From NCBI RefSeq assembly GCF_009193255.1, contig NZ_WACG01000003.1:1-64000 (forward strand): a stretch of 64,000 bases of DNA, given 5' to 3'. Below, piece after piece: positions 1-64,000 of this stretch (position 1 is its first letter; the number at the start of each line of letters is the position of its first letter). The position numbers and the translations under genes are program-made. The notes under the pieces are model-generated. The model had not been told where the DNA came from, did not search any database, and saw nothing but the letters and a program-made list of their open reading frames with translations. Source of the stretch: Arthrobacter koreensis (lineage in GTDB: Bacteria > Actinomycetota > Actinomycetes > Actinomycetales > Micrococcaceae).

Positions 1-131
<131 letters not shown>

Positions 132-176
132 GGCGTGTCCGGAGGGTATCGGGGCGGAGCGGGATCAGGGAACGGC

Positions 177-224
177 GTGGATCAAGGTACAGCGTGGATC
201 AAGGTACAGCGTGGATCAAGGTAC
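177..224. repeat. 17-bp direct repeat, nearly three copies
   Basis: The unit GTGGATCAAGGTACAGC occurs at 177-193 and 194-210, with a 14-base partial copy at 211-224. Read on the minus strand, the last copy supplies the final codons and TGA stop of the gene at 216-1262. The other copies lie just beyond it, so the array looks like a local duplication of the gene's 3' end. Confidence 0.85.
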
Positions 225-1262
225 TTCTGCCGCCTGGACCTGCCAGCCGGTGTGGTCCGGGGTGGCCGTCCAGTTCACCGGGTCGCCGGCCGGGACCAGG
301 ACGTCCTTGAGCCACCAGGTCTCGGCGGGAGCCCAGCCGGCCAGCATGGTCTTCATGCCGGCGGCATCCAGTACGCTGCCGGCTGTGCGGAGGTAACCCG
401 CGACGCTGAGATGGACGCCGTCGTAGTCCCGGGCAACCGCCTGCCAGTCCGGGATCGCCCAGAACCAGGTGTCGGCCTCCGCGTTCCCTGAGCTGACCGC
501 CCAGCTGCGTCCGCGCGAACGCGTCACCTCCAGCGGATAGGCCGAGACCAGGTCCTGCCAGCTGCGCGCCTCCCGGATTTCGTAGATCCGGGCGTTTTCC
601 GCCGCCCGGAGCGGATAGGTCCGCGCCATGTTCCACGGCAGCGGATCTTCCACCATCCGCAGCCCCGCCGGGCCGTTTCCGGGAATCGCCGGGGTGGTGA
701 CCGGAACGTCTGACAGCGCCGGAACGGACCACCAGCGGCCGGTCCAGGTGGCGACCAGAGGTGTGTTGCCTTCCTCGGCTGAAATCGACTCGCGCCAGCG
801 CTGCAGTCCGGCGGCACTGCCGGCCAGGGTTGGCGGGTCCGTCCCGGGAACCGTGGTGCTGGCGATCCACTGGACGTAATACTGGGTCAGCGCGCCGGGG
901 GCCAGCCACCACTGCGGCCGGGCACGAACGACGGCGACGGCTACCGGGATGAGCAGGTCCCTCACATCGGGGTCGGCCAGCACACGCGCAGTTTCCGACG
1001 GCGGCTGCCAGTAGGACGCGCCCTTTACGACGCGGTCCAGGCTCTGGAGGACTTGTGCAACAGTGATTTCGGGGCGGCTGGGAAGGGCCCTGAGCACCTG
1101 GAGCACCCGCTTGGATTCCTGCCCCAGGCCGCGGGGCAGCTGGTCGCTGCTTCCGCAGGAGAACGCTGGATATTGGGGGGCGAGTGACCGGGCAAGGTCC
1201 AGGCAGAGTTCCCGGCCGCGGGGTCCAGACAGCAGCAGCTGGGCGGCAGGAAGTTCTTCCAT
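216..1262 (-). CDS. Hypothetical protein, 348 aa
   Basis: I do not recognise a family. The protein has no signal peptide and no convincing membrane segment. It is rich in Trp, with clusters such as WKD- and RWW-type motifs in the second half. The amino-acid composition is protein-like in this frame, whereas a parallel frame of similar length over the same DNA is Pro/Arg-rich and is a shadow. The ATG at 1262 is used; a second ATG four bases upstream opens only the shadow frame. The stop codon lies inside the 17-bp repeat array, so the C-terminal residues may differ between strains. No neighbour suggests a function. Confidence 0.7.
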   Translation of the reverse strand: MEELPAAQLLLSGPRGRELCLDLARSLAPQYPAFSCGSSDQLPRGLGQESKRVLQVLRALPSRPEITVAQVLQSLDRVVKGASYWQPPSETARVLADPDVRDLLIPVAVAVVRARPQWWLAPGALTQYYVQWIASTTVPGTDPPTLAGSAAGLQRWRESISAEEGNTPLVATWTGRWWSVPALSDVPVTTPAIPGNGPAGLRMVEDPLPWNMARTYPLRAAENARIYEIREARSWQDLVSAYPLEVTRSRGRSWAVSSGNAEADTWFWAIPDWQAVARDYDGVHLSVAGYLRTAGSVLDAAGMKTMLAGWAPAETWWLKDVLVPAGDPVNWTATPDHTGWQVQAAEVP

Positions 1263-1317
1263 ACATCCACGCTAGCAGTGGCTCCGGCTGCCCGGTGAGC
1301 GGTGCTCCTGGATTGGC

Positions 1318-1971
1318 TCAGCGCTTCCCCAAACGGGTTGCCGAACGGAGCACGGCCCGGTCCCGGATGGCCAGCATGGACCGCCGGACGGATGCCCAGT
1401 AGACGGCGTCGAGAGGAAGCGAGGTCAGGGCACCGGGACGCCGGAAGCCGTACTGGAAACGGGCACGCACCACCAGCAGGGTCTGCCCAGGCCGCAGAGG
1501 TTTCAACAGCCAGAGCCAGGTGGACCGGCCGTCCCCGTTCGCCCACAGCATCCAGTCCCGGGGCTGGACTTCCTTGATCCGCAGGCGGTGCCCGGTTCCG
1601 GTGCTCAGCAGGTCTCCGATGTCCAGGTCCCGCAGCTGCGGGACGGCCCGGTCAGCCTCCCGCTGGTCCGGCAGGCCCACCCGGTCCAACACGAACCAAC
1701 CGGCCCGGCCGTGCCCTATCCGGTTCAGGAACGGCCAGACGTCCGCCGCGGGTGCCGGAATGAGGATGCTGCGGGTGTACTGCAGCACGGGGCCGGTAAG
1801 GACCGCATCCCCGGGCATCCGCGGGCCGGCCCCCGCTTCGGTGCGCCGGCGCAGCGGCCGGACGAGCCGGAAGTAGACACCCGCGGCCGATCCTGCGGCC
1901 GCTGCGGCCGCCAGGACCCTGCGGTACGGCCGGCCAGCCGGGCCAAGCGCATCGCGCCAACCTGCCGCCAA
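1318..1971 (-). CDS. SRPBCC-family protein, possibly interrupted near its start
   Basis: From about residue 65 (YTRSILIPAPAADVWPFLNR) the protein has the opening strand and helix of an SRPBCC/START-like ligand-binding fold, followed by the usual antiparallel sheet and a C-terminal helix. Residues 15-40 are Ala/Arg-rich with a short hydrophobic stretch. The open frame begins at a TTG (1971) with no good ribosome-binding site. An ATG at 2010 preceded by AAGGAG at ideal spacing lies upstream in the same frame, but a TAG at 1978-1980 stops it after ten codons. Either the gene restarts at the TTG or a nonsense change has damaged it. The ligand is unknown. Confidence 0.7.
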   Translation of the reverse strand: MAAGWRDALGPAGRPYRRVLAAAAAAGSAAGVYFRLVRPLRRRTEAGAGPRMPGDAVLTGPVLQYTRSILIPAPAADVWPFLNRIGHGRAGWFVLDRVGLPDQREADRAVPQLRDLDIGDLLSTGTGHRLRIKEVQPRDWMLWANGDGRSTWLWLLKPLRPGQTLLVVRARFQYGFRRPGALTSLPLDAVYWASVRRSMLAIRDRAVLRSATRLGKR

Positions 1972-2082
1972 AAGCCGCTAGCCCTGTTCCGGGATGGAGG
2001 GGACGTTCATGGGCACTCCTTCGCCGTTGCCGTGCCCCTGATGATAGTCCCGAGGCACCGGTGTCCGGCACCGGCTGCGCGG

Positions 2083-2874
2083 TTATAGCCCGTCGGGTTT
2101 GGTTACCACCGTGTGGGTCGCGTGGTCATACAGGAAGGTCACGGGCCCTCCCGCGTGCCCCATCTGGTAGTTGGCGCCGTCGAAGTGCGCGCCCTCACCG
2201 TAGTTCTCGTCCCAGCTGCGGTTCAGCGCAGCCTTGAACTCGTAGCTCCCCGCAGGCAGGTCAACGCTGAGTTTCCACAGTTCATCGCTGCGGTCGAAGC
2301 CCAGCTGGACGGCGTCGGATGAGGGATCCCAGTCCTCACCGCCGAGCGCGGAACCGAACGTTCCGGGCACTGCGACGGCGTTCGGCTGGGGGAAGGACGG
2401 TCCGTCGTAGTGCTCGTCGGCGTGCGCACCGTGGACCGACGCTGCCGGTTCGGCGGCGGCGTCGGAGACCACCAGGGCCTCCTCCAGCACGGCTTCGCTG
2501 TGCGCCTCTGCCTTTGTCACTGCCGTGACCGAGTGCTCGCTGCCGCTGAGAGCAGCGTGCAGGTGTTCAACATCGGGGAAGTCGGAGAGCGCGGAGCGGC
2601 CCTCGGAGGTGATGCTCCACCCGGCGCGGCCTTCCTTCAGGATCCAGCCCGCCTTGACCAGTTTGGTGCTGGCCGTAACCAGCGCCCGTTCGCCGCGGGC
2701 GACGCCGCTGGCCAGCAGCTCCGCTTCAGTGCCTTCTAGCGGAACCTGTTCCAGTGCCTGGCGCAGCACGTCCGCCCGTGATGTCTTCTTCTCCGCTGAC
2801 GGGTCCTGGCGCGCCAGGACTTCCAGGACGGCCTTGAGCCGCAGGGCAGTGTTCTCGACGCTCTTCTTAGGCAA
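2083..2874 (-). CDS. Winged-helix (Mrr-N-like) protein with C-terminal X25/pullulanase-type domain
   Basis: The TTG start at 2874 has AAAAGGA about eight bases upstream. Residues 1 to about 95 resemble the winged-helix domain found at the N-terminus of Mrr-type restriction proteins: helices, then a wing around KAGWILKEGRAGWSITSEGR. A variable Ala/Glu linker follows. Residues from about 165 to 255 (GTFGSALGGEDWDPSSDAVQ, then a strand-rich part with SYEFKAALNRSWDENYG) match the X25 module of bacterial pullulanases, a starch/glycogen-associated immunoglobulin-like domain. No catalytic glycosidase domain is present, so it is better seen as a DNA- or glycan-binding regulator than an enzyme. The role is unknown. 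Confidence 0.75.
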   Translation of the reverse strand: MPKKSVENTALRLKAVLEVLARQDPSAEKKTSRADVLRQALEQVPLEGTEAELLASGVARGERALVTASTKLVKAGWILKEGRAGWSITSEGRSALSDFPDVEHLHAALSGSEHSVTAVTKAEAHSEAVLEEALVVSDAAAEPAASVHGAHADEHYDGPSFPQPNAVAVPGTFGSALGGEDWDPSSDAVQLGFDRSDELWKLSVDLPAGSYEFKAALNRSWDENYGEGAHFDGANYQMGHAGGPVTFLYDHATHTVVTKPDGL

Positions 2875-2915
2875 CGTGCGGGTCCTTTTCTTGGGGTGGC
2901 TTCCGCTGCCCGAGC

Positions 2916-3686
2916 CTAACGGGCCGGGGCAGCGGTTGGAAAGACGGTGGTCCCGGGCGCGGTGATCCGCTCCAGGTGCCGGGGATCTGCGGTGCGGAGC
3001 GCGGCGTACCTGCCGTAGGCGGCAAGAAGGGACGCCTCGGCCCCGGCGACGGTGAGCCCGGGACGCAGGTCCTCGGCGGCCCCTGCCGTGGATGGATCCC
3101 AGTCCAGGCCCAGGGCGTCATACACGGCGGTAAGGACTCCGCGCAGCGGTGCGGAGTCCTCGATGACAACCACCGAGGAAAAGAGCCAGGCACCGGAGAC
3201 TACGCGCTGCGCGGTACCCACGAGTTTGACCCGGGCTTCGGTTCCCCCGTGGACGCTGTACTCGCCCGGGCAGTACTCGCCGGGGATCTCGCCGACGCCT
3301 GCTGGTACGCCGGCGTGCTGCAGGGCTCCGGCGAGCAGCTGCGCGAAGTCAGCAAAGCGCGCCAGCGAGTGCCTGACGGCGTCGGCTTCGGGTTCTATGT
3401 GGTCAAGGACCAGACAGCCCTCGTGGTAGGCGGCCGCCCGCCCGCCGGCCTTGCGGACCAGGGGCTCGAAGCCCAGGTCCCGGCAGGCCGCGGCGGCGTC
3501 GGGAAATCCGGGCAGGCGGGCATCGCGCTGCCCGAAGGCCACGGTGGGACGCGGCTGGTAGATCCGCAGCGACGGACCCAGCTCGCCGCCGCGGGCGGCT
3601 GAGAGCAGGTCGAGGGCGTGCTGCAGGTCTCCGGCGGCGCCGAAGGATTTTTCCTGCCGGTAGACGTCCAGCACGCGTGCTCCCAC
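2916..3686 (-). CDS. Biotin/lipoate A/B protein ligase-family protein
   Basis: The protein is 256 aa. It has the family's RKAGGRAAAYHEGCLVLDH substrate-loop region (about residues 78-96) and the conserved lysine in RVKLVGTAQRVV (about 152-163), as in lipoate-protein ligase A-type enzymes. These attach lipoate or octanoate to E2 or GcvH domains, or transfer it between carriers. The GTG start at 3686 lies one base after the stop codon of the upstream thioesterase gene, so the two are probably translationally coupled. The exact acyl substrate and acceptor cannot be read from sequence. Confidence 0.8.
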   Translation of the reverse strand: MGARVLDVYRQEKSFGAAGDLQHALDLLSAARGGELGPSLRIYQPRPTVAFGQRDARLPGFPDAAAACRDLGFEPLVRKAGGRAAAYHEGCLVLDHIEPEADAVRHSLARFADFAQLLAGALQHAGVPAGVGEIPGEYCPGEYSVHGGTEARVKLVGTAQRVVSGAWLFSSVVVIEDSAPLRGVLTAVYDALGLDWDPSTAGAAEDLRPGLTVAGAEASLLAAYGRYAALRTADPRHLERITAPGTTVFPTAAPAR

Positions 3687-3689
3687 CGG

Positions 3690-4475
3690 TCAGTTCCGTC
3701 CCAGCGGACGGACCGTGAGGATCTGTTCGCTGCGTCCGAAGGGCCCGGACTCGTCGTGCAGTACCGAGGACGTCAGGCCGATTCCGTCCGTACCGAAACT
3801 GACCCGTGTATCCAGCCCGAGCCATTGTCCCGCAGGCCGGCGGTAGAGATGGATCTGCAGGTCCACGTTGGGGAACATCCAGCTGTCGCCTCCCGGCGGG
3901 ACGCGCGCGGCAATGCCGTTGGCGGCGTCGACCAGGCCGAGGAGCCGCACTGTGGAAGGCGTCTGCACGCCGTCGAGCATTTCTAACGGCGAGCGCACCC
4001 ACACCTGGCCGCGTCCGGGCCGCAGTCCCGGAACCGCCCGGAACTCGAGGCCGTTGATGAAGTCCCCCGGCCAGGCGGTCATGCCTTCGAATCCTTCAGC
4101 CTGCCCGGGGCCGGGCATTGGCTCGTCTTCCACAGCAGCAACCTCGGTGGTGTCTCCAAGCGCGAGGCGCCAGGCCGTGGCACGCACGGCTGTCCGTCCG
4201 CCGGCCGTCAGCTCGGCCTCCAGCAGTTCGATGGTGCGTCCGGGACGGATGACCTTGGTGGTGACATCAAAGACGCCCTGCGGGATGACGCCGAGGATTT
4301 CGAAGCTGACCCGTGCCAGCCGCATCCCGGGACGGGGATCGGCCTCTTCCAGGCAGTGCACCAGCAGCCCGGCTACCGGCGCCATATGCTGCTCGTCCTC
4401 GTTCCAGGCACCCTGCGTGTGATGGGTTGATTCGAAAGTCCCCTCACCCAGTGAGCGGTAGTACGATTCGGCCAC
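3690..4475 (-). CDS. Thioesterase-family (TesB-like double hotdog) protein
   Basis: This 261-aa protein has the layout of acyl-CoA thioesterase-like double hotdog proteins. The first hotdog half covers about residues 15-115 (HMAPVAGLLVHCLEE, then RPGRTIELLEAEL). The second covers about 130-255 and ends in RVSFGTDGIGLTSSVLHDESG, typical of the family. It probably hydrolyses an acyl-CoA in the cytosol. The GTG start at 4475 has GGAGG at good spacing. It precedes the lipoate-ligase-like gene with no gap, suggesting linked acyl-group chemistry; that link is inference. Confidence 0.8.
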   Translation of the reverse strand: MAESYYRSLGEGTFESTHHTQGAWNEDEQHMAPVAGLLVHCLEEADPRPGMRLARVSFEILGVIPQGVFDVTTKVIRPGRTIELLEAELTAGGRTAVRATAWRLALGDTTEVAAVEDEPMPGPGQAEGFEGMTAWPGDFINGLEFRAVPGLRPGRGQVWVRSPLEMLDGVQTPSTVRLLGLVDAANGIAARVPPGGDSWMFPNVDLQIHLYRRPAGQWLGLDTRVSFGTDGIGLTSSVLHDESGPFGRSEQILTVRPLGRN

Positions 4476-4663
4476 TTATCCTCCCGGCGCGTCCTGGAAT
4501 GTGCGTACTCAGGCTATCCTGCCCGCGGCCCCGCCACGGTGCCGGCCCCTTCCCCGTGTCTCCGCGGCGGTGTTGAATGGCCCGTGGAGCAAACCTTGCA
4601 TGAGCGGGCGACTCCAGCCTGACCCTTGCACCCCTGACCCTTCCACCGAGGAACCGAGGAACC

Positions 4664-5632
4664 ATGAAGTACACGCATCTGGGCCGCGCCGGCCTGCAGG
4701 TCTCCCGCCTCTGCCTGGGCACCATGAACTTCGGCCCCAAGACTCCGGAGGACCAGGCGCACGGCATCATGGATTCGGCGCGTGAGTCCGGAATCAACTT
4801 CTTTGACACGGCGAACGTGTACGGCTGGGAGAACAAAGGGCTGACCGAGGAGATCATCGGGCGCTGGTTCGCCAAGGGCGGCGGACGGCGTGAGTCGACT
4901 GTTCTTGCCACGAAGCTTTACGGGTCCATGGGGCCGGGGCCCAACCAGACCTTCCTCTCGGCGCTGAACATCCGGCAGGCGCTGGATGCCAGCCTGAAGC
5001 GGCTGCAGACGGACTACATCGACCTGTACCAGTTCCACCACATTGACAGGAATACCCCGTGGGACGAGATCTGGCAGGCCATGGAAACCGCGGTTGCCCA
5101 GGGCAAGATCATCTACAACGGGTCCAGCAACTTTGCCGGCTGGAATATCGCCCAGGCCCAGGAAAGCGCCCGGCGGCGCAATTTCGCCGGCCTGATCTCG
5201 GAACAGAGCATCTACAACCTGGTCAACCGGTCCGTGGAGCTGGAAGTAATTCCTGCGGCGCAGGAGTACGGGCTGGGCCTCATCCCCTGGTCTCCGCTGC
5301 AGGGCGGTCTGCTGGGCGGCATCCTGAAGTCCCAGGAGGACGGTGGCCGGCGTGCGGAGGGACGGGTCCAGGAGCTGCTGGCAAAGCACCGGGAACAGAT
5401 CCAGGCGTATGAGGACCTCGCGGCTGAGCTGGAGATTGAGCCCGGGATCCTCGCCCTGGCCTGGCTGCTGCACCAGCCCGCGGTCAGCGCCCCGATCGTT
5501 GGTCCGCGCGTCATGGGCCAGCTCGACGACGCCCTGGCCGCCCTGGAGGTGGAACTGGAGGACGCCGCGCTGCGGAAACTGGACGAGATCTTCCCCGGCC
5601 ATCAGCCGGCTCCGGAGGACTACGCCTGGTAG
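4664..5632 (+). CDS. Aldo/keto reductase
   Basis: This is a 322-aa NADPH-dependent oxidoreductase with a TIM-barrel fold. The catalytic tetrad is visible as D48, Y53, K84 and H125/H126 (DTANVYG, ATKLYG, YQFHH). The long insertion after K84 and the NKGLTEEIIG motif fit the AKR11/YdhF-YghZ-like soluble reductases. The substrate, a small carbonyl compound, cannot be assigned. It starts at ATG 4664 with GAGGAACC upstream. The gene stands alone and converges on the SRAP gene with about 15 bases between the stops. Confidence 0.88.
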   Translation: MKYTHLGRAGLQVSRLCLGTMNFGPKTPEDQAHGIMDSARESGINFFDTANVYGWENKGLTEEIIGRWFAKGGGRRESTVLATKLYGSMGPGPNQTFLSALNIRQALDASLKRLQTDYIDLYQFHHIDRNTPWDEIWQAMETAVAQGKIIYNGSSNFAGWNIAQAQESARRRNFAGLISEQSIYNLVNRSVELEVIPAAQEYGLGLIPWSPLQGGLLGGILKSQEDGGRRAEGRVQELLAKHREQIQAYEDLAAELEIEPGILALAWLLHQPAVSAPIVGPRVMGQLDDALAALEVELEDAALRKLDEIFPGHQPAPEDYAW

Positions 5633-5647
5633 ATCCTTCCGCCGGAC

Positions 5648-6361
5648 CTAGTCCGCTGCCGGTTCCGCGGGACGGATCAGCTGCGGACCGTTGTTCCTCA
5701 CCGAGTTGACTTCGCTGGACACTACGCGCGGGGTGAGGACCGGTTCGGGCATCGCATCCAGCAGGGTCGCGATTGCCTCGGCGTCCGTCAGCTGAGGGTC
5801 CAGCCATTTGGAGTAGAGGTCCCTGGGCACCACCAGCGGAGTCCGGTCGTGGATGTGCCCGAGTTCGTCGGCCGCCTCGGTGGTAATGATGGTGACGCTG
5901 AGCAGCCACTTGTGCTCGTCGTCGTCGGGCAGGTTGGGGTCGGGCCAGAATTCGTAGAGTCCGGCGAAGGCAATCGGATCAGGAACCGTGGGGGAAAGGT
6001 AGGTCGGGATCTTTCCGTCCTCGGTCTTTTCCCACTCGTAGTAGCCGTCTGCGGGCACCAGCGCCCGTCTCTTCACCGCCGCCTTGCGGAACGCGGGCTT
6101 CTCCAGGATGGTCTCCCGGCGGGCGTTGATCATCCTGGATCCCACCTTGGGGTCCTTTGCCCACACCGGCACCAGGCCCCATTTGGCTGTGGCCAGGCGG
6201 CGCTGCGTGCCGTCCGGGCCGCGGCGTTCCGTGATGATGCGCACATCATCCGTCGGGGCTATGTTCCAGGACGGTCCCACGTCCTCCCCCACCACCTGGT
6301 CCGCCGCGAAAGCCGAAACCAGGTCCGACGTGGCCCGGGCCATCACATATCGTCCGCACAT
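5648..6361 (-). CDS. SRAP-domain protein (YedK/HMCES family)
   Basis: Members of this family form a covalent thiazolidine crosslink with abasic sites in single-stranded DNA and protect them during replication. The catalytic Cys must be residue 2 after Met removal, so I place the start at ATG 6361 (MCGRYVMA), not three codons upstream. Also visible are the SWNIAPT segment (N33), the MINARRET segment (N79), E109 in DGYYEWE and H171 in GHIHDRTPLVV. The length of 237 aa is normal. A SOS box lies 70 bases upstream in the divergent promoter region, consistent with damage induction. Confidence 0.93.
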   Translation of the reverse strand: MCGRYVMARATSDLVSAFAADQVVGEDVGPSWNIAPTDDVRIITERRGPDGTQRRLATAKWGLVPVWAKDPKVGSRMINARRETILEKPAFRKAAVKRRALVPADGYYEWEKTEDGKIPTYLSPTVPDPIAFAGLYEFWPDPNLPDDDEHKWLLSVTIITTEAADELGHIHDRTPLVVPRDLYSKWLDPQLTDAEAIATLLDAMPEPVLTPRVVSSEVNSVRNNGPQLIRPAEPAAD

Positions 6362-6430
6362 GGACAGCATTGTGCCGCACTTCGGCGGCGGAACCCAGTG
6401 CAGTCGTTCCTCGCCTACCGGCTAAAAGAT

Positions 6431-6446
6431 TCGAACGTATGTTCTA
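6431..6446. promoter_or_regulatory. SOS box (LexA operator)
   Basis: TCGAACGTATGTTCTA matches the actinobacterial LexA operator with GAAC-N4-GTTC half-sites. It differs by one base from the box before umuD (8778-8793). It lies between the SRAP gene (minus) and a small gene on the plus strand that starts eight bases after it, so it could control both. Confidence 0.88.
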
Positions 6447-6454
6447 CTTAAACC

Positions 6455-6799
6455 ATGGATCCTCAGGCTGCGGCGCGGCTGGCGGCCAGGTATGCCAGGC
6501 GCGCGGAACCCATCGGGCTGACTCCCGAAGAACTTGATTTTGACCACTTTCCGCCCACCACGGCCATGCCCGCCATCCCGGTGTGGGCGTGGATCCGCTT
6601 TCCGGGCTGCGCAGAGCACGTTGCCGGCGAAACCTGCACCTGGTCAGCGAAAGCGGTCCAGGTGCTGTGGGAAGACGCCGGCGTCAGGCGCTCCACCTGG
6701 GTGTGGGCATCGGCGGTTTCCCGGCGCTCCAGCGGCCGGTCCCGGACCGCGCTTCGCGAGAGGACTCAGGCTTCGGGGAGTAAAAATGGAAGAACCTAG
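6455..6799 (+). CDS. Small uncharacterised protein behind a SOS box
   Basis: I do not recognise a family. The protein is 114 aa. Residues 1-85 have a protein-like composition (LTPEELDFDHFPP, then Trp-rich segments VWAWIRFPGC and WVWASAV, with Cys at about 51 and 61); the last 30 residues are basic and low-complexity. The ATG lies only eight bases after the LexA operator and has no clear ribosome-binding site, so the transcript may be leaderless or nearly so. Frames overlapping the second half reduce certainty about the C-terminus. Its position suggests a damage-inducible protein next to SRAP; the function is unknown. Confidence 0.6.
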   Translation: MDPQAAARLAARYARRAEPIGLTPEELDFDHFPPTTAMPAIPVWAWIRFPGCAEHVAGETCTWSAKAVQVLWEDAGVRRSTWVWASAVSRRSSGRSRTALRERTQASGSKNGRT

Positions 6800-6832
6800 T
6801 TCCGGTTTCCAGCAGTAGAAAGGTCCAGGCAC

Positions 6833-6979
6833 GTGAACGCCCCGTGCACCTGCATCCGCTCTGCCGATCCCGCAACCGGCCGGATCGGCGTCGCCGTCTA
6901 TGACCCGTTTTGCCGCCAGCGGATGCACCGCATCAGCGGCTCCACCCTGCGCGAGCCTAGCTACGGTTCCAAGCATTAG
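6833..6979 (+). CDS. Microprotein, 48 aa, Cys/Arg-rich
   Basis: A short frame starts with GTG at 6833, with GAAAGG about nine bases upstream, and ends at TAG 6977-6979. The product starts with NAPCTCIRSADPATGRIG and has a CxC pair near residues 5-7 and a third Cys near residue 27 (DPFCRQRMHRISG). The composition and ribosome-binding site make it a plausible real gene in the same transcript as the SOS-boxed gene just upstream. There is no known family and no functional assignment. Confidence 0.5.
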   Translation: MNAPCTCIRSADPATGRIGVAVYDPFCRQRMHRISGSTLREPSYGSKH

Positions 6980-7024
6980 CCTCCCGCCGGGTGTGTGAGG
7001 GCCCCCGGCGCACATCGAGCCGTC

Positions 7025-7417
7025 TCAGTCCTGGCTCATGGAGGCGATCTGCAGGAGATTCCCGCAGGTGTCGGAAAAGACCGCGGTGGTCACCGGACCC
7101 ATGTTCGCCGGTGGCTGCGTGAATTCGACGCCGAGAGCCAGCATCCGCTCGTACTCCTTTGCCACGTCATCCACTGCGAAGGAATTGAAGGGAATCCCGT
7201 CACCCGCCAGTGCTTCCTTGAAGGGGGCCACGGCAGGATGCGAGCTGGGCTCCAGCAGCAGTTCGACGCCGCCCTCCTCCCCCGGATTCCCCACAGTCAG
7301 CCAGCGGGCGCCTCCGGCTGGCTGGTCCTGCCGCTTCTCGAATCCGAGAACACGGGTGTAGAAATCCAGTGCCTTTTCCTGGTCATCAACAAAGATGCTT
7401 GCCGTCACAATCCTCAT
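7025..7417 (-). CDS. VOC-family (glyoxalase-fold) protein
   Basis: This 130-aa protein has two beta-alpha-beta-beta-beta halves typical of the vicinal oxygen chelate superfamily, opening with RIVTASIFVDDQEKALDFYT and closing with VTTAVFSDTCGNLLQIASM. Members include glyoxalases, dioxygenases and small-ligand binding proteins, and the sequence does not discriminate among them. The start is ATG 7417, whose first bases overlap the stop of the ArsR gene (ATGA). The two are therefore an operon, and the VOC protein is the likely effector gene of the regulator. Confidence 0.85.
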   Translation of the reverse strand: MRIVTASIFVDDQEKALDFYTRVLGFEKRQDQPAGGARWLTVGNPGEEGGVELLLEPSSHPAVAPFKEALAGDGIPFNSFAVDDVAKEYERMLALGVEFTQPPANMGPVTTAVFSDTCGNLLQIASMSQD

Positions 7418-7743
7418 GGCTCCGGTCCTTCCGCTTCGTTTCGTTCGGGTTGCCGCGGCGGCAGCGGGAGTGCCAGGGTGCCAATCCATCCGGCAACTCC
7501 CAGGGTCAGCGGCTCAGGGCAGAGGTGGTGCCGCCGGTAGCGGCCGTCTGCTTCCACCCTGACCAGTCCGGCTGATTCGAGGACCGCCAGATGCTTTGAG
7601 ACTCCCTGCCGCGTAATACCTATTGCGTGATTGCTAATCAGCCGGACGCACAGTTCATACAGCGTCTGTCCCGCCTGGGATGCGAGTTCCTCCAGCAGGA
7701 TCCGGCGGACCGGATCAGCCAACGCCCGGAAGACAGCATCCAT
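7414..7743 (-). CDS. ArsR-family transcriptional regulator
   Basis: The protein is 109 aa with a winged helix-turn-helix of the ArsR type: FRALADPVRRILLEELA, a recognition helix in RQGVSKHLAVLESAGLV and the wing in EADGRYRRHHLCPEPL. There is no metal-binding ELCVCDL motif (ELCVRL is present instead), so it resembles the metal-independent subgroup that pairs with VOC or SRPBCC genes. It starts at ATG 7743. An inverted repeat 14-29 bases upstream is a candidate self-operator. It is co-translated with the downstream VOC gene. Confidence 0.88.
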   Translation of the reverse strand: MDAVFRALADPVRRILLEELASQAGQTLYELCVRLISNHAIGITRQGVSKHLAVLESAGLVRVEADGRYRRHHLCPEPLTLGVAGWIGTLALPLPPRQPERNEAEGPEP

Positions 7744-7756
7744 GCAGACACCATAG

Positions 7757-7772
7757 GCAACCGGCAGGTTGC
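7757..7772. promoter_or_regulatory. Candidate ArsR operator (inverted repeat)
   Basis: GCAACC-N4-GGTTGC is a perfect dyad just upstream of the ArsR start codon at 7743, flanked by CCAT and ATGG. The position suits an autoregulatory operator. Binding is inferred from position only. Confidence 0.5.
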
Positions 7773-7805
7773 ATGGAAGGGGTTGGCGGAAAACTCAGCG
7801 GGCGG

Positions 7806-7955
7806 CTAGGACTGGACGTGGTTCCGGCGGTGGCGGTGCTCCAGCAGCAGGCGGGCTCCGTTGAGGATCAGGGTCTCCACCGGAACTTCCTGTTCTGCGG
7901 CCAGCTCTTCCAGCTCCCGGCCCAGCTTGGGCGGGATGTACACCTCGACGTTCAT
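7806..7955 (-). CDS. Small ribbon-helix-helix-like protein, 49 aa
   Basis: This short gene starts at ATG 7955 (MNVEVYIPPKLGRELEELAA) and ends in a basic tail (RHRRNHVQS). One N-terminal beta strand with two helices resembles the CopG/Arc ribbon-helix-helix fold of small DNA-binding proteins, including antitoxins. No toxin-like partner is adjacent: the upstream neighbour on this strand is the uridine-kinase-like gene, about 70 bases away. The call is by fold appearance only. Confidence 0.6.
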   Translation of the reverse strand: MNVEVYIPPKLGRELEELAAEQEVPVETLILNGARLLLEHRHRRNHVQS

Positions 7956-8025
7956 GCGCTTAACGGTATCGCCGCTGCGGAGCCAGTCCGAACCGGGCAC
8001 CTCTCCGGGTGCGCAGGCCTCTGCC

Positions 8026-8727
8026 TCAGCTGTTACCCCCGCCGGCATTCCGGAAGGACTGCGGCGGAGCCGGACGGACCAGCCGCGGCGCCGCGGCGTC
8101 GTTGTAATCCACCACCACTGACGCGGCAGCGCATGGATTGCAGGCCGCGAGGTAGATCTGCTGGCCGCCGACGTAGCGGCGATTCGACGGCGCCAGCGGG
8201 TCAGGATCGGCCCCGTCCCGGAGTTCCATTCTTCGGCAGGATGTTTCGAAAGACACATCCAGGAAAACCGTCGCGTCCCAGATGCCGGACAGTTCCCGCC
8301 GGTGCAGGAACAGTCCATCCACCAGCACCACCGCCGGATTGGGCACCGCGAGTTCCGGACCGCAGACTTGGTGGTCTGAGGCCAGGTCGTGGCTGGCCGC
8401 ACGGTAGCGTCCCGAACCGCCGGGGCGCAGGGGCTCCACCGCCAGCCGCCGGAAGGCAGCATAGTCATAGGAGTCTTCGAAGAATCCGAGCGGCGATGCC
8501 CTGCCCTGCCGGTAGCGCTCGCGGCTGGGCCGGTGGAAACCATCAAGCGAAATCCTGATCACCGGCCAGCGGAGGCGGGCGCCCAGGGCGTCCGCGAAGG
8601 TTGATTTGCCCGCCCCATCCACCCCGTCCACGCCGATGAAAACCCTGCGTCCCGCTGAGGGTACCGGCAGCGCCGCCGCGACCAGCCGGAGTACCGAGTC
8701 CGCCATCGGCGTGAAAAGTGGTTCCAC
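8026..8727 (-). CDS. Uridine kinase-like P-loop protein
   Basis: This 233-aa protein has a Walker A motif in GVDGVDGAGKST (about residues 32-43), the phosphoribulokinase/uridine kinase signature SLDGFHRP (the D-x-F/Y-H motif) and a Walker B-like strand in PAVVLVDGLFLH. It probably phosphorylates a nucleoside or related small molecule with ATP or GTP. A GTG start at 8727 is used; a downstream ATG eight codons later is possible, since neither has a strong ribosome-binding site. It diverges from umuDC but is not clearly part of the SOS group. Confidence 0.82.
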   Translation of the reverse strand: MEPLFTPMADSVLRLVAAALPVPSAGRRVFIGVDGVDGAGKSTFADALGARLRWPVIRISLDGFHRPSRERYRQGRASPLGFFEDSYDYAAFRRLAVEPLRPGGSGRYRAASHDLASDHQVCGPELAVPNPAVVLVDGLFLHRRELSGIWDATVFLDVSFETSCRRMELRDGADPDPLAPSNRRYVGGQQIYLAACNPCAAASVVVDYNDAAAPRLVRPAPPQSFRNAGGGNS

Positions 8728-8777
8728 AGCACCGCACTCTATCTTCCGGACGGCCGCACGGTGCTAGTGTTGGGTAA

Positions 8778-8793
8778 TCGAAAGTATGTTCTA
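8778..8793 (+). promoter_or_regulatory. SOS box (LexA operator) upstream of umuDC
   Basis: TCGAAAGTATGTTCTA lies 23 bases before the umuD start. It matches 15 of 16 positions with the box at 6431-6446 and fits the actinobacterial LexA consensus with one imperfect half-site. LexA control of umuDC is well established in other bacteria. Confidence 0.85.
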
Positions 8794-8816
8794 AAAGCAG
8801 CGGAGGTGCCCGGCGG

Positions 8817-9230
8817 ATGCCTGTCTTCAATGTCTCCGGCAGTTCACGCTCCGCTTCGGTGTCCGACGCCGATGCCGCCTCCGGCTTTCCCAGTCCCTCA
8901 CGTGATTATTTCGACGGGCGCATCGACCTCAACCGGCATCTGATCCGGGACGTTACGTCCACCTACATCGTCCGGGTTTCCGGGGACTCAATGTCCGGCA
9001 CCGGAATCAGTGACGGAGACGAACTCATTGTGGACCGTTCCCTGACACCCCGTGACGGCTCAGTGGTTGTCGCCGTCCTGGACGGGGAGCTGACAGTGCG
9101 CCGCCTCAGGCTCACCGGCCGGGGCATTGTCCTGGCCGCTGAAAACGCGGGGTACCGGGACGTAGCTGTTCCGGACCCGGCGGCGCTGACCATCTGGGGT
9201 GTCGTGACCCGCTGCCTCCACCATGTCTGA
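8817..9230 (+). CDS. umuD: UmuD-like S24 peptidase-fold protein lacking the catalytic lysine
   Basis: The 137-aa protein aligns along its length with Umu[19 protein letters not shown] contains the place where UmuD cuts itself (before Gly), the nucleophile is S58 in SGDSMSG, and the closing strand is WGVVTR. In E. coli UmuD the dyad is S60-K97. Here, at the same spacing, the lysine position is R95 (ELTVRRLRL), and the whole protein has no lysine. Known family chemistry requires this lysine as the base, so autocleavage is expected to be lost or slow (inference). GGAGG precedes the ATG by about 11 bases, and the end overlaps umuC by eight bases. Confidence 0.9.
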
Positions 9231-10548
9231 GCATCCGGCCGGTGCCGGTGTCCGCTCCCCCGCAGGGCAGCTCCACCGGATCGCCCTGGTGGATGTCAAC
9301 AGTTTCTATGTCTCCTGCGAGCGCGCCTTCGACCCCCGGCTGGAAGGCGTGCCCGTCGTCGTGCTGTCAAACAATGACGGCTGTGTGGTGGCCCGTTCCG
9401 ATGAGGCGAAAGCCCTGGGAATCAAGACCGGGGAGCCCTGGTTCAAGCTGGCCGAAGCTGCACCTCATCTTGGCCTGATCCAGCGTTCAAGCAACTACGA
9501 ACTTTACGGAGACCTGAGTTCCCGGGTCATGGAACTGCTGGGCCGGTACGCCCTGTGGCAGGAGGTCTACTCCATCGACGAGTCCTTCCTGGGCCTGGCC
9601 GGCACGCCGCGTGAACTCGATGCGCAGGGCGCGCGGATCCGCGCCGCGGTAGCCCGCAATACCGGCCTGCCCGTCTGCGTGGGCATCGGGCCCACCAAGA
9701 CGCTGGCCAAGTTCGCCAACCGGATCGCCAAGCAGAACGGGCACCTGAACGGCGTCTGCAACCTGGACACCATGGACCCCGGTGCCGTAGCGACGATCAT
9801 GTCCCGGGTGCCGGTCACCGGGCTCTGGGGCGTGGGAGCCAAGCTGGGCAAACGGCTCGAAGCGATGGGCATCCGGACCGTGGCGGACCTCAAAGCCGCC
9901 GATCCGTCTGTGATCCGCAGCCGTTTCTCCGTGACGCTGCAGCGGACCGTCCTGGAACTCAACGGCACGCCGTGCCTGCCGCTGGAAGAGGAGCGCGCGG
10001 AACGGCAGCAGCTGATCTTCTCGCGCAGCTTCTCCGTGCCGGTGACAACTGCGGCTGAGATGAGGCAGGTGATGAGCATCTATGCCCAGCAGGCGGCTTC
10101 CCGGCTGCAGCGCGAACACCAGCAGGCACGGGTACTCACCGCCTACGCCGGGACGTCCCACTTCAGCCACAAAGCGGCGTCGTTTCCTTCCGTCACCGTC
10201 AAACTGCAAAGCCCCACCTCGGACCCGGTGGTACTGACCCGTGCGGCGGTGGGCGCGCTCGAAGACCAGATCGTTGAAGGCGTCCCCTACACCAAGGCGG
10301 GAGTAATGCTCAGCGGCCTCTCCGACGCGGGAGCCCAGCCGGTCCTCGATGCCTTCGTCCCGGAGCAGGAACACCGCCACCTTGGGGAGCTGCTGGGCAA
10401 GGTCGCGGACAAATACGGCTCCGCCAGCATAGGACTTGGCGTGGCGGGGATGCCCAGTGCCCGCCCGGAATGGACCATGTCCCGCAAGTACTCCTCGCCG
10501 CGCTACACCACGGTCTGGGGTGAGCTTCCGGTGGTCACAGCACGCTGA
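9223..10548 (+). CDS. umuC: UmuC, Y-family DNA polymerase (Pol V catalytic subunit)
   Basis: This 441-aa protein is a translesion polymerase. The palm acidic residues are visible as D24 in [11 protein letters not shown] and D119/E120 in [10 protein letters not shown], with the steric-gate tyrosine Y29. The [19 protein letters not shown] finger segment and a helix-hairpin-helix ([17 protein letters not shown]) follow, then the little-finger domain and a conserved C-terminal tail of the UmuC branch. The ATG at 9223 lies inside the end of umuD, so the two proteins are coupled at translation. It is under the upstream SOS box. Full length, with no damage seen. Confidence 0.95.
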
Positions 10549-10583
10549 GCCGGAACCGTGGACAGGGCCCGGCTGCGCCCGGA

Positions 10584-12179
10584 TCAGTCGTCGCGGTCCG
10601 GCTGCGTCAGGCGCAGTTCCTCCACGTCCAGCCGCGTCTCCAGCATCCGCAGCACCCGGTCATCAATGGTGCGCTCGTCCCGCAGCGCCAGCAGTACCGT
10701 GCGTTTGCGCTCCAGCAGCGCCAGCCGCAGCTCCGTCTCCTGCTGCCAGTGTGCCAGCGCCGGCGCCGGTTCCCCCGCCGGCTGGGCGGCTCCGTCCGCC
10801 CGCAGGACTTCCAGGTGGTGCCGGTACTCATGGGTCACCCGTTCCACCACCCGGCCGTCCGTGCCCAGCCTGGCCGCGAGTTCCGGCAGGGAAGACAGGC
10901 CGTCCTCGGCGGCCCGCACTTCTGCCAGGCGTCGTTCCTCCTCCAGCCGCGTGTCCTGGGGCAGCCGTGCCCACCGGACGATCACCGGCAGCAGCGGGCC
11001 CTGCACCGTAAGCGTCACCAGGATGACCCCTGCTGTCACGAAGATGATCTGCCCCCGGTCCGGGAACGGCGTACCCGCGGCGGTGAGGGCCGGAACGCCC
11101 AGGGCCGCTGCCAGGGACACCGCACCACGGAAGCCCGCCATACCGCTGAGGACACGCGAGCGGTTACTGACCCGGCGGAGTTTCTGCGACGGACGCCGAT
11201 CGATCATCCTGATCATGTAGGTGGTGACGAACAGGAAGGCGATGCGCACCACCACCAGCACGATCGACACTGCGGCGACCGCCACCAGGCCCACGGCGAT
11301 CTGCGGCCCGCTCAGCAGCCGCACTGCCACGTGCAGCTCGATGCCGATCAGCACGAAGAGCGCGGCGTTGAGCATGAACGTGGAGAAGGACCAGAAGGCC
11401 TGCGACTGGCGGCGGGCCAGCGCGGCCGTCACCCGCGGACCGGCCTGGCTCATGATCAGGCCAACGACGACGACGGCCAGCACCCCGGACCCGCCCGTCT
11501 CCTCAGCGAGCAGGAAGGCCGCGAAGGGGGTGATGAAGGTGGCGACGTTGTTCAGCACGGGATCCTGGATCCGGCGGCGCACCCAGATCCCGGCCCACGC
11601 GACCAGCAGCCCCGAGACGATGCCGCCCCCGTAGGACAGTGCCAGGATCCCTGAGATGGAAAGCGGCGTATAGTCGCCGTCACCCGCCACGATCCCCACG
11701 GCAACGGCGTAGATCACCAGGGCCGTGCCGTCGTTGATGAGGCTCTCGGCCCGCAGCACCGTGACATTGCGGTGCGGCAGGCTGCGGGCCAGGACGGCCA
11801 CGGCCGTGGCATCGGTGGGAGCCAGCGCGGCGCCGAGGACCCAGGCCGGGCCCCAGGGCATGCCCAGGGCGTTGGCCGTGAAGGCAACGGCCGCCGCAGT
11901 CACCAGGACCAGCCCGGTGCCGGAGAGGACAATGCCGCGCAGGTTGCTGCGGATCTCCCGCAGGGACGTGGTGAGGCTCTCCCAGTACAGCAGGGCCGGA
12001 AGAAAGAGCAGCAGTACCACTTCCGGCGGCAGTTCAACCTGCCGGAACGCCGGCACGAACCCCAGGGCCACTCCCCCGGCCAGCAGCAGCAAAGGGGCGC
12101 CAATGCGGAACCGTTCCGCGCCCAGCGAGCAGGCCAGGATGGCAACCCCCAGGGCCACTACGAGTTCCAGACCTAGCAC
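10584..12179 (-). CDS. Na+/H+ antiporter (CPA1/NhaP type)
   Basis: The 531-aa membrane protein has about twelve hydrophobic segments over residues 1-400. It includes the CPA1 ion-binding region (LGAALAPTDATAVAVLARSL and RAESLINDGTALVIY), followed by a soluble C-terminal helical tail of about 120 residues that is rich in Arg and Glu. It would exchange cations for protons across the plasma membrane, aiding pH and salt balance. The GTG at 12179 with GGAAGG seven bases upstream is chosen. Longer frames would run into the GNAT gene and add a Pro/Arg-rich stretch not seen in the family. Confidence 0.88.
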   Translation of the reverse strand: MLGLELVVALGVAILACSLGAERFRIGAPLLLLAGGVALGFVPAFRQVELPPEVVLLLFLPALLYWESLTTSLREIRSNLRGIVLSGTGLVLVTAAAVAFTANALGMPWGPAWVLGAALAPTDATAVAVLARSLPHRNVTVLRAESLINDGTALVIYAVAVGIVAGDGDYTPLSISGILALSYGGGIVSGLLVAWAGIWVRRRIQDPVLNNVATFITPFAAFLLAEETGGSGVLAVVVVGLIMSQAGPRVTAALARRQSQAFWSFSTFMLNAALFVLIGIELHVAVRLLSGPQIAVGLVAVAAVSIVLVVVRIAFLFVTTYMIRMIDRRPSQKLRRVSNRSRVLSGMAGFRGAVSLAAALGVPALTAAGTPFPDRGQIIFVTAGVILVTLTVQGPLLPVIVRWARLPQDTRLEEERRLAEVRAAEDGLSSLPELAARLGTDGRVVERVTHEYRHHLEVLRADGAAQPAGEPAPALAHWQQETELRLALLERKRTVLLALRDERTIDDRVLRMLETRLDVEELRLTQPDRDD

Positions 12180-12261
12180 GGGCCAACCTTCCGTCGGGCA
12201 CTTACGGCTGGAGGGACTCCTTAAGTGTGCCGAGCGCGGGCAGCCCCGTCGAGGGTGCGGC

Positions 12262-12864
12262 CTAGGCGGATACAGCCTCGACGGGTGCGTCCGGAGAGCG
12301 CAGCATTGACCACACCGGCGGGCCGCCGTCGGGCATCTCCGAGACCGCCCACACCTCGAACCCGAACCGGCGGTAGAAAGCCACGTTGGATTCCGAGGAG
12401 GTTTCAAGGGCTATGGTCCGTCCGGGACCGGCGGCCAGCACGGATTCCAGAAGCCCGGTACCCTGCCCGCTGCCCTGTTCCCGGGGAGCGACGCCGATGG
12501 TCGCCAGGGTCCAGGCCCCGGGCGGCGGCTCAGGCAGGGCATGCGCCAGGTTCCGCACCGATTCGCCGTGCAGGGACGCGAGTTTCTCCTGCAGCTCAGG
12601 GGTCAGGGGCGCGGGGTCGAGCTCCGCCAGGTCCGGCGGAAGCAGGACGGCGACGGCGGTTCGGCCCTCATTGACCCACACCTCTCCGTGCGGCAGGGCC
12701 AGATGCTCCAGGTAGAGCCGCTGGATGGCGGCCGTCCGGGCCTCCCGGCGCTCGCTGTCTACGGTCCAGCGGGTCCAGGCATAGTCCGCGAAGGCCTCCG
12801 CCAGGACCGCTGCCAGGTCCGTTATCTCCGCTGCGGAGGCGTGCTCCAGCCGTACTGCTCCCAT
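12262..12864 (-). CDS. GNAT-family N-acetyltransferase
   Basis: This 200-aa protein shows the GNAT acetyl-CoA loop in IGVAPREQGSGQGTGLLESV (about residues 125-144; Q/R-x-x-G-x-G/A type) and the closing SNVAFYRRFGFEV motif (about 160-172). The acceptor substrate is unknown. ATG 12864 with GGCAGGA just upstream is preferred over a more distant frame start. The gene lies 80 bases upstream of the antiporter on the same strand; co-transcription is possible. Confidence 0.87.
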   Translation of the reverse strand: MGAVRLEHASAAEITDLAAVLAEAFADYAWTRWTVDSERREARTAAIQRLYLEHLALPHGEVWVNEGRTAVAVLLPPDLAELDPAPLTPELQEKLASLHGESVRNLAHALPEPPPGAWTLATIGVAPREQGSGQGTGLLESVLAAGPGRTIALETSSESNVAFYRRFGFEVWAVSEMPDGGPPVWSMLRSPDAPVEAVSA

Positions 12865-12924
12865 GGTCCTGCCTTCTGTGTGTCTGTGTGTTTCACGTTC
12901 GTGCCCGGGCAACCGGGCGGGGTT

Positions 12925-13521
12925 CTACTGCGCGCGGTTCCTGGCCCGGCTCCACCAGCGACGGCGCCACCAGGGACGGCTCGGCTCGGGCGCCGGCTCG
13001 GGGGTAGCTGCACTGCCCCGCCGTTCCTGCCAGCGCTGCACTTCCAGTTCCACGTCCCGCAGTTTCGTAATGACGGGCGGGCCTCCCAGAAGCTGCCTGC
13101 GGGCTTCGATGATCCGCTGGTTGAATTCTTCCACGGTTTCCCTTACCTGCGCTGCGGAGGACCTGGCGTCCAGTACATTGTCCAGCTCCGCGTCCTCGAC
13201 CCGCAGCAGCAGGGCGGGCGGTCCCAGGCCGCTGATGTTCTCGCGCTGGATCAGCCCCTTGATCCACCAGTCGGGGTCGTTGGCTTCCGCAAGGTTCGGG
13301 AGGGGTTTTCCGGCGTACTGCAGGTTCTCGAATTCCCCGCGCAGCATGGCATCGCGGATCAGGTAGTCAGCCTTGTCAGCCGGATCCACCTGCTCCTTCC
13401 GCCGCCGCAGCGCCGTCTCCTCAGGCGTCTCGCCATCCGCTTCAGCAGGAACTCCTGCCGCACGTATCCTGGCGGCCCGTTCCATTCGGCGCCGGTAGGC
13501 GTCGGCCCCGCGGTTGCCCAT
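12925..13521 (-). CDS. DUF1992 / DnaJC28-like conserved-domain protein
   Basis: The protein is 198 aa. The core (about residues 50-130) carries the signature of the DnaJ homologue subfamily C member 28 conserved region: LIRDAMLRGEFENLQYAGKP, then WWIKGLIQRENI. The segment after it (NQRIIEARRQLLGGPPVITK) also fits. The C-terminus is basic and Trp/Arg-rich. No J-domain is present. The family has no settled function. The ATG at 13521 is used; both neighbours run on the same strand with short gaps. Confidence 0.83.
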   Translation of the reverse strand: MGNRGADAYRRRMERAARIRAAGVPAEADGETPEETALRRRKEQVDPADKADYLIRDAMLRGEFENLQYAGKPLPNLAEANDPDWWIKGLIQRENISGLGPPALLLRVEDAELDNVLDARSSAAQVRETVEEFNQRIIEARRQLLGGPPVITKLRDVELEVQRWQERRGSAATPEPAPEPSRPWWRRRWWSRARNRAQ

Positions 13522-13547
13522 TGCTGCGTGTCCTCCAGTTCCATTGG

Positions 13548-14672
<1,125 letters not shown>

Positions 14673-15152
14673 TCAGTCGACCTTCACCACTGTGCCGCCG
14701 GTCAGCCGAACGAGCTCCGCAAGGTTTGTCCGGAACACCGAATACGGCGTTCCCGCGGCGACCCACACAGCGGGATAGCCGCCCAGGTCCTCGTCGATGG
14801 CGGTTTCCACGGGCACGGGGTGCCCGAGGGGAGCAACGCCGCCGATCTCCTGGCCCGTTGCCTCCCGCACCTGCTCCGGTGTCGCCCGCCTGATCTTCTG
14901 CTTGCCCAGGCGCTGGGCCAGCGCCGCCGTGTCCACCCGGTGCGCACCGGACGTGATGACCAGGAGGGGCGCTGAGTCCGCCATGAACACCAGGCTGTTC
15001 CCAATCGCTCCCACCTCACAGCCCAGCGTCTGCGCAGCCTCGACGGCGGTCCGCGCGGATCCGTCCGTCACCACTACCTGCGCTGCCGATCCGCGCTCGG
15101 TAAGCGCCTGTTCAACCCGTGCCGACGCCGCGGCCCACTGGGGATTCTCCAT
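14673..15152 (-). CDS. YbaK/EbsC-family (prolyl-tRNA deacylase-like) protein
   Basis: The 159-aa protein belongs to the bacterial INS-like editing domains that hydrolyse mischarged tRNAs such as Cys- or Ala-tRNA(Pro). Visible features are GCEVGAIGNSLVFMADSAPL, VITSGAHRVDTAALAQRLG, the KIRRATPEQV segment and GGVAPLGHPVPV, which matches the conserved G-x-x-P-h/p-G loop. A clean ATG at 15152 opens the frame. Substrate choice among family members cannot be decided from sequence. Confidence 0.88.
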   Translation of the reverse strand: MENPQWAAASARVEQALTERGSAAQVVVTDGSARTAVEAAQTLGCEVGAIGNSLVFMADSAPLLVITSGAHRVDTAALAQRLGKQKIRRATPEQVREATGQEIGGVAPLGHPVPVETAIDEDLGGYPAVWVAAGTPYSVFRTNLAELVRLTGGTVVKVD

Positions 15153-15242
15153 GGCCGTGAGACTAGCAAAGCGCGGCGGAGCGGCGTCGTACTGTGTCCT
15201 CCCGGGACGGTATCTTTCCGGGACGGCGCCGTGCGGGCCGTG

Positions 15243-16118
15243 TCAGCTCCGGGTGATGGTTCCCGGATCGGGGCCGGCGCGGACACCGGTGTCCAGGGCG
15301 CTGATGTCGGACAGTTCGGCGGCGCTCAGGGAGAAATCGAAGAGGTCGATGTTCTCCGCGATCCGCTTGGGGGTCACCGATTTGGGAATCACGCAGATGC
15401 CCAGCTGGATCTCCCAGCGGAGGATCACCTGGGCAGGTGTCTTGTGGTGAGCCGCGGCGATGCGGACGATCACCGGGTCATGCAGCGGGTCCTTCGGCGC
15501 TGCCCCGGATCCGTGCCGCCAGTACCGGGTGACGCCGCCGATCGGCGACCATGCCTCGGTCAGGATACCGTTCTCCAGGTTGAAGGCGCGCAGCCCGGGT
15601 TCACTGAAATAGGGGTGCACCTCTATCTGGTTTACGGCCGGTACGACGTCGGTGCGCGCAAGCAGGTCACTGAGCTCTTCCGTCCCGAAGTTGCTCACCC
15701 CGATGGCCCGCACCCGGCCCTGTTCGTACAGGGTCTCAAGCGCCCGGTAGGAAGCTACGGTGAGGTCGAAGTCGGACGGCAGCGGCTGGTGGAGCAGGTA
15801 CAGGTCCAGCACGTCCAGGCCCAGCCTGGCCATGCTGGCGTCGAAGGCACGCAGGGCCGCGTCATAGCCGTAGTCATCAACCCAGAGCTTGGTGGTGATG
15901 AACAGTTCGGCCCGGTCGAAGCCGGACTGGGCGAGGGCAGCGCCAACTTCAGTTTCGTTGCGGTAGGCAGCTGCCGTGTCGATGAGCCGGTAACCGTTGG
16001 CCAGCGCGGTCTCCACCGCAACCGTGGTCTCCGCCGGGGCGCTTCGATAGACACCGAAGCCCACCGCATCCAGGACCACGCCGTTGTTCAGGGTCAGCTT
16101 GGGCATGATGGCATTCAT
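15243..16118 (-). CDS. Aldo/keto reductase (2,5-diketo-gluconate reductase-like)
   Basis: At 291 aa this is the short AKR5-type enzyme. The tetrad is D47, Y52, K77 and H110 (LIDTAAAYRNE, ITTKLW, LYLLHQP). IGVSNFG and VIPKSVTPKRIAENIDLFDF give the NADPH-binding C-terminal part of the barrel. It starts at ATG 16118 with TAGGAG six bases upstream. It is the third aldo/keto reductase in 12 kb, but the three belong to different subfamilies, so this is not a recent duplication. Confidence 0.9.
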   Translation of the reverse strand: MNAIMPKLTLNNGVVLDAVGFGVYRSAPAETTVAVETALANGYRLIDTAAAYRNETEVGAALAQSGFDRAELFITTKLWVDDYGYDAALRAFDASMARLGLDVLDLYLLHQPLPSDFDLTVASYRALETLYEQGRVRAIGVSNFGTEELSDLLARTDVVPAVNQIEVHPYFSEPGLRAFNLENGILTEAWSPIGGVTRYWRHGSGAAPKDPLHDPVIVRIAAAHHKTPAQVILRWEIQLGICVIPKSVTPKRIAENIDLFDFSLSAAELSDISALDTGVRAGPDPGTITRS

Positions 16119-16186
16119 CGAAAAGCTCCTAGCGTGCGCAGGGTCTGGCTTCCAGAATCCCGCACTCTGCCTTCCCTGCACAGCCT

Positions 16187-16756
16187 TCAGCGCCCGGGAC
16201 GGGACCGGCCCGCCGACGCGGGCCAGTTCTGCGCGGCCCGGTGCCGGCGGACGGCTGCCCGGTTGCCGCAGCGGACAGAACAAAACCGCTGGCGGCCGTT
16301 GCGGGTGACGTCCACGACGACGTTGCGGCATGGATCCCCCGGGGCGTCACCGGCTTCGCACCGCTTCAGCCGAGTCATTCCCCGCGTGGTCAGGTGCAGG
16401 GCCGTTCCCACGCTGAAGACTGCCAGCAGCACCCCGGCCAGGGGCTGCCCGTCGTCGCGGTAGTGCAGGTGCCAGCCTTCCTGGTCATGGTCGGTCAGCC
16501 GGGGGTAGGCCGCAGCGTCCTTCATCAACTCGTTCAGCAGTTCGGCGCGGAGGGCTGGGGCGCCGGCATCCACCACCTCCAGCCACCGCTGGATGACCCG
16601 GTGAACCGCTTCGTGGTCCCCAGGCGCGTGGGGAAAGTCCATGGTCATACCGTGTTCGCGGGTCCGGGCGATGATGCCCGCCCGTGATTCCGGCCAGTCG
16701 TTGGCCAGCGACGCCGCCAGAAGGACAGCGTACTCGCCGTAAGGGTTGAGATGCAT
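16187..16756 (-). CDS. CGNR zinc-finger (ABATE-domain) putative regulator
   Basis: This 189-aa protein has an N-terminal all-helical ABATE-like domain (DFPHAPGDHEAVHRVIQRWL, then the LHLHY-type strand in GWHLHYRDDG) and a C-terminal CGNR zinc finger. The finger has two upstream cysteines in CEAGDAPGDPC and the pair in FCSVRCGNRAAVRRHR, the family's namesake. Such proteins are thought to be stress-linked transcription regulators. The ATG at 16756 lies 14 bases from the divergent start at 16771, so the two genes share a very short regulatory region. Confidence 0.85.
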   Translation of the reverse strand: MHLNPYGEYAVLLAASLANDWPESRAGIIARTREHGMTMDFPHAPGDHEAVHRVIQRWLEVVDAGAPALRAELLNELMKDAAAYPRLTDHDQEGWHLHYRDDGQPLAGVLLAVFSVGTALHLTTRGMTRLKRCEAGDAPGDPCRNVVVDVTRNGRQRFCSVRCGNRAAVRRHRAAQNWPASAGRSRPGR

Positions 16757-16770
16757 AAGAGCATTACAGC

Positions 16771-16995
16771 ATGCTCGGAGGCATGAACATCGATCTCGAC
16801 CGGCGGACACCGCCGCAAGCCCCTCCCGCCGCCTGCGAACACGGGTGGGTGACGGCATCCAGACACGCGACCTCGCAGGGTGTCATCGTCTATGTGCGCT
16901 GCGTGCGCTGCCGCACCCACCGGGTGGAGCTGGCTTCTCCCGAAGCCGCGATGCCGGCGCGGGCACTGAGCCGCCCGGTGCGGGGCGCGGTCTAG
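16771..16995 (+). CDS. Small Cys/His-containing protein of unknown function
   Basis: The product is up to 74 aa, with a possible metal site formed by C22/H24 in CEHGW and a C-x-x-C pair in YVRCVRCRTHRVEL. The first ATG (16771) has no ribosome-binding site, and a second ATG (16783) has GGAGG only one base before it, so the exact start is unclear. The gene diverges from the CGNR gene and its stop overlaps that of the convergent M15 peptidase gene by three bases. I know no family for it. Confidence 0.55.
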   Translation: MLGGMNIDLDRRTPPQAPPAACEHGWVTASRHATSQGVIVYVRCVRCRTHRVELASPEAAMPARALSRPVRGAV

Positions 16996-17681
16996 TAGTT
17001 CGGTGCCGGCGGCAGGCCGGCGAACTGTTCCAGGGTCTGGCCGGAACGGTGGAGCTTGGCGGCGAGCTCGGTCCCCACGAAGCGCAGGTGCCACGGCTCG
17101 TACGCAAATCCGGTAACCGGTGCGGCGCCGTCGGGGTACCGGACCACAAAACCGTACCGGTGGGCGTTGGCGGCAGCCCAGGCCCCCGCCGGTGTCGCTT
17201 CGAAACAGGCCTCGAGGGCGCAGGATCCGTCCGCGTTGCCAATGTCCACGGCGAGCCCGGTCTGGTGTTCGCTGTATCCGGCGCGGGCCGAGATGCCGTC
17301 CGCTGTCTCAGGCCCGTAGCTGGCTGTGTACGAGTCATGGATGTGAGCCTGGTCCGCGGCCGTGCGGTAGCCGCTGACAGCCGTTATACCAACGCCGGCG
17401 GCAGCCGCGTCCGCGTTCAAGCGGCTGAAGGCACCCGCTGCCTCGCGACGCAGAAGCACGCCCCCGGCGTCGTGCAGTTCCGCCGGAACGTAGGCGGGAT
17501 CGGCCAGCGGCCGGTTCTTGTTGACGACGACGGCGAGGCTGGAGGGCGAGTCGAAGTCCAGCTGCGCTGTTTGTGCCGCTGCCTGCTGCGCCTGGGATTC
17601 GAACCATGAGAGATATCCCAGCAGGCACAGGCACACACAGCCGATGAGGGCGATGTGGGTCTTGACGAGCTGGCGCGGCAT
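16992..17681 (-). CDS. M15-family D-alanyl-D-alanine carboxypeptidase (VanY-like), membrane-anchored or secreted
   Basis: The 229-aa protein starts at ATG 17681 behind an excellent GGGGAGGAACAA site. Residues 8-26 are hydrophobic and act as a signal anchor or signal peptide. The zinc peptidase motifs follow: SGYRTAADQ (substrate loop), H139 and D146 in SEHQTGLAVD, and E195/H198 in YEPWHLRF. The enzyme would trim the terminal D-Ala of peptidoglycan stems outside the membrane. Two Cys in DGSCALEACF are likely to form a disulfide. Confidence 0.92.
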   Translation of the reverse strand: MPRQLVKTHIALIGCVCLCLLGYLSWFESQAQQAAAQTAQLDFDSPSSLAVVVNKNRPLADPAYVPAELHDAGGVLLRREAAGAFSRLNADAAAAGVGITAVSGYRTAADQAHIHDSYTASYGPETADGISARAGYSEHQTGLAVDIGNADGSCALEACFEATPAGAWAAANAHRYGFVVRYPDGAAPVTGFAYEPWHLRFVGTELAAKLHRSGQTLEQFAGLPPAPNY

Positions 17682-17742
17682 TTGTTCCTCCCCTGCAACT
17701 TTCCCACAATCCGGCAAGGCGGAGCAGTACCGACGCGGATAT

Positions 17743-19137
17743 TCACGACGCGCGGAACGACGCCTGCAACGGTTCAGCCAGGGCTTCGTAGGGCGCTTGC
17801 GTTCCGAGGATCCGTTCCGCTGCCCGGTGCCCCGAGCAGAGGGCCGCGTTGACGGTGGCTGGATCTTCCTCCCAGGTGGCCTCCCCGGCCAGATGCAGCA
17901 CGCCGTCGATGGGCGCTGCGATGAGCGTGTGGTCCTCCCCGGTGCATCCCCGCGCCATGTAGGCATAGGCACCGCCGGCGAACTCGTCGCCCTGCCAGTC
18001 GGTGATCCGGGCGTGCACGGGGGAAGGAATTTCGGAACCGTATATTTGCTGCAGTGAAGCCATCACTGAGTCCACCACGCGTGCTTGCGGCCACCCTCGA
18101 ATCTCCCGGGCGCACTCCCCCGCCGCGAAGGTCAGGAGCGTGGGTTCACCGGAGATGGCAGTGAGGTCATACCAGGAATGCCACCAGCTGGCAGCTTCGC
18201 CCTGCCGGCGGACCGCATACACGTCCTCATCCCAGAACCGCTCCGGGAAGCGCAGGAAGATCTTCTCGAAGGTGTTCATCCGGAACTTCGCAACCGCGCC
18301 CGCAATTGTCTCCGGCAGCGGCGGTTCAAACGTGAGGCGGCCTGACTGAAGGACACCGACCGGAACCGTGATTACCGCCTGTGCCGCCGCAAAGGTTCCC
18401 GCGCTTGTCTCCACGATGACGCCGGATTCGACCCCTGCTGCTCCGGGCCGCAGGACGCGGGTCGCTACATGCCCAAGCCGTACGTCGAGGCCGGCCGCAA
18501 GGTTGTATGCCAGCTCGTCGTATCCGCCGGGGAAGACCACCTCGTCGCCGAGAATGACCTCGTCTTCCAGGCCATGCGCGTCGAGCAGGTGCGAGTCGGC
18601 ACCATACTGTTCCTCGGAACGGTGATCGAGGTATTCGATGACGCGCGCCGCCCGCTCCGGTTCCCAGTTGCCGGCCTCGGCCACCTGCCCGACGGCGGTG
18701 CGCGCCGCTTCTGCGTAGCTGTTGCCCGGTGGCGTGACCTCGATGACAGCGGTGAGCTGGTCTTCCACGCGGGCCGCATCGGCGATGAACTGGCCGGCGG
18801 CAGTGTCGGAGAGCCGGACGCCGTCGGGCCCGTAGTACGCGATGGGCCGGCCGCCCGGCTGGTAACTGCCAACTGTGAACTCGACGTCGGCCATCCCGAA
18901 GGCACGTGTCAGCGCGTGCAGCGGGCCGCCGTCGATCCCGTGGATCCAGGATGCGCCGAGGTCCGTGACCCGGCCGTCGAGGCGTTCGGTGTGCAGCCTG
19001 CCGCCGATCCGGTCCCTCGCCTCAAGTACCACCACGCGGTGTCCCCTGGCTGCCAGCAGCCGCGCAGCGGTAAGGCCCGACACTCCTGCCCCCACAACAA
19101 CCGTGTCGAATTCTTCGGCCGGGATAGTCACGTTCAA
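17743..19137 (-). CDS. Flavin monoamine/polyamine oxidase-family protein
   Basis: This 464-aa FAD enzyme has the Rossmann motif [20 protein letters not shown] at the N-terminus and the GG doublet motif [15 protein letters not shown]. Its C-terminal FAD segment ([31 protein letters not shown]) is a known signature of amine oxidases (MAO/spermine oxidase group). It would oxidise an amine to an imine and form H2O2. The frame opens at TTG 19137; a GTG two codons in is an equally plausible start. Substrate unknown. Confidence 0.88.
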
Positions 19138-19244
19138 ACTCGCTTTTCAGATTCCGGAAACACTATTCGAACCTCACAGTAATTCGGCACCGGGTGAGCC
19201 TGGCTATTCAGCGTCATCTGTTTCAGTGGTTGGGCAGCCGGGGA

Positions 19245-19703
19245 TTATCCCTCTGCCATGAGGTCCACGTAGCGGCCACCCAGCTGATAGGCAAGGTCCT
19301 TCAGTTCCTTCTCGCCGGGAGCCGCGGTTCCGGGCCGAGGCAGCACGTGCCAGTTGGCACCCTCAGCCACGCCGAGCGGTCCATTCTGGGCGTTCGGCAG
19401 CATGTTGGAAACGGTGATTCTGTCGTCCTCATTTTCGTAGCGGACAATCTGCAGCCCTTCGGAGCACATGGCGTACTGCGGCAGGTATCCGTCGAAGACG
19501 ATTGTCCCCGGCTCCGCTGCCGTTTCGGGATCGCAGCCATACAGTCCGTTGACGGCGGCCAGCAGCTCATCCGCGGAGCCGAATCGTGACAGCTGCACGT
19601 CCGGCGCGGGTTCCCCGGCGGCGCCGGATGCGCAGCCCGCGAGCAGCGCCGCTGCTGCCAGAAGTGTTCCAGCCACAGAATAACCAGTGTTCCCTTTGCC
19701 CAT
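19245..19703 (-). CDS. Putative lipoprotein
   Basis: The 152-aa product has a lipoprotein signal peptide: a charged start, a hydrophobic AGTLLAAAALLAGC stretch with the lipobox LAGC, and the modified cysteine at C24. I choose ATG 19703 because GGGGGAG lies eight bases before it; an ATG six codons further upstream lacks one. The mature part (about 128 aa) has two cysteines, likely a disulfide, and matches no family I recognise. It would sit on the outer face of the plasma membrane. Confidence 0.78.
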   Translation of the reverse strand: MGKGNTGYSVAGTLLAAAALLAGCASGAAGEPAPDVQLSRFGSADELLAAVNGLYGCDPETAAEPGTIVFDGYLPQYAMCSEGLQIVRYENEDDRITVSNMLPNAQNGPLGVAEGANWHVLPRPGTAAPGEKELKDLAYQLGGRYVDLMAEG

Positions 19704-19848
19704 GTCCAGCGTCTCCCCCATGAGATTTCGGTGCCCTTCACTGCGGCATGCGCAGGTCCCGCCCTCTGTCGGTCCTCAGCTTAGCTGCAGGCTCAACGGG
19801 CATGGGGTGCCTGACGCAGGGATCGAGCATTCGTGCGACGCTGGTGCC

Positions 19849-20271
19849 ATGGACCTATCGGTATCGCCTGCGCTGACGATCCCTGCCTCGGAGCTGGTCT
19901 GGCGCTTCTCCCGCTCTTCCGGACCTGGCGGGCAGCACGTGAACACCACGGACAGCCGCGTCGCGCTGTCCTGGAACGTTGCGCATTCTCCGGTGCTGTC
20001 GGACGAGCAGCGGGCAATGCTGCTCCAGCGTCTGGGGCACCGCCTGATTGCCGGATCACTGGTTGTGACGGCGTCGGAACAGCGGTCCCAGCTGCGCAAC
20101 CGCGAGATCGCCCTGGCAAAGCTCGCCGAGGCGGTGGCACGTGGGCTGGAACGTGGCCCTGCCGTCCGCCGCCGTACCAAACCCACACGGGGATCGAAGG
20201 TTCGGCGTCTCGACGCTAAGAAGCAGCGGTCAGCGACCAAACAGCAGCGGCGGAAGCCTATGGGCGATTAG
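19849..20271 (+). CDS. arfB: ArfB-like peptidyl-tRNA hydrolase (ribosome rescue factor)
   Basis: The 140-aa protein has the release-factor catalytic motif GPGGQHVNTTDSRV with GGQ at residues 27-29, and a long basic tail (RRRTKPTRGSKVRRLDAKKQ) that in ArfB/YaeJ enters the empty mRNA channel. It lacks a stop-codon recognition domain. Its role is to free peptides from ribosomes stalled without a stop codon. The start at ATG 19849 matches family length. It appears to be a single-gene unit. Confidence 0.92.
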   Translation: MDLSVSPALTIPASELVWRFSRSSGPGGQHVNTTDSRVALSWNVAHSPVLSDEQRAMLLQRLGHRLIAGSLVVTASEQRSQLRNREIALAKLAEAVARGLERGPAVRRRTKPTRGSKVRRLDAKKQRSATKQQRRKPMGD

Positions 20272-20404
20272 TTTCATGGCCCTGCTGCTGTCCAGGCAGA
20301 ACCGGATGAAGGCGCATACCTCCCATTGGTCTTTTGTTCAGCTGCAGGACACGTTCCATCCCTAGGCTCTGGGAATCACCCGATCCTCTCCTAGGAGTCC
20401 TCCC

Positions 20405-23400
20405 TTGCCGCAGTCCCACTGCCAACCCGTGCCCGGAAGGTGTGGCCGGAATTCTCTTTCCTCCGTGACCGCCGTGTTCCTGGCTGCCGCTGTTACCGCC
20501 GGTTTCCTGACCACGTCAATGGGCGCAGCGGCCGCTGCCCCGGCGCCCGTTTTACCCGCTTTGATGGTCACCGAAATCGCACCGGACAACACCGGATATG
20601 ACAACTTCGAATTCTTTGAGGTCCTGAACACCACAGGCACCGACATTTCCGTTGGAACGGCTGGAGCCCAGCTCTCCTACACCTACACCGATTCCGATGA
20701 CCAAAGCCGGGATGTTCCTCTCTCGGTTCCGGACGGAACAGTGATTCGGCCCGGCCAGGCAACCGTGTTCTGGGTCCAGTATCAAACAGCGACCGTAGAC
20801 ACTGCCGGGAGGACCGACGCCGACTTCCGCTCTTACTACGCGTCTTTGGACGGGACGGCTCCGGGCGGGTACCCCCTGGTTAGGGTGTCCGGACAGGCCG
20901 GACTAGCCAATGGCGGCGAACGCGGCATCCGGGTCTCCGATAATGCCGGCCAAAGCATCAGCTGGTCCTACTACCCTGCCGGCTCGACCGGCATTGACGT
21001 TTCCGCCCATTTCAGGCCCGGAGACGGCGGCACGCCTGCACTTCGCGTTCTCGGTTCCGGAGTTCCCACCCCGGGCGCGGTAGATCCAGCCGCACTGGAG
21101 CCAGCCGGCCCGGCCCCCGGGCCGGCTCCGTCCGAGCCGCAGCCAACACCTGCTCCGGCCGAACCCGTACCCGTTCCGTCCCCAACCGGAGCGCCTGCGG
21201 AACCGAACCCGGCGGAGGGCGCTGAACTTCAGATCACCGAGCTCCTCGTGGACTCACCGAATGTGGGCGGCTCTGACGGATACGAGTTCATCGAGGTTTA
21301 CAACCCCACCAGCCGCGCCATCAACTTCGGCGACTATCAGCTCCGCTATCTCTACCCGCTGGAGGACCTTAGCAACTCCAGCATCACGGACTGGCCAGCC
21401 AGCCCCGGCAACGTCTCGATCCCCGCCGGCGGCACCCTCGTGTTCTGGATCAAGAACGGCCCCAACGATGGCATGGACGCCGAAGAGTTCAACCGGATCT
21501 ACGGCACCACCCTGGCCGCCGGCACCGATATCGTGGAAATCCATACCGGGGGCATGGCGAACGGCAGCGCACGGGGCATCGAGATCACCACCAAATCCGG
21601 AATACCCGTGAACCGGGCCTACTACAACCTTGGCGGAACCAAAGACGTCGCCGCGGGCCAGGGGCTGCAGTACGCTGCGGATGCGAAGGACAGGACACGG
21701 CAGGCACTGCTTGGCAACGCGGCCCCTACGCCGGGCGCAGTATCCGGGCAGCAGGCCGCCAACCCGCTGCAGGTCCTGCCGCTGGACGGGTCGGCACCGG
21801 AGATCACTGATGCCACATCGTCCACCTTCAGCGCCGGCACCGAGCTGACCATCGCCGCTGAAGCCCGGGACAACTCGATAGTCCGCAGCCTGACCCTTTA
21901 CCTCAAAAGCAGCGCAGACCAGGACTTCACCGCCATCAACCTCCAGGCTGCCAATCCCGGGACGCCGTCCAGCCTGCAGTTCACCCACAAAGTGGCGGCG
22001 GCCGACCTCACCGGGAAGAAGTGGTACGAGTACTACCTGGTAGCCAGTGACGGGGGCAGTACCTCACAGACTCAGTTGCGCCGCATTAATGCCGAAGGCG
22101 CGGACAACGCCCCTGTCCGCCTGAACCTCGAAGAGGGTCAGTTCGTTTCGGGTACCACCACCGTTGCCGCCGCGGCGGACCAATACCCCTCTCCCGTACA
22201 GCTGGACATCGACGGGACGACGGTGGAGAGCACCGACCCGGCGCTCGAAGACGAACCGGTTTTCGCCTTCGAAGCCGCCGGCGTCGATACCTTCTTCCGC
22301 AACGGTGTCCTTGCCGGCGAAGACATCCTGCACATCTTCGACGACGGAATCTATGAGGGCTACGAAACCATCACCGTTTCCGTACCGCTGTCCAAGGTTT
22401 CTCCGGGCCAGGACACGGTCCTCAGCGTGTACTCAGGCACGAAGGCGGCCCCCGAAATTGATCCGGATGAAAACAATGACGACTTCCAGATCAAGAACCT
22501 GAGAATGATCCTGCCCGATGGCCGCACCCTGTACCCCGCCGGGTACACGGACCCCAACCGGGTGCTGAACATGGGCGACAGCGCGGGCAAGCTCGACTTC
22601 TTCGATGCCTCCTTCACAATCCCGGAGAACGCGTTCACCGCCCGTTCCTATGCCTGGGACACCACGGCCGTTCCGGACGGCGGACACAACGTCAGCGCCG
22701 AAATTCCCGGGTACTCACTCATCCGCACCGTCAGGGTCGACAACACCGCACCGGAGCTCACAACAACCATCGAGGAGGGGCAGGATTACCAGGGCGCCTT
22801 CACCATCGACGCCTCTGCTTCGGACGCCGGGTCCGGCGTTGACTCCATCAGCGCCCTCCTCGACGGGGAAACGATCCCGCTCCCCTACGAGACGTCGTCG
22901 CTCACCCTCCAGGCCGGATCCCATGACCTGGCCATTTCGGGCCAGGACAAGGCCGGCAACATTGCCCAAAAGACCATCCGGTTCACCACTCCGGTGGAGC
23001 AGCCCTCCGCAGAGGAACTCTCCCCCGCAGACAACACCGCGGTCGACGGCGGTCCCGTCACGTTGAGCGCCCGCGTCACGGACCCCAGCGCAGACCTCCT
23101 GGACGTGTGCTTCCGGGAAGGCTACCGCCTCGCCCCCGGGACATCATCCGTAGCGTCGTACCGCGGCACCACCAGCACCGCCGCCGGTCTGGACAGATCA
23201 GCGAAGACTCTGCTGGATGAGCGGGAACTGCAGAAAATCACCGGCTCTGACGGAGTGGAATCCGAGGTGTCTTCCAGCAGCGAATTCCCGTACCAGCTCT
23301 TCGAAGTCACCGTCCCGCCGAACGCAGGAACGGACTACACCGCCAGGCTCGAGTGGACCGGATCGGCCAATCCCGATGCCAAGGTCCTGATGTATGTACT

Positions 23401-25039
23401 CAACAGGACCAGCGGTGCGTGGGAAGAGGTGGACCGCCACGTCACCACCGGAGCCAGCGGCTCGTCCGCCTTCGACCTCACGGCCATGGTTCCGGCAGCG
23501 GAACACGAAGCGGAGGGGAAAATACAGGTTCTAATTCAGCACTCCGAAGGATTTGCCGGGGCGGACCGGTCCACCCGGTCCACTGTGGTGGAGCCGGCCC
23601 ACTCTGAGGACACGCCCCGGAACGAATACGACTTCACGCTCGGCTGGGAATCGGATACGCAGTATTACAACGAGACCTTCTACGAGCACCAACTGAACAT
23701 CCACCGATATTTCCTGAACCGCCGCGATGATCTTAACCTGCAGTACGTGTTCCACACCGGCGACATCGTCGATGAGTCGGACAAGCAATACCAGTGGGAA
23801 AACGCAGACGCCGCCTACCGGCAGCTGGACCAAGCAGGACTGCCGTACGGGGTGCTTGCCGGAAACCACGACGTCGGACACAAGACAGGAGACTACGGAG
23901 CCTTCTCCAACTGGTTCGGCGCCGGCCGGTTCAACCAGAACCCCTGGTACGGCGGCACGTACCAGGACAACAGAGGACACTATGACCTCATCACCGCCGG
24001 CGGAATCGACTTCATCATGCTCTACATGGGCTGGGGACCTGCCGACAAGGAAATCGACTGGATGAACAGCGTCCTGGAGAAATACCCGGAACGCACCGCA
24101 GTGCTGAACCTGCACGAATACCTCCTAACAACCGGCGGGCTGGGGCCGGTTCCGCAACGGATCCAGAACGAGGTCGTTGCGGCAAACCCCAATGTGGCCA
24201 TGGTCTTCTCCGGCCACTACCACGACGCCTACACCCGGGTGGACGAATTCGATGACGACGGCGACGGCACCACCGACCGGAAAGTCCATCAGATCCTGTT
24301 CGACTACCAGGGCCTGCCCGAGGGCGGTCAGGGATTCCTGCGCCTCCTGCACTTCGACAACGCCGCAGGGGACGTCACCGCCCGCACCTACTCGCCGTCG
24401 CTGGACCAGTACAACTCGAACGATCCTTCGCTGGAACCCCACCATCAGGAATTCACCATGAGCTATGCGGACCTGGGCATCGAGGTCCGCACCAAGGAAC
24501 TGGCCACCGATGCGTTCTCAGTGGACATTCTCTCCACTGCCGACATCAGCTGCCAGACCGGTGTCGAGAGCGGATCGCTTGTTACAGCAACCTGGGCCGA
24601 TCCCGGCGAAGGCGAGCGGGGCTGGTACGTGGAGACGCGTGACCCCCATGGTGCCGTGCACTACTCACCGGTGAACCTGCTGTCCTTCAACCAGGGGCCG
24701 GTACCCGGCCCCACGGATCCTGCTGATCCCGTGGATCCAGGGAATGGGAACGACGGCGGCACCGGGAACGGTGGTGGCACGACGCCCGGTCCGGGTACCG
24801 GAGGGACGGGCCAGGCGCCGGACACTTCGGGCCCGGGAACGAATACCGGAAGCGCAGACCCCGGGCAGGCTGGCGGTATTCTGCCGTCTGCCGCATCGGA
24901 CACTTCGAACGGCCGCGGCGCACTGGCCGCAACCGGCGTCCAGCGGGGATGGATGCTTGCTGCTGGAGCAGGACTTCTGCTGATGGCAGCTGGCACTGTT
25001 CTGCGGTTTGCCAAGCGGGGCCGCGCCGCCGGTAACTGA
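20405..25039 (+). CDS. Large cell-surface protein: lamin-tail domains, metallophosphatase, LAATG sortase signal
   Basis: The 1544-aa protein starts at TTG 20405 behind TAGGAG. Residues 1-45 form a signal peptide. Two lamin-tail-domain repeats follow (about 50-195, LMVTEIAPDNTGYDNFEFFE; and about 275-430, LQITELLVDSPNVGGSDGYE), separated by a Pro-rich linker, then Ig-like modules. A calcineurin-like phosphoesterase covers about 1075-1360, with GDIVDE at 1119, GNHD at 1153 and GHYHDA near 1270. A Gly/Pro-rich linker leads to LAATG near 1507, a hydrophobic segment and a basic tail (KRGRAAGN), which looks like a sortase E-type cell-wall signal. The substrate, perhaps extracellular nucleic acid or phosphoesters, is inference. 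Confidence 0.92.
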   Translation: MPQSHCQPVPGRCGRNSLSSVTAVFLAAAVTAGFLTTSMGAAAAAPAPVLPALMVTEIAPDNTGYDNFEFFEVLNTTGTDISVGTAGAQLSYTYTDSDDQSRDVPLSVPDGTVIRPGQATVFWVQYQTATVDTAGRTDADFRSYYASLDGTAPGGYPLVRVSGQAGLANGGERGIRVSDNAGQSISWSYYPAGSTGIDVSAHFRPGDGGTPALRVLGSGVPTPGAVDPAALEPAGPAPGPAPSEPQPTPAPAEPVPVPSPTGAPAEPNPAEGAELQITELLVDSPNVGGSDGYEFIEVYNPTSRAINFGDYQLRYLYPLEDLSNSSITDWPASPGNVSIPAGGTLVFWIKNGPNDGMDAEEFNRIYGTTLAAGTDIVEIHTGGMANGSARGIEITTKSGIPVNRAYYNLGGTKDVAAGQGLQYAADAKDRTRQALLGNAAPTPGAVSGQQAANPLQVLPLDGSAPEITDATSSTFSAGTELTIAAEARDNSIVRSLTLYLKSSADQDFTAINLQAANPGTPSSLQFTHKVAAADLTGKKWYEYYLVASDGGSTSQTQLRRINAEGADNAPVRLNLEEGQFVSGTTTVAAAADQYPSPVQLDIDGTTVESTDPALEDEPVFAFEAAGVDTFFRNGVLAGEDILHIFDDGIYEGYETITVSVPLSKVSPGQDTVLSVYSGTKAAPEIDPDENNDDFQIKNLRMILPDGRTLYPAGYTDPNRVLNMGDSAGKLDFFDASFTIPENAFTARSYAWDTTAVPDGGHNVSAEIPGYSLIRTVRVDNTAPELTTTIEEGQDYQGAFTIDASASDAGSGVDSISALLDGETIPLPYETSSLTLQAGSHDLAISGQDKAGNIAQKTIRFTTPVEQPSAEELSPADNTAVDGGPVTLSARVTDPSADLLDVCFREGYRLAPGTSSVASYRGTTSTAAGLDRSAKTLLDERELQKITGSDGVESEVSSSSEFPYQLFEVTVPPNAGTDYTARLEWTGSANPDAKVLMYVLNRTSGAWEEVDRHVTTGASGSSAFDLTAMVPAAEHEAEGKIQVLIQHSEGFAGADRSTRSTVVEPAHSEDTPRNEYDFTLGWESDTQYYNETFYEHQLNIHRYFLNRRDDLNLQYVFHTGDIVDESDKQYQWENADAAYRQLDQAGLPYGVLAGNHDVGHKTGDYGAFSNWFGAGRFNQNPWYGGTYQDNRGHYDLITAGGIDFIMLYMGWGPADKEIDWMNSVLEKYPERTAVLNLHEYLLTTGGLGPVPQRIQNEVVAANPNVAMVFSGHYHDAYTRVDEFDDDGDGTTDRKVHQILFDYQGLPEGGQGFLRLLHFDNAAGDVTARTYSPSLDQYNSNDPSLEPHHQEFTMSYADLGIEVRTKELATDAFSVDILSTADISCQTGVESGSLVTATWADPGEGERGWYVETRDPHGAVHYSPVNLLSFNQGPVPGPTDPADPVDPGNGNDGGTGNGGGTTPGPGTGGTGQAPDTSGPGTNTGSADPGQAGGILPSAASDTSNGRGALAATGVQRGWMLAAGAGLLLMAAGTVLRFAKRGRAAGN

Positions 25040-25062
25040 TTTGTCTCCGGCATAAAACAAGG

Positions 25063-25102
25063 AGGGCCGCCTATCCGGGATTTTCCCCGGATAGGCGGCC
25101 CT
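25063..25102. terminator. Bidirectional intrinsic terminator
   Basis: A perfect 17-bp stem (arms 25063-25079 and 25086-25102, starting AGGGCCGCCTATCCGGG) has a 6-base loop. It lies between the plus-strand surface protein stop (25039) and the minus-strand nrdF stop (25139), so it can end transcription from both sides. Confidence 0.88.
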
Positions 25103-25138
25103 TTGCCGCTTGCGGAACGAGTTTGCTCCGGCAGCGTA

Positions 25139-26152
<1,014 letters not shown>

Positions 26153-28291
26153 CTACAGCATGCAGCTGACGCAGCCCTCAACTTCGGTGCCTTCCAGGGC
26201 GAGCTGGCGCAGGCGGATGTAGTAGATGGTCTTGATGCCCTTGCGCCAGGCGTAGATCTGCGCCTTGTTGATGTCACGCGTGGTGGCGGTGTCCTTGAAG
26301 AACAGCGTCAGGGACAGGCCCTGGTCCACGTGCTGCGTGGCAGCGGCGTAGGTGTCGATGATCTTCTCGTAGCCGATTTCGTACGCATCCTGGTAGTACT
26401 CCAGGTTGTCGTTGGTCAGGTACGGAGCCGGGTAGTAGACACGCCCCAGCTTGCCTTCCTTGCGGATTTCAATCTTCGACGCCACCGGGTGGATAGAGGA
26501 GGTGGAGTTGTTGATGTAGGAAATCGAACCGGTCGGCGGAACAGCCTGCAGGTTCTGGTTGTAGATGCCGTGCTCCATGACCGAAGCGCGCAGCGCGGCC
26601 CAGTCGGCCTGGGTGGGAATGTGCACGTTCTCGAACAGTTCCCGCACACGCTCGGTCTGCGGAACCCATTCGCCGTTCACGTACTTGTCGAAGAACTCGC
26701 CGGAGGCGTACTTGGACTTCTCGAAGCCGGCAAACGTGCGGCCGGTTTCAATGGCCAGCAGGTTGGAGGCTCGCACGGCGTGGTAGACCACCGTGTAGAA
26801 GTAGATGTTCGTGAAGTCAATGCCTTCTTCGGAACCGTAGTGAACCCGCTCGCGGGCAAGGTAGCCGTGCAGGTTCATCTGGCCCAGGCCGATGGCGTGC
26901 GACTGGTCGTTGCCCTTGGCGATGGACGGAACCGAACCGATGTGGCTCATGTCCGAGACGGCGGTCAGGGCACGGATCGCGGTCTCGATGGTGAGGCCGA
27001 AGTCCGGGGAATCCATCGTCTTCGCAATGTTCAGCGAACCCAGGTTGCAGGAAATGTCCTTGCCGGTCTGGTCGTAGGAAAGGTCATCGTTGTACGTGGT
27101 GGGCTGGGAAACCTGGAGGATTTCCGAGCACAGGTTGGACATGATGATCTTGCCGTCGATCGGGTTTTCCCGGTTCACCGTGTCCTCGAACATGATGTAC
27201 GGGTAACCGGATTCGAACTGGATTTCGGCCAGGGTCTGGAAGAACTCGCGGGCCTTGATCTTGGTCTTCTTGATCCGGGAATCGTCAACCATCTCGTAGT
27301 ACTTCTCGGTGACCGAGACGTCGGAGAACGGCATGCCGTAGACCTTTTCGACGTCGTACGGGGAGAACAGGTACATGTCCTCATCACGCTTGGCCAGCTC
27401 GAAGGTGATGTCCGGAATGACGACGCCGAGGGAGAGGGTCTTGATGCGGATCTTCTCGTCCGCGTTCTCACGCTTGGTGTCCAGGAACCGGTTGATGTCC
27501 GGGTGGTGGGCGTGCAGGTACACGGCACCGGCGCCCTGGCGGGCACCGAGCTGGTTGGCGTAGGAGAAGGAATCTTCAAGAAGCTTCATCACGGGGATGA
27601 CGCCGGAGGACTGGTTCTCGATCTGCTTGATCGGAGCACCGACCTCGCGGATGTTGGTCAGCGCGAAGGCAACGCCGCCGCCGCGCTTGGAGAGCTGCAG
27701 TGCGGAGTTGATGGACCGGCCGATCGACTCCATGTTGTCTTCGATGCGCAGCAGGAAGCAGGAGACCAACTCGCCGCGCTGCTTCTTGCCGGCGTTGAGG
27801 AACGTGGGGGTGGCGGGCTGGAAACGGCCCTCGATGATCTCATCCACCATCTGGGTGGCGAGCTGCTCGTTGCCGCGGGCCAGGTGCAGGGCAACCATGC
27901 ACACGCGGTCCTCGTAGCGCTCCAGGTAACGCTTGCCGTCAAAGGTCTTCAGTGTGTAGGACGTGTAGAACTTGAAGGCCCCGAGGAAGGTTTCGAAGCG
28001 GAACTTCTTCTTGTAGGCCCGGTTGTAGAGCTCACGGATGAAGTTCATCGTGTACTGGTCGAGCGTCTCGCGCTCGTAGTAGTCGTTCTTGACCAGGTAG
28101 TCCAGCTTCTCTTCCAGGTCGTGGAAGAACACGGTGTTGTTGTTGACGTGCTGAAGGAAGTACTGGCGTGCAGCCGCACGGTCGGCGTCGAACTGGATTT
28201 CACCGTCCTTGCCGTAGAGGTTCAGCATGGCGTTGAGCTCGTGATAGCCCAGGCCCTTGTAGGCTTCCGGCAGCTCCTTGGAGTCCGTCAT
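26153..28291 (-). CDS. nrdE: NrdE, class Ib ribonucleotide reductase large (catalytic) subunit
   Basis: The 712-aa enzyme reduces ribonucleoside diphosphates for DNA synthesis. Cysteines are visible in [22 protein letters not shown] and the C-terminal redox pair CVSCML, which is re-reduced by NrdH. The [15 protein letters not shown] loop and the [15 protein letters not shown] region are standard. I place the start at ATG 28291, whose ATGA overlap with the nrdI stop is typical of this operon; a TTG nine codons earlier would overlap nrdI further and is less likely. Confidence 0.97.
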
Positions 28292-28836
28292 GCCGGCTTC
28301 TGCGACTGATGTGTCCAAAACTCTTCCAATCCTTGGTTTACCGTGGCAGCGTCCTCCGACGTGCCCATGAGTTCAAATCGATACAAAACGGGGACCTTGC
28401 ACTTGGCGGAAATGATGTCCGCCGCCAGGCAGTAGTTCTCACCGAAGTTCGTGTTGCCCGCGCCGATGACGCCCCGGATAAGTTCCCGGTTCGACTCGAC
28501 GTTCAGAAATTTGATGACCTGTTTGGGAACCGCACCCTTGGCTGCGGCTCCCGGCTGCGCTGCCGTTCCGCCGTAGGTGGGAAGCAGCAGGACGTACGGC
28601 CGGCGCGCCAGTAAAGTCGGCGCGGAGGTCAGCAGCGGAATCCGGGCGGACGGCCGGTTCAGTTTGGCTGCGAACCGTCCGGTGTAGCCGGACGCAGAGG
28701 TGAAGTACACCAGGTCTGCGTCAGTGACCGGATTCGGCTCGGGGGAATCCGCGTTCCCGGCCGAGCGGCCCGGGACGTGCACCCTGCCGGAGCCTGAGGC
28801 GGCTCCGGCTCCCGGAATCACGGTTCCCAATGTCAT
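28288..28836 (-). CDS. nrdI: NrdI, flavodoxin-like activator of NrdF
   Basis: NrdI is an FMN protein that supplies superoxide for assembling the Mn-tyrosyl cofactor of NrdF. The FMN-binding segments [19 protein letters not shown] and [10 protein letters not shown] and the [15 protein letters not shown] loop are all present. At 182 aa it is longer than usual because about 40 residues precede the flavodoxin fold (Gly/Ala/Pro-rich). The ATG at 28836 is the only good start, so the extension may be real. The stop overlaps nrdE by four bases. Confidence 0.95.
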
Positions 28837-28950
28837 TGCATCCTGCTTCTTTGACAGCGGTTTGGCTTTTCTTGGCGGCTGCGCCGGTACTGCGTTCGTG
28901 CGGCCCTTGTGCCTTCCCGGCAGGGGCCGGCAGCGTGCGTCTAGTCCAGG

Positions 28951-29196
28951 CTAGGCGACGGAGGTGACGCTGGCCTGGGCCAGTTCCTCGATCTTGTCCG
29001 GGCGGAAGCCGGACCAGGAGTCCTGATCCGTGATAACCACGGGAGCCTGCATGTACCCCAGTGCCCGTACGCGCTCGAGTGCCTCCGGGTCCTGGGACAT
29101 GTCGACGCTCTGGTACGCGATCCCCTTCTTGTCGAGGGCGCGGTAGGTGGCGTTGCACTGTACGCACGAGGGCTTGGTGTAAACCGTGACGGTCAT
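28951..29196 (-). CDS. nrdH: NrdH, glutaredoxin-like redox partner of NrdEF
   Basis: The 81-aa protein has the CxxC active site CVQC in TVYTKPSCVQCNATYRALDK, and the WSGFRPDKIEEL signature of NrdH redoxins, which are glutaredoxin-like in sequence but reduced by thioredoxin reductase. It starts at ATG 29196 behind AGGGGAGA. As first gene of nrdHIEF it faces the NrdR-box region. A gap of 114 bases with no gene separates it from nrdI. Confidence 0.96.
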   Translation of the reverse strand: MTVTVYTKPSCVQCNATYRALDKKGIAYQSVDMSQDPEALERVRALGYMQAPVVITDQDSWSGFRPDKIEELAQASVTSVA

Positions 29197-29294
29197 GGTG
29201 GTCTCCCCTAGGTAATGCTGAAGTCTGTCCATTGATACTACATCCAGCCACTACATCTAGTGCGACAGCCGATGCCCTACCCCTAGATGATGTA
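29197..29294 (-). promoter_or_regulatory. nrdHIEF upstream region with two NrdR-like boxes
   Basis: CACTACATCTAGTG (29249-29262) is a near-perfect palindrome that fits the NrdR box described for actinobacterial and other nrd promoters. A weaker copy, CCCTAGATGATGTA (29281-29294), starts 32 bases away, close to three helical turns, which is how paired NrdR boxes are usually spaced. NrdR is an ATP/dATP-sensing repressor; its gene is not in this window. The bases from 29295 to 29541 hold a third candidate site and otherwise no feature I can support. Confidence 0.7.
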
Positions 29295-29484
29295 TTACAA
29301 GTATGTCATTCGACACGTCCGTCGTCCACAGTTTCTGCACAGGAAGAGCCGTGGATTTACGTGGGATTCCGCTGGGAAACACGTACTTCTCCACAGCCTG
29401 TGGAGACCGGGTGCACATGCTGTGGGGCTGGCGGAATGATCGCGTGTCGCCGCTGCTGGGCGTGTCGCGCGTAGTAGCTGCCAC

Positions 29485-29498
29485 CACTAGATATTGTG
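29485..29498. promoter_or_regulatory. Palindromic site upstream of the LysR gene (NrdR-like or -10 region)
   Basis: CACTAGATATTGTG lies in a CCAC...GTGG dyad 44 bases before the LysR start. It shares CACTA and GTG ends with the NrdR boxes near nrdH, but it may instead be an autoregulatory LysR site or overlap a TATTGT-type -10 element. Confidence 0.4.
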
Positions 29499-29541
29499 GT
29501 CGACGTCGATTCGACGCACCACAGAGGGGAAAACGACGGCC

Positions 29542-30483
29542 GTGGTCAATCCGATCCACCTCAAGACCCTGCTCGAAGTTATGCGCAGCGGGTCCTTCGC
29601 AGCAGCCGCAGTGCACCTCGGCTACACCGCCTCCGCCGTTTCCCAGCAGATGTCCGCACTGGAGCGCGAGACCGGAACCACCCTCTTCGAGCGGTCCGCG
29701 CGCGCGGCAGTGCCTACGGAAGCCGCCGTCGTCATGTCCCGCCACGCCGCCAAGGTGCTGACCGACATGGACGCACTGCTGGCCGCCGCGGCCCGCGCGG
29801 AAGCCGGCACCGGGCACGAACTGCGCCTGGGCATCTTTCCCAGCCTCGCCACGTTCGCCCTCCCCCGGCTCGTGGGGTCCCCGGACTGGAAGGACCTGGG
29901 GATTGACCTGAAGATCTTCGTGGCCGAGCCCGGGCAGACAATCCAGGGGCTCCGCAGCGGCGGGGAACTGGATGTGGCACTGGTGTTCCAGGTGGGACAG
30001 GGCGGCCTGGCCTGGCCCGGGACCGTGAGCCGGCAATGGCTTGGGGATGACAACTTCCGTGTGGTGCTTCCCGAGGCATGGGGAATCCGGCCGGGTGCCA
30101 AGGTCACCGCCGAACAGCTGTCGGACATGCCGTGGATCATGCACCACCCGGGCACTCCGGATGCGCTCGTCATTGAACGGCTGTTCGCCAGCTGCAGCCT
30201 CCATCCGAGGGTGGCTGCCTACTGCGACGACTTCAATGCCAGCCTGGAGATGGCCGCCGCGGGCATCGGGGCCGCGCTGGTACCGGAACTGGCCATGCTG
30301 AACCACAGCCGCGGCGTCGTTGTCCTTGACGTTCCGGAGATCCGGCTGGCCCGGAGCATCTTTGCCCTGGTCATCAATGACCGTCAGGGTCCGCGCACCC
30401 GGGTCTTCCTGGACCGGCTGGCCGATGTGCTGGAAGGCATCAGCATCTCGCCCTCCCCCGGCCCGGTTCCTCCGCCGCGGTAG
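29542..30483 (+). CDS. LysR-family transcriptional regulator
   Basis: The 313-aa protein has an N-terminal winged helix (IHLKTLLEVMRSGSFAAAAV, then YTASAVSQQMSALERETGTT) and a periplasmic-binding-like effector domain from about residue 90. GTG 29542 with GAGGGGA about ten bases upstream gives the normal N-terminus; a longer frame adds sequence before the helix-turn-helix. Its targets are unknown: the plus-strand neighbour is an exporter-like gene 78 bases downstream, and nrdHIEF diverges on the other side. Confidence 0.88.
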   Translation: MVNPIHLKTLLEVMRSGSFAAAAVHLGYTASAVSQQMSALERETGTTLFERSARAAVPTEAAVVMSRHAAKVLTDMDALLAAAARAEAGTGHELRLGIFPSLATFALPRLVGSPDWKDLGIDLKIFVAEPGQTIQGLRSGGELDVALVFQVGQGGLAWPGTVSRQWLGDDNFRVVLPEAWGIRPGAKVTAEQLSDMPWIMHHPGTPDALVIERLFASCSLHPRVAAYCDDFNASLEMAAAGIGAALVPELAMLNHSRGVVVLDVPEIRLARSIFALVINDRQGPRTRVFLDRLADVLEGISISPSPGPVPPPR

Positions 30484-30561
30484 GCAGCCGGGCGGCTGGC
30501 CCGGGCAGTGGGACAGGTCGCATAAATCGACGGCCCGGCAGGCAGCAGGCATACTGGCCAA

Positions 30562-31656
30562 ATGGCTCTCCGCGGCAAGTCCTTGCCCAAACCGTCCCTG
30601 GCAGCTGTGTCCAACCGGCTCACCGGGATGCTGCGCTACACCCGCTTCCAGCTCGCGGTGAAGGCGGCCGTGGCAGTCGGCATCGCCTGGAGCATCGCCC
30701 CGCTGATTCCCGGAGTCGCCTCCGAGTACCCGTATTACGCGCCCCTGGGCGCCCTGGTCAGTATGTATCCGACGGTCGCCGGCACGGCGCGGGCGGGAAT
30801 CCAGACCCTGATTGGCCTCGTCAGCGGAATCGGCCTGGCCCTGATCGCCCTTTTGTTTGGCGGACCCACCGTGTGGACCATCTCCCTGATTGTGGGACTC
30901 GGCGTGCTGCTCGCCGGCATTCCCCGGCTCGGCGCAGGGCGGGACTACCTGCCGGTAGCGGCACTGTTCGTGCTGGTACTGGGCGGCGACGACGCCGACG
31001 GTTACTCCTACGGCTACGCCGTACAGATGCTCGTGGGCGTTCTCGTGGGCCTAACCGTCAACGCAGTGCTCTATCCGCCGCTGCACCTGAACGGCGCGGT
31101 GGACGGACTGGCCTCGCTGCGGCTTACCCTGGCCCGCCAGCTGCGGGAAATGGGCATGGCCGTTGGCGAGTCGTGGCCGCCGGAGCACGAGGACTGGTCC
31201 AACCGCCGCACGGAGCTGATTTCCTTCAGCCGCGAAGTCCGGGAAGCGGTGCAGCTGGCCGACTCCAGCCGCCACGGCAACCTTCGGCGGCGGCGCCACC
31301 AGCGTGACCTGAACGCAGATTTCCGTGCGCTGCGCGCCATGGAACGCGTCACGCTCTATGTGGAGGACATGACAGAGGTCCTGGCCACGGCCATCTGGAC
31401 CTCGCCGGAGGAGACTCCGGTTCCCGGGACGGTGTCCGAGGCACTGGAACGCGCCATGCTCACGTCCGCGGACGCAGTCGAAACCTGGGACGCCGATGCG
31501 CAGGAGTACGCCGAGGCGGTCAACGCCGTCCGGGAGCTCGTCAGCACCATGAACGGACAAGCGTCACCGGACACCCCGATGGACGCCACCGCCTCGCTGG
31601 CGATGAGCCTGCGGCGCATCATGCGCACCATCCGCACGGAGGAAGACCAGCCTTAG
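30562..31656 (+). CDS. Aromatic acid exporter / FUSC-family membrane protein
   Basis: The 364-aa protein has five to six membrane segments over residues 28-175 (LAVKAAVAVGIAWSIAPLIP, LIGLVSGIGLALIALLFGG) including YYAPLGALVSMYPTVAGTAR, a motif of the FUSC/ArAE exporter family. A soluble helical domain (about 180-364) is rich in Arg and Glu. It may export aromatic acids or other small acids. It starts at ATG 30562 and its stop overlaps that of the convergent App1 gene by three bases. Control by the preceding LysR gene is possible. Confidence 0.83.
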   Translation: MALRGKSLPKPSLAAVSNRLTGMLRYTRFQLAVKAAVAVGIAWSIAPLIPGVASEYPYYAPLGALVSMYPTVAGTARAGIQTLIGLVSGIGLALIALLFGGPTVWTISLIVGLGVLLAGIPRLGAGRDYLPVAALFVLVLGGDDADGYSYGYAVQMLVGVLVGLTVNAVLYPPLHLNGAVDGLASLRLTLARQLREMGMAVGESWPPEHEDWSNRRTELISFSREVREAVQLADSSRHGNLRRRRHQRDLNADFRALRAMERVTLYVEDMTEVLATAIWTSPEETPVPGTVSEALERAMLTSADAVETWDADAQEYAEAVNAVRELVSTMNGQASPDTPMDATASLAMSLRRIMRTIRTEEDQP

Positions 31657-32741
31657 CCGGCCTCGGGCAGGATCCCCTTCTCCATCAGCTGCCGGGACAT
31701 TCCTGCACCGTCCGGAGCGTAGATCCAGGGAATGTCCCGCGGCGGGGCGCCGGGACCGGATGACCGTCCGCCGGCCAGGACGGCCTCGCTCGGGGAAAGT
31801 TCCCGAATGGCCACGGCCCGCACGTTCTGTGGATGGGTCCGGCTGAACTCCGCATAAATTGCCTCATCATGCTGGCCGTTGTCTCCGATGAGGAGCCAGC
31901 TGATGTCCGGGAACTCCTTGGCCAGACGCTCAAGCTGGGTGCGTTTATGCTCCGGACCGCTTCGGAACCAGCGGTCACGGGTGGGGCCCCAGTCAGTGAG
32001 CAGCAGCGGCCCGGCCGGGTACAGGTTGCGGGTGATGAAGCGCGTCAGGGTTGCGGCTACGTTCCACGCCCCGGTGGAGAGATAGAAAACCGGTCCGCCT
32101 TCGTTCTCCCGCATCAGCCGGTCCATCAGCACTGCCATCCCCGGGGTGGGAGTCCTGGCATGCTCATCGAGGACAAAGGTGTTCCACGCGGCGAGGAAGG
32201 GACGCGGCAGGGCAGTGACCATGATGGTGTCGTCGATATCGGATATGACGCCCGTCGTGGCCGCCGGATCGACGATGTAGACCGGGGAGGCAACCGGCGC
32301 GGCGTCGGGCTCTGCCTCCGGACGCAGCGTAATGCTCTGCCAGCCCGGCGCCAGGGATGCCGGAAGTACGGTGTCGATGACACCGCCGCGGTCTGCGGTG
32401 ACAAGGTGTTTTTCATCGCCGATCTCGACGCAGACGACGGCGTCGTTGACCGGCGGGCTGATGAAGTTCCGCCACCCGCGCACCCCGTCACGCAGCGCCT
32501 GCGCGGTTCCGGTGCGGGCCGAGAGTTTGCCCGGCTTGGCCAGGACCACCCTGCCCAGCACCCGCACCCAGGTAGTCGAGCCGTACCCGGTGAAGGACAG
32601 CACCGTCTGCACGCCCCCGCCTTTGCGGGCAGCGTTCATGCGGGTGGAGTGGATCCGGTCCTCGAGCCTGGCACCAATATGCATTGCCTGGTCCTTGGTG
32701 CGTTTAACGGCGGGCAGTCCGGCTACGGGAGTTGAAGGCAT
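31653..32741 (-). CDS. App1-family putative phosphatidate phosphatase (DUF2183)
   Basis: The 362-aa protein carries the HAD-type phosphatase motif SDIDDTIMVT (aspartates near residues 168-172), the second motif in PVFYLSTGAWN, and the downstream LIGDNGQHDEAIYAEF that completes the site, as in yeast App1. These enzymes dephosphorylate phosphatidic acid. No membrane segment is seen, so it is likely soluble. It starts at ATG 32741. The next gene upstream on this strand encodes a fatty acid desaturase, so a lipid theme is possible but unproven. Confidence 0.88.
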   Translation of the reverse strand: MPSTPVAGLPAVKRTKDQAMHIGARLEDRIHSTRMNAARKGGGVQTVLSFTGYGSTTWVRVLGRVVLAKPGKLSARTGTAQALRDGVRGWRNFISPPVNDAVVCVEIGDEKHLVTADRGGVIDTVLPASLAPGWQSITLRPEAEPDAAPVASPVYIVDPAATTGVISDIDDTIMVTALPRPFLAAWNTFVLDEHARTPTPGMAVLMDRLMRENEGGPVFYLSTGAWNVAATLTRFITRNLYPAGPLLLTDWGPTRDRWFRSGPEHKRTQLERLAKEFPDISWLLIGDNGQHDEAIYAEFSRTHPQNVRAVAIRELSPSEAVLAGGRSSGPGAPPRDIPWIYAPDGAGMSRQLMEKGILPEAG

Positions 32742-32805
32742 GCCCCCAGTCTTGCAGACAGCCAGGGCACTTTATATCCGGCTTCGGCTCCGGACAACGC
32801 AAAAG

Positions 32806-32833
32806 GACGGCCCCCCGGACCGGGAGCCGTCCC
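32806..32833 (-). terminator. Probable terminator after the desaturase gene
   Basis: GGACGGC (32806-32812) pairs with GCCGTCC (32827-32833) around an imperfect G/C inner stem. On the minus strand it is followed by TTTTGC, so it can work as an intrinsic terminator for the gene ending at 32861. Confidence 0.65.
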
Positions 32834-32860
32834 TGCCTGCCTGTTCCGGCAGCGCGTGGC

Positions 32861-33931
32861 CTAGCGGTACTGGGACCGCACCGGGCAGTCGAACGGATCG
32901 CGGGCGGAAAGACCCACGCGGTTCAGATAGCGGACCACAATCGCATAGGACTGCGTCAGCGTTGCCTCGGTGTACGGAATCTTGTGCTTGGCGCAGTGCT
33001 CTTTCACGATTTCCGAGGCACGGGCCAGATGCGGGCGCGGCATGCTCGGGAACAGGTGGTGCTCCACCTGGTAGTTCAGTCCGCCCATGAACGTGTTCAT
33101 GCCGCGGCCGGTGATGTTACGCGAGGTCAGGACCTGACGGCTGAGGAAGTCAACCTTGGAGTCACGCGGAATCAGCGGCATGCCCTTGTGGTTCGGCGCG
33201 AAGGACGCGCCCATGTAGACACCGAAGACGCCGAGCTGGACGCCGAGGAAGGCGAACGCCATACCCACGGGCAGGAAGAAGAACACTGCGGCCACGTAGA
33301 GGCCCAGGCGCAGGAAGACCATGGTGATCTCCGTGTAGCGGCCCTTGACTTTGTTCTTGGAGAACAGGTGCCGGATGGAGGTTGCATGCAGGTTGATGCC
33401 TTCGAGCAGCAGCAGGGGGAAGAAGAGCCAGCCCTGGCGGCGGGTCAGCCACGCCAGAAAACCCTTGCGGGTTTCGGCCTGCTCAACCTGGAAGGAGATG
33501 GTGTCCATCTCGATGTCCGGGTCCTTGCCCACCGTGTTGGGGTTGGCATGGTGCCGGGTGTGCTTGTTCATCCACCACTGGTAGCTGATGCCTACGACGG
33601 CGTTGGCGAGGAATCGACCGGCGCGGTCGTTCGCGGGACCGGACTCGAATACCTGGCGGTGGGAAGCTTCATGGGAAATAAAGGCAAGCTGCGTGAACAG
33701 GATGCCCAGTGCTGCTGCGATCAGCAGCTGGAACCAGCTCTCCCCTATCAGGAAGAAGCCGGTGCCGGCAGCGATGAGGCCGGCGCAGAGGAACACGAAG
33801 GTGGTGATGTAGAAAGCACGGCGCCGCTTGAGCAGCCCTTCGTCGCGGATGATCTTCAGCAGCGCTGAATAGCTGCTTGCAACAGCGTTCTCGCGGTTCC
33901 TGGTGGTACGTGGTTGTGCAGCAATGCTCAT
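32861..33931 (-). CDS. Membrane fatty acid desaturase
   Basis: The 356-aa protein has the three histidine boxes of acyl-lipid/acyl-CoA desaturases: HEASH (87-91), HTRHH (124-128) and QVEHH (288-292), with Gln as the first residue of the third box as in front-end-type enzymes. Hydrophobic spans lie at about 43-63, 68-85, 170-190 and 210-250. It inserts a double bond into membrane fatty acids using a di-iron centre and an external electron donor; no fused cytochrome b5 is present. It starts at ATG 33931 with AGAGG upstream. The region 33932-34158 holds no gene. Confidence 0.92.
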   Translation of the reverse strand: MSIAAQPRTTRNRENAVASSYSALLKIIRDEGLLKRRRAFYITTFVFLCAGLIAAGTGFFLIGESWFQLLIAAALGILFTQLAFISHEASHRQVFESGPANDRAGRFLANAVVGISYQWWMNKHTRHHANPNTVGKDPDIEMDTISFQVEQAETRKGFLAWLTRRQGWLFFPLLLLEGINLHATSIRHLFSKNKVKGRYTEITMVFLRLGLYVAAVFFFLPVGMAFAFLGVQLGVFGVYMGASFAPNHKGMPLIPRDSKVDFLSRQVLTSRNITGRGMNTFMGGLNYQVEHHLFPSMPRPHLARASEIVKEHCAKHKIPYTEATLTQSYAIVVRYLNRVGLSARDPFDCPVRSQYR

Positions 33932-34158
33932 AAGCGCCTCTGGAGTCTCTTCGACTTCCCAGCCGCGTAGTAGAGCAATTGCCCTGTAGATGTGGCAAGC
34001 GTAACCCGGAATACTGGCAATACGCTGTGACCGCTCCGTAACAAAGAGGTTCCGGCCGTTGGCTGGCGGAACGGGCGCGCACCGTTGACCGGCTCCGAGG
34101 CCGGCAGCCAGCATGGCTCCCACGTACCGCCACGCCCGCCACAACCCTGGGAGCCGCA

Positions 34159-35121
34159 ATGATTCGAGTCCTTTCACTTGACGGCGGCGGAATCCGGGGA
34201 ATCCTCCCGGCCTCCTGGCTTGCCGCCCTCGAGGAACAAACCGGAAAACCGGTCTCCCAACTCTTTGACGTAGTGGTCGGAACGTCAACCGGGGGAATCC
34301 TGGCCCTGGGGCTCACCAGCCCCGGCACGAACGGCGTGCCGCCCACCGCCGCTGAATTGCTCAGCCTCTACGTTGACCACGGAGCGGAGATCTTCTCCGG
34401 CACCGGGCAGGAACCCCGCGGCACCGTTTCCCCGGGTCCGAAGGCCCGCTACTCCTCGGAGCCCCTGCGCCGGTACCTGAATGGCTTCTTTGGGGACCTG
34501 CCGCTTTCCGCGGCCCTGAAACCGGTGGCAGTTGTGACGGTGGACATCCGCAACGTCGCCGGGCTGCTCTTCAGCGGCGGAGGGCTTGGACAGGACCCGC
34601 TCGGGGACGCACCGATGCAGCTCGCGGCACTGGCGACGTCGTCCGCCCCCACCTATTTTGAACCGGTGCCTTACCGCGGGCCGGACGGCGTGGACCGGCT
34701 GCTGGTGGACGGCGGGCTGGCCGCGAACGATCCTGCCTTTGTGGGGTTCGCCATCGCCCTGGTGCAGCAGCGCACGGTCCGGAAAGGTGAGGACATCCTG
34801 CTGGTGTCCATGGGAACCGGCCTGCAGAACGGTGGAGAGTCCCTTGAGCCCAATGCGGTGTCCCAGCTGGCACACCCTGAGCAGCTCGCCGCCCTGGAAC
34901 CGATCATCGAGTCCCTGTATGGAGCACCCGGCCGCCTCACCCGAAACCTGCTGGGCCTCGCCATTGGCGAGCGGTACGTGCGCCTGCAGGTCCCGTTGCT
35001 GCCCGGCGTCGGGCATGCACTGGACGATGCCAGTCCGGAGAACATCGGCGGTCTGCTGCGAACCGCCGCAACGCTGACAGCTGCCGGCGAGCTGCGGGAC
35101 CTGGCAGCACTGCTCAGCTGA
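34159..35121 (+). CDS. Patatin-like phospholipase
   Basis: The 320-aa protein has the oxyanion motif DGGGIRG (8-14), the nucleophile S43 in GTSTGG and the Asp of the dyad, D184, in VDGGLA. It would release fatty acids from lipids. It starts at ATG 34159 with GGGAG upstream. The layout resembles CapV-type effectors of cyclic-oligonucleotide defence, but no CD-NTase or other defence gene is nearby, so an ordinary lipid role is preferred. It diverges from the desaturase gene. Confidence 0.9.
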   Translation: MIRVLSLDGGGIRGILPASWLAALEEQTGKPVSQLFDVVVGTSTGGILALGLTSPGTNGVPPTAAELLSLYVDHGAEIFSGTGQEPRGTVSPGPKARYSSEPLRRYLNGFFGDLPLSAALKPVAVVTVDIRNVAGLLFSGGGLGQDPLGDAPMQLAALATSSAPTYFEPVPYRGPDGVDRLLVDGGLAANDPAFVGFAIALVQQRTVRKGEDILLVSMGTGLQNGGESLEPNAVSQLAHPEQLAALEPIIESLYGAPGRLTRNLLGLAIGERYVRLQVPLLPGVGHALDDASPENIGGLLRTAATLTAAGELRDLAALLS

Positions 35122-35126
35122 ACGGT

Positions 35127-35156
35127 TTGACATTGACGCTGCGTCAACCCTTAGCG
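35127..35156 (+). promoter_or_regulatory. MerR/TipA-type promoter with palindromic operator
   Basis: TTGACA (35127-35132) serves as a -35 element. TTGACGCTGCGTCAA at 35133-35147 is a perfect 7+1+7 palindrome lying between it and the weak -10-like TTAGCG (35151-35156). An operator in a long spacer between -35 and -10 is the hallmark of MerR-family promoters, so the gene at 35164 is probably self-regulated. Confidence 0.72.
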
Positions 35157-35163
35157 TTGCAGT

Positions 35164-35949
35164 ATGAACACGCACAGCGCGGAACCGGCACGTGAGTTCA
35201 GCGTGCAGGACGTGGCGCGCCGGGCCGGCATCACCAGCCGGACGCTTCGGCACTATGACGCGATTGGCCTCCTGCCCCCTGCGCGGACCGGCAGCAATGG
35301 CTACCGCTACTACGGACGCGATTCCCTGGTACGGCTGCAGCGCATCCTGCTGCTGCGCGAACTGGGGTTGGGCCTGCCGGAGATCGCCGGCTTCCTGGAA
35401 CGCCGCGAAGACCCCGCGGCGGCGCTGCGGAACCACCTGGCCTGGCTGGAGAAAGAACAGGACCGGCTGCTGCGGCAGGCCGCATCGGTCCGGAAGACCA
35501 TCACAGCATTGGAGAAAGGACAGCAGATCATGCCCGAAGAAACCTTCGACGGATTCGACCACACCCAGTACAAGGAGGAGGTTGAAAGCAGATGGGGGAC
35601 CCAAGCGTACGCGCGCTCCGAGAAATGGTGGAAGAACATGGACGACGGGGAGCGCGCCGCCTGGCAGGAACAAACGCAGGAACTGGGGCGGGCCTGGTCA
35701 GAGGCCGCTGAACAGGGAGCTGATCCCACCGGCCCCGTGGCGCGCGGACTCGCGGAACGGCACGTCGCGTGGCTGAAGAGCGTCCCGGGAGCTCCCACGG
35801 GTGAGGGAGAGCTGGATGGCTACGTCCGCTCCCTCGCGGAAATGTACGTGTCGGATCCGCGGTTCGCGGCGAACTACGGCGGGGACGGCGGCGCAGCCTT
35901 CGTCCGGTCTGCGCTCCTGGCCTATCTGGGAGACGAACCTCAGCCTTAA
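35164..35949 (+). CDS. MerR-family regulator with TipAS-type domain
   Basis: The 261-aa protein has an N-terminal MerR winged helix (FSVQDVARRAGITSRTLRHYDAIGLLPPAR, Y at the usual place), a coiled-coil dimer helix to about residue 118, and a C-terminal TipAS domain of about 110-120 residues (YKEEVESRWGTQAYARSEKW through FAANYGGDGGAAFVRSALLAY). In Streptomyces TipAL this domain binds thiopeptide antibiotics; related proteins sense other compounds. The ATG at 35164 follows the palindromic promoter directly. Confidence 0.92.
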   Translation: MNTHSAEPAREFSVQDVARRAGITSRTLRHYDAIGLLPPARTGSNGYRYYGRDSLVRLQRILLLRELGLGLPEIAGFLERREDPAAALRNHLAWLEKEQDRLLRQAASVRKTITALEKGQQIMPEETFDGFDHTQYKEEVESRWGTQAYARSEKWWKNMDDGERAAWQEQTQELGRAWSEAAEQGADPTGPVARGLAERHVAWLKSVPGAPTGEGELDGYVRSLAEMYVSDPRFAANYGGDGGAAFVRSALLAYLGDEPQP

Positions 35950-35977
35950 ACGCACTTGCCGCCGCTAGGATCCAGGC

Positions 35978-37273
35978 ATGGAAGATACCGGTTCCCCCGA
36001 TGTCCTGCGTTCCGGACCGAGCGGCACGATGCTGGACCTGGCCGCCGGCGCCATCGCCGGCCCCGACGCCGAACCCTGGCTGAACCCGGATGCCCACTGG
36101 GCATCGCTGACCGGCGCGGTGGCCGGGATTCCCGCTCCTGCCGCGGTACTGGAACTGAATGCCCTGCGCTGGAACACCCGTGACCTGGTGCGCCGCGCCG
36201 CGGGAGTACCCCTGCGAATCGCCAGCAAGTCCCTCCGGGTGCGCGGGGTGCTTCAGTCGCTGCAGCAGGTGCCGGGCATTTCCGGAATCCTTGCCTTCAC
36301 GCTCGCGGAAGCCCTGTGGCTCGCCCGGGACTTCGACGACGTGGTGGTGGGCTACCCAACCTCGGACCGGGAAGCGCTGCGCCGCCTCGCGGGGGACGAA
36401 CTGCTGGCCTCCCGGGTCACGCTGATGGTCGACGGCGAGGAGCAGCTTGACCTGATCGACGCCGTGCTGCCCCCGGCCAGCCGCTGCACGCTGCGGATCT
36501 GCCTGGACGCCGACGCTTCCTGGCGCTCACGGCTGCTCGGCTTCATCGGCACACGCCGCTCTCCCCTGCAGACCCCGGCACAGGTTGCCGAGCTTGGCCG
36601 CGCGGTCGCTTCCAGGCCCGGGTTCCGGCTGGTGGGCCTGATGATGTATGAAGCGCAGGTGGCCGGCGTAGGGAACGCTGTCCCCGGTGTCGCCGTCCGC
36701 AACCGGCTCATGCGCCTGGTCCAGGACCGGTCCATGGCCGAACTCACCGCCCGGCGCGGTCGGATCGTGCAGGCACTGGGCGAGGTGGCCAACCTCGAGT
36801 TCGTCAACGGCGGCGGCACCGGCTCGGTTGAAGCCACGGCCGCTGATCCGGCGGTCACTGAAATCACCGCCGGATCCGGTATCTTTGCCGGGCACCTGTT
36901 CAATAACTACCGGTCCTTTTCACCCGCCCCGGCAGCCGCCGTCGCCCTGGATGTGGTCCGGCGCCCCGGTCCCGGGTTTGCCACGGTGCTTGGCGGGGGG
37001 TGGATCGCCTCCGGCCCTCCCGATTCCAGCCGGGTACCGCAGATTGCGTGGCCCCGGGGCCTGCGCCTGGTGCCGCGGGAGGGTGCCGGCGAGGTCCAGA
37101 CGCCGCTCGCAGGACCGGCAGCGGGCGGTCTCAGGCCCGGAGACCGCGTCTGGCTGCGGCACGCTAAGTCCGGAGAACTGTCCGAGCGGGTGAATGAGTT
37201 CCATCTGGTCAGGGACGGGCAGGTGGCAGCCGTCCTGCCGACGTACCGCGGCGAAGGCAAGGCCTTCCTGTGA
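35978..37273 (+). CDS. PLP fold-type III enzyme (alanine racemase N-terminal / amino acid deaminase-aldolase family)
   Basis: The 431-aa protein has an N-terminal TIM barrel with the PLP lysine K84 in LRIASKSLRV and barrel strands VTLMVDGEEQLDLIDAV, CTLRICLDADAS and FVNGGGTGSVE. The C-terminal beta domain fits D-threonine aldolase/D-serine dehydratase-like enzymes. It probably acts on a D-amino acid or beta-hydroxy amino acid. It starts at ATG 35978, 28 bases after the MerR gene. Its TGA overlaps the next start (GTGA), so the two downstream genes are coupled. Confidence 0.85.
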   Translation: MEDTGSPDVLRSGPSGTMLDLAAGAIAGPDAEPWLNPDAHWASLTGAVAGIPAPAAVLELNALRWNTRDLVRRAAGVPLRIASKSLRVRGVLQSLQQVPGISGILAFTLAEALWLARDFDDVVVGYPTSDREALRRLAGDELLASRVTLMVDGEEQLDLIDAVLPPASRCTLRICLDADASWRSRLLGFIGTRRSPLQTPAQVAELGRAVASRPGFRLVGLMMYEAQVAGVGNAVPGVAVRNRLMRLVQDRSMAELTARRGRIVQALGEVANLEFVNGGGTGSVEATAADPAVTEITAGSGIFAGHLFNNYRSFSPAPAAAVALDVVRRPGPGFATVLGGGWIASGPPDSSRVPQIAWPRGLRLVPREGAGEVQTPLAGPAAGGLRPGDRVWLRHAKSGELSERVNEFHLVRDGQVAAVLPTYRGEGKAFL

Positions 37274-38616
37274 AACGGGTCGATCCCAGCCCGGACATCC
37301 GGCGCGGGCCGGTGAAGGGACGCAGCTGGCAGAACTGGGCCAGGACCGTCCGGGTGCGGCCGCAGCGGATCCAGGTTCCGGCGTCGGTCGCTTCCCTGCA
37401 GCGCGCCGTGGCGGGCGCTGCCGCGGAAGGACTGCGGGTGAAGGCCGTGGGCGCCGGGCATTCATTCACCGGGATCGCGGAAGCGCCGGATGTGCTGCTG
37501 GACCTCTCCCGGCTGCAGGGACTGGTGAGCGCTGATCCGGGAACGGGCCGGGTGACACTGCTGGCCGGCACCCGCCTGCATGCGGTTCCGCGGCTGCTGG
37601 CTCCCTACGCCCTGGCGATGCCGAACCTGGGCGACATTGACCGGCAGTCGATCGCCGGCGCCGTTTCCACCGGCACCCACGGCACCGGTGCCGGATTCGG
37701 CGGACTGTCCACCCAGGTTTGCGGGCTGGTCCTCATCCAGCCCGACGGCGGCCGCCTCAGCCTGCCGGAGGGGGACCCGCTGCTCCCGGCCGCTGCCCTC
37801 GGACTCGGAGCGCTGGGGATTATTGCCGAGGTCACGCTGCAGTGCGTGCCGGCATTCCTCCTGCGTGCCGAGGAACGTTCGGAATCCCTCGAGACCGTCG
37901 TCTCCGGTCTGGCCGATCGGGTGGAAGAAGGGGACCACTTCGAGTTCTACTGGTTTCCTCACACCGGCCGGGCCGCCACGAAGACCAATACCCGACTGCC
38001 CGCCTCTTCTCCCCCGGCCCCGCTGCCGCCGCTGCGCCGCTGGGTTGATGATTCGCTGCTCTCCAACACTGTGTTCCGGGCTACCTGCGCCGCCGGTTCT
38101 GCGATACCCGCGATGGTTCCGGCCGTGAACCGGGTGGCGGCCGCAGCGCTCGGCGGCCGCGAATACACGGACCGGTCTTCCCGGGTTTTCACCCAGGACC
38201 GGACGGTGCGGTTCCGTGAAATGGAGTACGCCGTTCCCGCACAGAACCTGCCTTCCGCCTTCGCCGGTCTGCGGCAGCTCGTGGCGGACAATCCGCACTG
38301 GCGGATCTCTTTCCCGGTGGAAGTCCGCTGGGCGGCCGCGGATGACCGCTGGCTCTCCACGGCGTACGGCCGGGACACCGCCTACATCGCCGTACACCGC
38401 TATTACCGCGAAGACCCCGGCGAGTATTTCGCCGCTTTCGAAGCACTGATGCTGGCCCACGGAGGCCGGCCGCACTGGGGCAAGGAACACAGCCTCGGTG
38501 CGGCGAGTCTGGCGGAACGCTATCCGCTCTTTGGCCGGTTCGTCCGCCTGCGCGATGACCTGGACCCTGACCGGGTTTTCACGAACGCTTACCTGGACCG
38601 GGTGCTGGGTCCCTGA
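37270..38616 (+). CDS. FAD-linked aldonolactone/alditol oxidase-family protein
   Basis: The 448-aa protein has the FAD-binding PCMH domain (SVASLQRAVAGAAAEGLRVK, VGAGHSFTGIA with the His that can carry FAD covalently, SIAGAVSTGTHGTG). The C-terminal ALO domain (about 200-448) ends in GRPHWGKEHSL and DPDRVFTNAYL. Relatives oxidise gulono- or arabinonolactones or sugar alcohols with O2. The GTG start overlaps the stop of the PLP gene by four bases. Its stop lies four bases from that of the convergent MFS gene. Confidence 0.9.
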   Translation: MKRVDPSPDIRRGPVKGRSWQNWARTVRVRPQRIQVPASVASLQRAVAGAAAEGLRVKAVGAGHSFTGIAEAPDVLLDLSRLQGLVSADPGTGRVTLLAGTRLHAVPRLLAPYALAMPNLGDIDRQSIAGAVSTGTHGTGAGFGGLSTQVCGLVLIQPDGGRLSLPEGDPLLPAAALGLGALGIIAEVTLQCVPAFLLRAEERSESLETVVSGLADRVEEGDHFEFYWFPHTGRAATKTNTRLPASSPPAPLPPLRRWVDDSLLSNTVFRATCAAGSAIPAMVPAVNRVAAAALGGREYTDRSSRVFTQDRTVRFREMEYAVPAQNLPSAFAGLRQLVADNPHWRISFPVEVRWAAADDRWLSTAYGRDTAYIAVHRYYREDPGEYFAAFEALMLAHGGRPHWGKEHSLGAASLAERYPLFGRFVRLRDDLDPDRVFTNAYLDRVLGP

Positions 38617-38620
38617 CCGT

Positions 38621-40108
38621 TTAGTGGGCTCCTCCCGGTTCGGCAGGGGCGGCGTTCTTCGGCCGGCGCACCAGGAAGGACACCGCCAGGGCGCCAACTG
38701 ACACCACGGCGCCCCAGAAGAAGGCAGTATGCACGCCCGCGGCTGCAGCCTCGACGGCGTCGGCACCGTTGCTGAGCGCGTCCGCGGTTCCGGTGGTCAT
38801 GAGGGTGATGAACACTGCCGTTCCGGCGCCTCCCGCCAGCTGCTGCAGGGTATTCAGGATCGCGCTGCCATGGGAGTAGAGGGAACGGTCCAGTGACCCC
38901 AGCGAGGACGTGAACAGCGGGGTGAAGATGAACCCAAGACCGGCGTTCAGCAGGCAGTGCAGGGCGATCACCAGGGCAACCGGAGTGTCCTGGTCCAGCA
39001 TGGTGAGTCCCCACAGGGCGGAGGTAAGCACCAGCGCTCCGGGGATCACCAGCGGGCGGGGGCCCACGCGGTCATAGAGCCGGCCCACGATCGGCGACAG
39101 GACAGCCATAACGACGCCGCCGGGCAGCAGCAGCAGCCCGGTATCCAGAGCGGTCAGGCCGAGGACGTTCTGCAGGTAGAGGGGAAGGACGATCAGGGCA
39201 CCGAAGAGTGCCATCATGCTGATCAGGACCATGATGATTGCGACGACGAACGGCCGGCTGGAGAACGTCCGCAGGTCCATCAGCGCACGGTCACTGCGCT
39301 GCAGGAACAGCTGCCGGGCAACGAAGGCGGCCAGCGAGAGTGCGCCCAGGGCTACGGGGATCCACACCGGGACAGGTGCCTCGCCGGCAGCCGCTTCGCC
39401 AATGCTGCTCAGCCCGAAAATCAGGCCACCGAAGGCAACCGTGGACAGCAGGAGGGAGAGCACGTCAAACGGCGTCCGCCTGGTCTCGGTCAGGTTTTGT
39501 ACCTTCAGCGCTCCAAGTCCCAGCGCCAGGAGGGCGATGGGCAGGACGAGCCAGAACATCCAGCGCCAGTCGAGCACACTGAGGATGAGGCCTGAGACGG
39601 TGGGGCCGATTGCCGGAGCCACCGCGATGACAATGGAGATGGTGCCCATGATGGTGCCGCGCCGGTGGACAGGGACGGTGTTCAGCACGGTTGTCATCAG
39701 CAGCGGAATCATGATGGCCGTGCCGCTGGCCTGGATGATCCTGCCGCCCAGAAGCATTCCGAACCCCGGGGCGAGGGCTGCCAGCAGCGTCCCTGCGCTG
39801 AACAGTGACATGGCAGCCAGGAACAGGGCGCGCATGGTGAAGCGCTGGAGCAAGTATCCCGTAGCCGGAATGACTACGGCCATGGTCAGCATAAAACCGG
39901 TGGTGAGCCACTGGGCCGTGGGCGCGGTGATCTGCAGGTCCGCCATCAGCCGGGGCAGTGCCACGCTCATGATGGTCTCATTCAGGATCACCACGAAGGA
40001 TGAGACCAGCAGCAGCCCAATCACGGTCTTGGTTCGTGCATCCAGGCGGTCCGTGCCGGGGCTGTGGTTGTTTGCCGGACGAAGGGCCGGGCGGGTTTCG
40101 GTACTCAA
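38621..40108 (-). CDS. MFS multidrug exporter, DHA2 (EmrB/QacA-like) family
   Basis: The protein of about 495 aa has 14 hydrophobic segments. The DHA2 motif C (ASGTAIMIPLLMTTV to GTISIVIAVAPAIGPTVSGL) and the RRGTIMG motif A-like loop are visible. It is expected to export toxic small molecules using the proton gradient. The start is uncertain: TTG 40108 fits the family N-terminus and has AGAGGA about 11 bases upstream, but the frame is open further back. Bases 40109-40363 hold no gene. Confidence 0.88.
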   Translation of the reverse strand: MSTETRPALRPANNHSPGTDRLDARTKTVIGLLLVSSFVVILNETIMSVALPRLMADLQITAPTAQWLTTGFMLTMAVVIPATGYLLQRFTMRALFLAAMSLFSAGTLLAALAPGFGMLLGGRIIQASGTAIMIPLLMTTVLNTVPVHRRGTIMGTISIVIAVAPAIGPTVSGLILSVLDWRWMFWLVLPIALLALGLGALKVQNLTETRRTPFDVLSLLLSTVAFGGLIFGLSSIGEAAAGEAPVPVWIPVALGALSLAAFVARQLFLQRSDRALMDLRTFSSRPFVVAIIMVLISMMALFGALIVLPLYLQNVLGLTALDTGLLLLPGGVVMAVLSPIVGRLYDRVGPRPLVIPGALVLTSALWGLTMLDQDTPVALVIALHCLLNAGLGFIFTPLFTSSLGSLDRSLYSHGSAILNTLQQLAGGAGTAVFITLMTTGTADALSNGADAVEAAAAGVHTAFFWGAVVSVGALAVSFLVRRPKNAAPAEPGGAH

Positions 40109-40363
40109 GGGTGAAGATATCCTCTGCGGGGTTCTTGGTGCTGGCTGACACAGCGGAAAAGTCCGGCTCTGCGCGGCGGCAACGCCGGCTGCGTCCGGCC
40201 CGTTCCGGGCCGCGCACCTCAGGAGTAACGCGCGTACCAGCGCTTTCATTCCTGCAGCAGGCCAGCTGGGTTGCCACGACTCATCTTACGGGCCCCGTGG
40301 CGCGCCGTTCCGAGGCAGCAAGGTTCGTTTAGGATGCTCACAATCCGATCCAAAGGAGTGTCC

Positions 40364-41062
40364 GTGTCCACTGCCCCTGCCCGTGACCAGGTCCAGGCAG
40401 CGCCGCGCAACTGGTGGTGGGCGTTTGCTCCGTTTGCCGCCATGTCCGCGGTGCACGTGGCCGCCCGCGCCGTCGAAGCCGACTGGCTGGCCGCACCCAC
40501 CAAGCTGACGCTCATGCCGCTGCTGGCCGCTGCAGCACTGTGGGGCCTGCGCGGCCGGTGGCAGAACGGTCCGGCGGCCCTGATCCTCGCTGCCCTGCTC
40601 TTTTCCTGGATTGGCGACGGCGCAGCCGCCCTGCTTCCCCGGCTTCCCGAACTGCCGGTGATGCTGGGCGCTTTTGGCCAGGCGCACCTGTGTTACATCA
40701 GGCTGCTCTGGAAGTACGCGTCGGTGCGCGGCTTCCCCCGCTGGGCGCTGGTCTTCCCGCTGTGGTGGGCCGCCATGCTGCTGGTACTTTGGCCGTCGCT
40801 GGGATCCCTGGCTCCCGCCGTCGCGCTTTACGGTGTGGTGCTTGGCGGAACGGCAGCCACGGCGGCCCGCTGCAGCCCGCTGATCGCCGCCGGCGGTGTG
40901 CTCTTCCTGGGCTCGGACACCATTCTTGCCTTCCGCATCTTCATGCCTGAGTCGATGCCGGACATCACCAGCGCGCTCGTGATGCTGACGTACTGCGCCG
41001 GACAGGGCATGATCGTCGCGGGTTTCCTGCGCACCTTCTGCCGCCCCGGGATCCGGGCCTAG
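40364..41062 (+). CDS. Lysoplasmalogenase-family (YhhN/TMEM86) membrane protein
   Basis: This 232-aa protein has about eight hydrophobic helices and the family motifs KLTLMPLLAAAALWG, LLFSWIGDGAAALL (conserved GD) and GSDTILAFRIF with a later conserved region. Human TMEM86 hydrolyses lysoplasmalogens; bacterial roles are unknown. GTG 40364 is chosen because AAAGGAG lies five bases before it, although an ATG ten codons earlier is in frame. Its stop overlaps the convergent Nudix gene stop. Confidence 0.85.
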   Translation: MSTAPARDQVQAAPRNWWWAFAPFAAMSAVHVAARAVEADWLAAPTKLTLMPLLAAAALWGLRGRWQNGPAALILAALLFSWIGDGAAALLPRLPELPVMLGAFGQAHLCYIRLLWKYASVRGFPRWALVFPLWWAAMLLVLWPSLGSLAPAVALYGVVLGGTAATAARCSPLIAAGGVLFLGSDTILAFRIFMPESMPDITSALVMLTYCAGQGMIVAGFLRTFCRPGIRA

Positions 41063-41961
41063 GGCTCCAGCACGGTACGCAGTACTCCGGCACCCGCCAC
41101 GTGGGCGCCCAGTGCCCGGCAGGTTTCGGCAAGCGCCCGGTCACTGGTGGCGACACTTACCGTGCGCCCCTCGGCTGCGAGCCGGCGCACAGCCTCCACG
41201 ACGGCGTCGTCCCCGGAGCCTTCGGCACGGATGATCTCCAGGCCGCTTGTGTCCCTGGCCGTACGTGCCCGGCCCTCAAGCACCACAGTGATCTCCGGGT
41301 ACCAGAGGTCCTCCGGGAGTCCCAGCAGGTCTGCCGGCATACCAGCCGGCCCGCGTCCTGCCAGGGCTTCAAGGATCCTTTCTGCCGCGGCGGCGCGGTC
41401 CTTCCACCAGCCGTCGGGAACGGTGCCCACCAGGTTGGCGGCGTCAACAACCAGCGCCGGCCTGATTCCCAGCAGTGGCCGCAGCCGCTGCCATGCCTCG
41501 GCAAAGGCCGGATGCAGCGGCAGCCCGTCCACGTTCTCCGGTGCCACCCATGCCAGTTCCACGCTCTCCTGGTCACTGATCACCGGGTCGAACGGTTGTT
41601 CAACATCGGCCATGAGCGTGGCATAGGACCAGATGCCCAGGTCAAGGACACTCATAAACCTGGGGCGCAGTGAAGCGGGCGGAACGCCGGCTTCCTCGGT
41701 GGACTCCCGCAGCGCCGCATCGAGTGCCGACTCACCCTGGTGCCTGGCACCGCCGGGCAGCGCCCAGGTACCGCCGTGGTGACTCCATGAAACCCGGTGC
41801 TGGAGCAGGATGCCGCGGCCGGGATCGCAGGCGAGCAGCCCTGCTGCACCGAACCTGCCCCAGTACCGTTGTCCGTCGGGGGCTACAACCCAGGCATCGC
41901 CGGCGTCGCGTGGTCCGTGCGGGCGGCGGGGCTCTCCGGGAGCCGGGGGTTCAATCGTCAT
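41059..41961 (-). CDS. Nudix hydrolase fused to a NYN/PIN-like domain
   Basis: The 300-aa protein has two parts. Residues 35-165 hold a Nudix fold with the box at 71-93 (GARHQGESALDAALRESTEE, then AGV), which hydrolyses nucleoside diphosphate-linked compounds. Residues about 168-300 (ALVVDAANLVGTVPDGWWKD, EITVVLEGRAR, GSGDDAVVEAVRRLA, VATSDRALAETC) match YacP/NYN-type PIN-like RNase folds with conserved acidic residues. The pairing suggests a role in RNA end processing or nucleotide clean-up; this is inference. The start is ATG 41961. Confidence 0.83.
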   Translation of the reverse strand: MTIEPPAPGEPRRPHGPRDAGDAWVVAPDGQRYWGRFGAAGLLACDPGRGILLQHRVSWSHHGGTWALPGGARHQGESALDAALRESTEEAGVPPASLRPRFMSVLDLGIWSYATLMADVEQPFDPVISDQESVELAWVAPENVDGLPLHPAFAEAWQRLRPLLGIRPALVVDAANLVGTVPDGWWKDRAAAAERILEALAGRGPAGMPADLLGLPEDLWYPEITVVLEGRARTARDTSGLEIIRAEGSGDDAVVEAVRRLAAEGRTVSVATSDRALAETCRALGAHVAGAGVLRTVLEP

Positions 41962-42101
41962 CCCACCCAGCCTGCCACACGGCTCCCCGGGTCCGCTGAA
42001 CGTTGCTGTTTCGATCCAGCCTGTGCCGCTAGACTGCGCGTACTGTGCGCGTCACTGCCCGGTGTCAGCGCCTGGGCAATCCGAGGAGGCTGGAAACAGG
42101 G

Positions 42102-43196
42102 ATGGCACCCAGGATCGTTGTTTTTGGAGCCTCCGGTTACACCGGCCGGCTGGTGGTCGCCTCGCTGCTTGCACGGGGCGTGGACCCTGTACTTGCGGGG
42201 CGCAGCGCAGCGTCGCTGCAGGCCCTCGCGGCTCCGAACGGCCTTACGTACCGGACTGCCGACGCCACTGACCCTTCCACTGTCCGGGCCCTGGTGGGAG
42301 CCGGAGACGTGCTCGTGTCCACGGTTGGTCCTTTCAGCAGGTACGGCTACGCGGCCGCCGCAGCTGCAGCGGACGCCGGCGCCCACTACGTAGACTCGAC
42401 CGGCGAAGTCGATTTTGTCCAGCGGCTCCAGGAGCAGTTCTCGGACCGGGCTGCCGCAAACGGCGCCACCATGGTTCCCGCCTTCGGCTACGATTACGTG
42501 CCCGGAGTCCTGGCCGGCGCGCTGGCAGCGCAGGCAGCAGGCACACCCGGGGGTTACCTGCGCATCGGTTATTTTGCGCTTGGATCGCTGCGGCGCGGCA
42601 TCAGTGGAGGGACGCGGGCAACCCTCGCGGAGGCGCTGACCCGCCCAACTGCGGTGTACCGCTCCGGCTCGCTGTTCACCCGCCGGATGGGAAGCGCCAG
42701 ATACGAGTTCAGGGTGCAGGACCGGAGGAGGCAGGCGTTCCTCGCAATGGGCACGGAGGTATTGTTCCTGCCCGGGACCTACCCCGGCCTCGCCGCCGTG
42801 GAAGTCTACAACGGATGGTTTCCCGCGCTCGCCCGTGTGGCTGGACCGCTCACGCGTGCCGCCGGCGCCCTGCAGAGGCTGCCGGGTGGCCGAAAGGCCC
42901 TGGCCAGGGCTGCGTCTCTGGGAGGTTTGCCGGGCGGCGGTCCGGACGAACGCGAACGGTCCAGGTCCGGGAGCTACACGGTGGCAAACCTGTCGGACAG
43001 CCGCGGGTATACCGCCGTCGAGGTCCGTCTGCAGGGTCCCAACGTCTATACCCTGACCGGGGAGCTGCTCGCCGAAGCAGCCGTGGCACTCCGGGACGGA
43101 CAGGCCGGTGCGTCCGGAGTGCAGGGGCCGGTGGGCGCGTTCGGCCTCGAAGGGCTGACGGCCCTTAGCGCGCGGGCCGGACTGCGGGTCCTGTGA
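42102..43196 (+). CDS. Saccharopine dehydrogenase-like NAD(P)-binding protein
   Basis: The 364-aa protein opens with a Rossmann motif, IVVFGASGYTGRLVVASLLA, and has YVDSTGEVDFVQRLQEQF and ATMVPAFGYDYVPGVLAGAL, matching the saccharopine dehydrogenase-like oxidoreductase/trans-acting enoyl reductase family found in mycobacteria and relatives. The true reaction is unknown; lysine breakdown need not be involved. ATG 42102 is preceded by AACAGGG and a further GAGGAGG. A strong terminator follows the stop. Confidence 0.82.
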   Translation: MAPRIVVFGASGYTGRLVVASLLARGVDPVLAGRSAASLQALAAPNGLTYRTADATDPSTVRALVGAGDVLVSTVGPFSRYGYAAAAAAADAGAHYVDSTGEVDFVQRLQEQFSDRAAANGATMVPAFGYDYVPGVLAGALAAQAAGTPGGYLRIGYFALGSLRRGISGGTRATLAEALTRPTAVYRSGSLFTRRMGSARYEFRVQDRRRQAFLAMGTEVLFLPGTYPGLAAVEVYNGWFPALARVAGPLTRAAGALQRLPGGRKALARAASLGGLPGGGPDERERSRSGSYTVANLSDSRGYTAVEVRLQGPNVYTLTGELLAEAAVALRDGQAGASGVQGPVGAFGLEGLTALSARAGLRVL

Positions 43197-43218
43197 ACGG
43201 GCTCCCTGCGTTAACGAA

Positions 43219-43250
43219 AATCCACCCCGGTCCGAAGACCGGGGTGGATT
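43219..43250. terminator. Bidirectional intrinsic terminator
   Basis: A perfect 14-bp stem (43219-43232 AATCCACCCCGGTC and 43237-43250) has a CGAA loop, 22 bases after the plus-strand stop and 7 bases from the end of the first minus-strand tRNA gene. It can serve both directions. Confidence 0.88.
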
Positions 43251-43257
43251 CATGTGG

Positions 43258-43330
43258 TGGAGCTGAGGGGACTCGAACCCCTGACCCCCTGCATGCCATG
43301 CAGGTGCGCTACCAGCTGCGCCACAGCCCC
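43258..43330 (-). tRNA. tRNA-Ala (anticodon GGC), copy 1
   Basis: The 73-base gene folds as a normal cloverleaf. The acceptor GGGGCTG pairs with CAGCTCC, with the A discriminator following. The anticodon loop is ATGGCAT, giving GGC, and the T arm has GGTTCGAGTCC. The third CCA base is not encoded next to it (ACC follows). It is the downstream one of two identical copies on this strand. Confidence 0.97.
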
Positions 43331-43400
43331 AATTCAGTTGTATTGTCCACCGAATGGCATTCATTCAGCCCTAGATGCCGGCTGCCCGGCGTTCTATCGG

Positions 43401-43473
43401 TGGAGCTGAGGGGACTCGAACCCCTGACCCCCTGCATGCCATGCAGGTGCGCTACCAGCTGCGCCACAGCCCC
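43401..43473 (-). tRNA. tRNA-Ala (anticodon GGC), copy 2
   Basis: It is identical over its whole length to the copy at 43258-43330, with the same GGC anticodon and the same flanking GG on the 3' side. The two are separated by 70 bases of unrelated spacer and are probably transcribed together. The bases 43474-43652 hold no further gene. Confidence 0.97.
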
Positions 43474-43652
43474 GGATTACCCGTACCAGTACAGGCAGTT
43501 TTCGGATGTTTCTTCAGTCCGGTTCTTTCCCTCCGGGCCGAAGCAACTCCTCTACTTTAGTACAGATGGGCCACAGTGCAAAATCAAACTACACCTATGA
43601 AATTCAGGCGGTGCGGAGCAGTTCCGGTAGTCCTGCCCCGCACCCGGATAGC

Positions 43653-44039
43653 TTATTCCTGCCCGGAAGCCGGCTCGGAGTCAGGCAGCAGGAGGTCCAC
43701 TGAGGGGCAGTCCTTCCAGAGGCGCTCAAGAGCGTAAAAGACGCGGTCTTCCTCATGCTGTACGTGCACCACCACGGTGGCGTAATCAAGCAGTACCCAG
43801 CGGCCTTCGCTCCGGCCCTCGCGGCGGACGGGCTTCAGCCCTTCCTTGGCGAGTTCCTCTTCGACGCCGTCCACGATCGCGTTGACCTGGCGTTCGTTGG
43901 AGGCCGAAGCGATGAGGAAGATGTCCGTGATGGCCAGCCGTTCGCTCACATCGATGGCTACGATGTCGTCGGCCAGCTTGTCCGAAGCCGCTTTGGCTGC
44001 GGTCCGGGCAATACTCATGGATGATTCGGTGGCGCTCAC
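43653..44039 (-). CDS. rsfS: RsfS, ribosome silencing factor
   Basis: The 128-aa protein belongs to the RsfS/YbeB/Iojap family, which binds ribosomal protein L14 and blocks subunit joining when nutrients run low. Family segments are VSERLAITDIFLIASASNER, GRSEGRWVLLDYATVVVHVQ and FYALERLWKDCPSVDL. A GTG start at 44039 with AGGAGA upstream is used. It follows the nadD region as in many bacteria, with 18 bases between it and the preceding gene. Confidence 0.95.
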   Translation of the reverse strand: MSATESSMSIARTAAKAASDKLADDIVAIDVSERLAITDIFLIASASNERQVNAIVDGVEEELAKEGLKPVRREGRSEGRWVLLDYATVVVHVQHEEDRVFYALERLWKDCPSVDLLLPDSEPASGQE

Positions 44040-44057
44040 ATGTCTCCTAGTTTGGTA

Positions 44058-45515
44058 TCAGCTGCCAAAGCCGCCGACGATCATTAGTACTCCGATGGTG
44101 AGGGCAATGAGCCCTACACCCACGATTCCCAGGGATACAAACCGTATCCGCCGGGTGCGGCCGAGGCCTGCGGTCATGACATCCAGCGGGTCCAGGCCGA
44201 AGGCGCTGCGGGCACCCACGGGCTTGGCACCCTGGTCAACTTCCAGTGGTGCGTTCACCAGGGCGTCGGCACGGGCCAGAATCTTGGAATGGCGCACTTC
44301 CGCACGGGCGGCGGGGGCGGATTCCTCCAGCCTGGCGGGCCGGCGTTCGGTCCCTGGCCTCGCTGCCGGAGCCATCCGTCCTGCGGGCGGCTTGCGCGCA
44401 GCAGGGTTCGACGACGTCACTACGGGCACGTGCGAAGTGGCCGGCGGCCGCATCACCGGACGGTCGAGCCCAGGCACCTCCACGAATTCAAGGGGGGTCA
44501 CCATGGCCAGGTTGTGCGCGGTGGTGGGGTCCGAGGGTGATGAGCGGCGCTGCTCATTTTCCTGGGCCAGGCGCTGCATGTTCTGCGTCCTGCGGTTGAG
44601 CACAGCCGCGCGTTCAGCCAACGCCCGCTGCTGTGCCAGCAGTTCGAGGTCCACGGCATGCGGGTCGGACTGCTGGAGCGCTTCCATTGCAGCAACCTGG
44701 TTGCGGGCCTGGTGCTTCAGAGCTTCGCGGGCTGCCAGCGCCTGCTCCACCGTCATGTTGGCAATATCGGCGTTCGGTTCCGGCGCGGGCTGCCGCTCCT
44801 CCGCCGCCTGTGCTCCTGCCGCCGAGTCTTCGCGGACTGCTGGAGCGCGTTGGGGAGCAGGAGTTAGGGGTTTGACGACGGGCGCCTGGACGGCGGACGC
44901 TTCCGCAGCCTTTTCGTTCGGTGCAGGTTCCTCGGCCGTTCCAGGTTCCTCGGCCGTTCCAGGTTCCCCGGCCGGTTCGGATGTGTCCGCAGATGCGGCC
45001 TTGCCGGAGGGAGCCTCGCCGGCTGCGGCCCGGCCCGCCGCTGCGTCATGTTCTGCTGCGTCATGGGCGGGTACAGCTGCCGGATCAGCTGCTGCCGCGG
45101 CACGCCGGCGTTCCCGGCGGGTTCCCGGCTGGGGCGCGGAGTTCTGGCCGGCAGCTGTTCCGTCCCTGCGGCCCTGCCGGGACACTGGAGCATCGTTCCG
45201 CTGTTCTGCCGCGGGCGGCTGCTGCCGGTCCGTCGGTTCGGCCGGTGGGGCATTCTTCCGGGCGGCGGCCTGCTGGGCGGCGGCCTGCTGGGCGGCGGCC
45301 TGCTGGGCGAGACGGAGCTGGCGACGGGTTGGCGGGTTGGCATCAGCCGCATCAGGCCGGGGCTGGCTGTCCGTCAGCGCTTTGTAAGCGCGCAGCGCCT
45401 CGCGGTCCCTGGCCCGCTGCTGGGACTCCCGTTCCTGCGCTCCGGCAGCAGTCCCGGTGCCGGCCGCGCGGCGGCTGCGTCGGGGTGCGTCTGCGGACTC
45501 TGGACCGTTCGTCAT
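44058..45515 (-). CDS. Disordered Ala/Pro/Glu-rich protein with C-terminal membrane anchor
   Basis: The 485-aa protein has a long low-complexity region (about 1-250) rich in Ala, Pro, Glu and Arg, with short repeats (QQAAA units and TAEEPG units, visible in DNA as 15- and 18-bp repeats). A helical stretch follows (about 255-320, VEQALAAREALKHQARNQVA), then another disordered part, and one membrane helix near 460-480 (FVSLGIVGVGLIALTIGVLM). The bulk should face the cytoplasm or the outside, depending on orientation. It sits between nadD and rsfS, where actinobacteria often have such a gene. No family function is known to me. Confidence 0.8.
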   Translation of the reverse strand: MTNGPESADAPRRSRRAAGTGTAAGAQERESQQRARDREALRAYKALTDSQPRPDAADANPPTRRQLRLAQQAAAQQAAAQQAAARKNAPPAEPTDRQQPPAAEQRNDAPVSRQGRRDGTAAGQNSAPQPGTRRERRRAAAAADPAAVPAHDAAEHDAAAGRAAAGEAPSGKAASADTSEPAGEPGTAEEPGTAEEPAPNEKAAEASAVQAPVVKPLTPAPQRAPAVREDSAAGAQAAEERQPAPEPNADIANMTVEQALAAREALKHQARNQVAAMEALQQSDPHAVDLELLAQQRALAERAAVLNRRTQNMQRLAQENEQRRSSPSDPTTAHNLAMVTPLEFVEVPGLDRPVMRPPATSHVPVVTSSNPAARKPPAGRMAPAARPGTERRPARLEESAPAARAEVRHSKILARADALVNAPLEVDQGAKPVGARSAFGLDPLDVMTAGLGRTRRIRFVSLGIVGVGLIALTIGVLMIVGGFGS

Positions 45516-45540
45516 TTCCTACCCATCAGGTGTTGATTGC

Positions 45541-46197
45541 TCAGGCTACTGGCTCAGTGGTGGCGGGCCTCGTCTGCTGCTGAACAGGGGTGTACAGGTT
45601 GTGCTTGGCGATGTACTGGACCACGCCGTCCGGCACCAGGTACCAGACGGGCTCCGATGCCGCCACGCGCGCCCGGCAGTCCGTCGAAGAGATGGCCATC
45701 GCCGGAACCTCCAGGAGACTGACGTCATCGCGGCCCATGTTCTGCAGTTCATGCCCGGGCCTCGTGACGCCCACGAAGTGGGCCAGGGACCACAGTTCCT
45801 GGACGTCCTTCCACGAAAGGATCTGCGCCATCGCATCGGCGCCGGTGATGAAGAACAACTCTGCGTCCGGGCGCGCATGGCGCAGATCCCTCAGCGTATC
45901 AATCGTGTAGGTGGGTCCCGGACGGTCGATGTCCACGCGGCTGACCTTGAATCGCGGATTCGACGCGGTGGCGATGACCGTCATCAGGTACCGGTGTTCA
46001 GCCGGGGTGACCTCCTGGGCGGACTTGTGCCACGGCTCGCCGGTGGGCACGAAGACGACTTCATCCAGGTCGAAAACCGAGGCCACTTCACTTGCGGCCA
46101 CGAGGTGGCCGTGGTGGATGGGATCGAACGTCCCGCCCATCACGCCCAGCCGGTAGGGACGCGGGCTTTTCGCCTGCTCCTGATCTGCGCTTTCCAT
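45541..46197 (-). CDS. nadD: NadD, nicotinate-nucleotide adenylyltransferase
   Basis: This 218-aa NAD biosynthesis enzyme joins nicotinate mononucleotide and ATP to give deamido-NAD. The nucleotidyltransferase motif [12 protein letters not shown] (HxGH type) and the ISSTDCR motif (ISSTxxR) are both seen, with [11 protein letters not shown] and FFITGADAM between. It starts at ATG 46197. It lies in the obgE-proBA-nadD-rsfS series, 25 bases before the disordered protein gene. Confidence 0.96.
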
Positions 46198-46227
46198 GGT
46201 CCCAGCCGGTTCAGCTGCTCCCGAAGC

Positions 46228-46461
46228 CTATTCAGGGATGCCCTGGCCGTGGTCGTGCTTGTTCGGGAACTGGCGCTGGGGATCAACGTGTTCCGGCACC
46301 GCTTCATGGCGGTGGCCAAGGCTGGTGAATGCCATGGTCGCGAACATCAGCACCATGAAAATCGCAAAGATCACTCCGCCGTACACGAACGGCGACGTTT
46401 CGGCGTGTTCTTCGGCAACTTCGGCCGCCATCAGCGCAGCACTGGAAAGCTGGATCAGCAT
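46228..46461 (-). CDS. Small single-pass membrane protein
   Basis: The 77-aa protein has one membrane helix at about 27-47 (VYGGVIFAIFMVLMFATMAF) and a His-rich charged tail (GHRHEAVPEHVDPQRQFPNK). It starts at ATG 46461 between proA and nadD on the same strand. I recall similar small proteins in this place in other actinobacteria, but no function is known to me. Confidence 0.78.
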   Translation of the reverse strand: MLIQLSSAALMAAEVAEEHAETSPFVYGGVIFAIFMVLMFATMAFTSLGHRHEAVPEHVDPQRQFPNKHDHGQGIPE

Positions 46462-46567
46462 GAATCTCCCTAAATCAACCGCCGGGCATCCCGGCGGAGC
46501 ATCGTTTCTAGATCAATGGTACGCGTACGGGGCGATAACTCCGCAGTCCGCACGCCTGCAGCCCTGC

Positions 46568-47884
46568 CTAGGCGCGCACCTGGCCATCGCCCTGGATGAT
46601 CCACTTGGTGGTGGTCAGTTCCTTCAGTCCCATGGGTCCGCGCGCATGCATCTTCTGCGTGGAGATGCCTACCTCGGCACCGAGTCCCAGTTCGCCGCCG
46701 TCGGTAAACCGGGTGGAGGCGTTGACAATCACGGCTGCTGAATCGATCTCCGCGATGAAACGCTCGGCGTTCGCGAGGTCATTGGTGATGATCGCCTCGG
46801 TATGGCCGGTGGAGAAAGTCCTGATGTGCTCCAGCGCTTCGTCCATCGAGTCCACCATGGCCACGGCGAGGTCCAGGTCCATGTATTCCCGGCCCCAGTC
46901 CTCCTCCGTTGCCTCCAGCACCGCAGTGCCCTGCGGCAGGATTCCACGGATGCGCTCGTCGGCGTGCAGGCGGACTCCCGCAGCGGCCAGTGCCGAGAGC
47001 ACTTCCCGAGCGGCAGCACAGTCAGCGTGTACCAGGAGGGTCTCCACGGTATTGCAGACACTGGGGCGCTGCGTCTTGGCGTTCAGCAGGATGTCCACCG
47101 CCATCTCCTCGGGCGCGGTTTCGTCCAGGTAAATGTGGACGTTGCCTTCCCCGGTTTCGATGACAGGTACCGCCGCATTGGTGACCACGTTCTGGATCAG
47201 ATCCCTGCCACCGCGCGGAATGAGGACATCAACCTTGCCGCGCGCCTTCATCAGGAAGTTCGCTCCCGGCCGCCCGTACTGGTCGATTGTCTGCACGGCG
47301 TCGGAGGGCAGCCCCACGGTGTCCAGTGAATCGCGGATCAGGTTCACGAGCACGGTGTTCGTGGCTGCTGCCGCGCTGCCGCCGCGCAGGATGACGGCGT
47401 TGCCGCTCTTGAGTGCGAGTCCGGCAATGTCCAGGGTTACGTTGGGGCGGGCCTCGTAGATGGCTCCGACGACGCCCAGGGGAACGTGCACCTGGCGCAT
47501 CCGCAACCCGTTGGGAAGCGTCTGGCCGCGTGCCACCGAACCAACCGGGTCCGGCAGGCCGGCAAGGTTCCGCAGGGCGGAGGCGAGGGCATCGATACGC
47601 TCCGGGGTCAGTGTCAGCCGGTCGAGGAGCGCCTCCGACGTGCCGCTGGAACGCCCGCGCTCCACATCCTTGGCATTGGCGGCCAGGACGGCGTCACGAC
47701 GCGCGACCACATCCTGCGCAATCTGTTCCAGGGCCAGGTCCTTCCACGCCCGGTTCACGCGGGCCATCCGGCGGGAAGCGGCGCGGGCCCGGTCTGCGAT
47801 GCTGTGGACTCCGGCTTCGACTTCCTCCGGCGTGGGCACGGATTCAGCGTTGCGGTTCACGGAAGCGGTCTCTTGGACGGTCAT
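46568..47884 (-). CDS. proA: ProA, gamma-glutamyl phosphate reductase
   Basis: The 438-aa enzyme does the second step of proline synthesis, reducing gamma-glutamyl phosphate to glutamate semialdehyde with NADPH. The catalytic cysteine is C277 in QRPSVCNTVETLL. VVGAIYEARPNVTLDIAGLA and the NAVILRGGSAAAATN segment form the cofactor site. The ATG overlaps the proB stop (ATGA), coupling the two enzymes, whose unstable intermediate is passed between them. Confidence 0.97.
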   Translation of the reverse strand: MTVQETASVNRNAESVPTPEEVEAGVHSIADRARAASRRMARVNRAWKDLALEQIAQDVVARRDAVLAANAKDVERGRSSGTSEALLDRLTLTPERIDALASALRNLAGLPDPVGSVARGQTLPNGLRMRQVHVPLGVVGAIYEARPNVTLDIAGLALKSGNAVILRGGSAAAATNTVLVNLIRDSLDTVGLPSDAVQTIDQYGRPGANFLMKARGKVDVLIPRGGRDLIQNVVTNAAVPVIETGEGNVHIYLDETAPEEMAVDILLNAKTQRPSVCNTVETLLVHADCAAAREVLSALAAAGVRLHADERIRGILPQGTAVLEATEEDWGREYMDLDLAVAMVDSMDEALEHIRTFSTGHTEAIITNDLANAERFIAEIDSAAVIVNASTRFTDGGELGLGAEVGISTQKMHARGPMGLKELTTTKWIIQGDGQVRA

Positions 47885-49122
47885 GCTCCCAGTGTAGCGG
47901 CGGCGCCGTCGTCCTGGAGGGTGCGTGACGCAGGCTGAACCGCCGAAGAACCGTGCGGCTGGAGGATCACGAGGTCATTGACGTGTACCACTGAGCGTTC
48001 ATAGCCGCGGCCGAATTCCTTCGCCAGTTCGCGCGTGGAGCGTCCGAGCATCCGGGGCAGTTCATCGGATGCGTAGTTGGTGAGGCCGTGGGCCAGGACC
48101 CGCCCGGATGTATCGGCCAGGGCCACCGGATCCCCGGGTTCGAAATGGCCTTCAACGGCCACGATTCCGGCCGGGAGCAGGGAACGGCGGCGCTCCCCCA
48201 CGGCCCGCGCCGCGCCGTCGTCCAGGACGAGCGTTCCCTGGATGCGGGCCAGATGGGCCAGCCAGAGCAGGCGGATGGGCTGGCGGACGCCCCGCGTGGT
48301 GAACCAGGTACCCACGTCTTCGCCGGCCAGGGCCGCCGCTGCGTTTTCAGTGGAGGTAACCAGGGCGGGAATGCCGGACTGGGCGGCGATGGTCGCGGCC
48401 TCCACTTTGGTGGCCATGCCCCCGGTACCCACGCCCGCTTTGCCGACCTTGCCGATCCGGACATCTTCCAGGTCCTTCATTCCGGTAACCTCCGGAATAC
48501 GGCGGGCTCCGGCCGACGGCGGACCGTCGTAGAGGGAGTCGACGTCGGAAAGCAGGATCAGGGCGTCTGCCTTGACCAAGTGCGCCACCAGCGCGGCCAG
48601 GCGGTCATTGTCGCCAAAGCGGATCTCGTGACTGGCCACAGTGTCATTTTCGTTGACGATGGGCACGACGCCGAAGTTCAGCAGGCGTTCCAGCGCCCGG
48701 TGCGCATTGGCGTGGTGCGTGCGCCGCATGAGGTCTTCGATGGTCAGCAGGACCTGGCTGACCGTGACTCCGTGGCGACCGAACGCTTCCGTGTAGCGGG
48801 CCATCAGCAGGCCCTGCCCAACACTGGCAGCAGCCTGCTGTGTGGACAGCTGTGAGGGCCGCTTGGACAGCCCCAGCGGGGCCAGTCCGGCGGAGATGGC
48901 ACCGGAGGACACGAGGATGACTTCGGTTCCTTGCCGGCGCCGCGCTGCCAGCACGTCCGCCAGCGAGGTCAGGGCCTCATCCGAGATACCGCCCGCAACC
49001 GACGTCAGGGAGGAGGACCCCACCTTGACGACGACGCGGCGGGCACGTGCCAGTCCGGCACGGGACATCAACGGGCGCTTGGGTGCGGCGGTGGACTTGG
49101 CTTCAGCGTTTTCTTTCCTCAT
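47881..49122 (-). CDS. proB: ProB, glutamate 5-kinase with PUA domain
   Basis: The 413-aa protein phosphorylates glutamate, the first and usually proline-inhibited step of proline synthesis. The kinase domain (28-290) shows RRVVVKVGSSSLT, ILVSSGAISAGLAPLGL, the NENDTVASHEIRFGDNDRLA substrate loop and GTGGMATKVEAA. A PUA domain follows (about 305-385, GIVAVEGHFEPGDPVALAD). It starts at ATG 49122. The extra C-terminal tail of about 20 residues runs into the overlap with proA. Confidence 0.96.
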   Translation of the reverse strand: MRKENAEAKSTAAPKRPLMSRAGLARARRVVVKVGSSSLTSVAGGISDEALTSLADVLAARRRQGTEVILVSSGAISAGLAPLGLSKRPSQLSTQQAAASVGQGLLMARYTEAFGRHGVTVSQVLLTIEDLMRRTHHANAHRALERLLNFGVVPIVNENDTVASHEIRFGDNDRLAALVAHLVKADALILLSDVDSLYDGPPSAGARRIPEVTGMKDLEDVRIGKVGKAGVGTGGMATKVEAATIAAQSGIPALVTSTENAAAALAGEDVGTWFTTRGVRQPIRLLWLAHLARIQGTLVLDDGAARAVGERRRSLLPAGIVAVEGHFEPGDPVALADTSGRVLAHGLTNYASDELPRMLGRSTRELAKEFGRGYERSVVHVNDLVILQPHGSSAVQPASRTLQDDGAAATLGA

Positions 49123-49174
49123 GACCGAACCAGCCTATGCCCAAGCGGGCCCGTGCCCCGCGTCTGTGAAGCGA

Positions 49175-51110
<1,936 letters not shown>

Positions 51111-51204
51111 TTTCTAAATCCTGCCTTTGCTATGACTGACTTTGATGCCTAGGTGCGGGCACAATTCCCGCGGTCCGGGACCGAGCGGTCCCCGACGTTA
51201 GGAA

Positions 51205-51528
51205 TCAGGAGTTGATGGAGGTGACCTTGACCTTGGTCAGCGAGGAGCGGTAGCCCTGACGCTTCTTGTAACCGGTCTTGTTCTTGAACTTCTGGATGAC
51301 AATCTTCGGACCCCGGAAGTTTTCGATAACTTCTGCCGTAACCGTAACCTTGGCCAGGTCCTTGGCGGCAGAGGTGACCTTGTCGCCATCAACCAAAAGC
51401 AGGGCAGGCAGCTCAAAGGTGCTACCGGCTCCACCGGGGACGCGGTCCAGGGTTACGAGGTCTCCGACGGAAACCTTTTCTTGGCGGCCGCCAGCGCGGA
51501 CAATCGCGTACACCACTTGGGAACTCAC
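51205..51528 (-). CDS. rplU: Ribosomal protein L21
   Basis: The 107-aa bL21 protein is recognised by [17 protein letters not shown], the [14 protein letters not shown] segment and [20 protein letters not shown]. The GTG at 51528 has GAGAGAAG just before it; a second GTG four codons later (giving [10 protein letters not shown]) is also a credible start and is closer to the usual family N-terminus. It leads the rplU-rpmA unit. Confidence 0.97.
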
Positions 51529-51814
51529 TTCTCTCGACGTTTAATACTTGGATGCGCACTCCGCCGGACCAACAATGTGTCCGGCCTGCGCCATGCAGTC
51601 ACGCCCTGTACCGAATAACGGCTTAGAAGGCGTTCGCACCGAAGTTCAAGGCTACGCTAAGGGACCCATGTGCCGCAAATGCACGGCAAGTCCAGCGTGC
51701 CATCCTCCGGGTGAACTGGGGACGTCACTGCGCTTAGAAACATTCTATAGCACTCCCGGACCGAGGCCGACCGGCGCTCCCGCGCGTTCGGACGGCAGCG
51801 CGCGGACAACCGTT
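51529..51814 (-). promoter_or_regulatory. rplU-rpmA upstream region with candidate promoter
   Basis: No gene is seen in this stretch. On the minus strand, GTGCTATAGAATG contains a TAGAAT -10 element (51747-51742) of the actinobacterial sigma-70 type, preceded by TG as in extended -10 promoters. It would give a leader of about 200 bases for rplU-rpmA. I see no firm riboswitch fold in it, though a long leader may allow autoregulation. Confidence 0.5.
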
Positions 51815-51859
51815 AAACAGTTCAGCTCCCGGACGGTGCCGCCGGGAGCTGAACTGTTT
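51815..51859 (-). terminator. Intrinsic terminator after rne
   Basis: A perfect 18-bp stem (51815-51832 AAACAGTTCAGCTCCCGG and 51842-51859) has a 9-base loop, nine bases past the rne stop on the minus strand. The stem ends in AAAC/GTTT and is followed on that strand by a short T/A run. Confidence 0.85.
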
Positions 51860-51867
51860 GCTGACTG

Positions 51868-54800
51868 CTAGAGGTCAGAAGCCGGAACGCCGACGCCGAG
51901 GATCACCGGAGCCGAACCTTCCGTGCGCGGGGCTGCCGGAGCAGCCGGAGCTGCCGTGGTGCTGCTTCCCTGGGCACCCGCAGCCTCCTCGGGGCCCGCC
52001 TGAATGATCTGGGCGTCAGCCGAACCCTGCGGACTGCGTGCTGCACGGCGCCGCCGCGGCCGGCGGGCCGGTTCAGCAGAAACCGGTTCGGAGGACCCGG
52101 AGACGTTTTCCCGGGGATTCAGGCTGTCGCTGCCCGCGGGGACGCGCGCGCCTTCACTTTCCCCTTCCGGCTTCCGGACCTGCGGCTCGGAAGATTTCGG
52201 CGACACCTCGTTGAACGCCTCGGTGAGGCTTTCGAGCGTCAGCTGCACGTCCTGGCGTACCGGCCGGCGGCGTTCGCGGCGCGGAACCACCACCGTCTCC
52301 CCCTGAATGCGCAGGACGGCGCCTGCTTCCGCCGGTGCGTCATCCTTGGGCTCGCGGATGAGGGGCTTATCCTCGGCACCGGCGTTGCCGCCTTCGCCTG
52401 CTGAAGCAGCGGACTCGGCAGCGCTGCGGTCAGCGTGCGGGGCATCGGCGTCGTGCGCTGCCGCGGTGGCCGCCGCAATGCTCGCGAGGGCTGCGCGGGC
52501 TGCCTCCGCCTTGGCCGCGCGCTCAGCATCCTCCGCCTGCGGCTCTTCTGCCTTGGGCTGCTCCGCCGGTACCGCCGGAGGCTGCTGGTTCTGCTGCTGG
52601 TTCTGGTTGCCTCCGCGGTTCCGGCGCTTGCGTTCCCCGCGGGAAGCCTTCTCCTGCTTCAGGTGCTGGGAGTGGTTGTCATCGGAGACAGCGTGGCTCG
52701 TGCTGCGGCGGTGTTCCACCGGGATGTCGTGGGTGATCACGCCGCGGCCGGCGCAGTGCTCGCACTCTTCGCCGAAGACTTCCAGCAGGCCCGTGCCCAT
52801 GCGCTTGCGCGTCATCTGCACCAGGCCCAGCGAGGTGACCTCGGCAACCTGGTGCTTGGTGCGGTCCCTGCCAAGGCACTCAACCAGGCGGCGCAGCACA
52901 AGATCCCGGTTGGCTTCGAGCACCATGTCGATGAAGTCGATGACGATGATGCCGCCGATGTCCCGCAGGCGCAGCTGGCGGACCACTTCTTCCGCCGCTT
53001 CCAGGTTGTTCTTGGTGACGGTCTCTTCGAGGTTGCCGCCGCTGCCGGTGAACTTTCCGGTGTTGACGTCCACCACGGTCATGGCTTCGGTGCGGTCGAT
53101 GACCAGCGAACCGCCCGAGGGCAGGAAGACCTTGCGGTCCAGCGCCTTGGCGATCTGCTCGTCGATGCGGCTGGCCGCGAAGATGTCCTCGTCCTTGGTC
53201 CACTTCTCCAGGCGTCCCACGAGGTCCGGAGCCACATAGGTGACGTACGCCTCGATGGTGTCCCAGGCTTCCTCGCCGGAGACGATGAGCTTGGAGAAGT
53301 CTTCGTTGAAGACGTCGCGGACAACCTTGATGGTGAGGTCCGGCTCGCCGTACAGGAGTTCGGGCGGAAGGGTTTTGGTGGACTTCGCCTTCGCTTCGAT
53401 GTTCTCCCACTGGGCGCGGAGGCGGTTGATGTCATTCATCAGCTCTTCCTCAGAGGCACCTTCAGCCGCCGTGCGCACAATGACGCCCGCGTTCTGCGGA
53501 AGGTGGTCCTTGAGGATCTTCTTGAGCCGGTTGCGCTCCACATCCGGAAGTTTGCGCGAGATACCGGTCATGGAACCGCCCGGCACATAGACCAGGTAGC
53601 GGCCGGGCAGAGAGATCTGGCTGGTCAGGCGGGCGCCCTTGTGACCCACGGGGTCCTTGGTGACCTGGACCAGGACGGAGTCACCTGACTTCAGGGCAAG
53701 TTCGATGCGGCGCGGCTGGCCGTCCAGGCCTGCCGCATCCCAGTTGACCTCACCGGCGTAGAGCACGGCGTTGCGGCCGCGGCCAATATCCACGAACGCT
53801 GCTTCCATGCTGGGCAGCACGTTCTGGACCTTGCCAACGTAAACGTTGCCGATCAGCGAATCCTGCTGGGTGTTCGAGACGAAGTGCTCGGCCAGGACGC
53901 CGTCCTCAAGGACGCCGATCTGGATCCTGTCGTCGCGCTGGCGGACAATCATCTGCCGGTCCACTGACTCGCGGCGGGCGAGGAACTCGGCCTCAGTGAT
54001 GACATGGCGGCGCCGGCCGGACTCGCGGGATTCGCGGCGGCGCTGCTTCTTGGCTTCGAGGCGGGTGGAGCCCTTCACAGAGGTGACACGGTCACTCACC
54101 GGGGCGTCTGCGTGCGCACGCGGGGCACGGACACGCGTGACGGTGTTGGGCGGATCGTCGTCGGATCCGCCGGTCAGTTCCAGGTCCGCGTCTCCGCGGC
54201 GGCGGCGTCTGCGACGGCGGGAGGTCACGCCTTCCGCGTTCTCTTCGCCCGAATCACCGGACTCAGTCTCCTCGCCGTCGGCGCCTGCTTCGCCTTCAGT
54301 TCGCGTGCGTCCGCGGCTGCGACGACGGCTGCGGCGGGACCGGTTCGTCTCCCGTCCGTCGTCCTCGGGTGCCTCGTCTTCATCGCTTTCGGCGGCTGCG
54401 GCCGCAGCGGCTGCCTGCACGGCAGTGAGGTCAGGGGCGTGGAAGAGCACGGAGGTGGGTGATTCAGGAATGGCAAAGGGGTCAAGCACGGATGACTGCG
54501 CGGGCTTGGTTTCTTCTTCGTCGACCGTGTCCTGTCCGGACTCCCCGGTTTCGGTCTTGGGTTCGCCGGAATCGGCCGCTTCCGAGGCTGGACCGGCCTT
54601 GGCTGAGGCGCGGCGGCGCGTCCGGGTCTTGGCCGGGGCGGGCTCGGCCGCTTCAGCACCAGCGGCTGCTTCTGCGGAGGCTGTTTCAGCGACGGGTTCC
54701 GGTGCGGAGTCCTTGTTACCGGCACCTTCTGCGCCTGCAGCTGCTTCGGCGGCCTCAGCTGCCTCGGCAGCTTCGGGGGCAGCCTTCTTGGCCGACGCGC

Positions 54801-55260
54801 GGCGGCGCCGGACGGTCTTGGCCGGCGCCTCAGCGGCGGAAGCCTCAGAAACCGGGGCCTCGGCGGGTGATTCGGCGTCGGGCGATACAGTGGCAGCTTC
54901 TTCGGGCGCGCCTTCGGATGCGGTTTCGTCAGAGGCGGTTTCTTCAGCCTTCGGCTCTGCTGCGGCCTTGCGGCGGGGAGCCCGGGTGCGCTTGAGCTTC
55001 GCTGCGGGCTCGGAAGCTGCCGTTTCCGCAGACTCCTGTTCCGCCGGGGTTTCCAGCAGGGCCGGTTCCTGCGCAGCAGCCGGTACTTCCGCTGCTTCTG
55101 CGGCTGCCGGCTTGCGGCGGGCACGCGGTGCCCGCTTCGCGGGTGCCTTCGCCGGCGCGTCCGTCTCCGTGGCCTCGACGGCAGCCGAACCCGGCCCGTC
55201 AGCAGCCTGGACCTCTGCGGCTGGTTCGACTGCTTCTTCTGTTGTGCGGTCAGTATTCAT
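51868..55260 (-). CDS. rne: Ribonuclease E/G family endoribonuclease
   Basis: The 1130-aa protein has three parts. Residues 1-400 are disordered, Ala/Glu/Pro-rich and basic (KRAPRARRKPAA, TRRRASAKAG-type blocks). The catalytic core (about 435-860) has the S1-like segment NVYVGKVQNVLPSMEAAFVD near 467, the DNase I-like subdomain with metal-site aspartates in MTVVDVNTGKFTGSG and VIDFIDM, and a CEHCAGRG zinc-link near 836. A second disordered tail (about 870-1130) follows. The core sits in the middle between two tails, as in mycobacterial and Streptomyces RNase E, unlike E. coli. It starts at ATG 55260 and drives mRNA decay and rRNA processing. Confidence 0.96.
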   Translation of the reverse strand: MNTDRTTEEAVEPAAEVQAADGPGSAAVEATETDAPAKAPAKRAPRARRKPAAAEAAEVPAAAQEPALLETPAEQESAETAASEPAAKLKRTRAPRRKAAAEPKAEETASDETASEGAPEEAATVSPDAESPAEAPVSEASAAEAPAKTVRRRRASAKKAAPEAAEAAEAAEAAAGAEGAGNKDSAPEPVAETASAEAAAGAEAAEPAPAKTRTRRRASAKAGPASEAADSGEPKTETGESGQDTVDEEETKPAQSSVLDPFAIPESPTSVLFHAPDLTAVQAAAAAAAAESDEDEAPEDDGRETNRSRRSRRRSRGRTRTEGEAGADGEETESGDSGEENAEGVTSRRRRRRRRGDADLELTGGSDDDPPNTVTRVRAPRAHADAPVSDRVTSVKGSTRLEAKKQRRRESRESGRRRHVITEAEFLARRESVDRQMIVRQRDDRIQIGVLEDGVLAEHFVSNTQQDSLIGNVYVGKVQNVLPSMEAAFVDIGRGRNAVLYAGEVNWDAAGLDGQPRRIELALKSGDSVLVQVTKDPVGHKGARLTSQISLPGRYLVYVPGGSMTGISRKLPDVERNRLKKILKDHLPQNAGVIVRTAAEGASEEELMNDINRLRAQWENIEAKAKSTKTLPPELLYGEPDLTIKVVRDVFNEDFSKLIVSGEEAWDTIEAYVTYVAPDLVGRLEKWTKDEDIFAASRIDEQIAKALDRKVFLPSGGSLVIDRTEAMTVVDVNTGKFTGSGGNLEETVTKNNLEAAEEVVRQLRLRDIGGIIVIDFIDMVLEANRDLVLRRLVECLGRDRTKHQVAEVTSLGLVQMTRKRMGTGLLEVFGEECEHCAGRGVITHDIPVEHRRSTSHAVSDDNHSQHLKQEKASRGERKRRNRGGNQNQQQNQQPPAVPAEQPKAEEPQAEDAERAAKAEAARAALASIAAATAAAHDADAPHADRSAAESAASAGEGGNAGAEDKPLIREPKDDAPAEAGAVLRIQGETVVVPRRERRRPVRQDVQLTLESLTEAFNEVSPKSSEPQVRKPEGESEGARVPAGSDSLNPRENVSGSSEPVSAEPARRPRRRRAARSPQGSADAQIIQAGPEEAAGAQGSSTTAAPAAPAAPRTEGSAPVILGVGVPASDL

Positions 55261-55682
55261 ATACAGCTATGCTCCGGCCCCCGCGGCACTGGCCACATTC
55301 CAATGCCCGGAGGGCAATGTATCGGCTGTGCGGGGGCATCGGAGCCTGCGCCAGCCGGAAGTCGTCTAAATGTCTTCCAAGGTCGCACCATCTTGAGGGC
55401 GCGGCATCACTTGCAAGACCAGCGGCGCTTTTCCTGCTACCTGCTCGGAACGGCTAGGCGTTTTGGGCTGTGGTAGGGCTGTTCAGCGGATTCCCCTGCC
55501 CCATCCGGATTGATGGGCATTCCTACTTGGGAAGCATCGCCGACAGCACCGGAAGCCTGTCGCTGGACCAATGACGGAATGTGGATCCGACACCAGCCAC
55601 AGCCATTATCTCACACGGAGGTCATTTAGGTATCTGGAACACATAGAATCGGACCACCGATACCCGGCAAAAGGAGCAGCAC
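55261..55682. other. Intergenic region between divergent rne and VKOR genes
   Basis: No gene is supported in these 422 bases. On the minus strand, GAGATAATGG gives a -10-like GATAAT (55610-55605), which would leave an rne leader of about 345 bases, in line with known leader-based autoregulation of rne in E. coli (inference here). On the plus strand, TAGAAT at 55644-55649 is a likely -10 for the VKOR gene 34 bases downstream. No good -35 is visible for either. Confidence 0.5.
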
Positions 55683-56333
55683 GTGCCTTCCAGTTCCACC
55701 AGCACCACCAGCGGAGCCGATCTGGGCGGGAGGACCGGCGAGGCAGGACTGGTCCGCTCCGTTCAGCAAAAACCGTTTGCCTGGCTGGTGCTCATCACCT
55801 CGGTCATCGGCTGGCTGGGCTCCGCAATCCTGGTCATTGAGCGCCTGAAGGTCTACGCCGACTCCAGCTATATTACGAGCTGCGATATCAGCCCGTGGGT
55901 TTCCTGCGGAACCGTCTTCCAGACCTGGCAGGCTTCGCTGTTCGGTTTCCCGAATCCCCTGATCGGCATCGTGGCCTTCGCCGTGATGATCACCGTTGCC
56001 ATGTCCATGCTCGCCGGTGCACGCTTCAGCCGCTGGTACTGGGCTGCAGTACAGGCGGGAGTAACGCTGGGCATGGTGTTCGTGGTCTGGCTCTGGAGCC
56101 AGGCACTGTTCGACATCTATGTGCTGTGCATCTACTGCATCGTCGTGTGGACCGCCATGATCCCACTGTTCGTCTTCACCACGGTGCGTAACCTGGCACA
56201 CGGCGTCATTCCGGCACCGGTGGGCCTCGTGCGTTTCGTTTCGGAATGGGCCTGGGCCATTACGGCCCTCATCTGGGTCGCGACGGCCGCTTCGATCTTC
56301 TTCCGGTTCATGAACGCATTCCTCGGCAGCTAA
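55683..56333 (+). CDS. Vitamin K epoxide reductase (VKOR)-family membrane protein
   Basis: The 216-aa protein has five hydrophobic helices. The active-site pair CIYC is at 149-152 in DIYVLCIYCIVV, and the loop cysteines are C67 and C75 in SCDISPWVSCGTVF, matching bacterial VKOR. It oxidises a DsbA-like partner and passes electrons to quinone, so it supports disulfide formation outside the membrane. Actinobacteria use it in place of DsbB. It starts at GTG 55683 with AAAGGAG at good spacing. No DsbA-like gene is in the window. Confidence 0.93.
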   Translation: MPSSSTSTTSGADLGGRTGEAGLVRSVQQKPFAWLVLITSVIGWLGSAILVIERLKVYADSSYITSCDISPWVSCGTVFQTWQASLFGFPNPLIGIVAFAVMITVAMSMLAGARFSRWYWAAVQAGVTLGMVFVVWLWSQALFDIYVLCIYCIVVWTAMIPLFVFTTVRNLAHGVIPAPVGLVRFVSEWAWAITALIWVATAASIFFRFMNAFLGS

Positions 56334-56355
56334 CCAGTTCCCGCCAGGACGTTCC

Positions 56356-56997
56356 CTACCCCAGAGGCAGGCCCCAGCCGAGCACGACGGGTTCGCGCTG
56401 TCCCTCCCACGTACCCACCAGCGACGGAGGCGGCGCGGCCCGTCCGCCCAGGTCCAGCACCCGGACCAGGGACAGCTCCCAGCCATCGTGGTGCATAAGG
56501 GTGGCAGTCCACCCCGCCGGTTCACGTTCGGGTGCTTCCACGAGTTCCTCGCCGTCGGGCATTCCACTCGTTTCAAGCTTCATGGACTGCGGCAGCTCAC
56601 GGCGCACCCCGCCCTCCTCGGCATACAGCGGAGCCTGGTCCATGCCGTCGACCACCGCCGCAGTGAAAGCCCTGACGTACACCGGGTCCCCGCAGCCGTC
56701 ATAGACCCAGCGGCGGCCCAGGACAGAGTGCTCCATGGTGCCCACCAGGTATCCGTCCCCGCCTTCCAGGGGCCCGGCGCGGTAGGTCAGCGGCACCTGC
56801 AGGGTCAGGTTCCCGCTGCGCACGATGTGCGTCTCCATGCCTACCTGGCCCTCGGGGTCATCGAAGCGGTACGCCGCCAGCGGCTCAGCCAGGTTCCCCG
56901 TGCCGTCCGCAGCGGTGAACCAAGGCACCGTTGAGAGCCAGCCGGAGATCAGTTCAATTTTTGTCGGGTTCAGGTCTGCCTTGTGGATGAGTGCCAT
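56356..56997 (-). CDS. Maltokinase N-terminal cap-like domain protein
   Basis: The 213-aa protein resembles the N-terminal cap domain of actinobacterial maltokinases (ALIHKADLNPTKIELISGWL, then an immunoglobulin-like run through HIVRSGNLTLQVPLTYRAGP and EHSVLGRRWVYDG). It contains no kinase lobe, so it cannot by itself phosphorylate maltose. It starts at ATG 56997 and converges on the VKOR gene, with about 20 bases between the stops. Role unknown; it may bind a sugar or another protein. Confidence 0.68.
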   Translation of the reverse strand: MALIHKADLNPTKIELISGWLSTVPWFTAADGTGNLAEPLAAYRFDDPEGQVGMETHIVRSGNLTLQVPLTYRAGPLEGGDGYLVGTMEHSVLGRRWVYDGCGDPVYVRAFTAAVVDGMDQAPLYAEEGGVRRELPQSMKLETSGMPDGEELVEAPEREPAGWTATLMHHDGWELSLVRVLDLGGRAAPPPSLVGTWEGQREPVVLGWGLPLG

Positions 56998-57030
56998 GCG
57001 CCCCAGCCTAGCCAGCGCACCACGGATGTA

Positions 57031-57067
57031 CAGGAGGCCGGCACCCGTGGCGGGTGCCGGCCTCCTG
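57031..57067 (-). terminator. Intrinsic terminator after ndk
   Basis: A perfect 17-bp stem (57031-57047 CAGGAGGCCGGCACCCG and 57051-57067) has a 3-base loop, just past the ndk stop on the minus strand and before the next minus-strand start. No long T-run follows, but the stem is very stable. Confidence 0.88.
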
Positions 57068-57089
57068 AGGAACTGTGTGGATCCGTGGA

Positions 57090-57509
57090 CTACTTGCCGA
57101 ACCAGATGCCAATCTCGCGTTCAGCGGACTCGGGCGAATCCGAGCCGTGAACGAGGTTCTGCTGCACCTTGGTGCCCCAGTCGCGGCCGAAGTCGCCGCG
57201 GATGGTGCCGGGTGCTGCCGTGGTGGGCTCGGTTGCGCCGGCCAGGGACCGGAAACCTTCAATGACACGCTGGCCTTCGAAGACGGCTGCGACAATCGGA
57301 CCGCTGAGCATGAACTCGACCAGCGGCTCGTAGAACGGCTTGCCGACGTGTTCCGCGTAGTGCTCTTCGAGCAGTTCCCGGGTGGCGTCCATTTTCTTCA
57401 GCTCGGCCAGGGTGTAGCCCTTGGCTTCGATGCGGGCCAGGATGGCGCCGGTCAGGTTCCGCTTGACGCCGTCCGGCTTGATCAGGACGAGAGTGCGCTC
57501 GGTGCTCAC
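57090..57509 (-). CDS. ndk: Nucleoside diphosphate kinase
   Basis: The 139-aa enzyme balances NTP pools by passing phosphate through the active histidine H121 in NLVHGSDSPESAEREI. The substrate loop EHVGKPFYEPLVEFMLSGP and the N-terminal TLVLIKPDGVKRNL are typical. GTG 57509 with AAGGAG eight bases before it is the start; upstream codons in frame are not part of the family. It is the last gene of the ileS-folC-DUF4233-ndk unit. Confidence 0.97.
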   Translation of the reverse strand: MSTERTLVLIKPDGVKRNLTGAILARIEAKGYTLAELKKMDATRELLEEHYAEHVGKPFYEPLVEFMLSGPIVAAVFEGQRVIEGFRSLAGATEPTTAAPGTIRGDFGRDWGTKVQQNLVHGSDSPESAEREIGIWFGK

Positions 57510-57562
57510 GCTTGGTTTCTCCTTGGAGGTTGAGTGGGAATGCGGTTCAGCTGTTCCTAAGC

Positions 57563-58021
57563 CTAGCTGCTGGCTTCGCCGGATTCCGTACCAGCCGGGT
57601 GGGCAGCTTCCCATTCCGCCTGTTCACGGTCCCGTTGCCGGTTTTCCCTGTCCAACCGGGCGCCGGCGCGGAGTCCGTACCACCAGGTTCCGGCGAACAG
57701 AGCTCCTACCAGGAACATCATGGGTTCCAGGAAGCCGGTGGCGATGATGGCCAGCTGCAGGATCCAGCCGATCGCCGGGCCGGCCGGCTTGGACAGCAGG
57801 GCGCAGGTGAGAACCAGGGCAGCCGCCAGGATGATTCCACCGGCCAGGATAGCTGCCGGTGCCACCCGGTCCCGCTGCAGGCCAAACACCGCCAGCGTGC
57901 CGAAGAGCACCACGAAGGCCTCCAGGCTCAGGACGGTGGAAGCAAACATTACGCGGATGGACCGGCGCTTCTTGGGCATGCCGGGACGCCATTCGCGCTG
58001 TGCCTTGGTCATTCGTGCCAT
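57563..58021 (-). CDS. DUF4233 membrane protein
   Basis: The 152-aa protein has four hydrophobic helices (about 27-47, 55-75, 83-105 and 106-122) with SIRVMFASTVLSLEAFVVLF and WILQLAIIATGFLEPMMFLV. This matches DUF4233, a family found beside folC and ndk in actinobacteria. The C-terminus is charged. ATG 58021 follows the folC stop by four bases, so it is co-translated. The function is not known. Confidence 0.88.
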   Translation of the reverse strand: MARMTKAQREWRPGMPKKRRSIRVMFASTVLSLEAFVVLFGTLAVFGLQRDRVAPAAILAGGIILAAALVLTCALLSKPAGPAIGWILQLAIIATGFLEPMMFLVGALFAGTWWYGLRAGARLDRENRQRDREQAEWEAAHPAGTESGEASS

Positions 58022-58025
58022 GTGC

Positions 58026-59405
58026 TTACTTTCCGAGAAGGGTGCGCGCTTCCGCGACCACCGTGATGGAGCCAATCACCAGGACGCCGCCGCCGAGGTC
58101 GTTATTCTCCTCGGCCTTGGCTACGGCCCACTCGATGGCGTCATCGAGAGCCGGTTCAACCTGGATATCCTCATCCGCGAAGCCTGCGTCTACCGCGTCC
58201 TGCACCAGCTCGTCCGCCGGAATGGCCCGCGGAGAGCTGGACTGGGTGAGGCAGACGCCGGAGACAATGTCACCGAGTACTTCGTGCAGCTCAGCCAGGA
58301 TGCCGACGGCGTCCTTCTCACCCAGGATGCCGACGACCAGCACCAGGGACGAGAGATTGAAGGATTCAAGCACCGCCTGGGCGCTTGCCTTCGCTCCGGC
58401 CGGGTTGTGTGCCGCGTCCACGATGATGGTCGGTGCCGTGCGGACTACTTCAAGGCGTCCGGGGGACGTGACGGTCCGGAAGCCGGTGCGCAGCAGGTCC
58501 GCATCCAGTTCCTTGGCTCCTCCCCCAATGAAGGCTTCCAGTGCGGCCACGGCGACGGCCGCGTTCTGTGCCTGGTGTTCACCGTGCAGCGGAACCAGCA
58601 GGTCCTCGTAGCGTCCGGCGAGTCCGTTGATGGTGACCATCTGGCCGCCGACGGCCATGGTGCGGGACTCGACACCGAACTCGATGCCTTCGAACCGGAA
58701 GGGCACTCCTGCCTCGTTGGCCTTCTCCAGGAGTACCTGGGCGGCCTCGACCGGCTGCGCCGCGCTGACCAGGAAGCCGTTTTCCTTGATGATTCCCGCC
58801 TTCTCGAAGGCGATGTCCGCGACGTCGTCGCCGAGCAGTTCGGTGTGGTCCAGGGAAATGGGGGTGACCACCGAGACGGTTCCGTCCCCCACGTTCGTAG
58901 CGTCGGTGATGCCACCCAGGCCCACCTCGATCACGGCCACATCCACGGGTTCGTCCGCGAAGACCGCGAAGGCCAGGATGGTTACGCACTCGAAGTACGT
59001 CAGGCGGGGCTCACCGGCGGCGTCCAGTTCGGCGTCGACCATGGCCAGGTAGGGGCGGATTTCGTCCCAGATGCGCACGAACGTCTCATCCGCAACGGGC
59101 TCGCCGTCGATGCTGATCCGCTCGGTCACCTTGCTCAGGTGCGGGCTCGTGTAGCGACCGGTGCGCAGGCCATAGGCGCGCAGGCCGCCCTCGATCAGCC
59201 GCGCCGTCGAGGTTTTGCCGTTGGTGCCGGTGATGTGGATGATGGGGAACGCCCTGTTCGGCTCGCCCAGGATCTCCATGGCCCGGAACAGCGGAGCCAT
59301 ACGCGGCTCCATCTTGTTTTCGGGGGCGCGGCTGAGCAGCTCGGCGTAGACGCTTTCCACCGAGAAACCGTCAATTGAACCCGAGGGGGTGTCTTCGGTG
59401 CTCAT
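58026..59405 (-). CDS. folC: FolC, folylpolyglutamate/dihydrofolate synthase
   Basis: The 459-aa ATP-dependent ligase adds glutamate to dihydropteroate or folates. Motifs: the P-loop HITGTNGKTSTARLIEGGL, GRYTSPHLSKVTERISIDGE, the metal and carbamate region IEVGLGGITDATNV, and the C-terminal IIVDAAHNPAGAKASAQAV. The ATG shares one base with the ileS stop (TGATG), so it is coupled to ileS. Folate polyglutamation feeds one-carbon and nucleotide metabolism, as ndk does downstream. Confidence 0.96.
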   Translation of the reverse strand: MSTEDTPSGSIDGFSVESVYAELLSRAPENKMEPRMAPLFRAMEILGEPNRAFPIIHITGTNGKTSTARLIEGGLRAYGLRTGRYTSPHLSKVTERISIDGEPVADETFVRIWDEIRPYLAMVDAELDAAGEPRLTYFECVTILAFAVFADEPVDVAVIEVGLGGITDATNVGDGTVSVVTPISLDHTELLGDDVADIAFEKAGIIKENGFLVSAAQPVEAAQVLLEKANEAGVPFRFEGIEFGVESRTMAVGGQMVTINGLAGRYEDLLVPLHGEHQAQNAAVAVAALEAFIGGGAKELDADLLRTGFRTVTSPGRLEVVRTAPTIIVDAAHNPAGAKASAQAVLESFNLSSLVLVVGILGEKDAVGILAELHEVLGDIVSGVCLTQSSSPRAIPADELVQDAVDAGFADEDIQVEPALDDAIEWAVAKAEENNDLGGGVLVIGSITVVAEARTLLGK

Positions 59406-62400
59406 CAGATCTTCTCCACGGTCACGGTGAATGAGTCGTCCTGGTTTCCGGAGCCGTCAACCACCAGTTCTCCGGTCAGGGTTTCGGCCTTGACCAGGTC
59501 TGCGTTGTCTTCCAGCGCTGCCGCACTCTGCGCTCCGGTAACCACCGTGGTGCGGATGCGGTCGCTGATGTGCAGGTTTGCGTCGCGGCGGGCCTGCTGG
59601 ATGGCGCGGATGGCATCGCGGGCGGTGCCTTCCGCTGCCAGCTCGGGCGTGACTTCGGTGTTCAGGACCAGGAACCCGCCGCCGGGCAGGACTGCAACGG
59701 CCTTGGAGGACTCGCCCTCGCCGGATTCAACCACGGTCTCCAGGGTGTACTCGTGCGGTTCCAGGGCCAGGCCGCCGGCAGTGACGGTTCCATCCTCGGC
59801 AACGGACCAGTCCCCCGTTTTGGAGGCCTTGATGGCGCTCTGCACGTTCTTGCCCAGCCGCGGTCCGGCTGCACGGGCGTTGACGACCAGCTTCTGCGTG
59901 ATCCCGAACTCGGCCGGATCAGCGGATCCGGCTTCAACCAGGCGAACGGACTTCAGGTTCAGTTCATCGGCGATGATGGCCGCGAACTGGCCCTTGAGTG
60001 CTTCAGCGTCCGGTGCCACCACGGTCATTTCGGACAGCGGAAGCCGTACGCGGAGGTTGGCGGCCTTGCGCAGCGAGGAACCAACGGACGCGATCTTCCG
60101 GGTCAGGTCCATGCGGGCCACCAGGTCCGGATCCCGAGGGAAGGCACCGGCTTCGGGCCAGTCGGTCAGGTGTACGGAGCGGCCGCCAGTCAGCCCGCGC
60201 CAGATCTCCTCGCTGACCAGGGGCAGCAGCGGAGCAGCGACGCGGCAGAGCGCTTCGAGGCAGGTGTAGAGCACGTCGAAGGCCTGGGTGTCTTCCTCGA
60301 AGAACCGGGTGCGGCTGCGGCGGACGTACCAGTTGGTGAGCGTGTCCATGTAGGCGCGCAGCATCTCGCAGGCGACGGACACGTCATAGGTGTCCAGCGC
60401 CGTCGTCATGTTCCGGATGAGGTCTCCGGTGGCGGCCAGCATGTAGGTGTCCAGCGGCTCGGTGGACTCATGGCGCAGGGTTGCCTCGTAGCCAGCGCCG
60501 TTGTTCGCGGCGTTGGTGTAGAGGGTGAAGAAGTGCCACACGTTCCACAGCGGCAGGATGACCTGGCGGACGCCGTCGCGGATGCCCTGCTCGGTAACAA
60601 CCAGGTTGCCGCCGCGCAGGATTGGGGAAGCCATCAGGAACCAGCGCATGGCGTCGGAACCGTCGCGGTCCAGGACCTCGGAGACATCCGGGTAGTTCCG
60701 CAGGGACTTGGACATCTTCTGCCCGTCCGAACCGAGGACGATGCCGTGGCTGATGACGTTGCGGAACGCCGGGCGGTCAAAGAGTGCCGTGGCGAGGATG
60801 TGCAGCGTGTAGAACCATCCGCGGGTCTGGCCGATGTACTCCACGATGAAGTCGCCGGGGTTGTGGTGCTCGAACCAGTCGGCGTTCTCGTGCGGGTAAT
60901 GCACCTGCGCATAGGGCATCGAGCCGGAGTCGAACCAGACGTCCAGCACGTCCTCGACGCGCCGCATGGTGGACTTGCCGGTGGGGTCGTCCGGATTGGG
61001 GCGGGTCAGTTCATCGATGAACGGACGGTGCAGGTCCGGCTGGCCCTCCTTGTTCAGCGGCAGCCGGCCAAAGTCCGCTTCCATCTCCGCGAGGGAACCG
61101 TAGACATCCGTGCGCGGGTAGTTGGGGTCATCCGAAACCCAGACGGGGATGGGACTGCCCCAATAGCGGTTGCGGCTGATCGACCAGTCACGGGCGTTTT
61201 CGAGCCACTTGCCGAACTGGCCGTCCTTGACGTTCTCCGGGATCCAGTTGATGTCCTGGTTCAGCTCGATCATGCGGTCCTTGATCTTGGTGACCTCCAC
61301 GAACCAGGATGAGACAGCCTTGTAGATCAGCGGGTTCCGGCAGCGCCAGCAGTGCGGGTAGGAGTGCTCGTAGCTGGCCTGGCGCAGCAGGCGGCCCTCG
61401 GACTTCAGCTCGCGGGTGATCGCCTTGTTGGCATCGAAGACCTGCAGTCCGGCGATTTCGGACAGCGGACCCTCACCGAACATGGGCAGGAACTTGCCGC
61501 CCTCGTCCACGGAGAGGATGACGGGGATGCCGTTGGCTTCGCAGACCTTCTGGTCATCTTCACCGTAGGCCGGGGCCTGGTGGACGATGCCGGTGCCGTC
61601 GGTGGTGGTGACGTAGTCGGCCACAACGATCCGCCAGGCGTTGGCAGTGCCCCACTTCTCGGCGTCGGCGTAGTAGTCCCACAGCGGGGTGTAGCGCAGG
61701 CCCTCAAGTTCCTTGCCGGTGTGCACGGAGGTGACAGCGGCACGCGCCGCATCGGCGTCGTCGTACCCCAGGTCCTTGGCGTAGGAGCCAACCAGGTCCT
61801 CGGCGAGCAGGAAGCGGCCTTCGCCGGCCGTTTCCTGGTCCAGCAGAGTGCCGTTGGGTCCGGCGGGCACGACGGCGTAGCGGACCTCGGGCCCGACGGC
61901 GAGTGCCATGTTGGTTGGCAGGGTCCACGGCGTCGTGGTCCAGGCGATCGCGTTGACGCCCTCGAGCTCCGCAGAGAGCACATTGTCTCCGGCGATGATC
62001 GGGAAGGTCACCGTGACGGTCTGGTCCTGGCGCATCTTGTAGACGTCGTCGTCCATGCGCAGCTCGTGGTTGGACAGCGGCGTCTCGTCCTTCCAGCAGT
62101 ACGGGAGCACCCGGAAGCCGCTGTAGGTCAGGCCCTTTTCATGCAGGGTCTTGAACGCCCAGATCACCGACTCCATGTACTCGACGTTGAGCGTCTTGTA
62201 GTCGTTCTCGAAATCCACCCAGCGTGCCTGGCGGGTGACGTAGTCCTGCCACTCGCCGGCGTACTTCATGACTGAGGCGCGGCAGGCATCGTTGAACTTG
62301 TCGATGCCCATCTTCTCGATCTGCACCTTGTCGCTCATGCCCAGCTGCTTCATGGCCTCGAGCTCGGCGGGCAGGCCGTGGGTATCCCAGCCGAAGCGGC

Positions 62401-62698
62401 GCTCCACGCGGTGTCCGCGCTGGGTCTGGTAGCGGGCCACCAGGTCCTTGACGTAGCCGGTGAGCAGGTGGCCGTAGTGGGGCAGGCCGTTGGCGAAGGG
62501 CGGACCGTCGTAGAAGACGAATTCGTTGGAGCCGTCCTGCCCGGCGGGCCGTGCGTCAATCGAGGCCTGGAAGGTCCCGTCCTGGTCCCAGTACTTCAGG
62601 ACCCGTTCTTCGATTTCGGGGAACCTGGGTGAGGACGCGGCAGCTTCGGAAGCATCACCGGTGGTGGCCTTGGGGTAGATCTGTGGCATATTCGTCAT
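59405..62698 (-). CDS. ileS: Isoleucyl-tRNA synthetase, type 2
   Basis: The 1097-aa synthetase has the HIGH-type motif HYGH at 74-77 in [11 protein letters not shown] and KMSKS near residue 660. A CP1 editing domain lies between about 190 and 430. The HYGH form and the long C-terminal region identify the IleRS2 class shared with archaea and eukaryotes, which is generally less sensitive to mupirocin than IleRS1 (known for the class, not tested here). It starts at ATG 62698. Expression is likely set by the T-box leader directly upstream. Confidence 0.96.
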
Positions 62699-62955
62699 CC
62701 TGATAGCGGCAAGTGAATCTGGCTGTAAAAACAGGATGCAAGGGCGAACTCTGCCCGGCGCGAACGCCGGAGATAAGCCGCGGTACCACCTCGCTTGCCG
62801 CCGTCGTACTCCCCTGTACCGGGTGCGCGACGGCTGCCGCTCATTGACTGCTGTGACGGGCTTACCCGTCCGGTTCTACTGGGCGCCTGGATCGGCGCTG
62901 TTCTTCCGGAAGCTCACCGGTGATGGCCGGGTCAAAGCTGCTTGGGCCAGTTTAG
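62699..62955 (-). promoter_or_regulatory. ileS T-box riboswitch leader
   Basis: On the minus strand the leader holds a short Stem I with an AUC isoleucine specifier at 62924-62922 (CGGCCATCACCGG). The AGTAGAACCGGACGGG region is typical of actinobacterial ileS leaders, and the T-box motif AGGTGGTACCGCGG lies at 62791-62778. A UUCG-capped hairpin (62755-62770) follows. There is no strong terminator with a U-run; the AGG just before the ATG suggests that ribosome-site access is what is switched. Uncharged tRNA-Ile would turn ileS on. A TAAACT -10 is near 62955. Confidence 0.93.
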
Positions 62956-62959
62956 GCCA

Positions 62960-62989
62960 CGGCCGGGGCGTCTGTCGAAGCCCCGGCCG
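62960..62989 (-). terminator. Terminator-like hairpin after the SDR gene
   Basis: A perfect 10-bp G/C stem (62960-62969 CGGCCGGGGC and 62980-62989) has a 10-base loop. It lies just after the SDR stop on the minus strand and before the ileS promoter. No T-run follows. Confidence 0.7.
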
Positions 62990-62997
62990 GCCACAGC

Positions 62998-63741
62998 TTA
63001 GCGGCGGATGACTTTGTGCTGTGCGGCCTGGGCCACCGGGCGGATGACCACCTGGTCCAGGTTGACGTGGTGGGGCGCGTTCAAGGCGTAGGCCATCACG
63101 TCCGCGACGTCGTCAGCGGTGAGCGGCTTCTCGACGCCGGCGTAGATTTTCTCCGCCGCAGCTGCGTCGCCGAGACGGTTCAGGGAGAACTCCTCGGTCT
63201 TGACCATGCCGGGCAGGATCTCGATGACGCGCACGTTGTGTTCGGCTTCCTCCAGCCGCAGTGCCTGTGTCATCGCTTCCTCGCCTGCCTTGGCGGCACA
63301 ATAGCCGGCTCCGCCCTCATAGGCTGCGAGCGCGGCGGTGGAGGTCAGCATCAGTATGGACCCCTCACCGTTCTCGCGCAGGGCAGGCAGGAAGGCCTGC
63401 GTGACGTTCAGTGCGCCCAGGACGTTGACGTTGTACATCCGAACCCAGTCCTGCGGATCGCCGGTTGCCACCGGGTCCATTCCAAAGGCGCCGCCGGCGT
63501 TATTCACGATGGCGTCCACTCCCCCATCAGCGAGCACTTGGCGGGCCAGGGACTCCACGGAGCTGCGGTCGGTGACGTCGCAGGCGATGGTCCGCGCACC
63601 GGTTTCCTCTGCGAGGTCCTTCAGCCGGTCTTCCCTGCGGGCGACGGCGATGACGTCCCAGCCCGTCTTCCGCAGGGCACGGACTGCTGCCGCACCGATT
63701 CCCGAGCTTGCTCCGGTCACTACCACGCGCTTGTTTGTCAT
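62998..63741 (-). CDS. Short-chain dehydrogenase/reductase (classical SDR)
   Basis: The 247-aa oxidoreductase has the NAD(P) motif TGASSGIGAAAV at the N-terminus, the NNAGG motif, the catalytic Ser in ILMLTSTAALAAY and the Tyr-Lys pair in YCAAKAGEE (YxxxK). The substrate is not predictable. NADP preference is suggested by the ARREDRL segment after strand 2. It starts at ATG 63741 and is a single-gene unit upstream of the ileS leader. Confidence 0.93.
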   Translation of the reverse strand: MTNKRVVVTGASSGIGAAAVRALRKTGWDVIAVARREDRLKDLAEETGARTIACDVTDRSSVESLARQVLADGGVDAIVNNAGGAFGMDPVATGDPQDWVRMYNVNVLGALNVTQAFLPALRENGEGSILMLTSTAALAAYEGGAGYCAAKAGEEAMTQALRLEEAEHNVRVIEILPGMVKTEEFSLNRLGDAAAAEKIYAGVEKPLTADDVADVMAYALNAPHHVNLDQVVIRPVAQAAQHKVIRR

Positions 63742-63830
63742 GACCGCTACCCTAGCGAACCGCCTCAGGGTTGGCCCCGGTGCGCGTCGTGCTGTGTCGC
63801 CGGGGGGTGCCGTCGGCGTGTGCTGGGCTG

Positions 63831-64000
63831 ATTCCCAGCCGTCGTTGCTGGTATGGCCGCCGGGACCTCGTGCCGGCGCACGTGCCGGCGCAGTTTCCCA
63901 GCCCTCGTTACTGGCGGGGCCGCCGGGACGCGTGACGGCCCAGTTTCCCAGCCCTCGTTACTGGCGTGGCCGCCGGGACGCGTGACGGCCCAGTTTCCCA
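63831..64000. repeat. 50-bp tandem repeat array at window end
   Basis: Two near-identical 50-base units run from about 63891 to 63990 (anchors CAGTTTCCCA at 63891, 63941 and 63991, one mismatch between units), preceded by a degenerate, longer copy from 63831. The third unit is cut off by the window end. As 50 is not a multiple of three, the array is unlikely to code. No protein is supported between 63742 and 64000. Confidence 0.88.

What the first reader, a model, noticed from the sequence alone, without database searches (positions are those of the whole stretch)
8817..9230. UmuD with no lysine: the self-cleavage dyad is broken
The serine nucleophile S58 is intact, but the residue matching E. 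coli K97 is Arg (R95) at the same 37-residue spacing, and the whole 137-aa protein has no lysine. UmuD must cut itself to UmuD' to activate Pol V. Here activation must use another route, be very slow, or be absent, while umuC appears intact.
Basis: partly seen in the sequence, partly recalled or inferred. Interest (0 to 1): 0.7.

Follow-up and report, generated by a model that had tools for sequence, protein, structure and literature searches.

The report
UmuD lineage that lost self-cutting
In Arthrobacter and its relatives the protein that normally cuts itself to switch on an error-prone DNA-repair polymerase appears to have lost its cutting site while the polymerase gene stays intact, so a textbook activation step is probably done without.

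Summary
UmuD (8817-9230, +) has S58, Arg (codon CGC) at the E. coli K97 position, and no lysine. It is no sequencing error: the first umuD of all 29 genus genomes searched has R95, and dN/dS is low. Among 193 distinct family UmuDs, 129 are S/K, 45 S/R, 17 A/R, 2 G/R. The serine is missing only in R-types; residue 58 changes at least 5-6 times. R-types have also lost the uniform Ala-Gly cut site, the hydrophobic arm and pocket residues, but keep the UmuD' N-arm, the C-terminus and, mostly, an adjacent umuC. Other UmuDs sampled (57 viral, 6 plasmid, P1 HumD, 10 of another family) are S/K. Best reading: a pseudo-peptidase UmuD lineage working full-length like UmuD', controlled by LexA and RecA. 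No assay was run. The window protein keeps its other pocket residues, so slow Arg-aided cutting is not excluded. R-type UmuDs are also nearly lysine-free (K/(K+R) 0.03, against 0.30 in UmuC of the same loci) in a genome with a Pup-proteasome; escape from pupylation is a bold, untested idea. New variant of a known kind.

The parts
8778..8793 (+). SOS (LexA) box TCGAAAGTATGTTCTA upstream of umuD
   Evidence: 13 of 16 match to the recalled actinobacterial consensus; shuffled upstream regions reached at most 11 (2 of 193). The genome's own recA box scores 13 and its lexA boxes 14.
8802..8806 (+). GGAGG Shine-Dalgarno-like site before the ATG of umuD
   Evidence: Read directly; flagged as SD for the ATG.
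8817..9230 (+). umuD, R-type, 137 aa
   Evidence: AlphaFold2 model matches UmuD' 1umu by Foldseek, E 2.1e-9.
8817..8882 (+). N-terminal arm (residues 1-22), hydrophilic, ending DAAS before G23; E. coli UmuD is cut after C24, before G25
   Evidence: arm hydropathy and P1 residue differ between R-type and K-type; arm alignments.
8988..8990 (+). S58 codon TCA (nucleophile, kept here; Ala or Gly in 19 of 64 R-type proteins)
9099..9101 (+). R95 codon CGC (position of the catalytic Lys)
9223..10548 (+). umuC, 441 aa, overlaps umuD by 8 nt; catalytic D24, D119, E120 intact
   Evidence: the catalytic residues are intact in 141 of 141 umuC rows that were near-complete and stop-free (186 umuC matches in all).

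Best explanation
The gene is an intact umuDC operon with a LexA-type box whose UmuD is a pseudo-peptidase. One or two ancestors in the Micrococcaceae replaced the catalytic Lys by Arg. Self-cleavage was then no longer selected for: the Ala-Gly cut site, the hydrophobic arm that has to lie in the active site, pocket residues and, in several branches, the nucleophile serine were lost. The body of the protein and the faces that become UmuD' stayed conserved. I infer that the full-length protein, its arm free rather than docked, pairs with UmuC as UmuD' does, so that Pol V is regulated by LexA (transcription) and RecA (mutasome assembly) without the cleavage checkpoint. Shown here: sequence states, their phylogenetic pattern, selection, gene neighbourhood. 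Inferred: absence of cleavage in vivo, free arm, UmuD'-like activity.
For: (1) R95 is fixed: first umuD of 29 of 29 genus genomes, CGN codons in 63 of 64 R-types. (2) Ser is missing only with Arg: S/K 129, S/R 45, A/R 17, G/R 2, A or G with K 0, of 193 distinct proteins; residue 58 needs at least 6 changes on the UmuD tree built without columns 58 and 95, 5 on the UmuC and joint trees; parsimony does not give their direction. (3) Cut site and arm: P1 is Ala in 128 of 129 K-types, but S 24, A 17, R 10, T 7, M 3, H 2, I 1 in 64 R-types; median hydropathy of the last 12 arm residues 1.93 against -0.33. (4) Pocket residues: T93 129/129 to 15/64, D89 129/129 to 29/64, N110 127/129 to 7/64, Y113 125/129 to 23/64. 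(5) Region-specific: mean conservation of 89-115 falls from 0.83 to 0.56, while the UmuD' N-arm 23-45 (0.88, 0.89) and the C-terminus 125-137 (0.82, 0.89) do not fall. (6) Purifying selection: median dN/dS of umuD 0.067 in the window group and 0.047 in the A58 genus group, K-types 0.078; umuC 0.072, 0.081, 0.131. (7) The own genome has no second UmuD (E up to 10: 4 matches, the others being LexA and two weak ones); its LexA keeps Ser and Lys. (8) Precedent: E. coli UmuD with an undocked arm (3A, or truncated UmuD 18) is not cut and partly mimics UmuD' (PMC5342242, abstract and passages).
Against: No activity was measured. The window protein itself keeps D89, T93, N110 and Y113, so of its proteolytic parts only Lys, the cut-site residues and the arm are changed. 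In E. coli the uncut UmuD(K97A) keeps UmuC at the membrane (PMC4552617, passages), and non-cleavable variants give greatly reduced or low mutagenesis (PMC5342242); a free arm must overcome this. AlphaFold gave low confidence for the arm in both the R-type and a K-type control, so it does not show a free arm. Arm, cut-site and pocket contrasts are not corrected for shared descent. Other R-type groups have higher umuD dN/dS (0.083, 0.125, 0.152, 0.182) than K-types (0.078), so some general relaxation is possible. 6 of 45 S/R and 7 of 17 A/R loci have no SOS box above the shuffled range (11 or less), as have 28 of 129 K-types. In 10 of 64 R-type loci no umuC match lies next to umuD; in nine of these genomes umuC lies 3-21 kb away and in G227 none was found.
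Confidence: 0.55

Rival explanations
1. Residual catalysis: Arg95 acts as a poor base or electrostatic helper, and UmuD with S58 still cuts itself slowly, delaying Pol V.
For: S58 is kept in 45 of 64 R-types and in all 8 of the window group; the window group keeps Y113 (8 of 8) and mostly N110 (7 of 8). I recall, without a call, that LexA K156R was studied as an impaired mutant; one search listed one paper with that word, which I did not open.
Against: Arg stays in all 19 proteins whose Ser is gone, so there at least it is not kept for catalysis. P1 is no longer Ala or Cys in 47 of 64 R-types and the arm is hydrophilic. T93 is already A, V or I in 4 of 8, and D89 changed in 4 of 8, of the window group.
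Confidence: 0.13
2. Manager only: the uncut UmuD2C holds UmuC back and acts as a damage checkpoint; mutagenic Pol V activity is absent in these bacteria.
For: In E. coli uncut UmuD has roles of its own (PMC4552617 and PMC5342242, passages).
Against: Binding of the polymerase III alpha subunit by uncut UmuD is strongest with an arm long enough to dock (PMC5342242); the R-type arm has lost the hydrophobic stretch. UmuC's catalytic residues and low dN/dS are kept.
Confidence: 0.15
3. Cut in trans: another protease trims the arm, making UmuD' without the dyad.
For: The arm is predicted with low confidence, as expected of a disordered stretch, and varies in sequence; 2 of 29 genus genomes carry a second full-length umuD, and the one that was held, L033, is K-type.
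Against: 27 of 29 genus genomes have no second full-length umuD (G018 has a 46-residue fragment match). Residues just before G23 are not shared across R-types.
Confidence: 0.11
4. Artefact or decaying gene: sequencing error or pseudogene.
For: None beyond the odd residue.
Against: CGC differs from AAA and AAG at every base; R in 29 of 29 genomes; dN/dS 0.067.
Confidence: 0.01

Closest known systems
E. coli UmuD / Pol V (UmuD'2C)
   Same: Fold, family, SOS box, conserved UmuD' N-arm, GDSM serine; operon order with umuC.
   Different: Catalytic Lys replaced by Arg; Ser instead of Cys before the cut; arm hydrophilic; Ser lost in related R-types.
Phage P1 HumD (a ready-made UmuD')
   Same: A UmuD relative that would not need cutting; LexA site annotated upstream; the record note says that it functionally complements E. 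coli UmuD'.
   Different: HumD starts at the UmuD' N-terminus (MGFPSP) and keeps Lys; here the arm is kept and the dyad lost. The gene after humD in the 901 bases read is phd, not umuC.
E. coli UmuD 3A and UmuD 18 (laboratory variants)
   Same: Arm undocked, not cut, partial UmuD' mimic (PMC5342242, passages); a natural counterpart of this state is what is proposed here.
   Different: Those keep Ser and Lys; here the dyad itself is gone.
Inactive members of the LexA/signal-peptidase fold (phage 186 CI; SipA of Streptococcus pyogenes)
   Same: Fold kept without the canonical catalytic residues (186 CI: PMC12984324, passages; both appear; that SipA lacks catalytic residues is recalled).
   Different: A repressor and a pilus factor, not polymerase subunits.

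Membership tests
UmuD (PRK10276 / PF00717) | Family profile above curated cut-off | tested here: met
   144.8 bits against 110; S24 84.6 bits against 23.3.
UmuD (PRK10276 / PF00717) | UmuD' fold | tested here: met
   AlphaFold2 mean pLDDT 80.5; best Foldseek hit 1umu, E 2.1e-9.
UmuD (PRK10276 / PF00717) | Operon with umuC under an SOS box | tested here: met
   8-nt overlap with umuC; box 13 of 16. LexA binding itself not tested.
UmuD as autoprotease | Nucleophile Ser | tested here: met
   S58; missing in 19 of 64 R-type proteins.
UmuD as autoprotease | Catalytic Lys | tested here: not met
   R95.
UmuD as autoprotease | Ala/Cys-Gly cut site in a hydrophobic arm | tested here: not met
   Ser-Gly, hydrophilic arm.
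UmuD as autoprotease | RecA-stimulated self-cleavage | not testable with these tools
   Needs purified protein.
HumD-type preformed UmuD' | No N-terminal arm encoded | tested here: not met
   22-residue arm after a GGAGG-preceded ATG. The only internal in-frame start before G23 is GTG at codon 15, without SD-like motif; at that place the 8 window-group loci have GTG 3, ATG 2 and no start codon 3.
UmuD 3A-like UmuD' mimic | Arm not docked on the body | tested here: inconclusive
   Hydrophobic arm residues lost, but AlphaFold arms are low-confidence in both types.

The most novel reading that the evidence does not exclude
The driver was not loss of cleavage but a purge of lysine. In R-type UmuDs nearly every lysine, the catalytic one included, became arginine or vanished (window group: 0 K and 105 R in 8 proteins, against 125 K and 248 R in their UmuCs), so that UmuD cannot be tagged by the genome's Pup ligase and cleared by its proteasome after damage. 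The bacterium would have traded a proteolytic on-switch for protection from a proteolytic off-switch. This would explain why the substitution is always Arg (64 of 64) and why Arg stays after the serine is gone.
Probability: 0.12. Interest if true: 0.85.

Novelty: new variant of a known kind. Interest (0 to 1): 0.6.

Why it matters
UmuD self-cleavage is a textbook step in switching on mutagenic Pol V. A lineage in which the dyad, the cut site and the hydrophobic arm were lost, with the Ser position changed several times over, while the polymerase gene is preserved, says that the checkpoint can be done without. It offers natural, apparently non-cleavable UmuDs for testing what the cut is for. 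If the lysine purge has to do with pupylation, it would tie Pol V control to the actinobacterial Pup-proteasome, which in Mycobacterium smegmatis removes RecA after damage (PMC8223512, passages). The NCBIfam model that the window protein passes would still name it 'autoproteolytic subunit'.

Tried and rejected
Sequencing error and pseudogene: rejected. UmuD' made directly from an internal start: the only in-frame candidate, GTG codon 15, has no SD-like motif, and at that place the 8 window-group loci have GTG 3, ATG 2, no start codon 3; rejected as a conserved device. A second, cleavable UmuD in the own genome: none found. LexA also broken: no, Ser and Lys present (L002). Rfam in 8000-11000: 0 matches. 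tRNA in 1-16000: none. AlphaFold contrast of R-type and K-type arms: both low confidence, no information. A single origin of Arg: the UmuD-only tree needs one change (support 81), but the UmuC tree and the joint tree (AU p 0.000175 against one R clade) need more. Two origins, or recombination between umuD and umuC, are both open; all are quick trees with some long branches.

Literature: (PubMed Central open-licence papers only, most seen as listings) showed no report of a natural dyad-less UmuD lineage. This does not prove that there is none, as most subscription papers are missing. One search was used for pupylation. PMC3901139 was looked at in passages and gave nothing decisive.

Rows and sampling: searches return at most 30 loci each; I chose 95 further places's list; one search says that more matches are not listed, so the weakest relatives were not read, and ranking by likeness to the window may favour R-types. 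L002-L004 (LexA and others) were dropped, and 21 of 214 loci as duplicates. L218-L232 lie outside the 193; some repeat loci already held, and among them R-types L229, L230, L232 (S/R) and K-type L231 are additional. Of 15 genomes of the other family with a match, 10 were read. The umuC rows were required to be near-complete and stop-free (141 of 193). The UmuC tree used 94 rows (K-types below L123 thinned to one in four). The joint tree used 73 rows: K-types below L123 thinned to one in six, near-identical S/R rows and five long-branch rows (L147, L174, L205, L209, L212) left out. The UmuC match of L191 is cut by the end of my fetched stretch; one search shows the gene complete.

Full report
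What is there. The 137-aa ORF at 8817-9230 (+) is UmuD by profile, by alignment to E. coli UmuD' and by predicted fold. It overlaps umuC (9223-10548) by 8 nt. A LexA-type box (TCGAAAGTATGTTCTA, 8778-8793, 13 of 16) stands before it, as good as the box before the genome's own recA (13) and close to those before lexA (14). The own genome also has a LexA with Ser and Lys, RecA and two further Y-family polymerase genes. S58 is intact; the position of E. coli K97 is R95; there is no lysine.

It is not an error. R95 is encoded by CGC, which differs from both lysine codons at every base, and R is found in the first umuD of all 29 genus genomes searched. The nearest named relatives are Arthrobacter gandavensis (97%) and A. 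citreus (96%). The gene upstream of the window's umuD (8026-8727) also stands there in 11 of 35 R-type loci with enough flank, all in the window group, and in 0 of 81 K-type loci; the downstream antiporter gene in 4 of 7 and 0 of 68, so in this group the R-type operon is inherited in place.

A lineage, not a single protein. From 214 loci of the family I kept 193 distinct UmuD proteins. At positions 58 and 95 they read S/K in 129, S/R in 45, A/R in 17 and G/R in 2; no protein with Lys lacks the Ser. On a tree made without these two columns R and K are separated by one change (support 81) and residue 58 needs at least six changes, all among R-types. The UmuC tree (94 rows) and a joint UmuD-UmuC tree (73 rows) place one R group (L138, L141, L156, L165, L172, L173) among K-types; an AU test rejects a single R clade (p 0.000175), with the reserve that long branches are present. 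Either Lys became Arg twice, or umuD and umuC recombined.

The rest of the cutting machinery decayed with it. The residue before the cut is Ala in 128 of 129 K-types but Ser, Ala, Arg, Thr, Met, His or Ile in the 64 R-types. The last 12 arm residues are hydrophobic in K-types (median hydropathy 1.93) and hydrophilic in R-types (-0.33). T93, D89, N110 and Y113, nearly invariant in K-types, vary in R-types. Mean conservation of residues 89-115 drops from 0.83 to 0.56, while residues 23-45 (which become the UmuD' N-arm) and 125-137 are as conserved in R-types as in K-types. These contrasts are not corrected for descent, and the K set holds many close relatives. The window protein is among the least decayed: it still has D89, T93, N110 and Y113.

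The gene is under selection. Median dN/dS of the core is 0.067 in the window group, 0.083 in the other S/R genus group and 0.047 in the genus group that has Ala for Ser; K-types have 0.078. Three other R-type groups have 0.125, 0.152 and 0.182. The arm evolves faster than the core in the window group (summed dN/dS 0.27 against 0.07), in the A58 group (0.29 against 0.05) and less so in K-types (0.15 against 0.08). The three catalytic acids of UmuC are intact in 141 of 141 near-complete rows. A umuC match lies next to umuD in 36 of 45 S/R, 16 of 17 A/R and 2 of 2 G/R loci. Of the ten exceptions nine are from one genus (g25) and one from g23; in nine of these genomes umuC sits about 3 to 21 kb away on the same strand, and in one (G227) none was found. 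In L177 (G/R) the umuC match is short and holds a stop, and in G137 (L207) umuC is in pieces.

Elsewhere the dyad holds in what I sampled. 57 distinct viral UmuDs (80 loci, hosts not checked), 6 plasmid ones (five from outside the family, one from Kocuria, which belongs to it) and P1 HumD all keep Ser and Lys. So do the 10 proteins read from 15 genomes of the only other family that matched (E up to 1e-14) among 396 genomes of the order, and the one additional UmuD from 393 genomes of the class (L248).

How it probably works. In E. coli, cutting is needed because the docked arm keeps UmuD in another state. Variants whose arm cannot dock (3A, or UmuD 18) are not cut and partly mimic UmuD' (PMC5342242, abstract and passages). 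In the Pol V model the UmuD' arm enters the UmuC cleft (PMC12926913, passages). R-type UmuDs have lost the hydrophobic character of the arm and keep the UmuD' faces. I therefore think the full-length protein serves UmuC directly and that control rests on LexA and RecA. Shown: sequence pattern, selection, gene neighbourhood. Inferred: no cutting, free arm, activity. The main counter-evidence is that E. coli UmuD(K97A) holds UmuC at the membrane (PMC4552617, passages), and that AlphaFold says nothing about the arm.

The lysine purge. R-type UmuD cores have K/(K+R) 0.032 against 0.303 in the UmuCs of the same 51 loci; K-types have 0.270 and 0.338 (90 loci). Leaving site 95 out, the 64 R-types hold 28 K to 611 R and the 129 K-types 229 to 931. 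In 51 of 51 R-type loci UmuD has the lower K/(K+R); so it has in 79 of 90 K-type loci, but weakly. The window group has 0 K in 8 proteins; the second R group has 0.050. Against an absolute purge: the A58 genus group carries 11 K in 8 proteins, 12 of the 64 R-types have Lys at position 79, and 8 of 48 mechanically chosen window ORFs also have a ratio of 0.06 or less. The genome has Pup, two Pup-ligase-family genes (PafA and Dop, as I recall) and two proteasome subunits in one cluster (C6:441288-446025); the ligase pair is in 11 of 11 genus genomes searched. Pup is attached to lysines (PMC10465538, start of abstract in the listing), and in Mycobacterium smegmatis RecA is pupylated and removed after damage (PMC8223512, passages). 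That UmuD escaped this system by losing its lysines is my most novel reading. It is untested; whether K-type genomes also have Pup was not checked, and if they do it counts against the idea.

Novelty. I found no report of such a lineage in the searches named in Tried and rejected. The parts are known kinds (UmuD, pseudo-peptidases of this fold, HumD as a ready-made UmuD'), so I call it a new variant of a known kind.

Noticed in passing
window 6431-6799 (+): A 114-aa ORF (6455-6799) with no Pfam or NCBIfam match stands 8 nt behind an SOS-like box (6431-6446, 14 of 16). It is found in 29 of 29 genus genomes, with a box of 13-15 of 16 at 8-9 nt before the ATG in 10 of 10 loci read: probably an SOS-induced protein of unknown function.
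   Followed up: partly
L163, L168, L195, L203, L204, L208, L210, L211, L214: umuD and umuC are separated by about 3-21 kb in these R-type loci. PMC6305408 (passages) describes XerC/XerD-bearing elements between umuC and umuD on Arthrobacter plasmids; whether these inserts are of that type was not checked.
   Followed up: partly
window 8817-8828 and relatives: The extreme N-terminus is conserved as x-[AP]-V-F in all 26 genus arms shown, before a variable linker: the R-type arm may carry a short partner-binding motif.
   Followed up: no
L033 (G001:C2), L060: K-type umuD with intact dyad is found on a plasmid of a relative (L060) and on the second contig of a genus genome beside an R-type copy on its first contig (L033); one search lists further Arthrobacter plasmids with umuD whose residues were not read.
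   Followed up: partly
L177; L207 (G137): In L177 the adjacent umuC match is short (20-130) and has a stop inside, in a genome whose UmuD has Gly for Ser58. In G137 umuC matches lie in pieces on several places, some with stops: possibly decaying operons.
   Followed up: no
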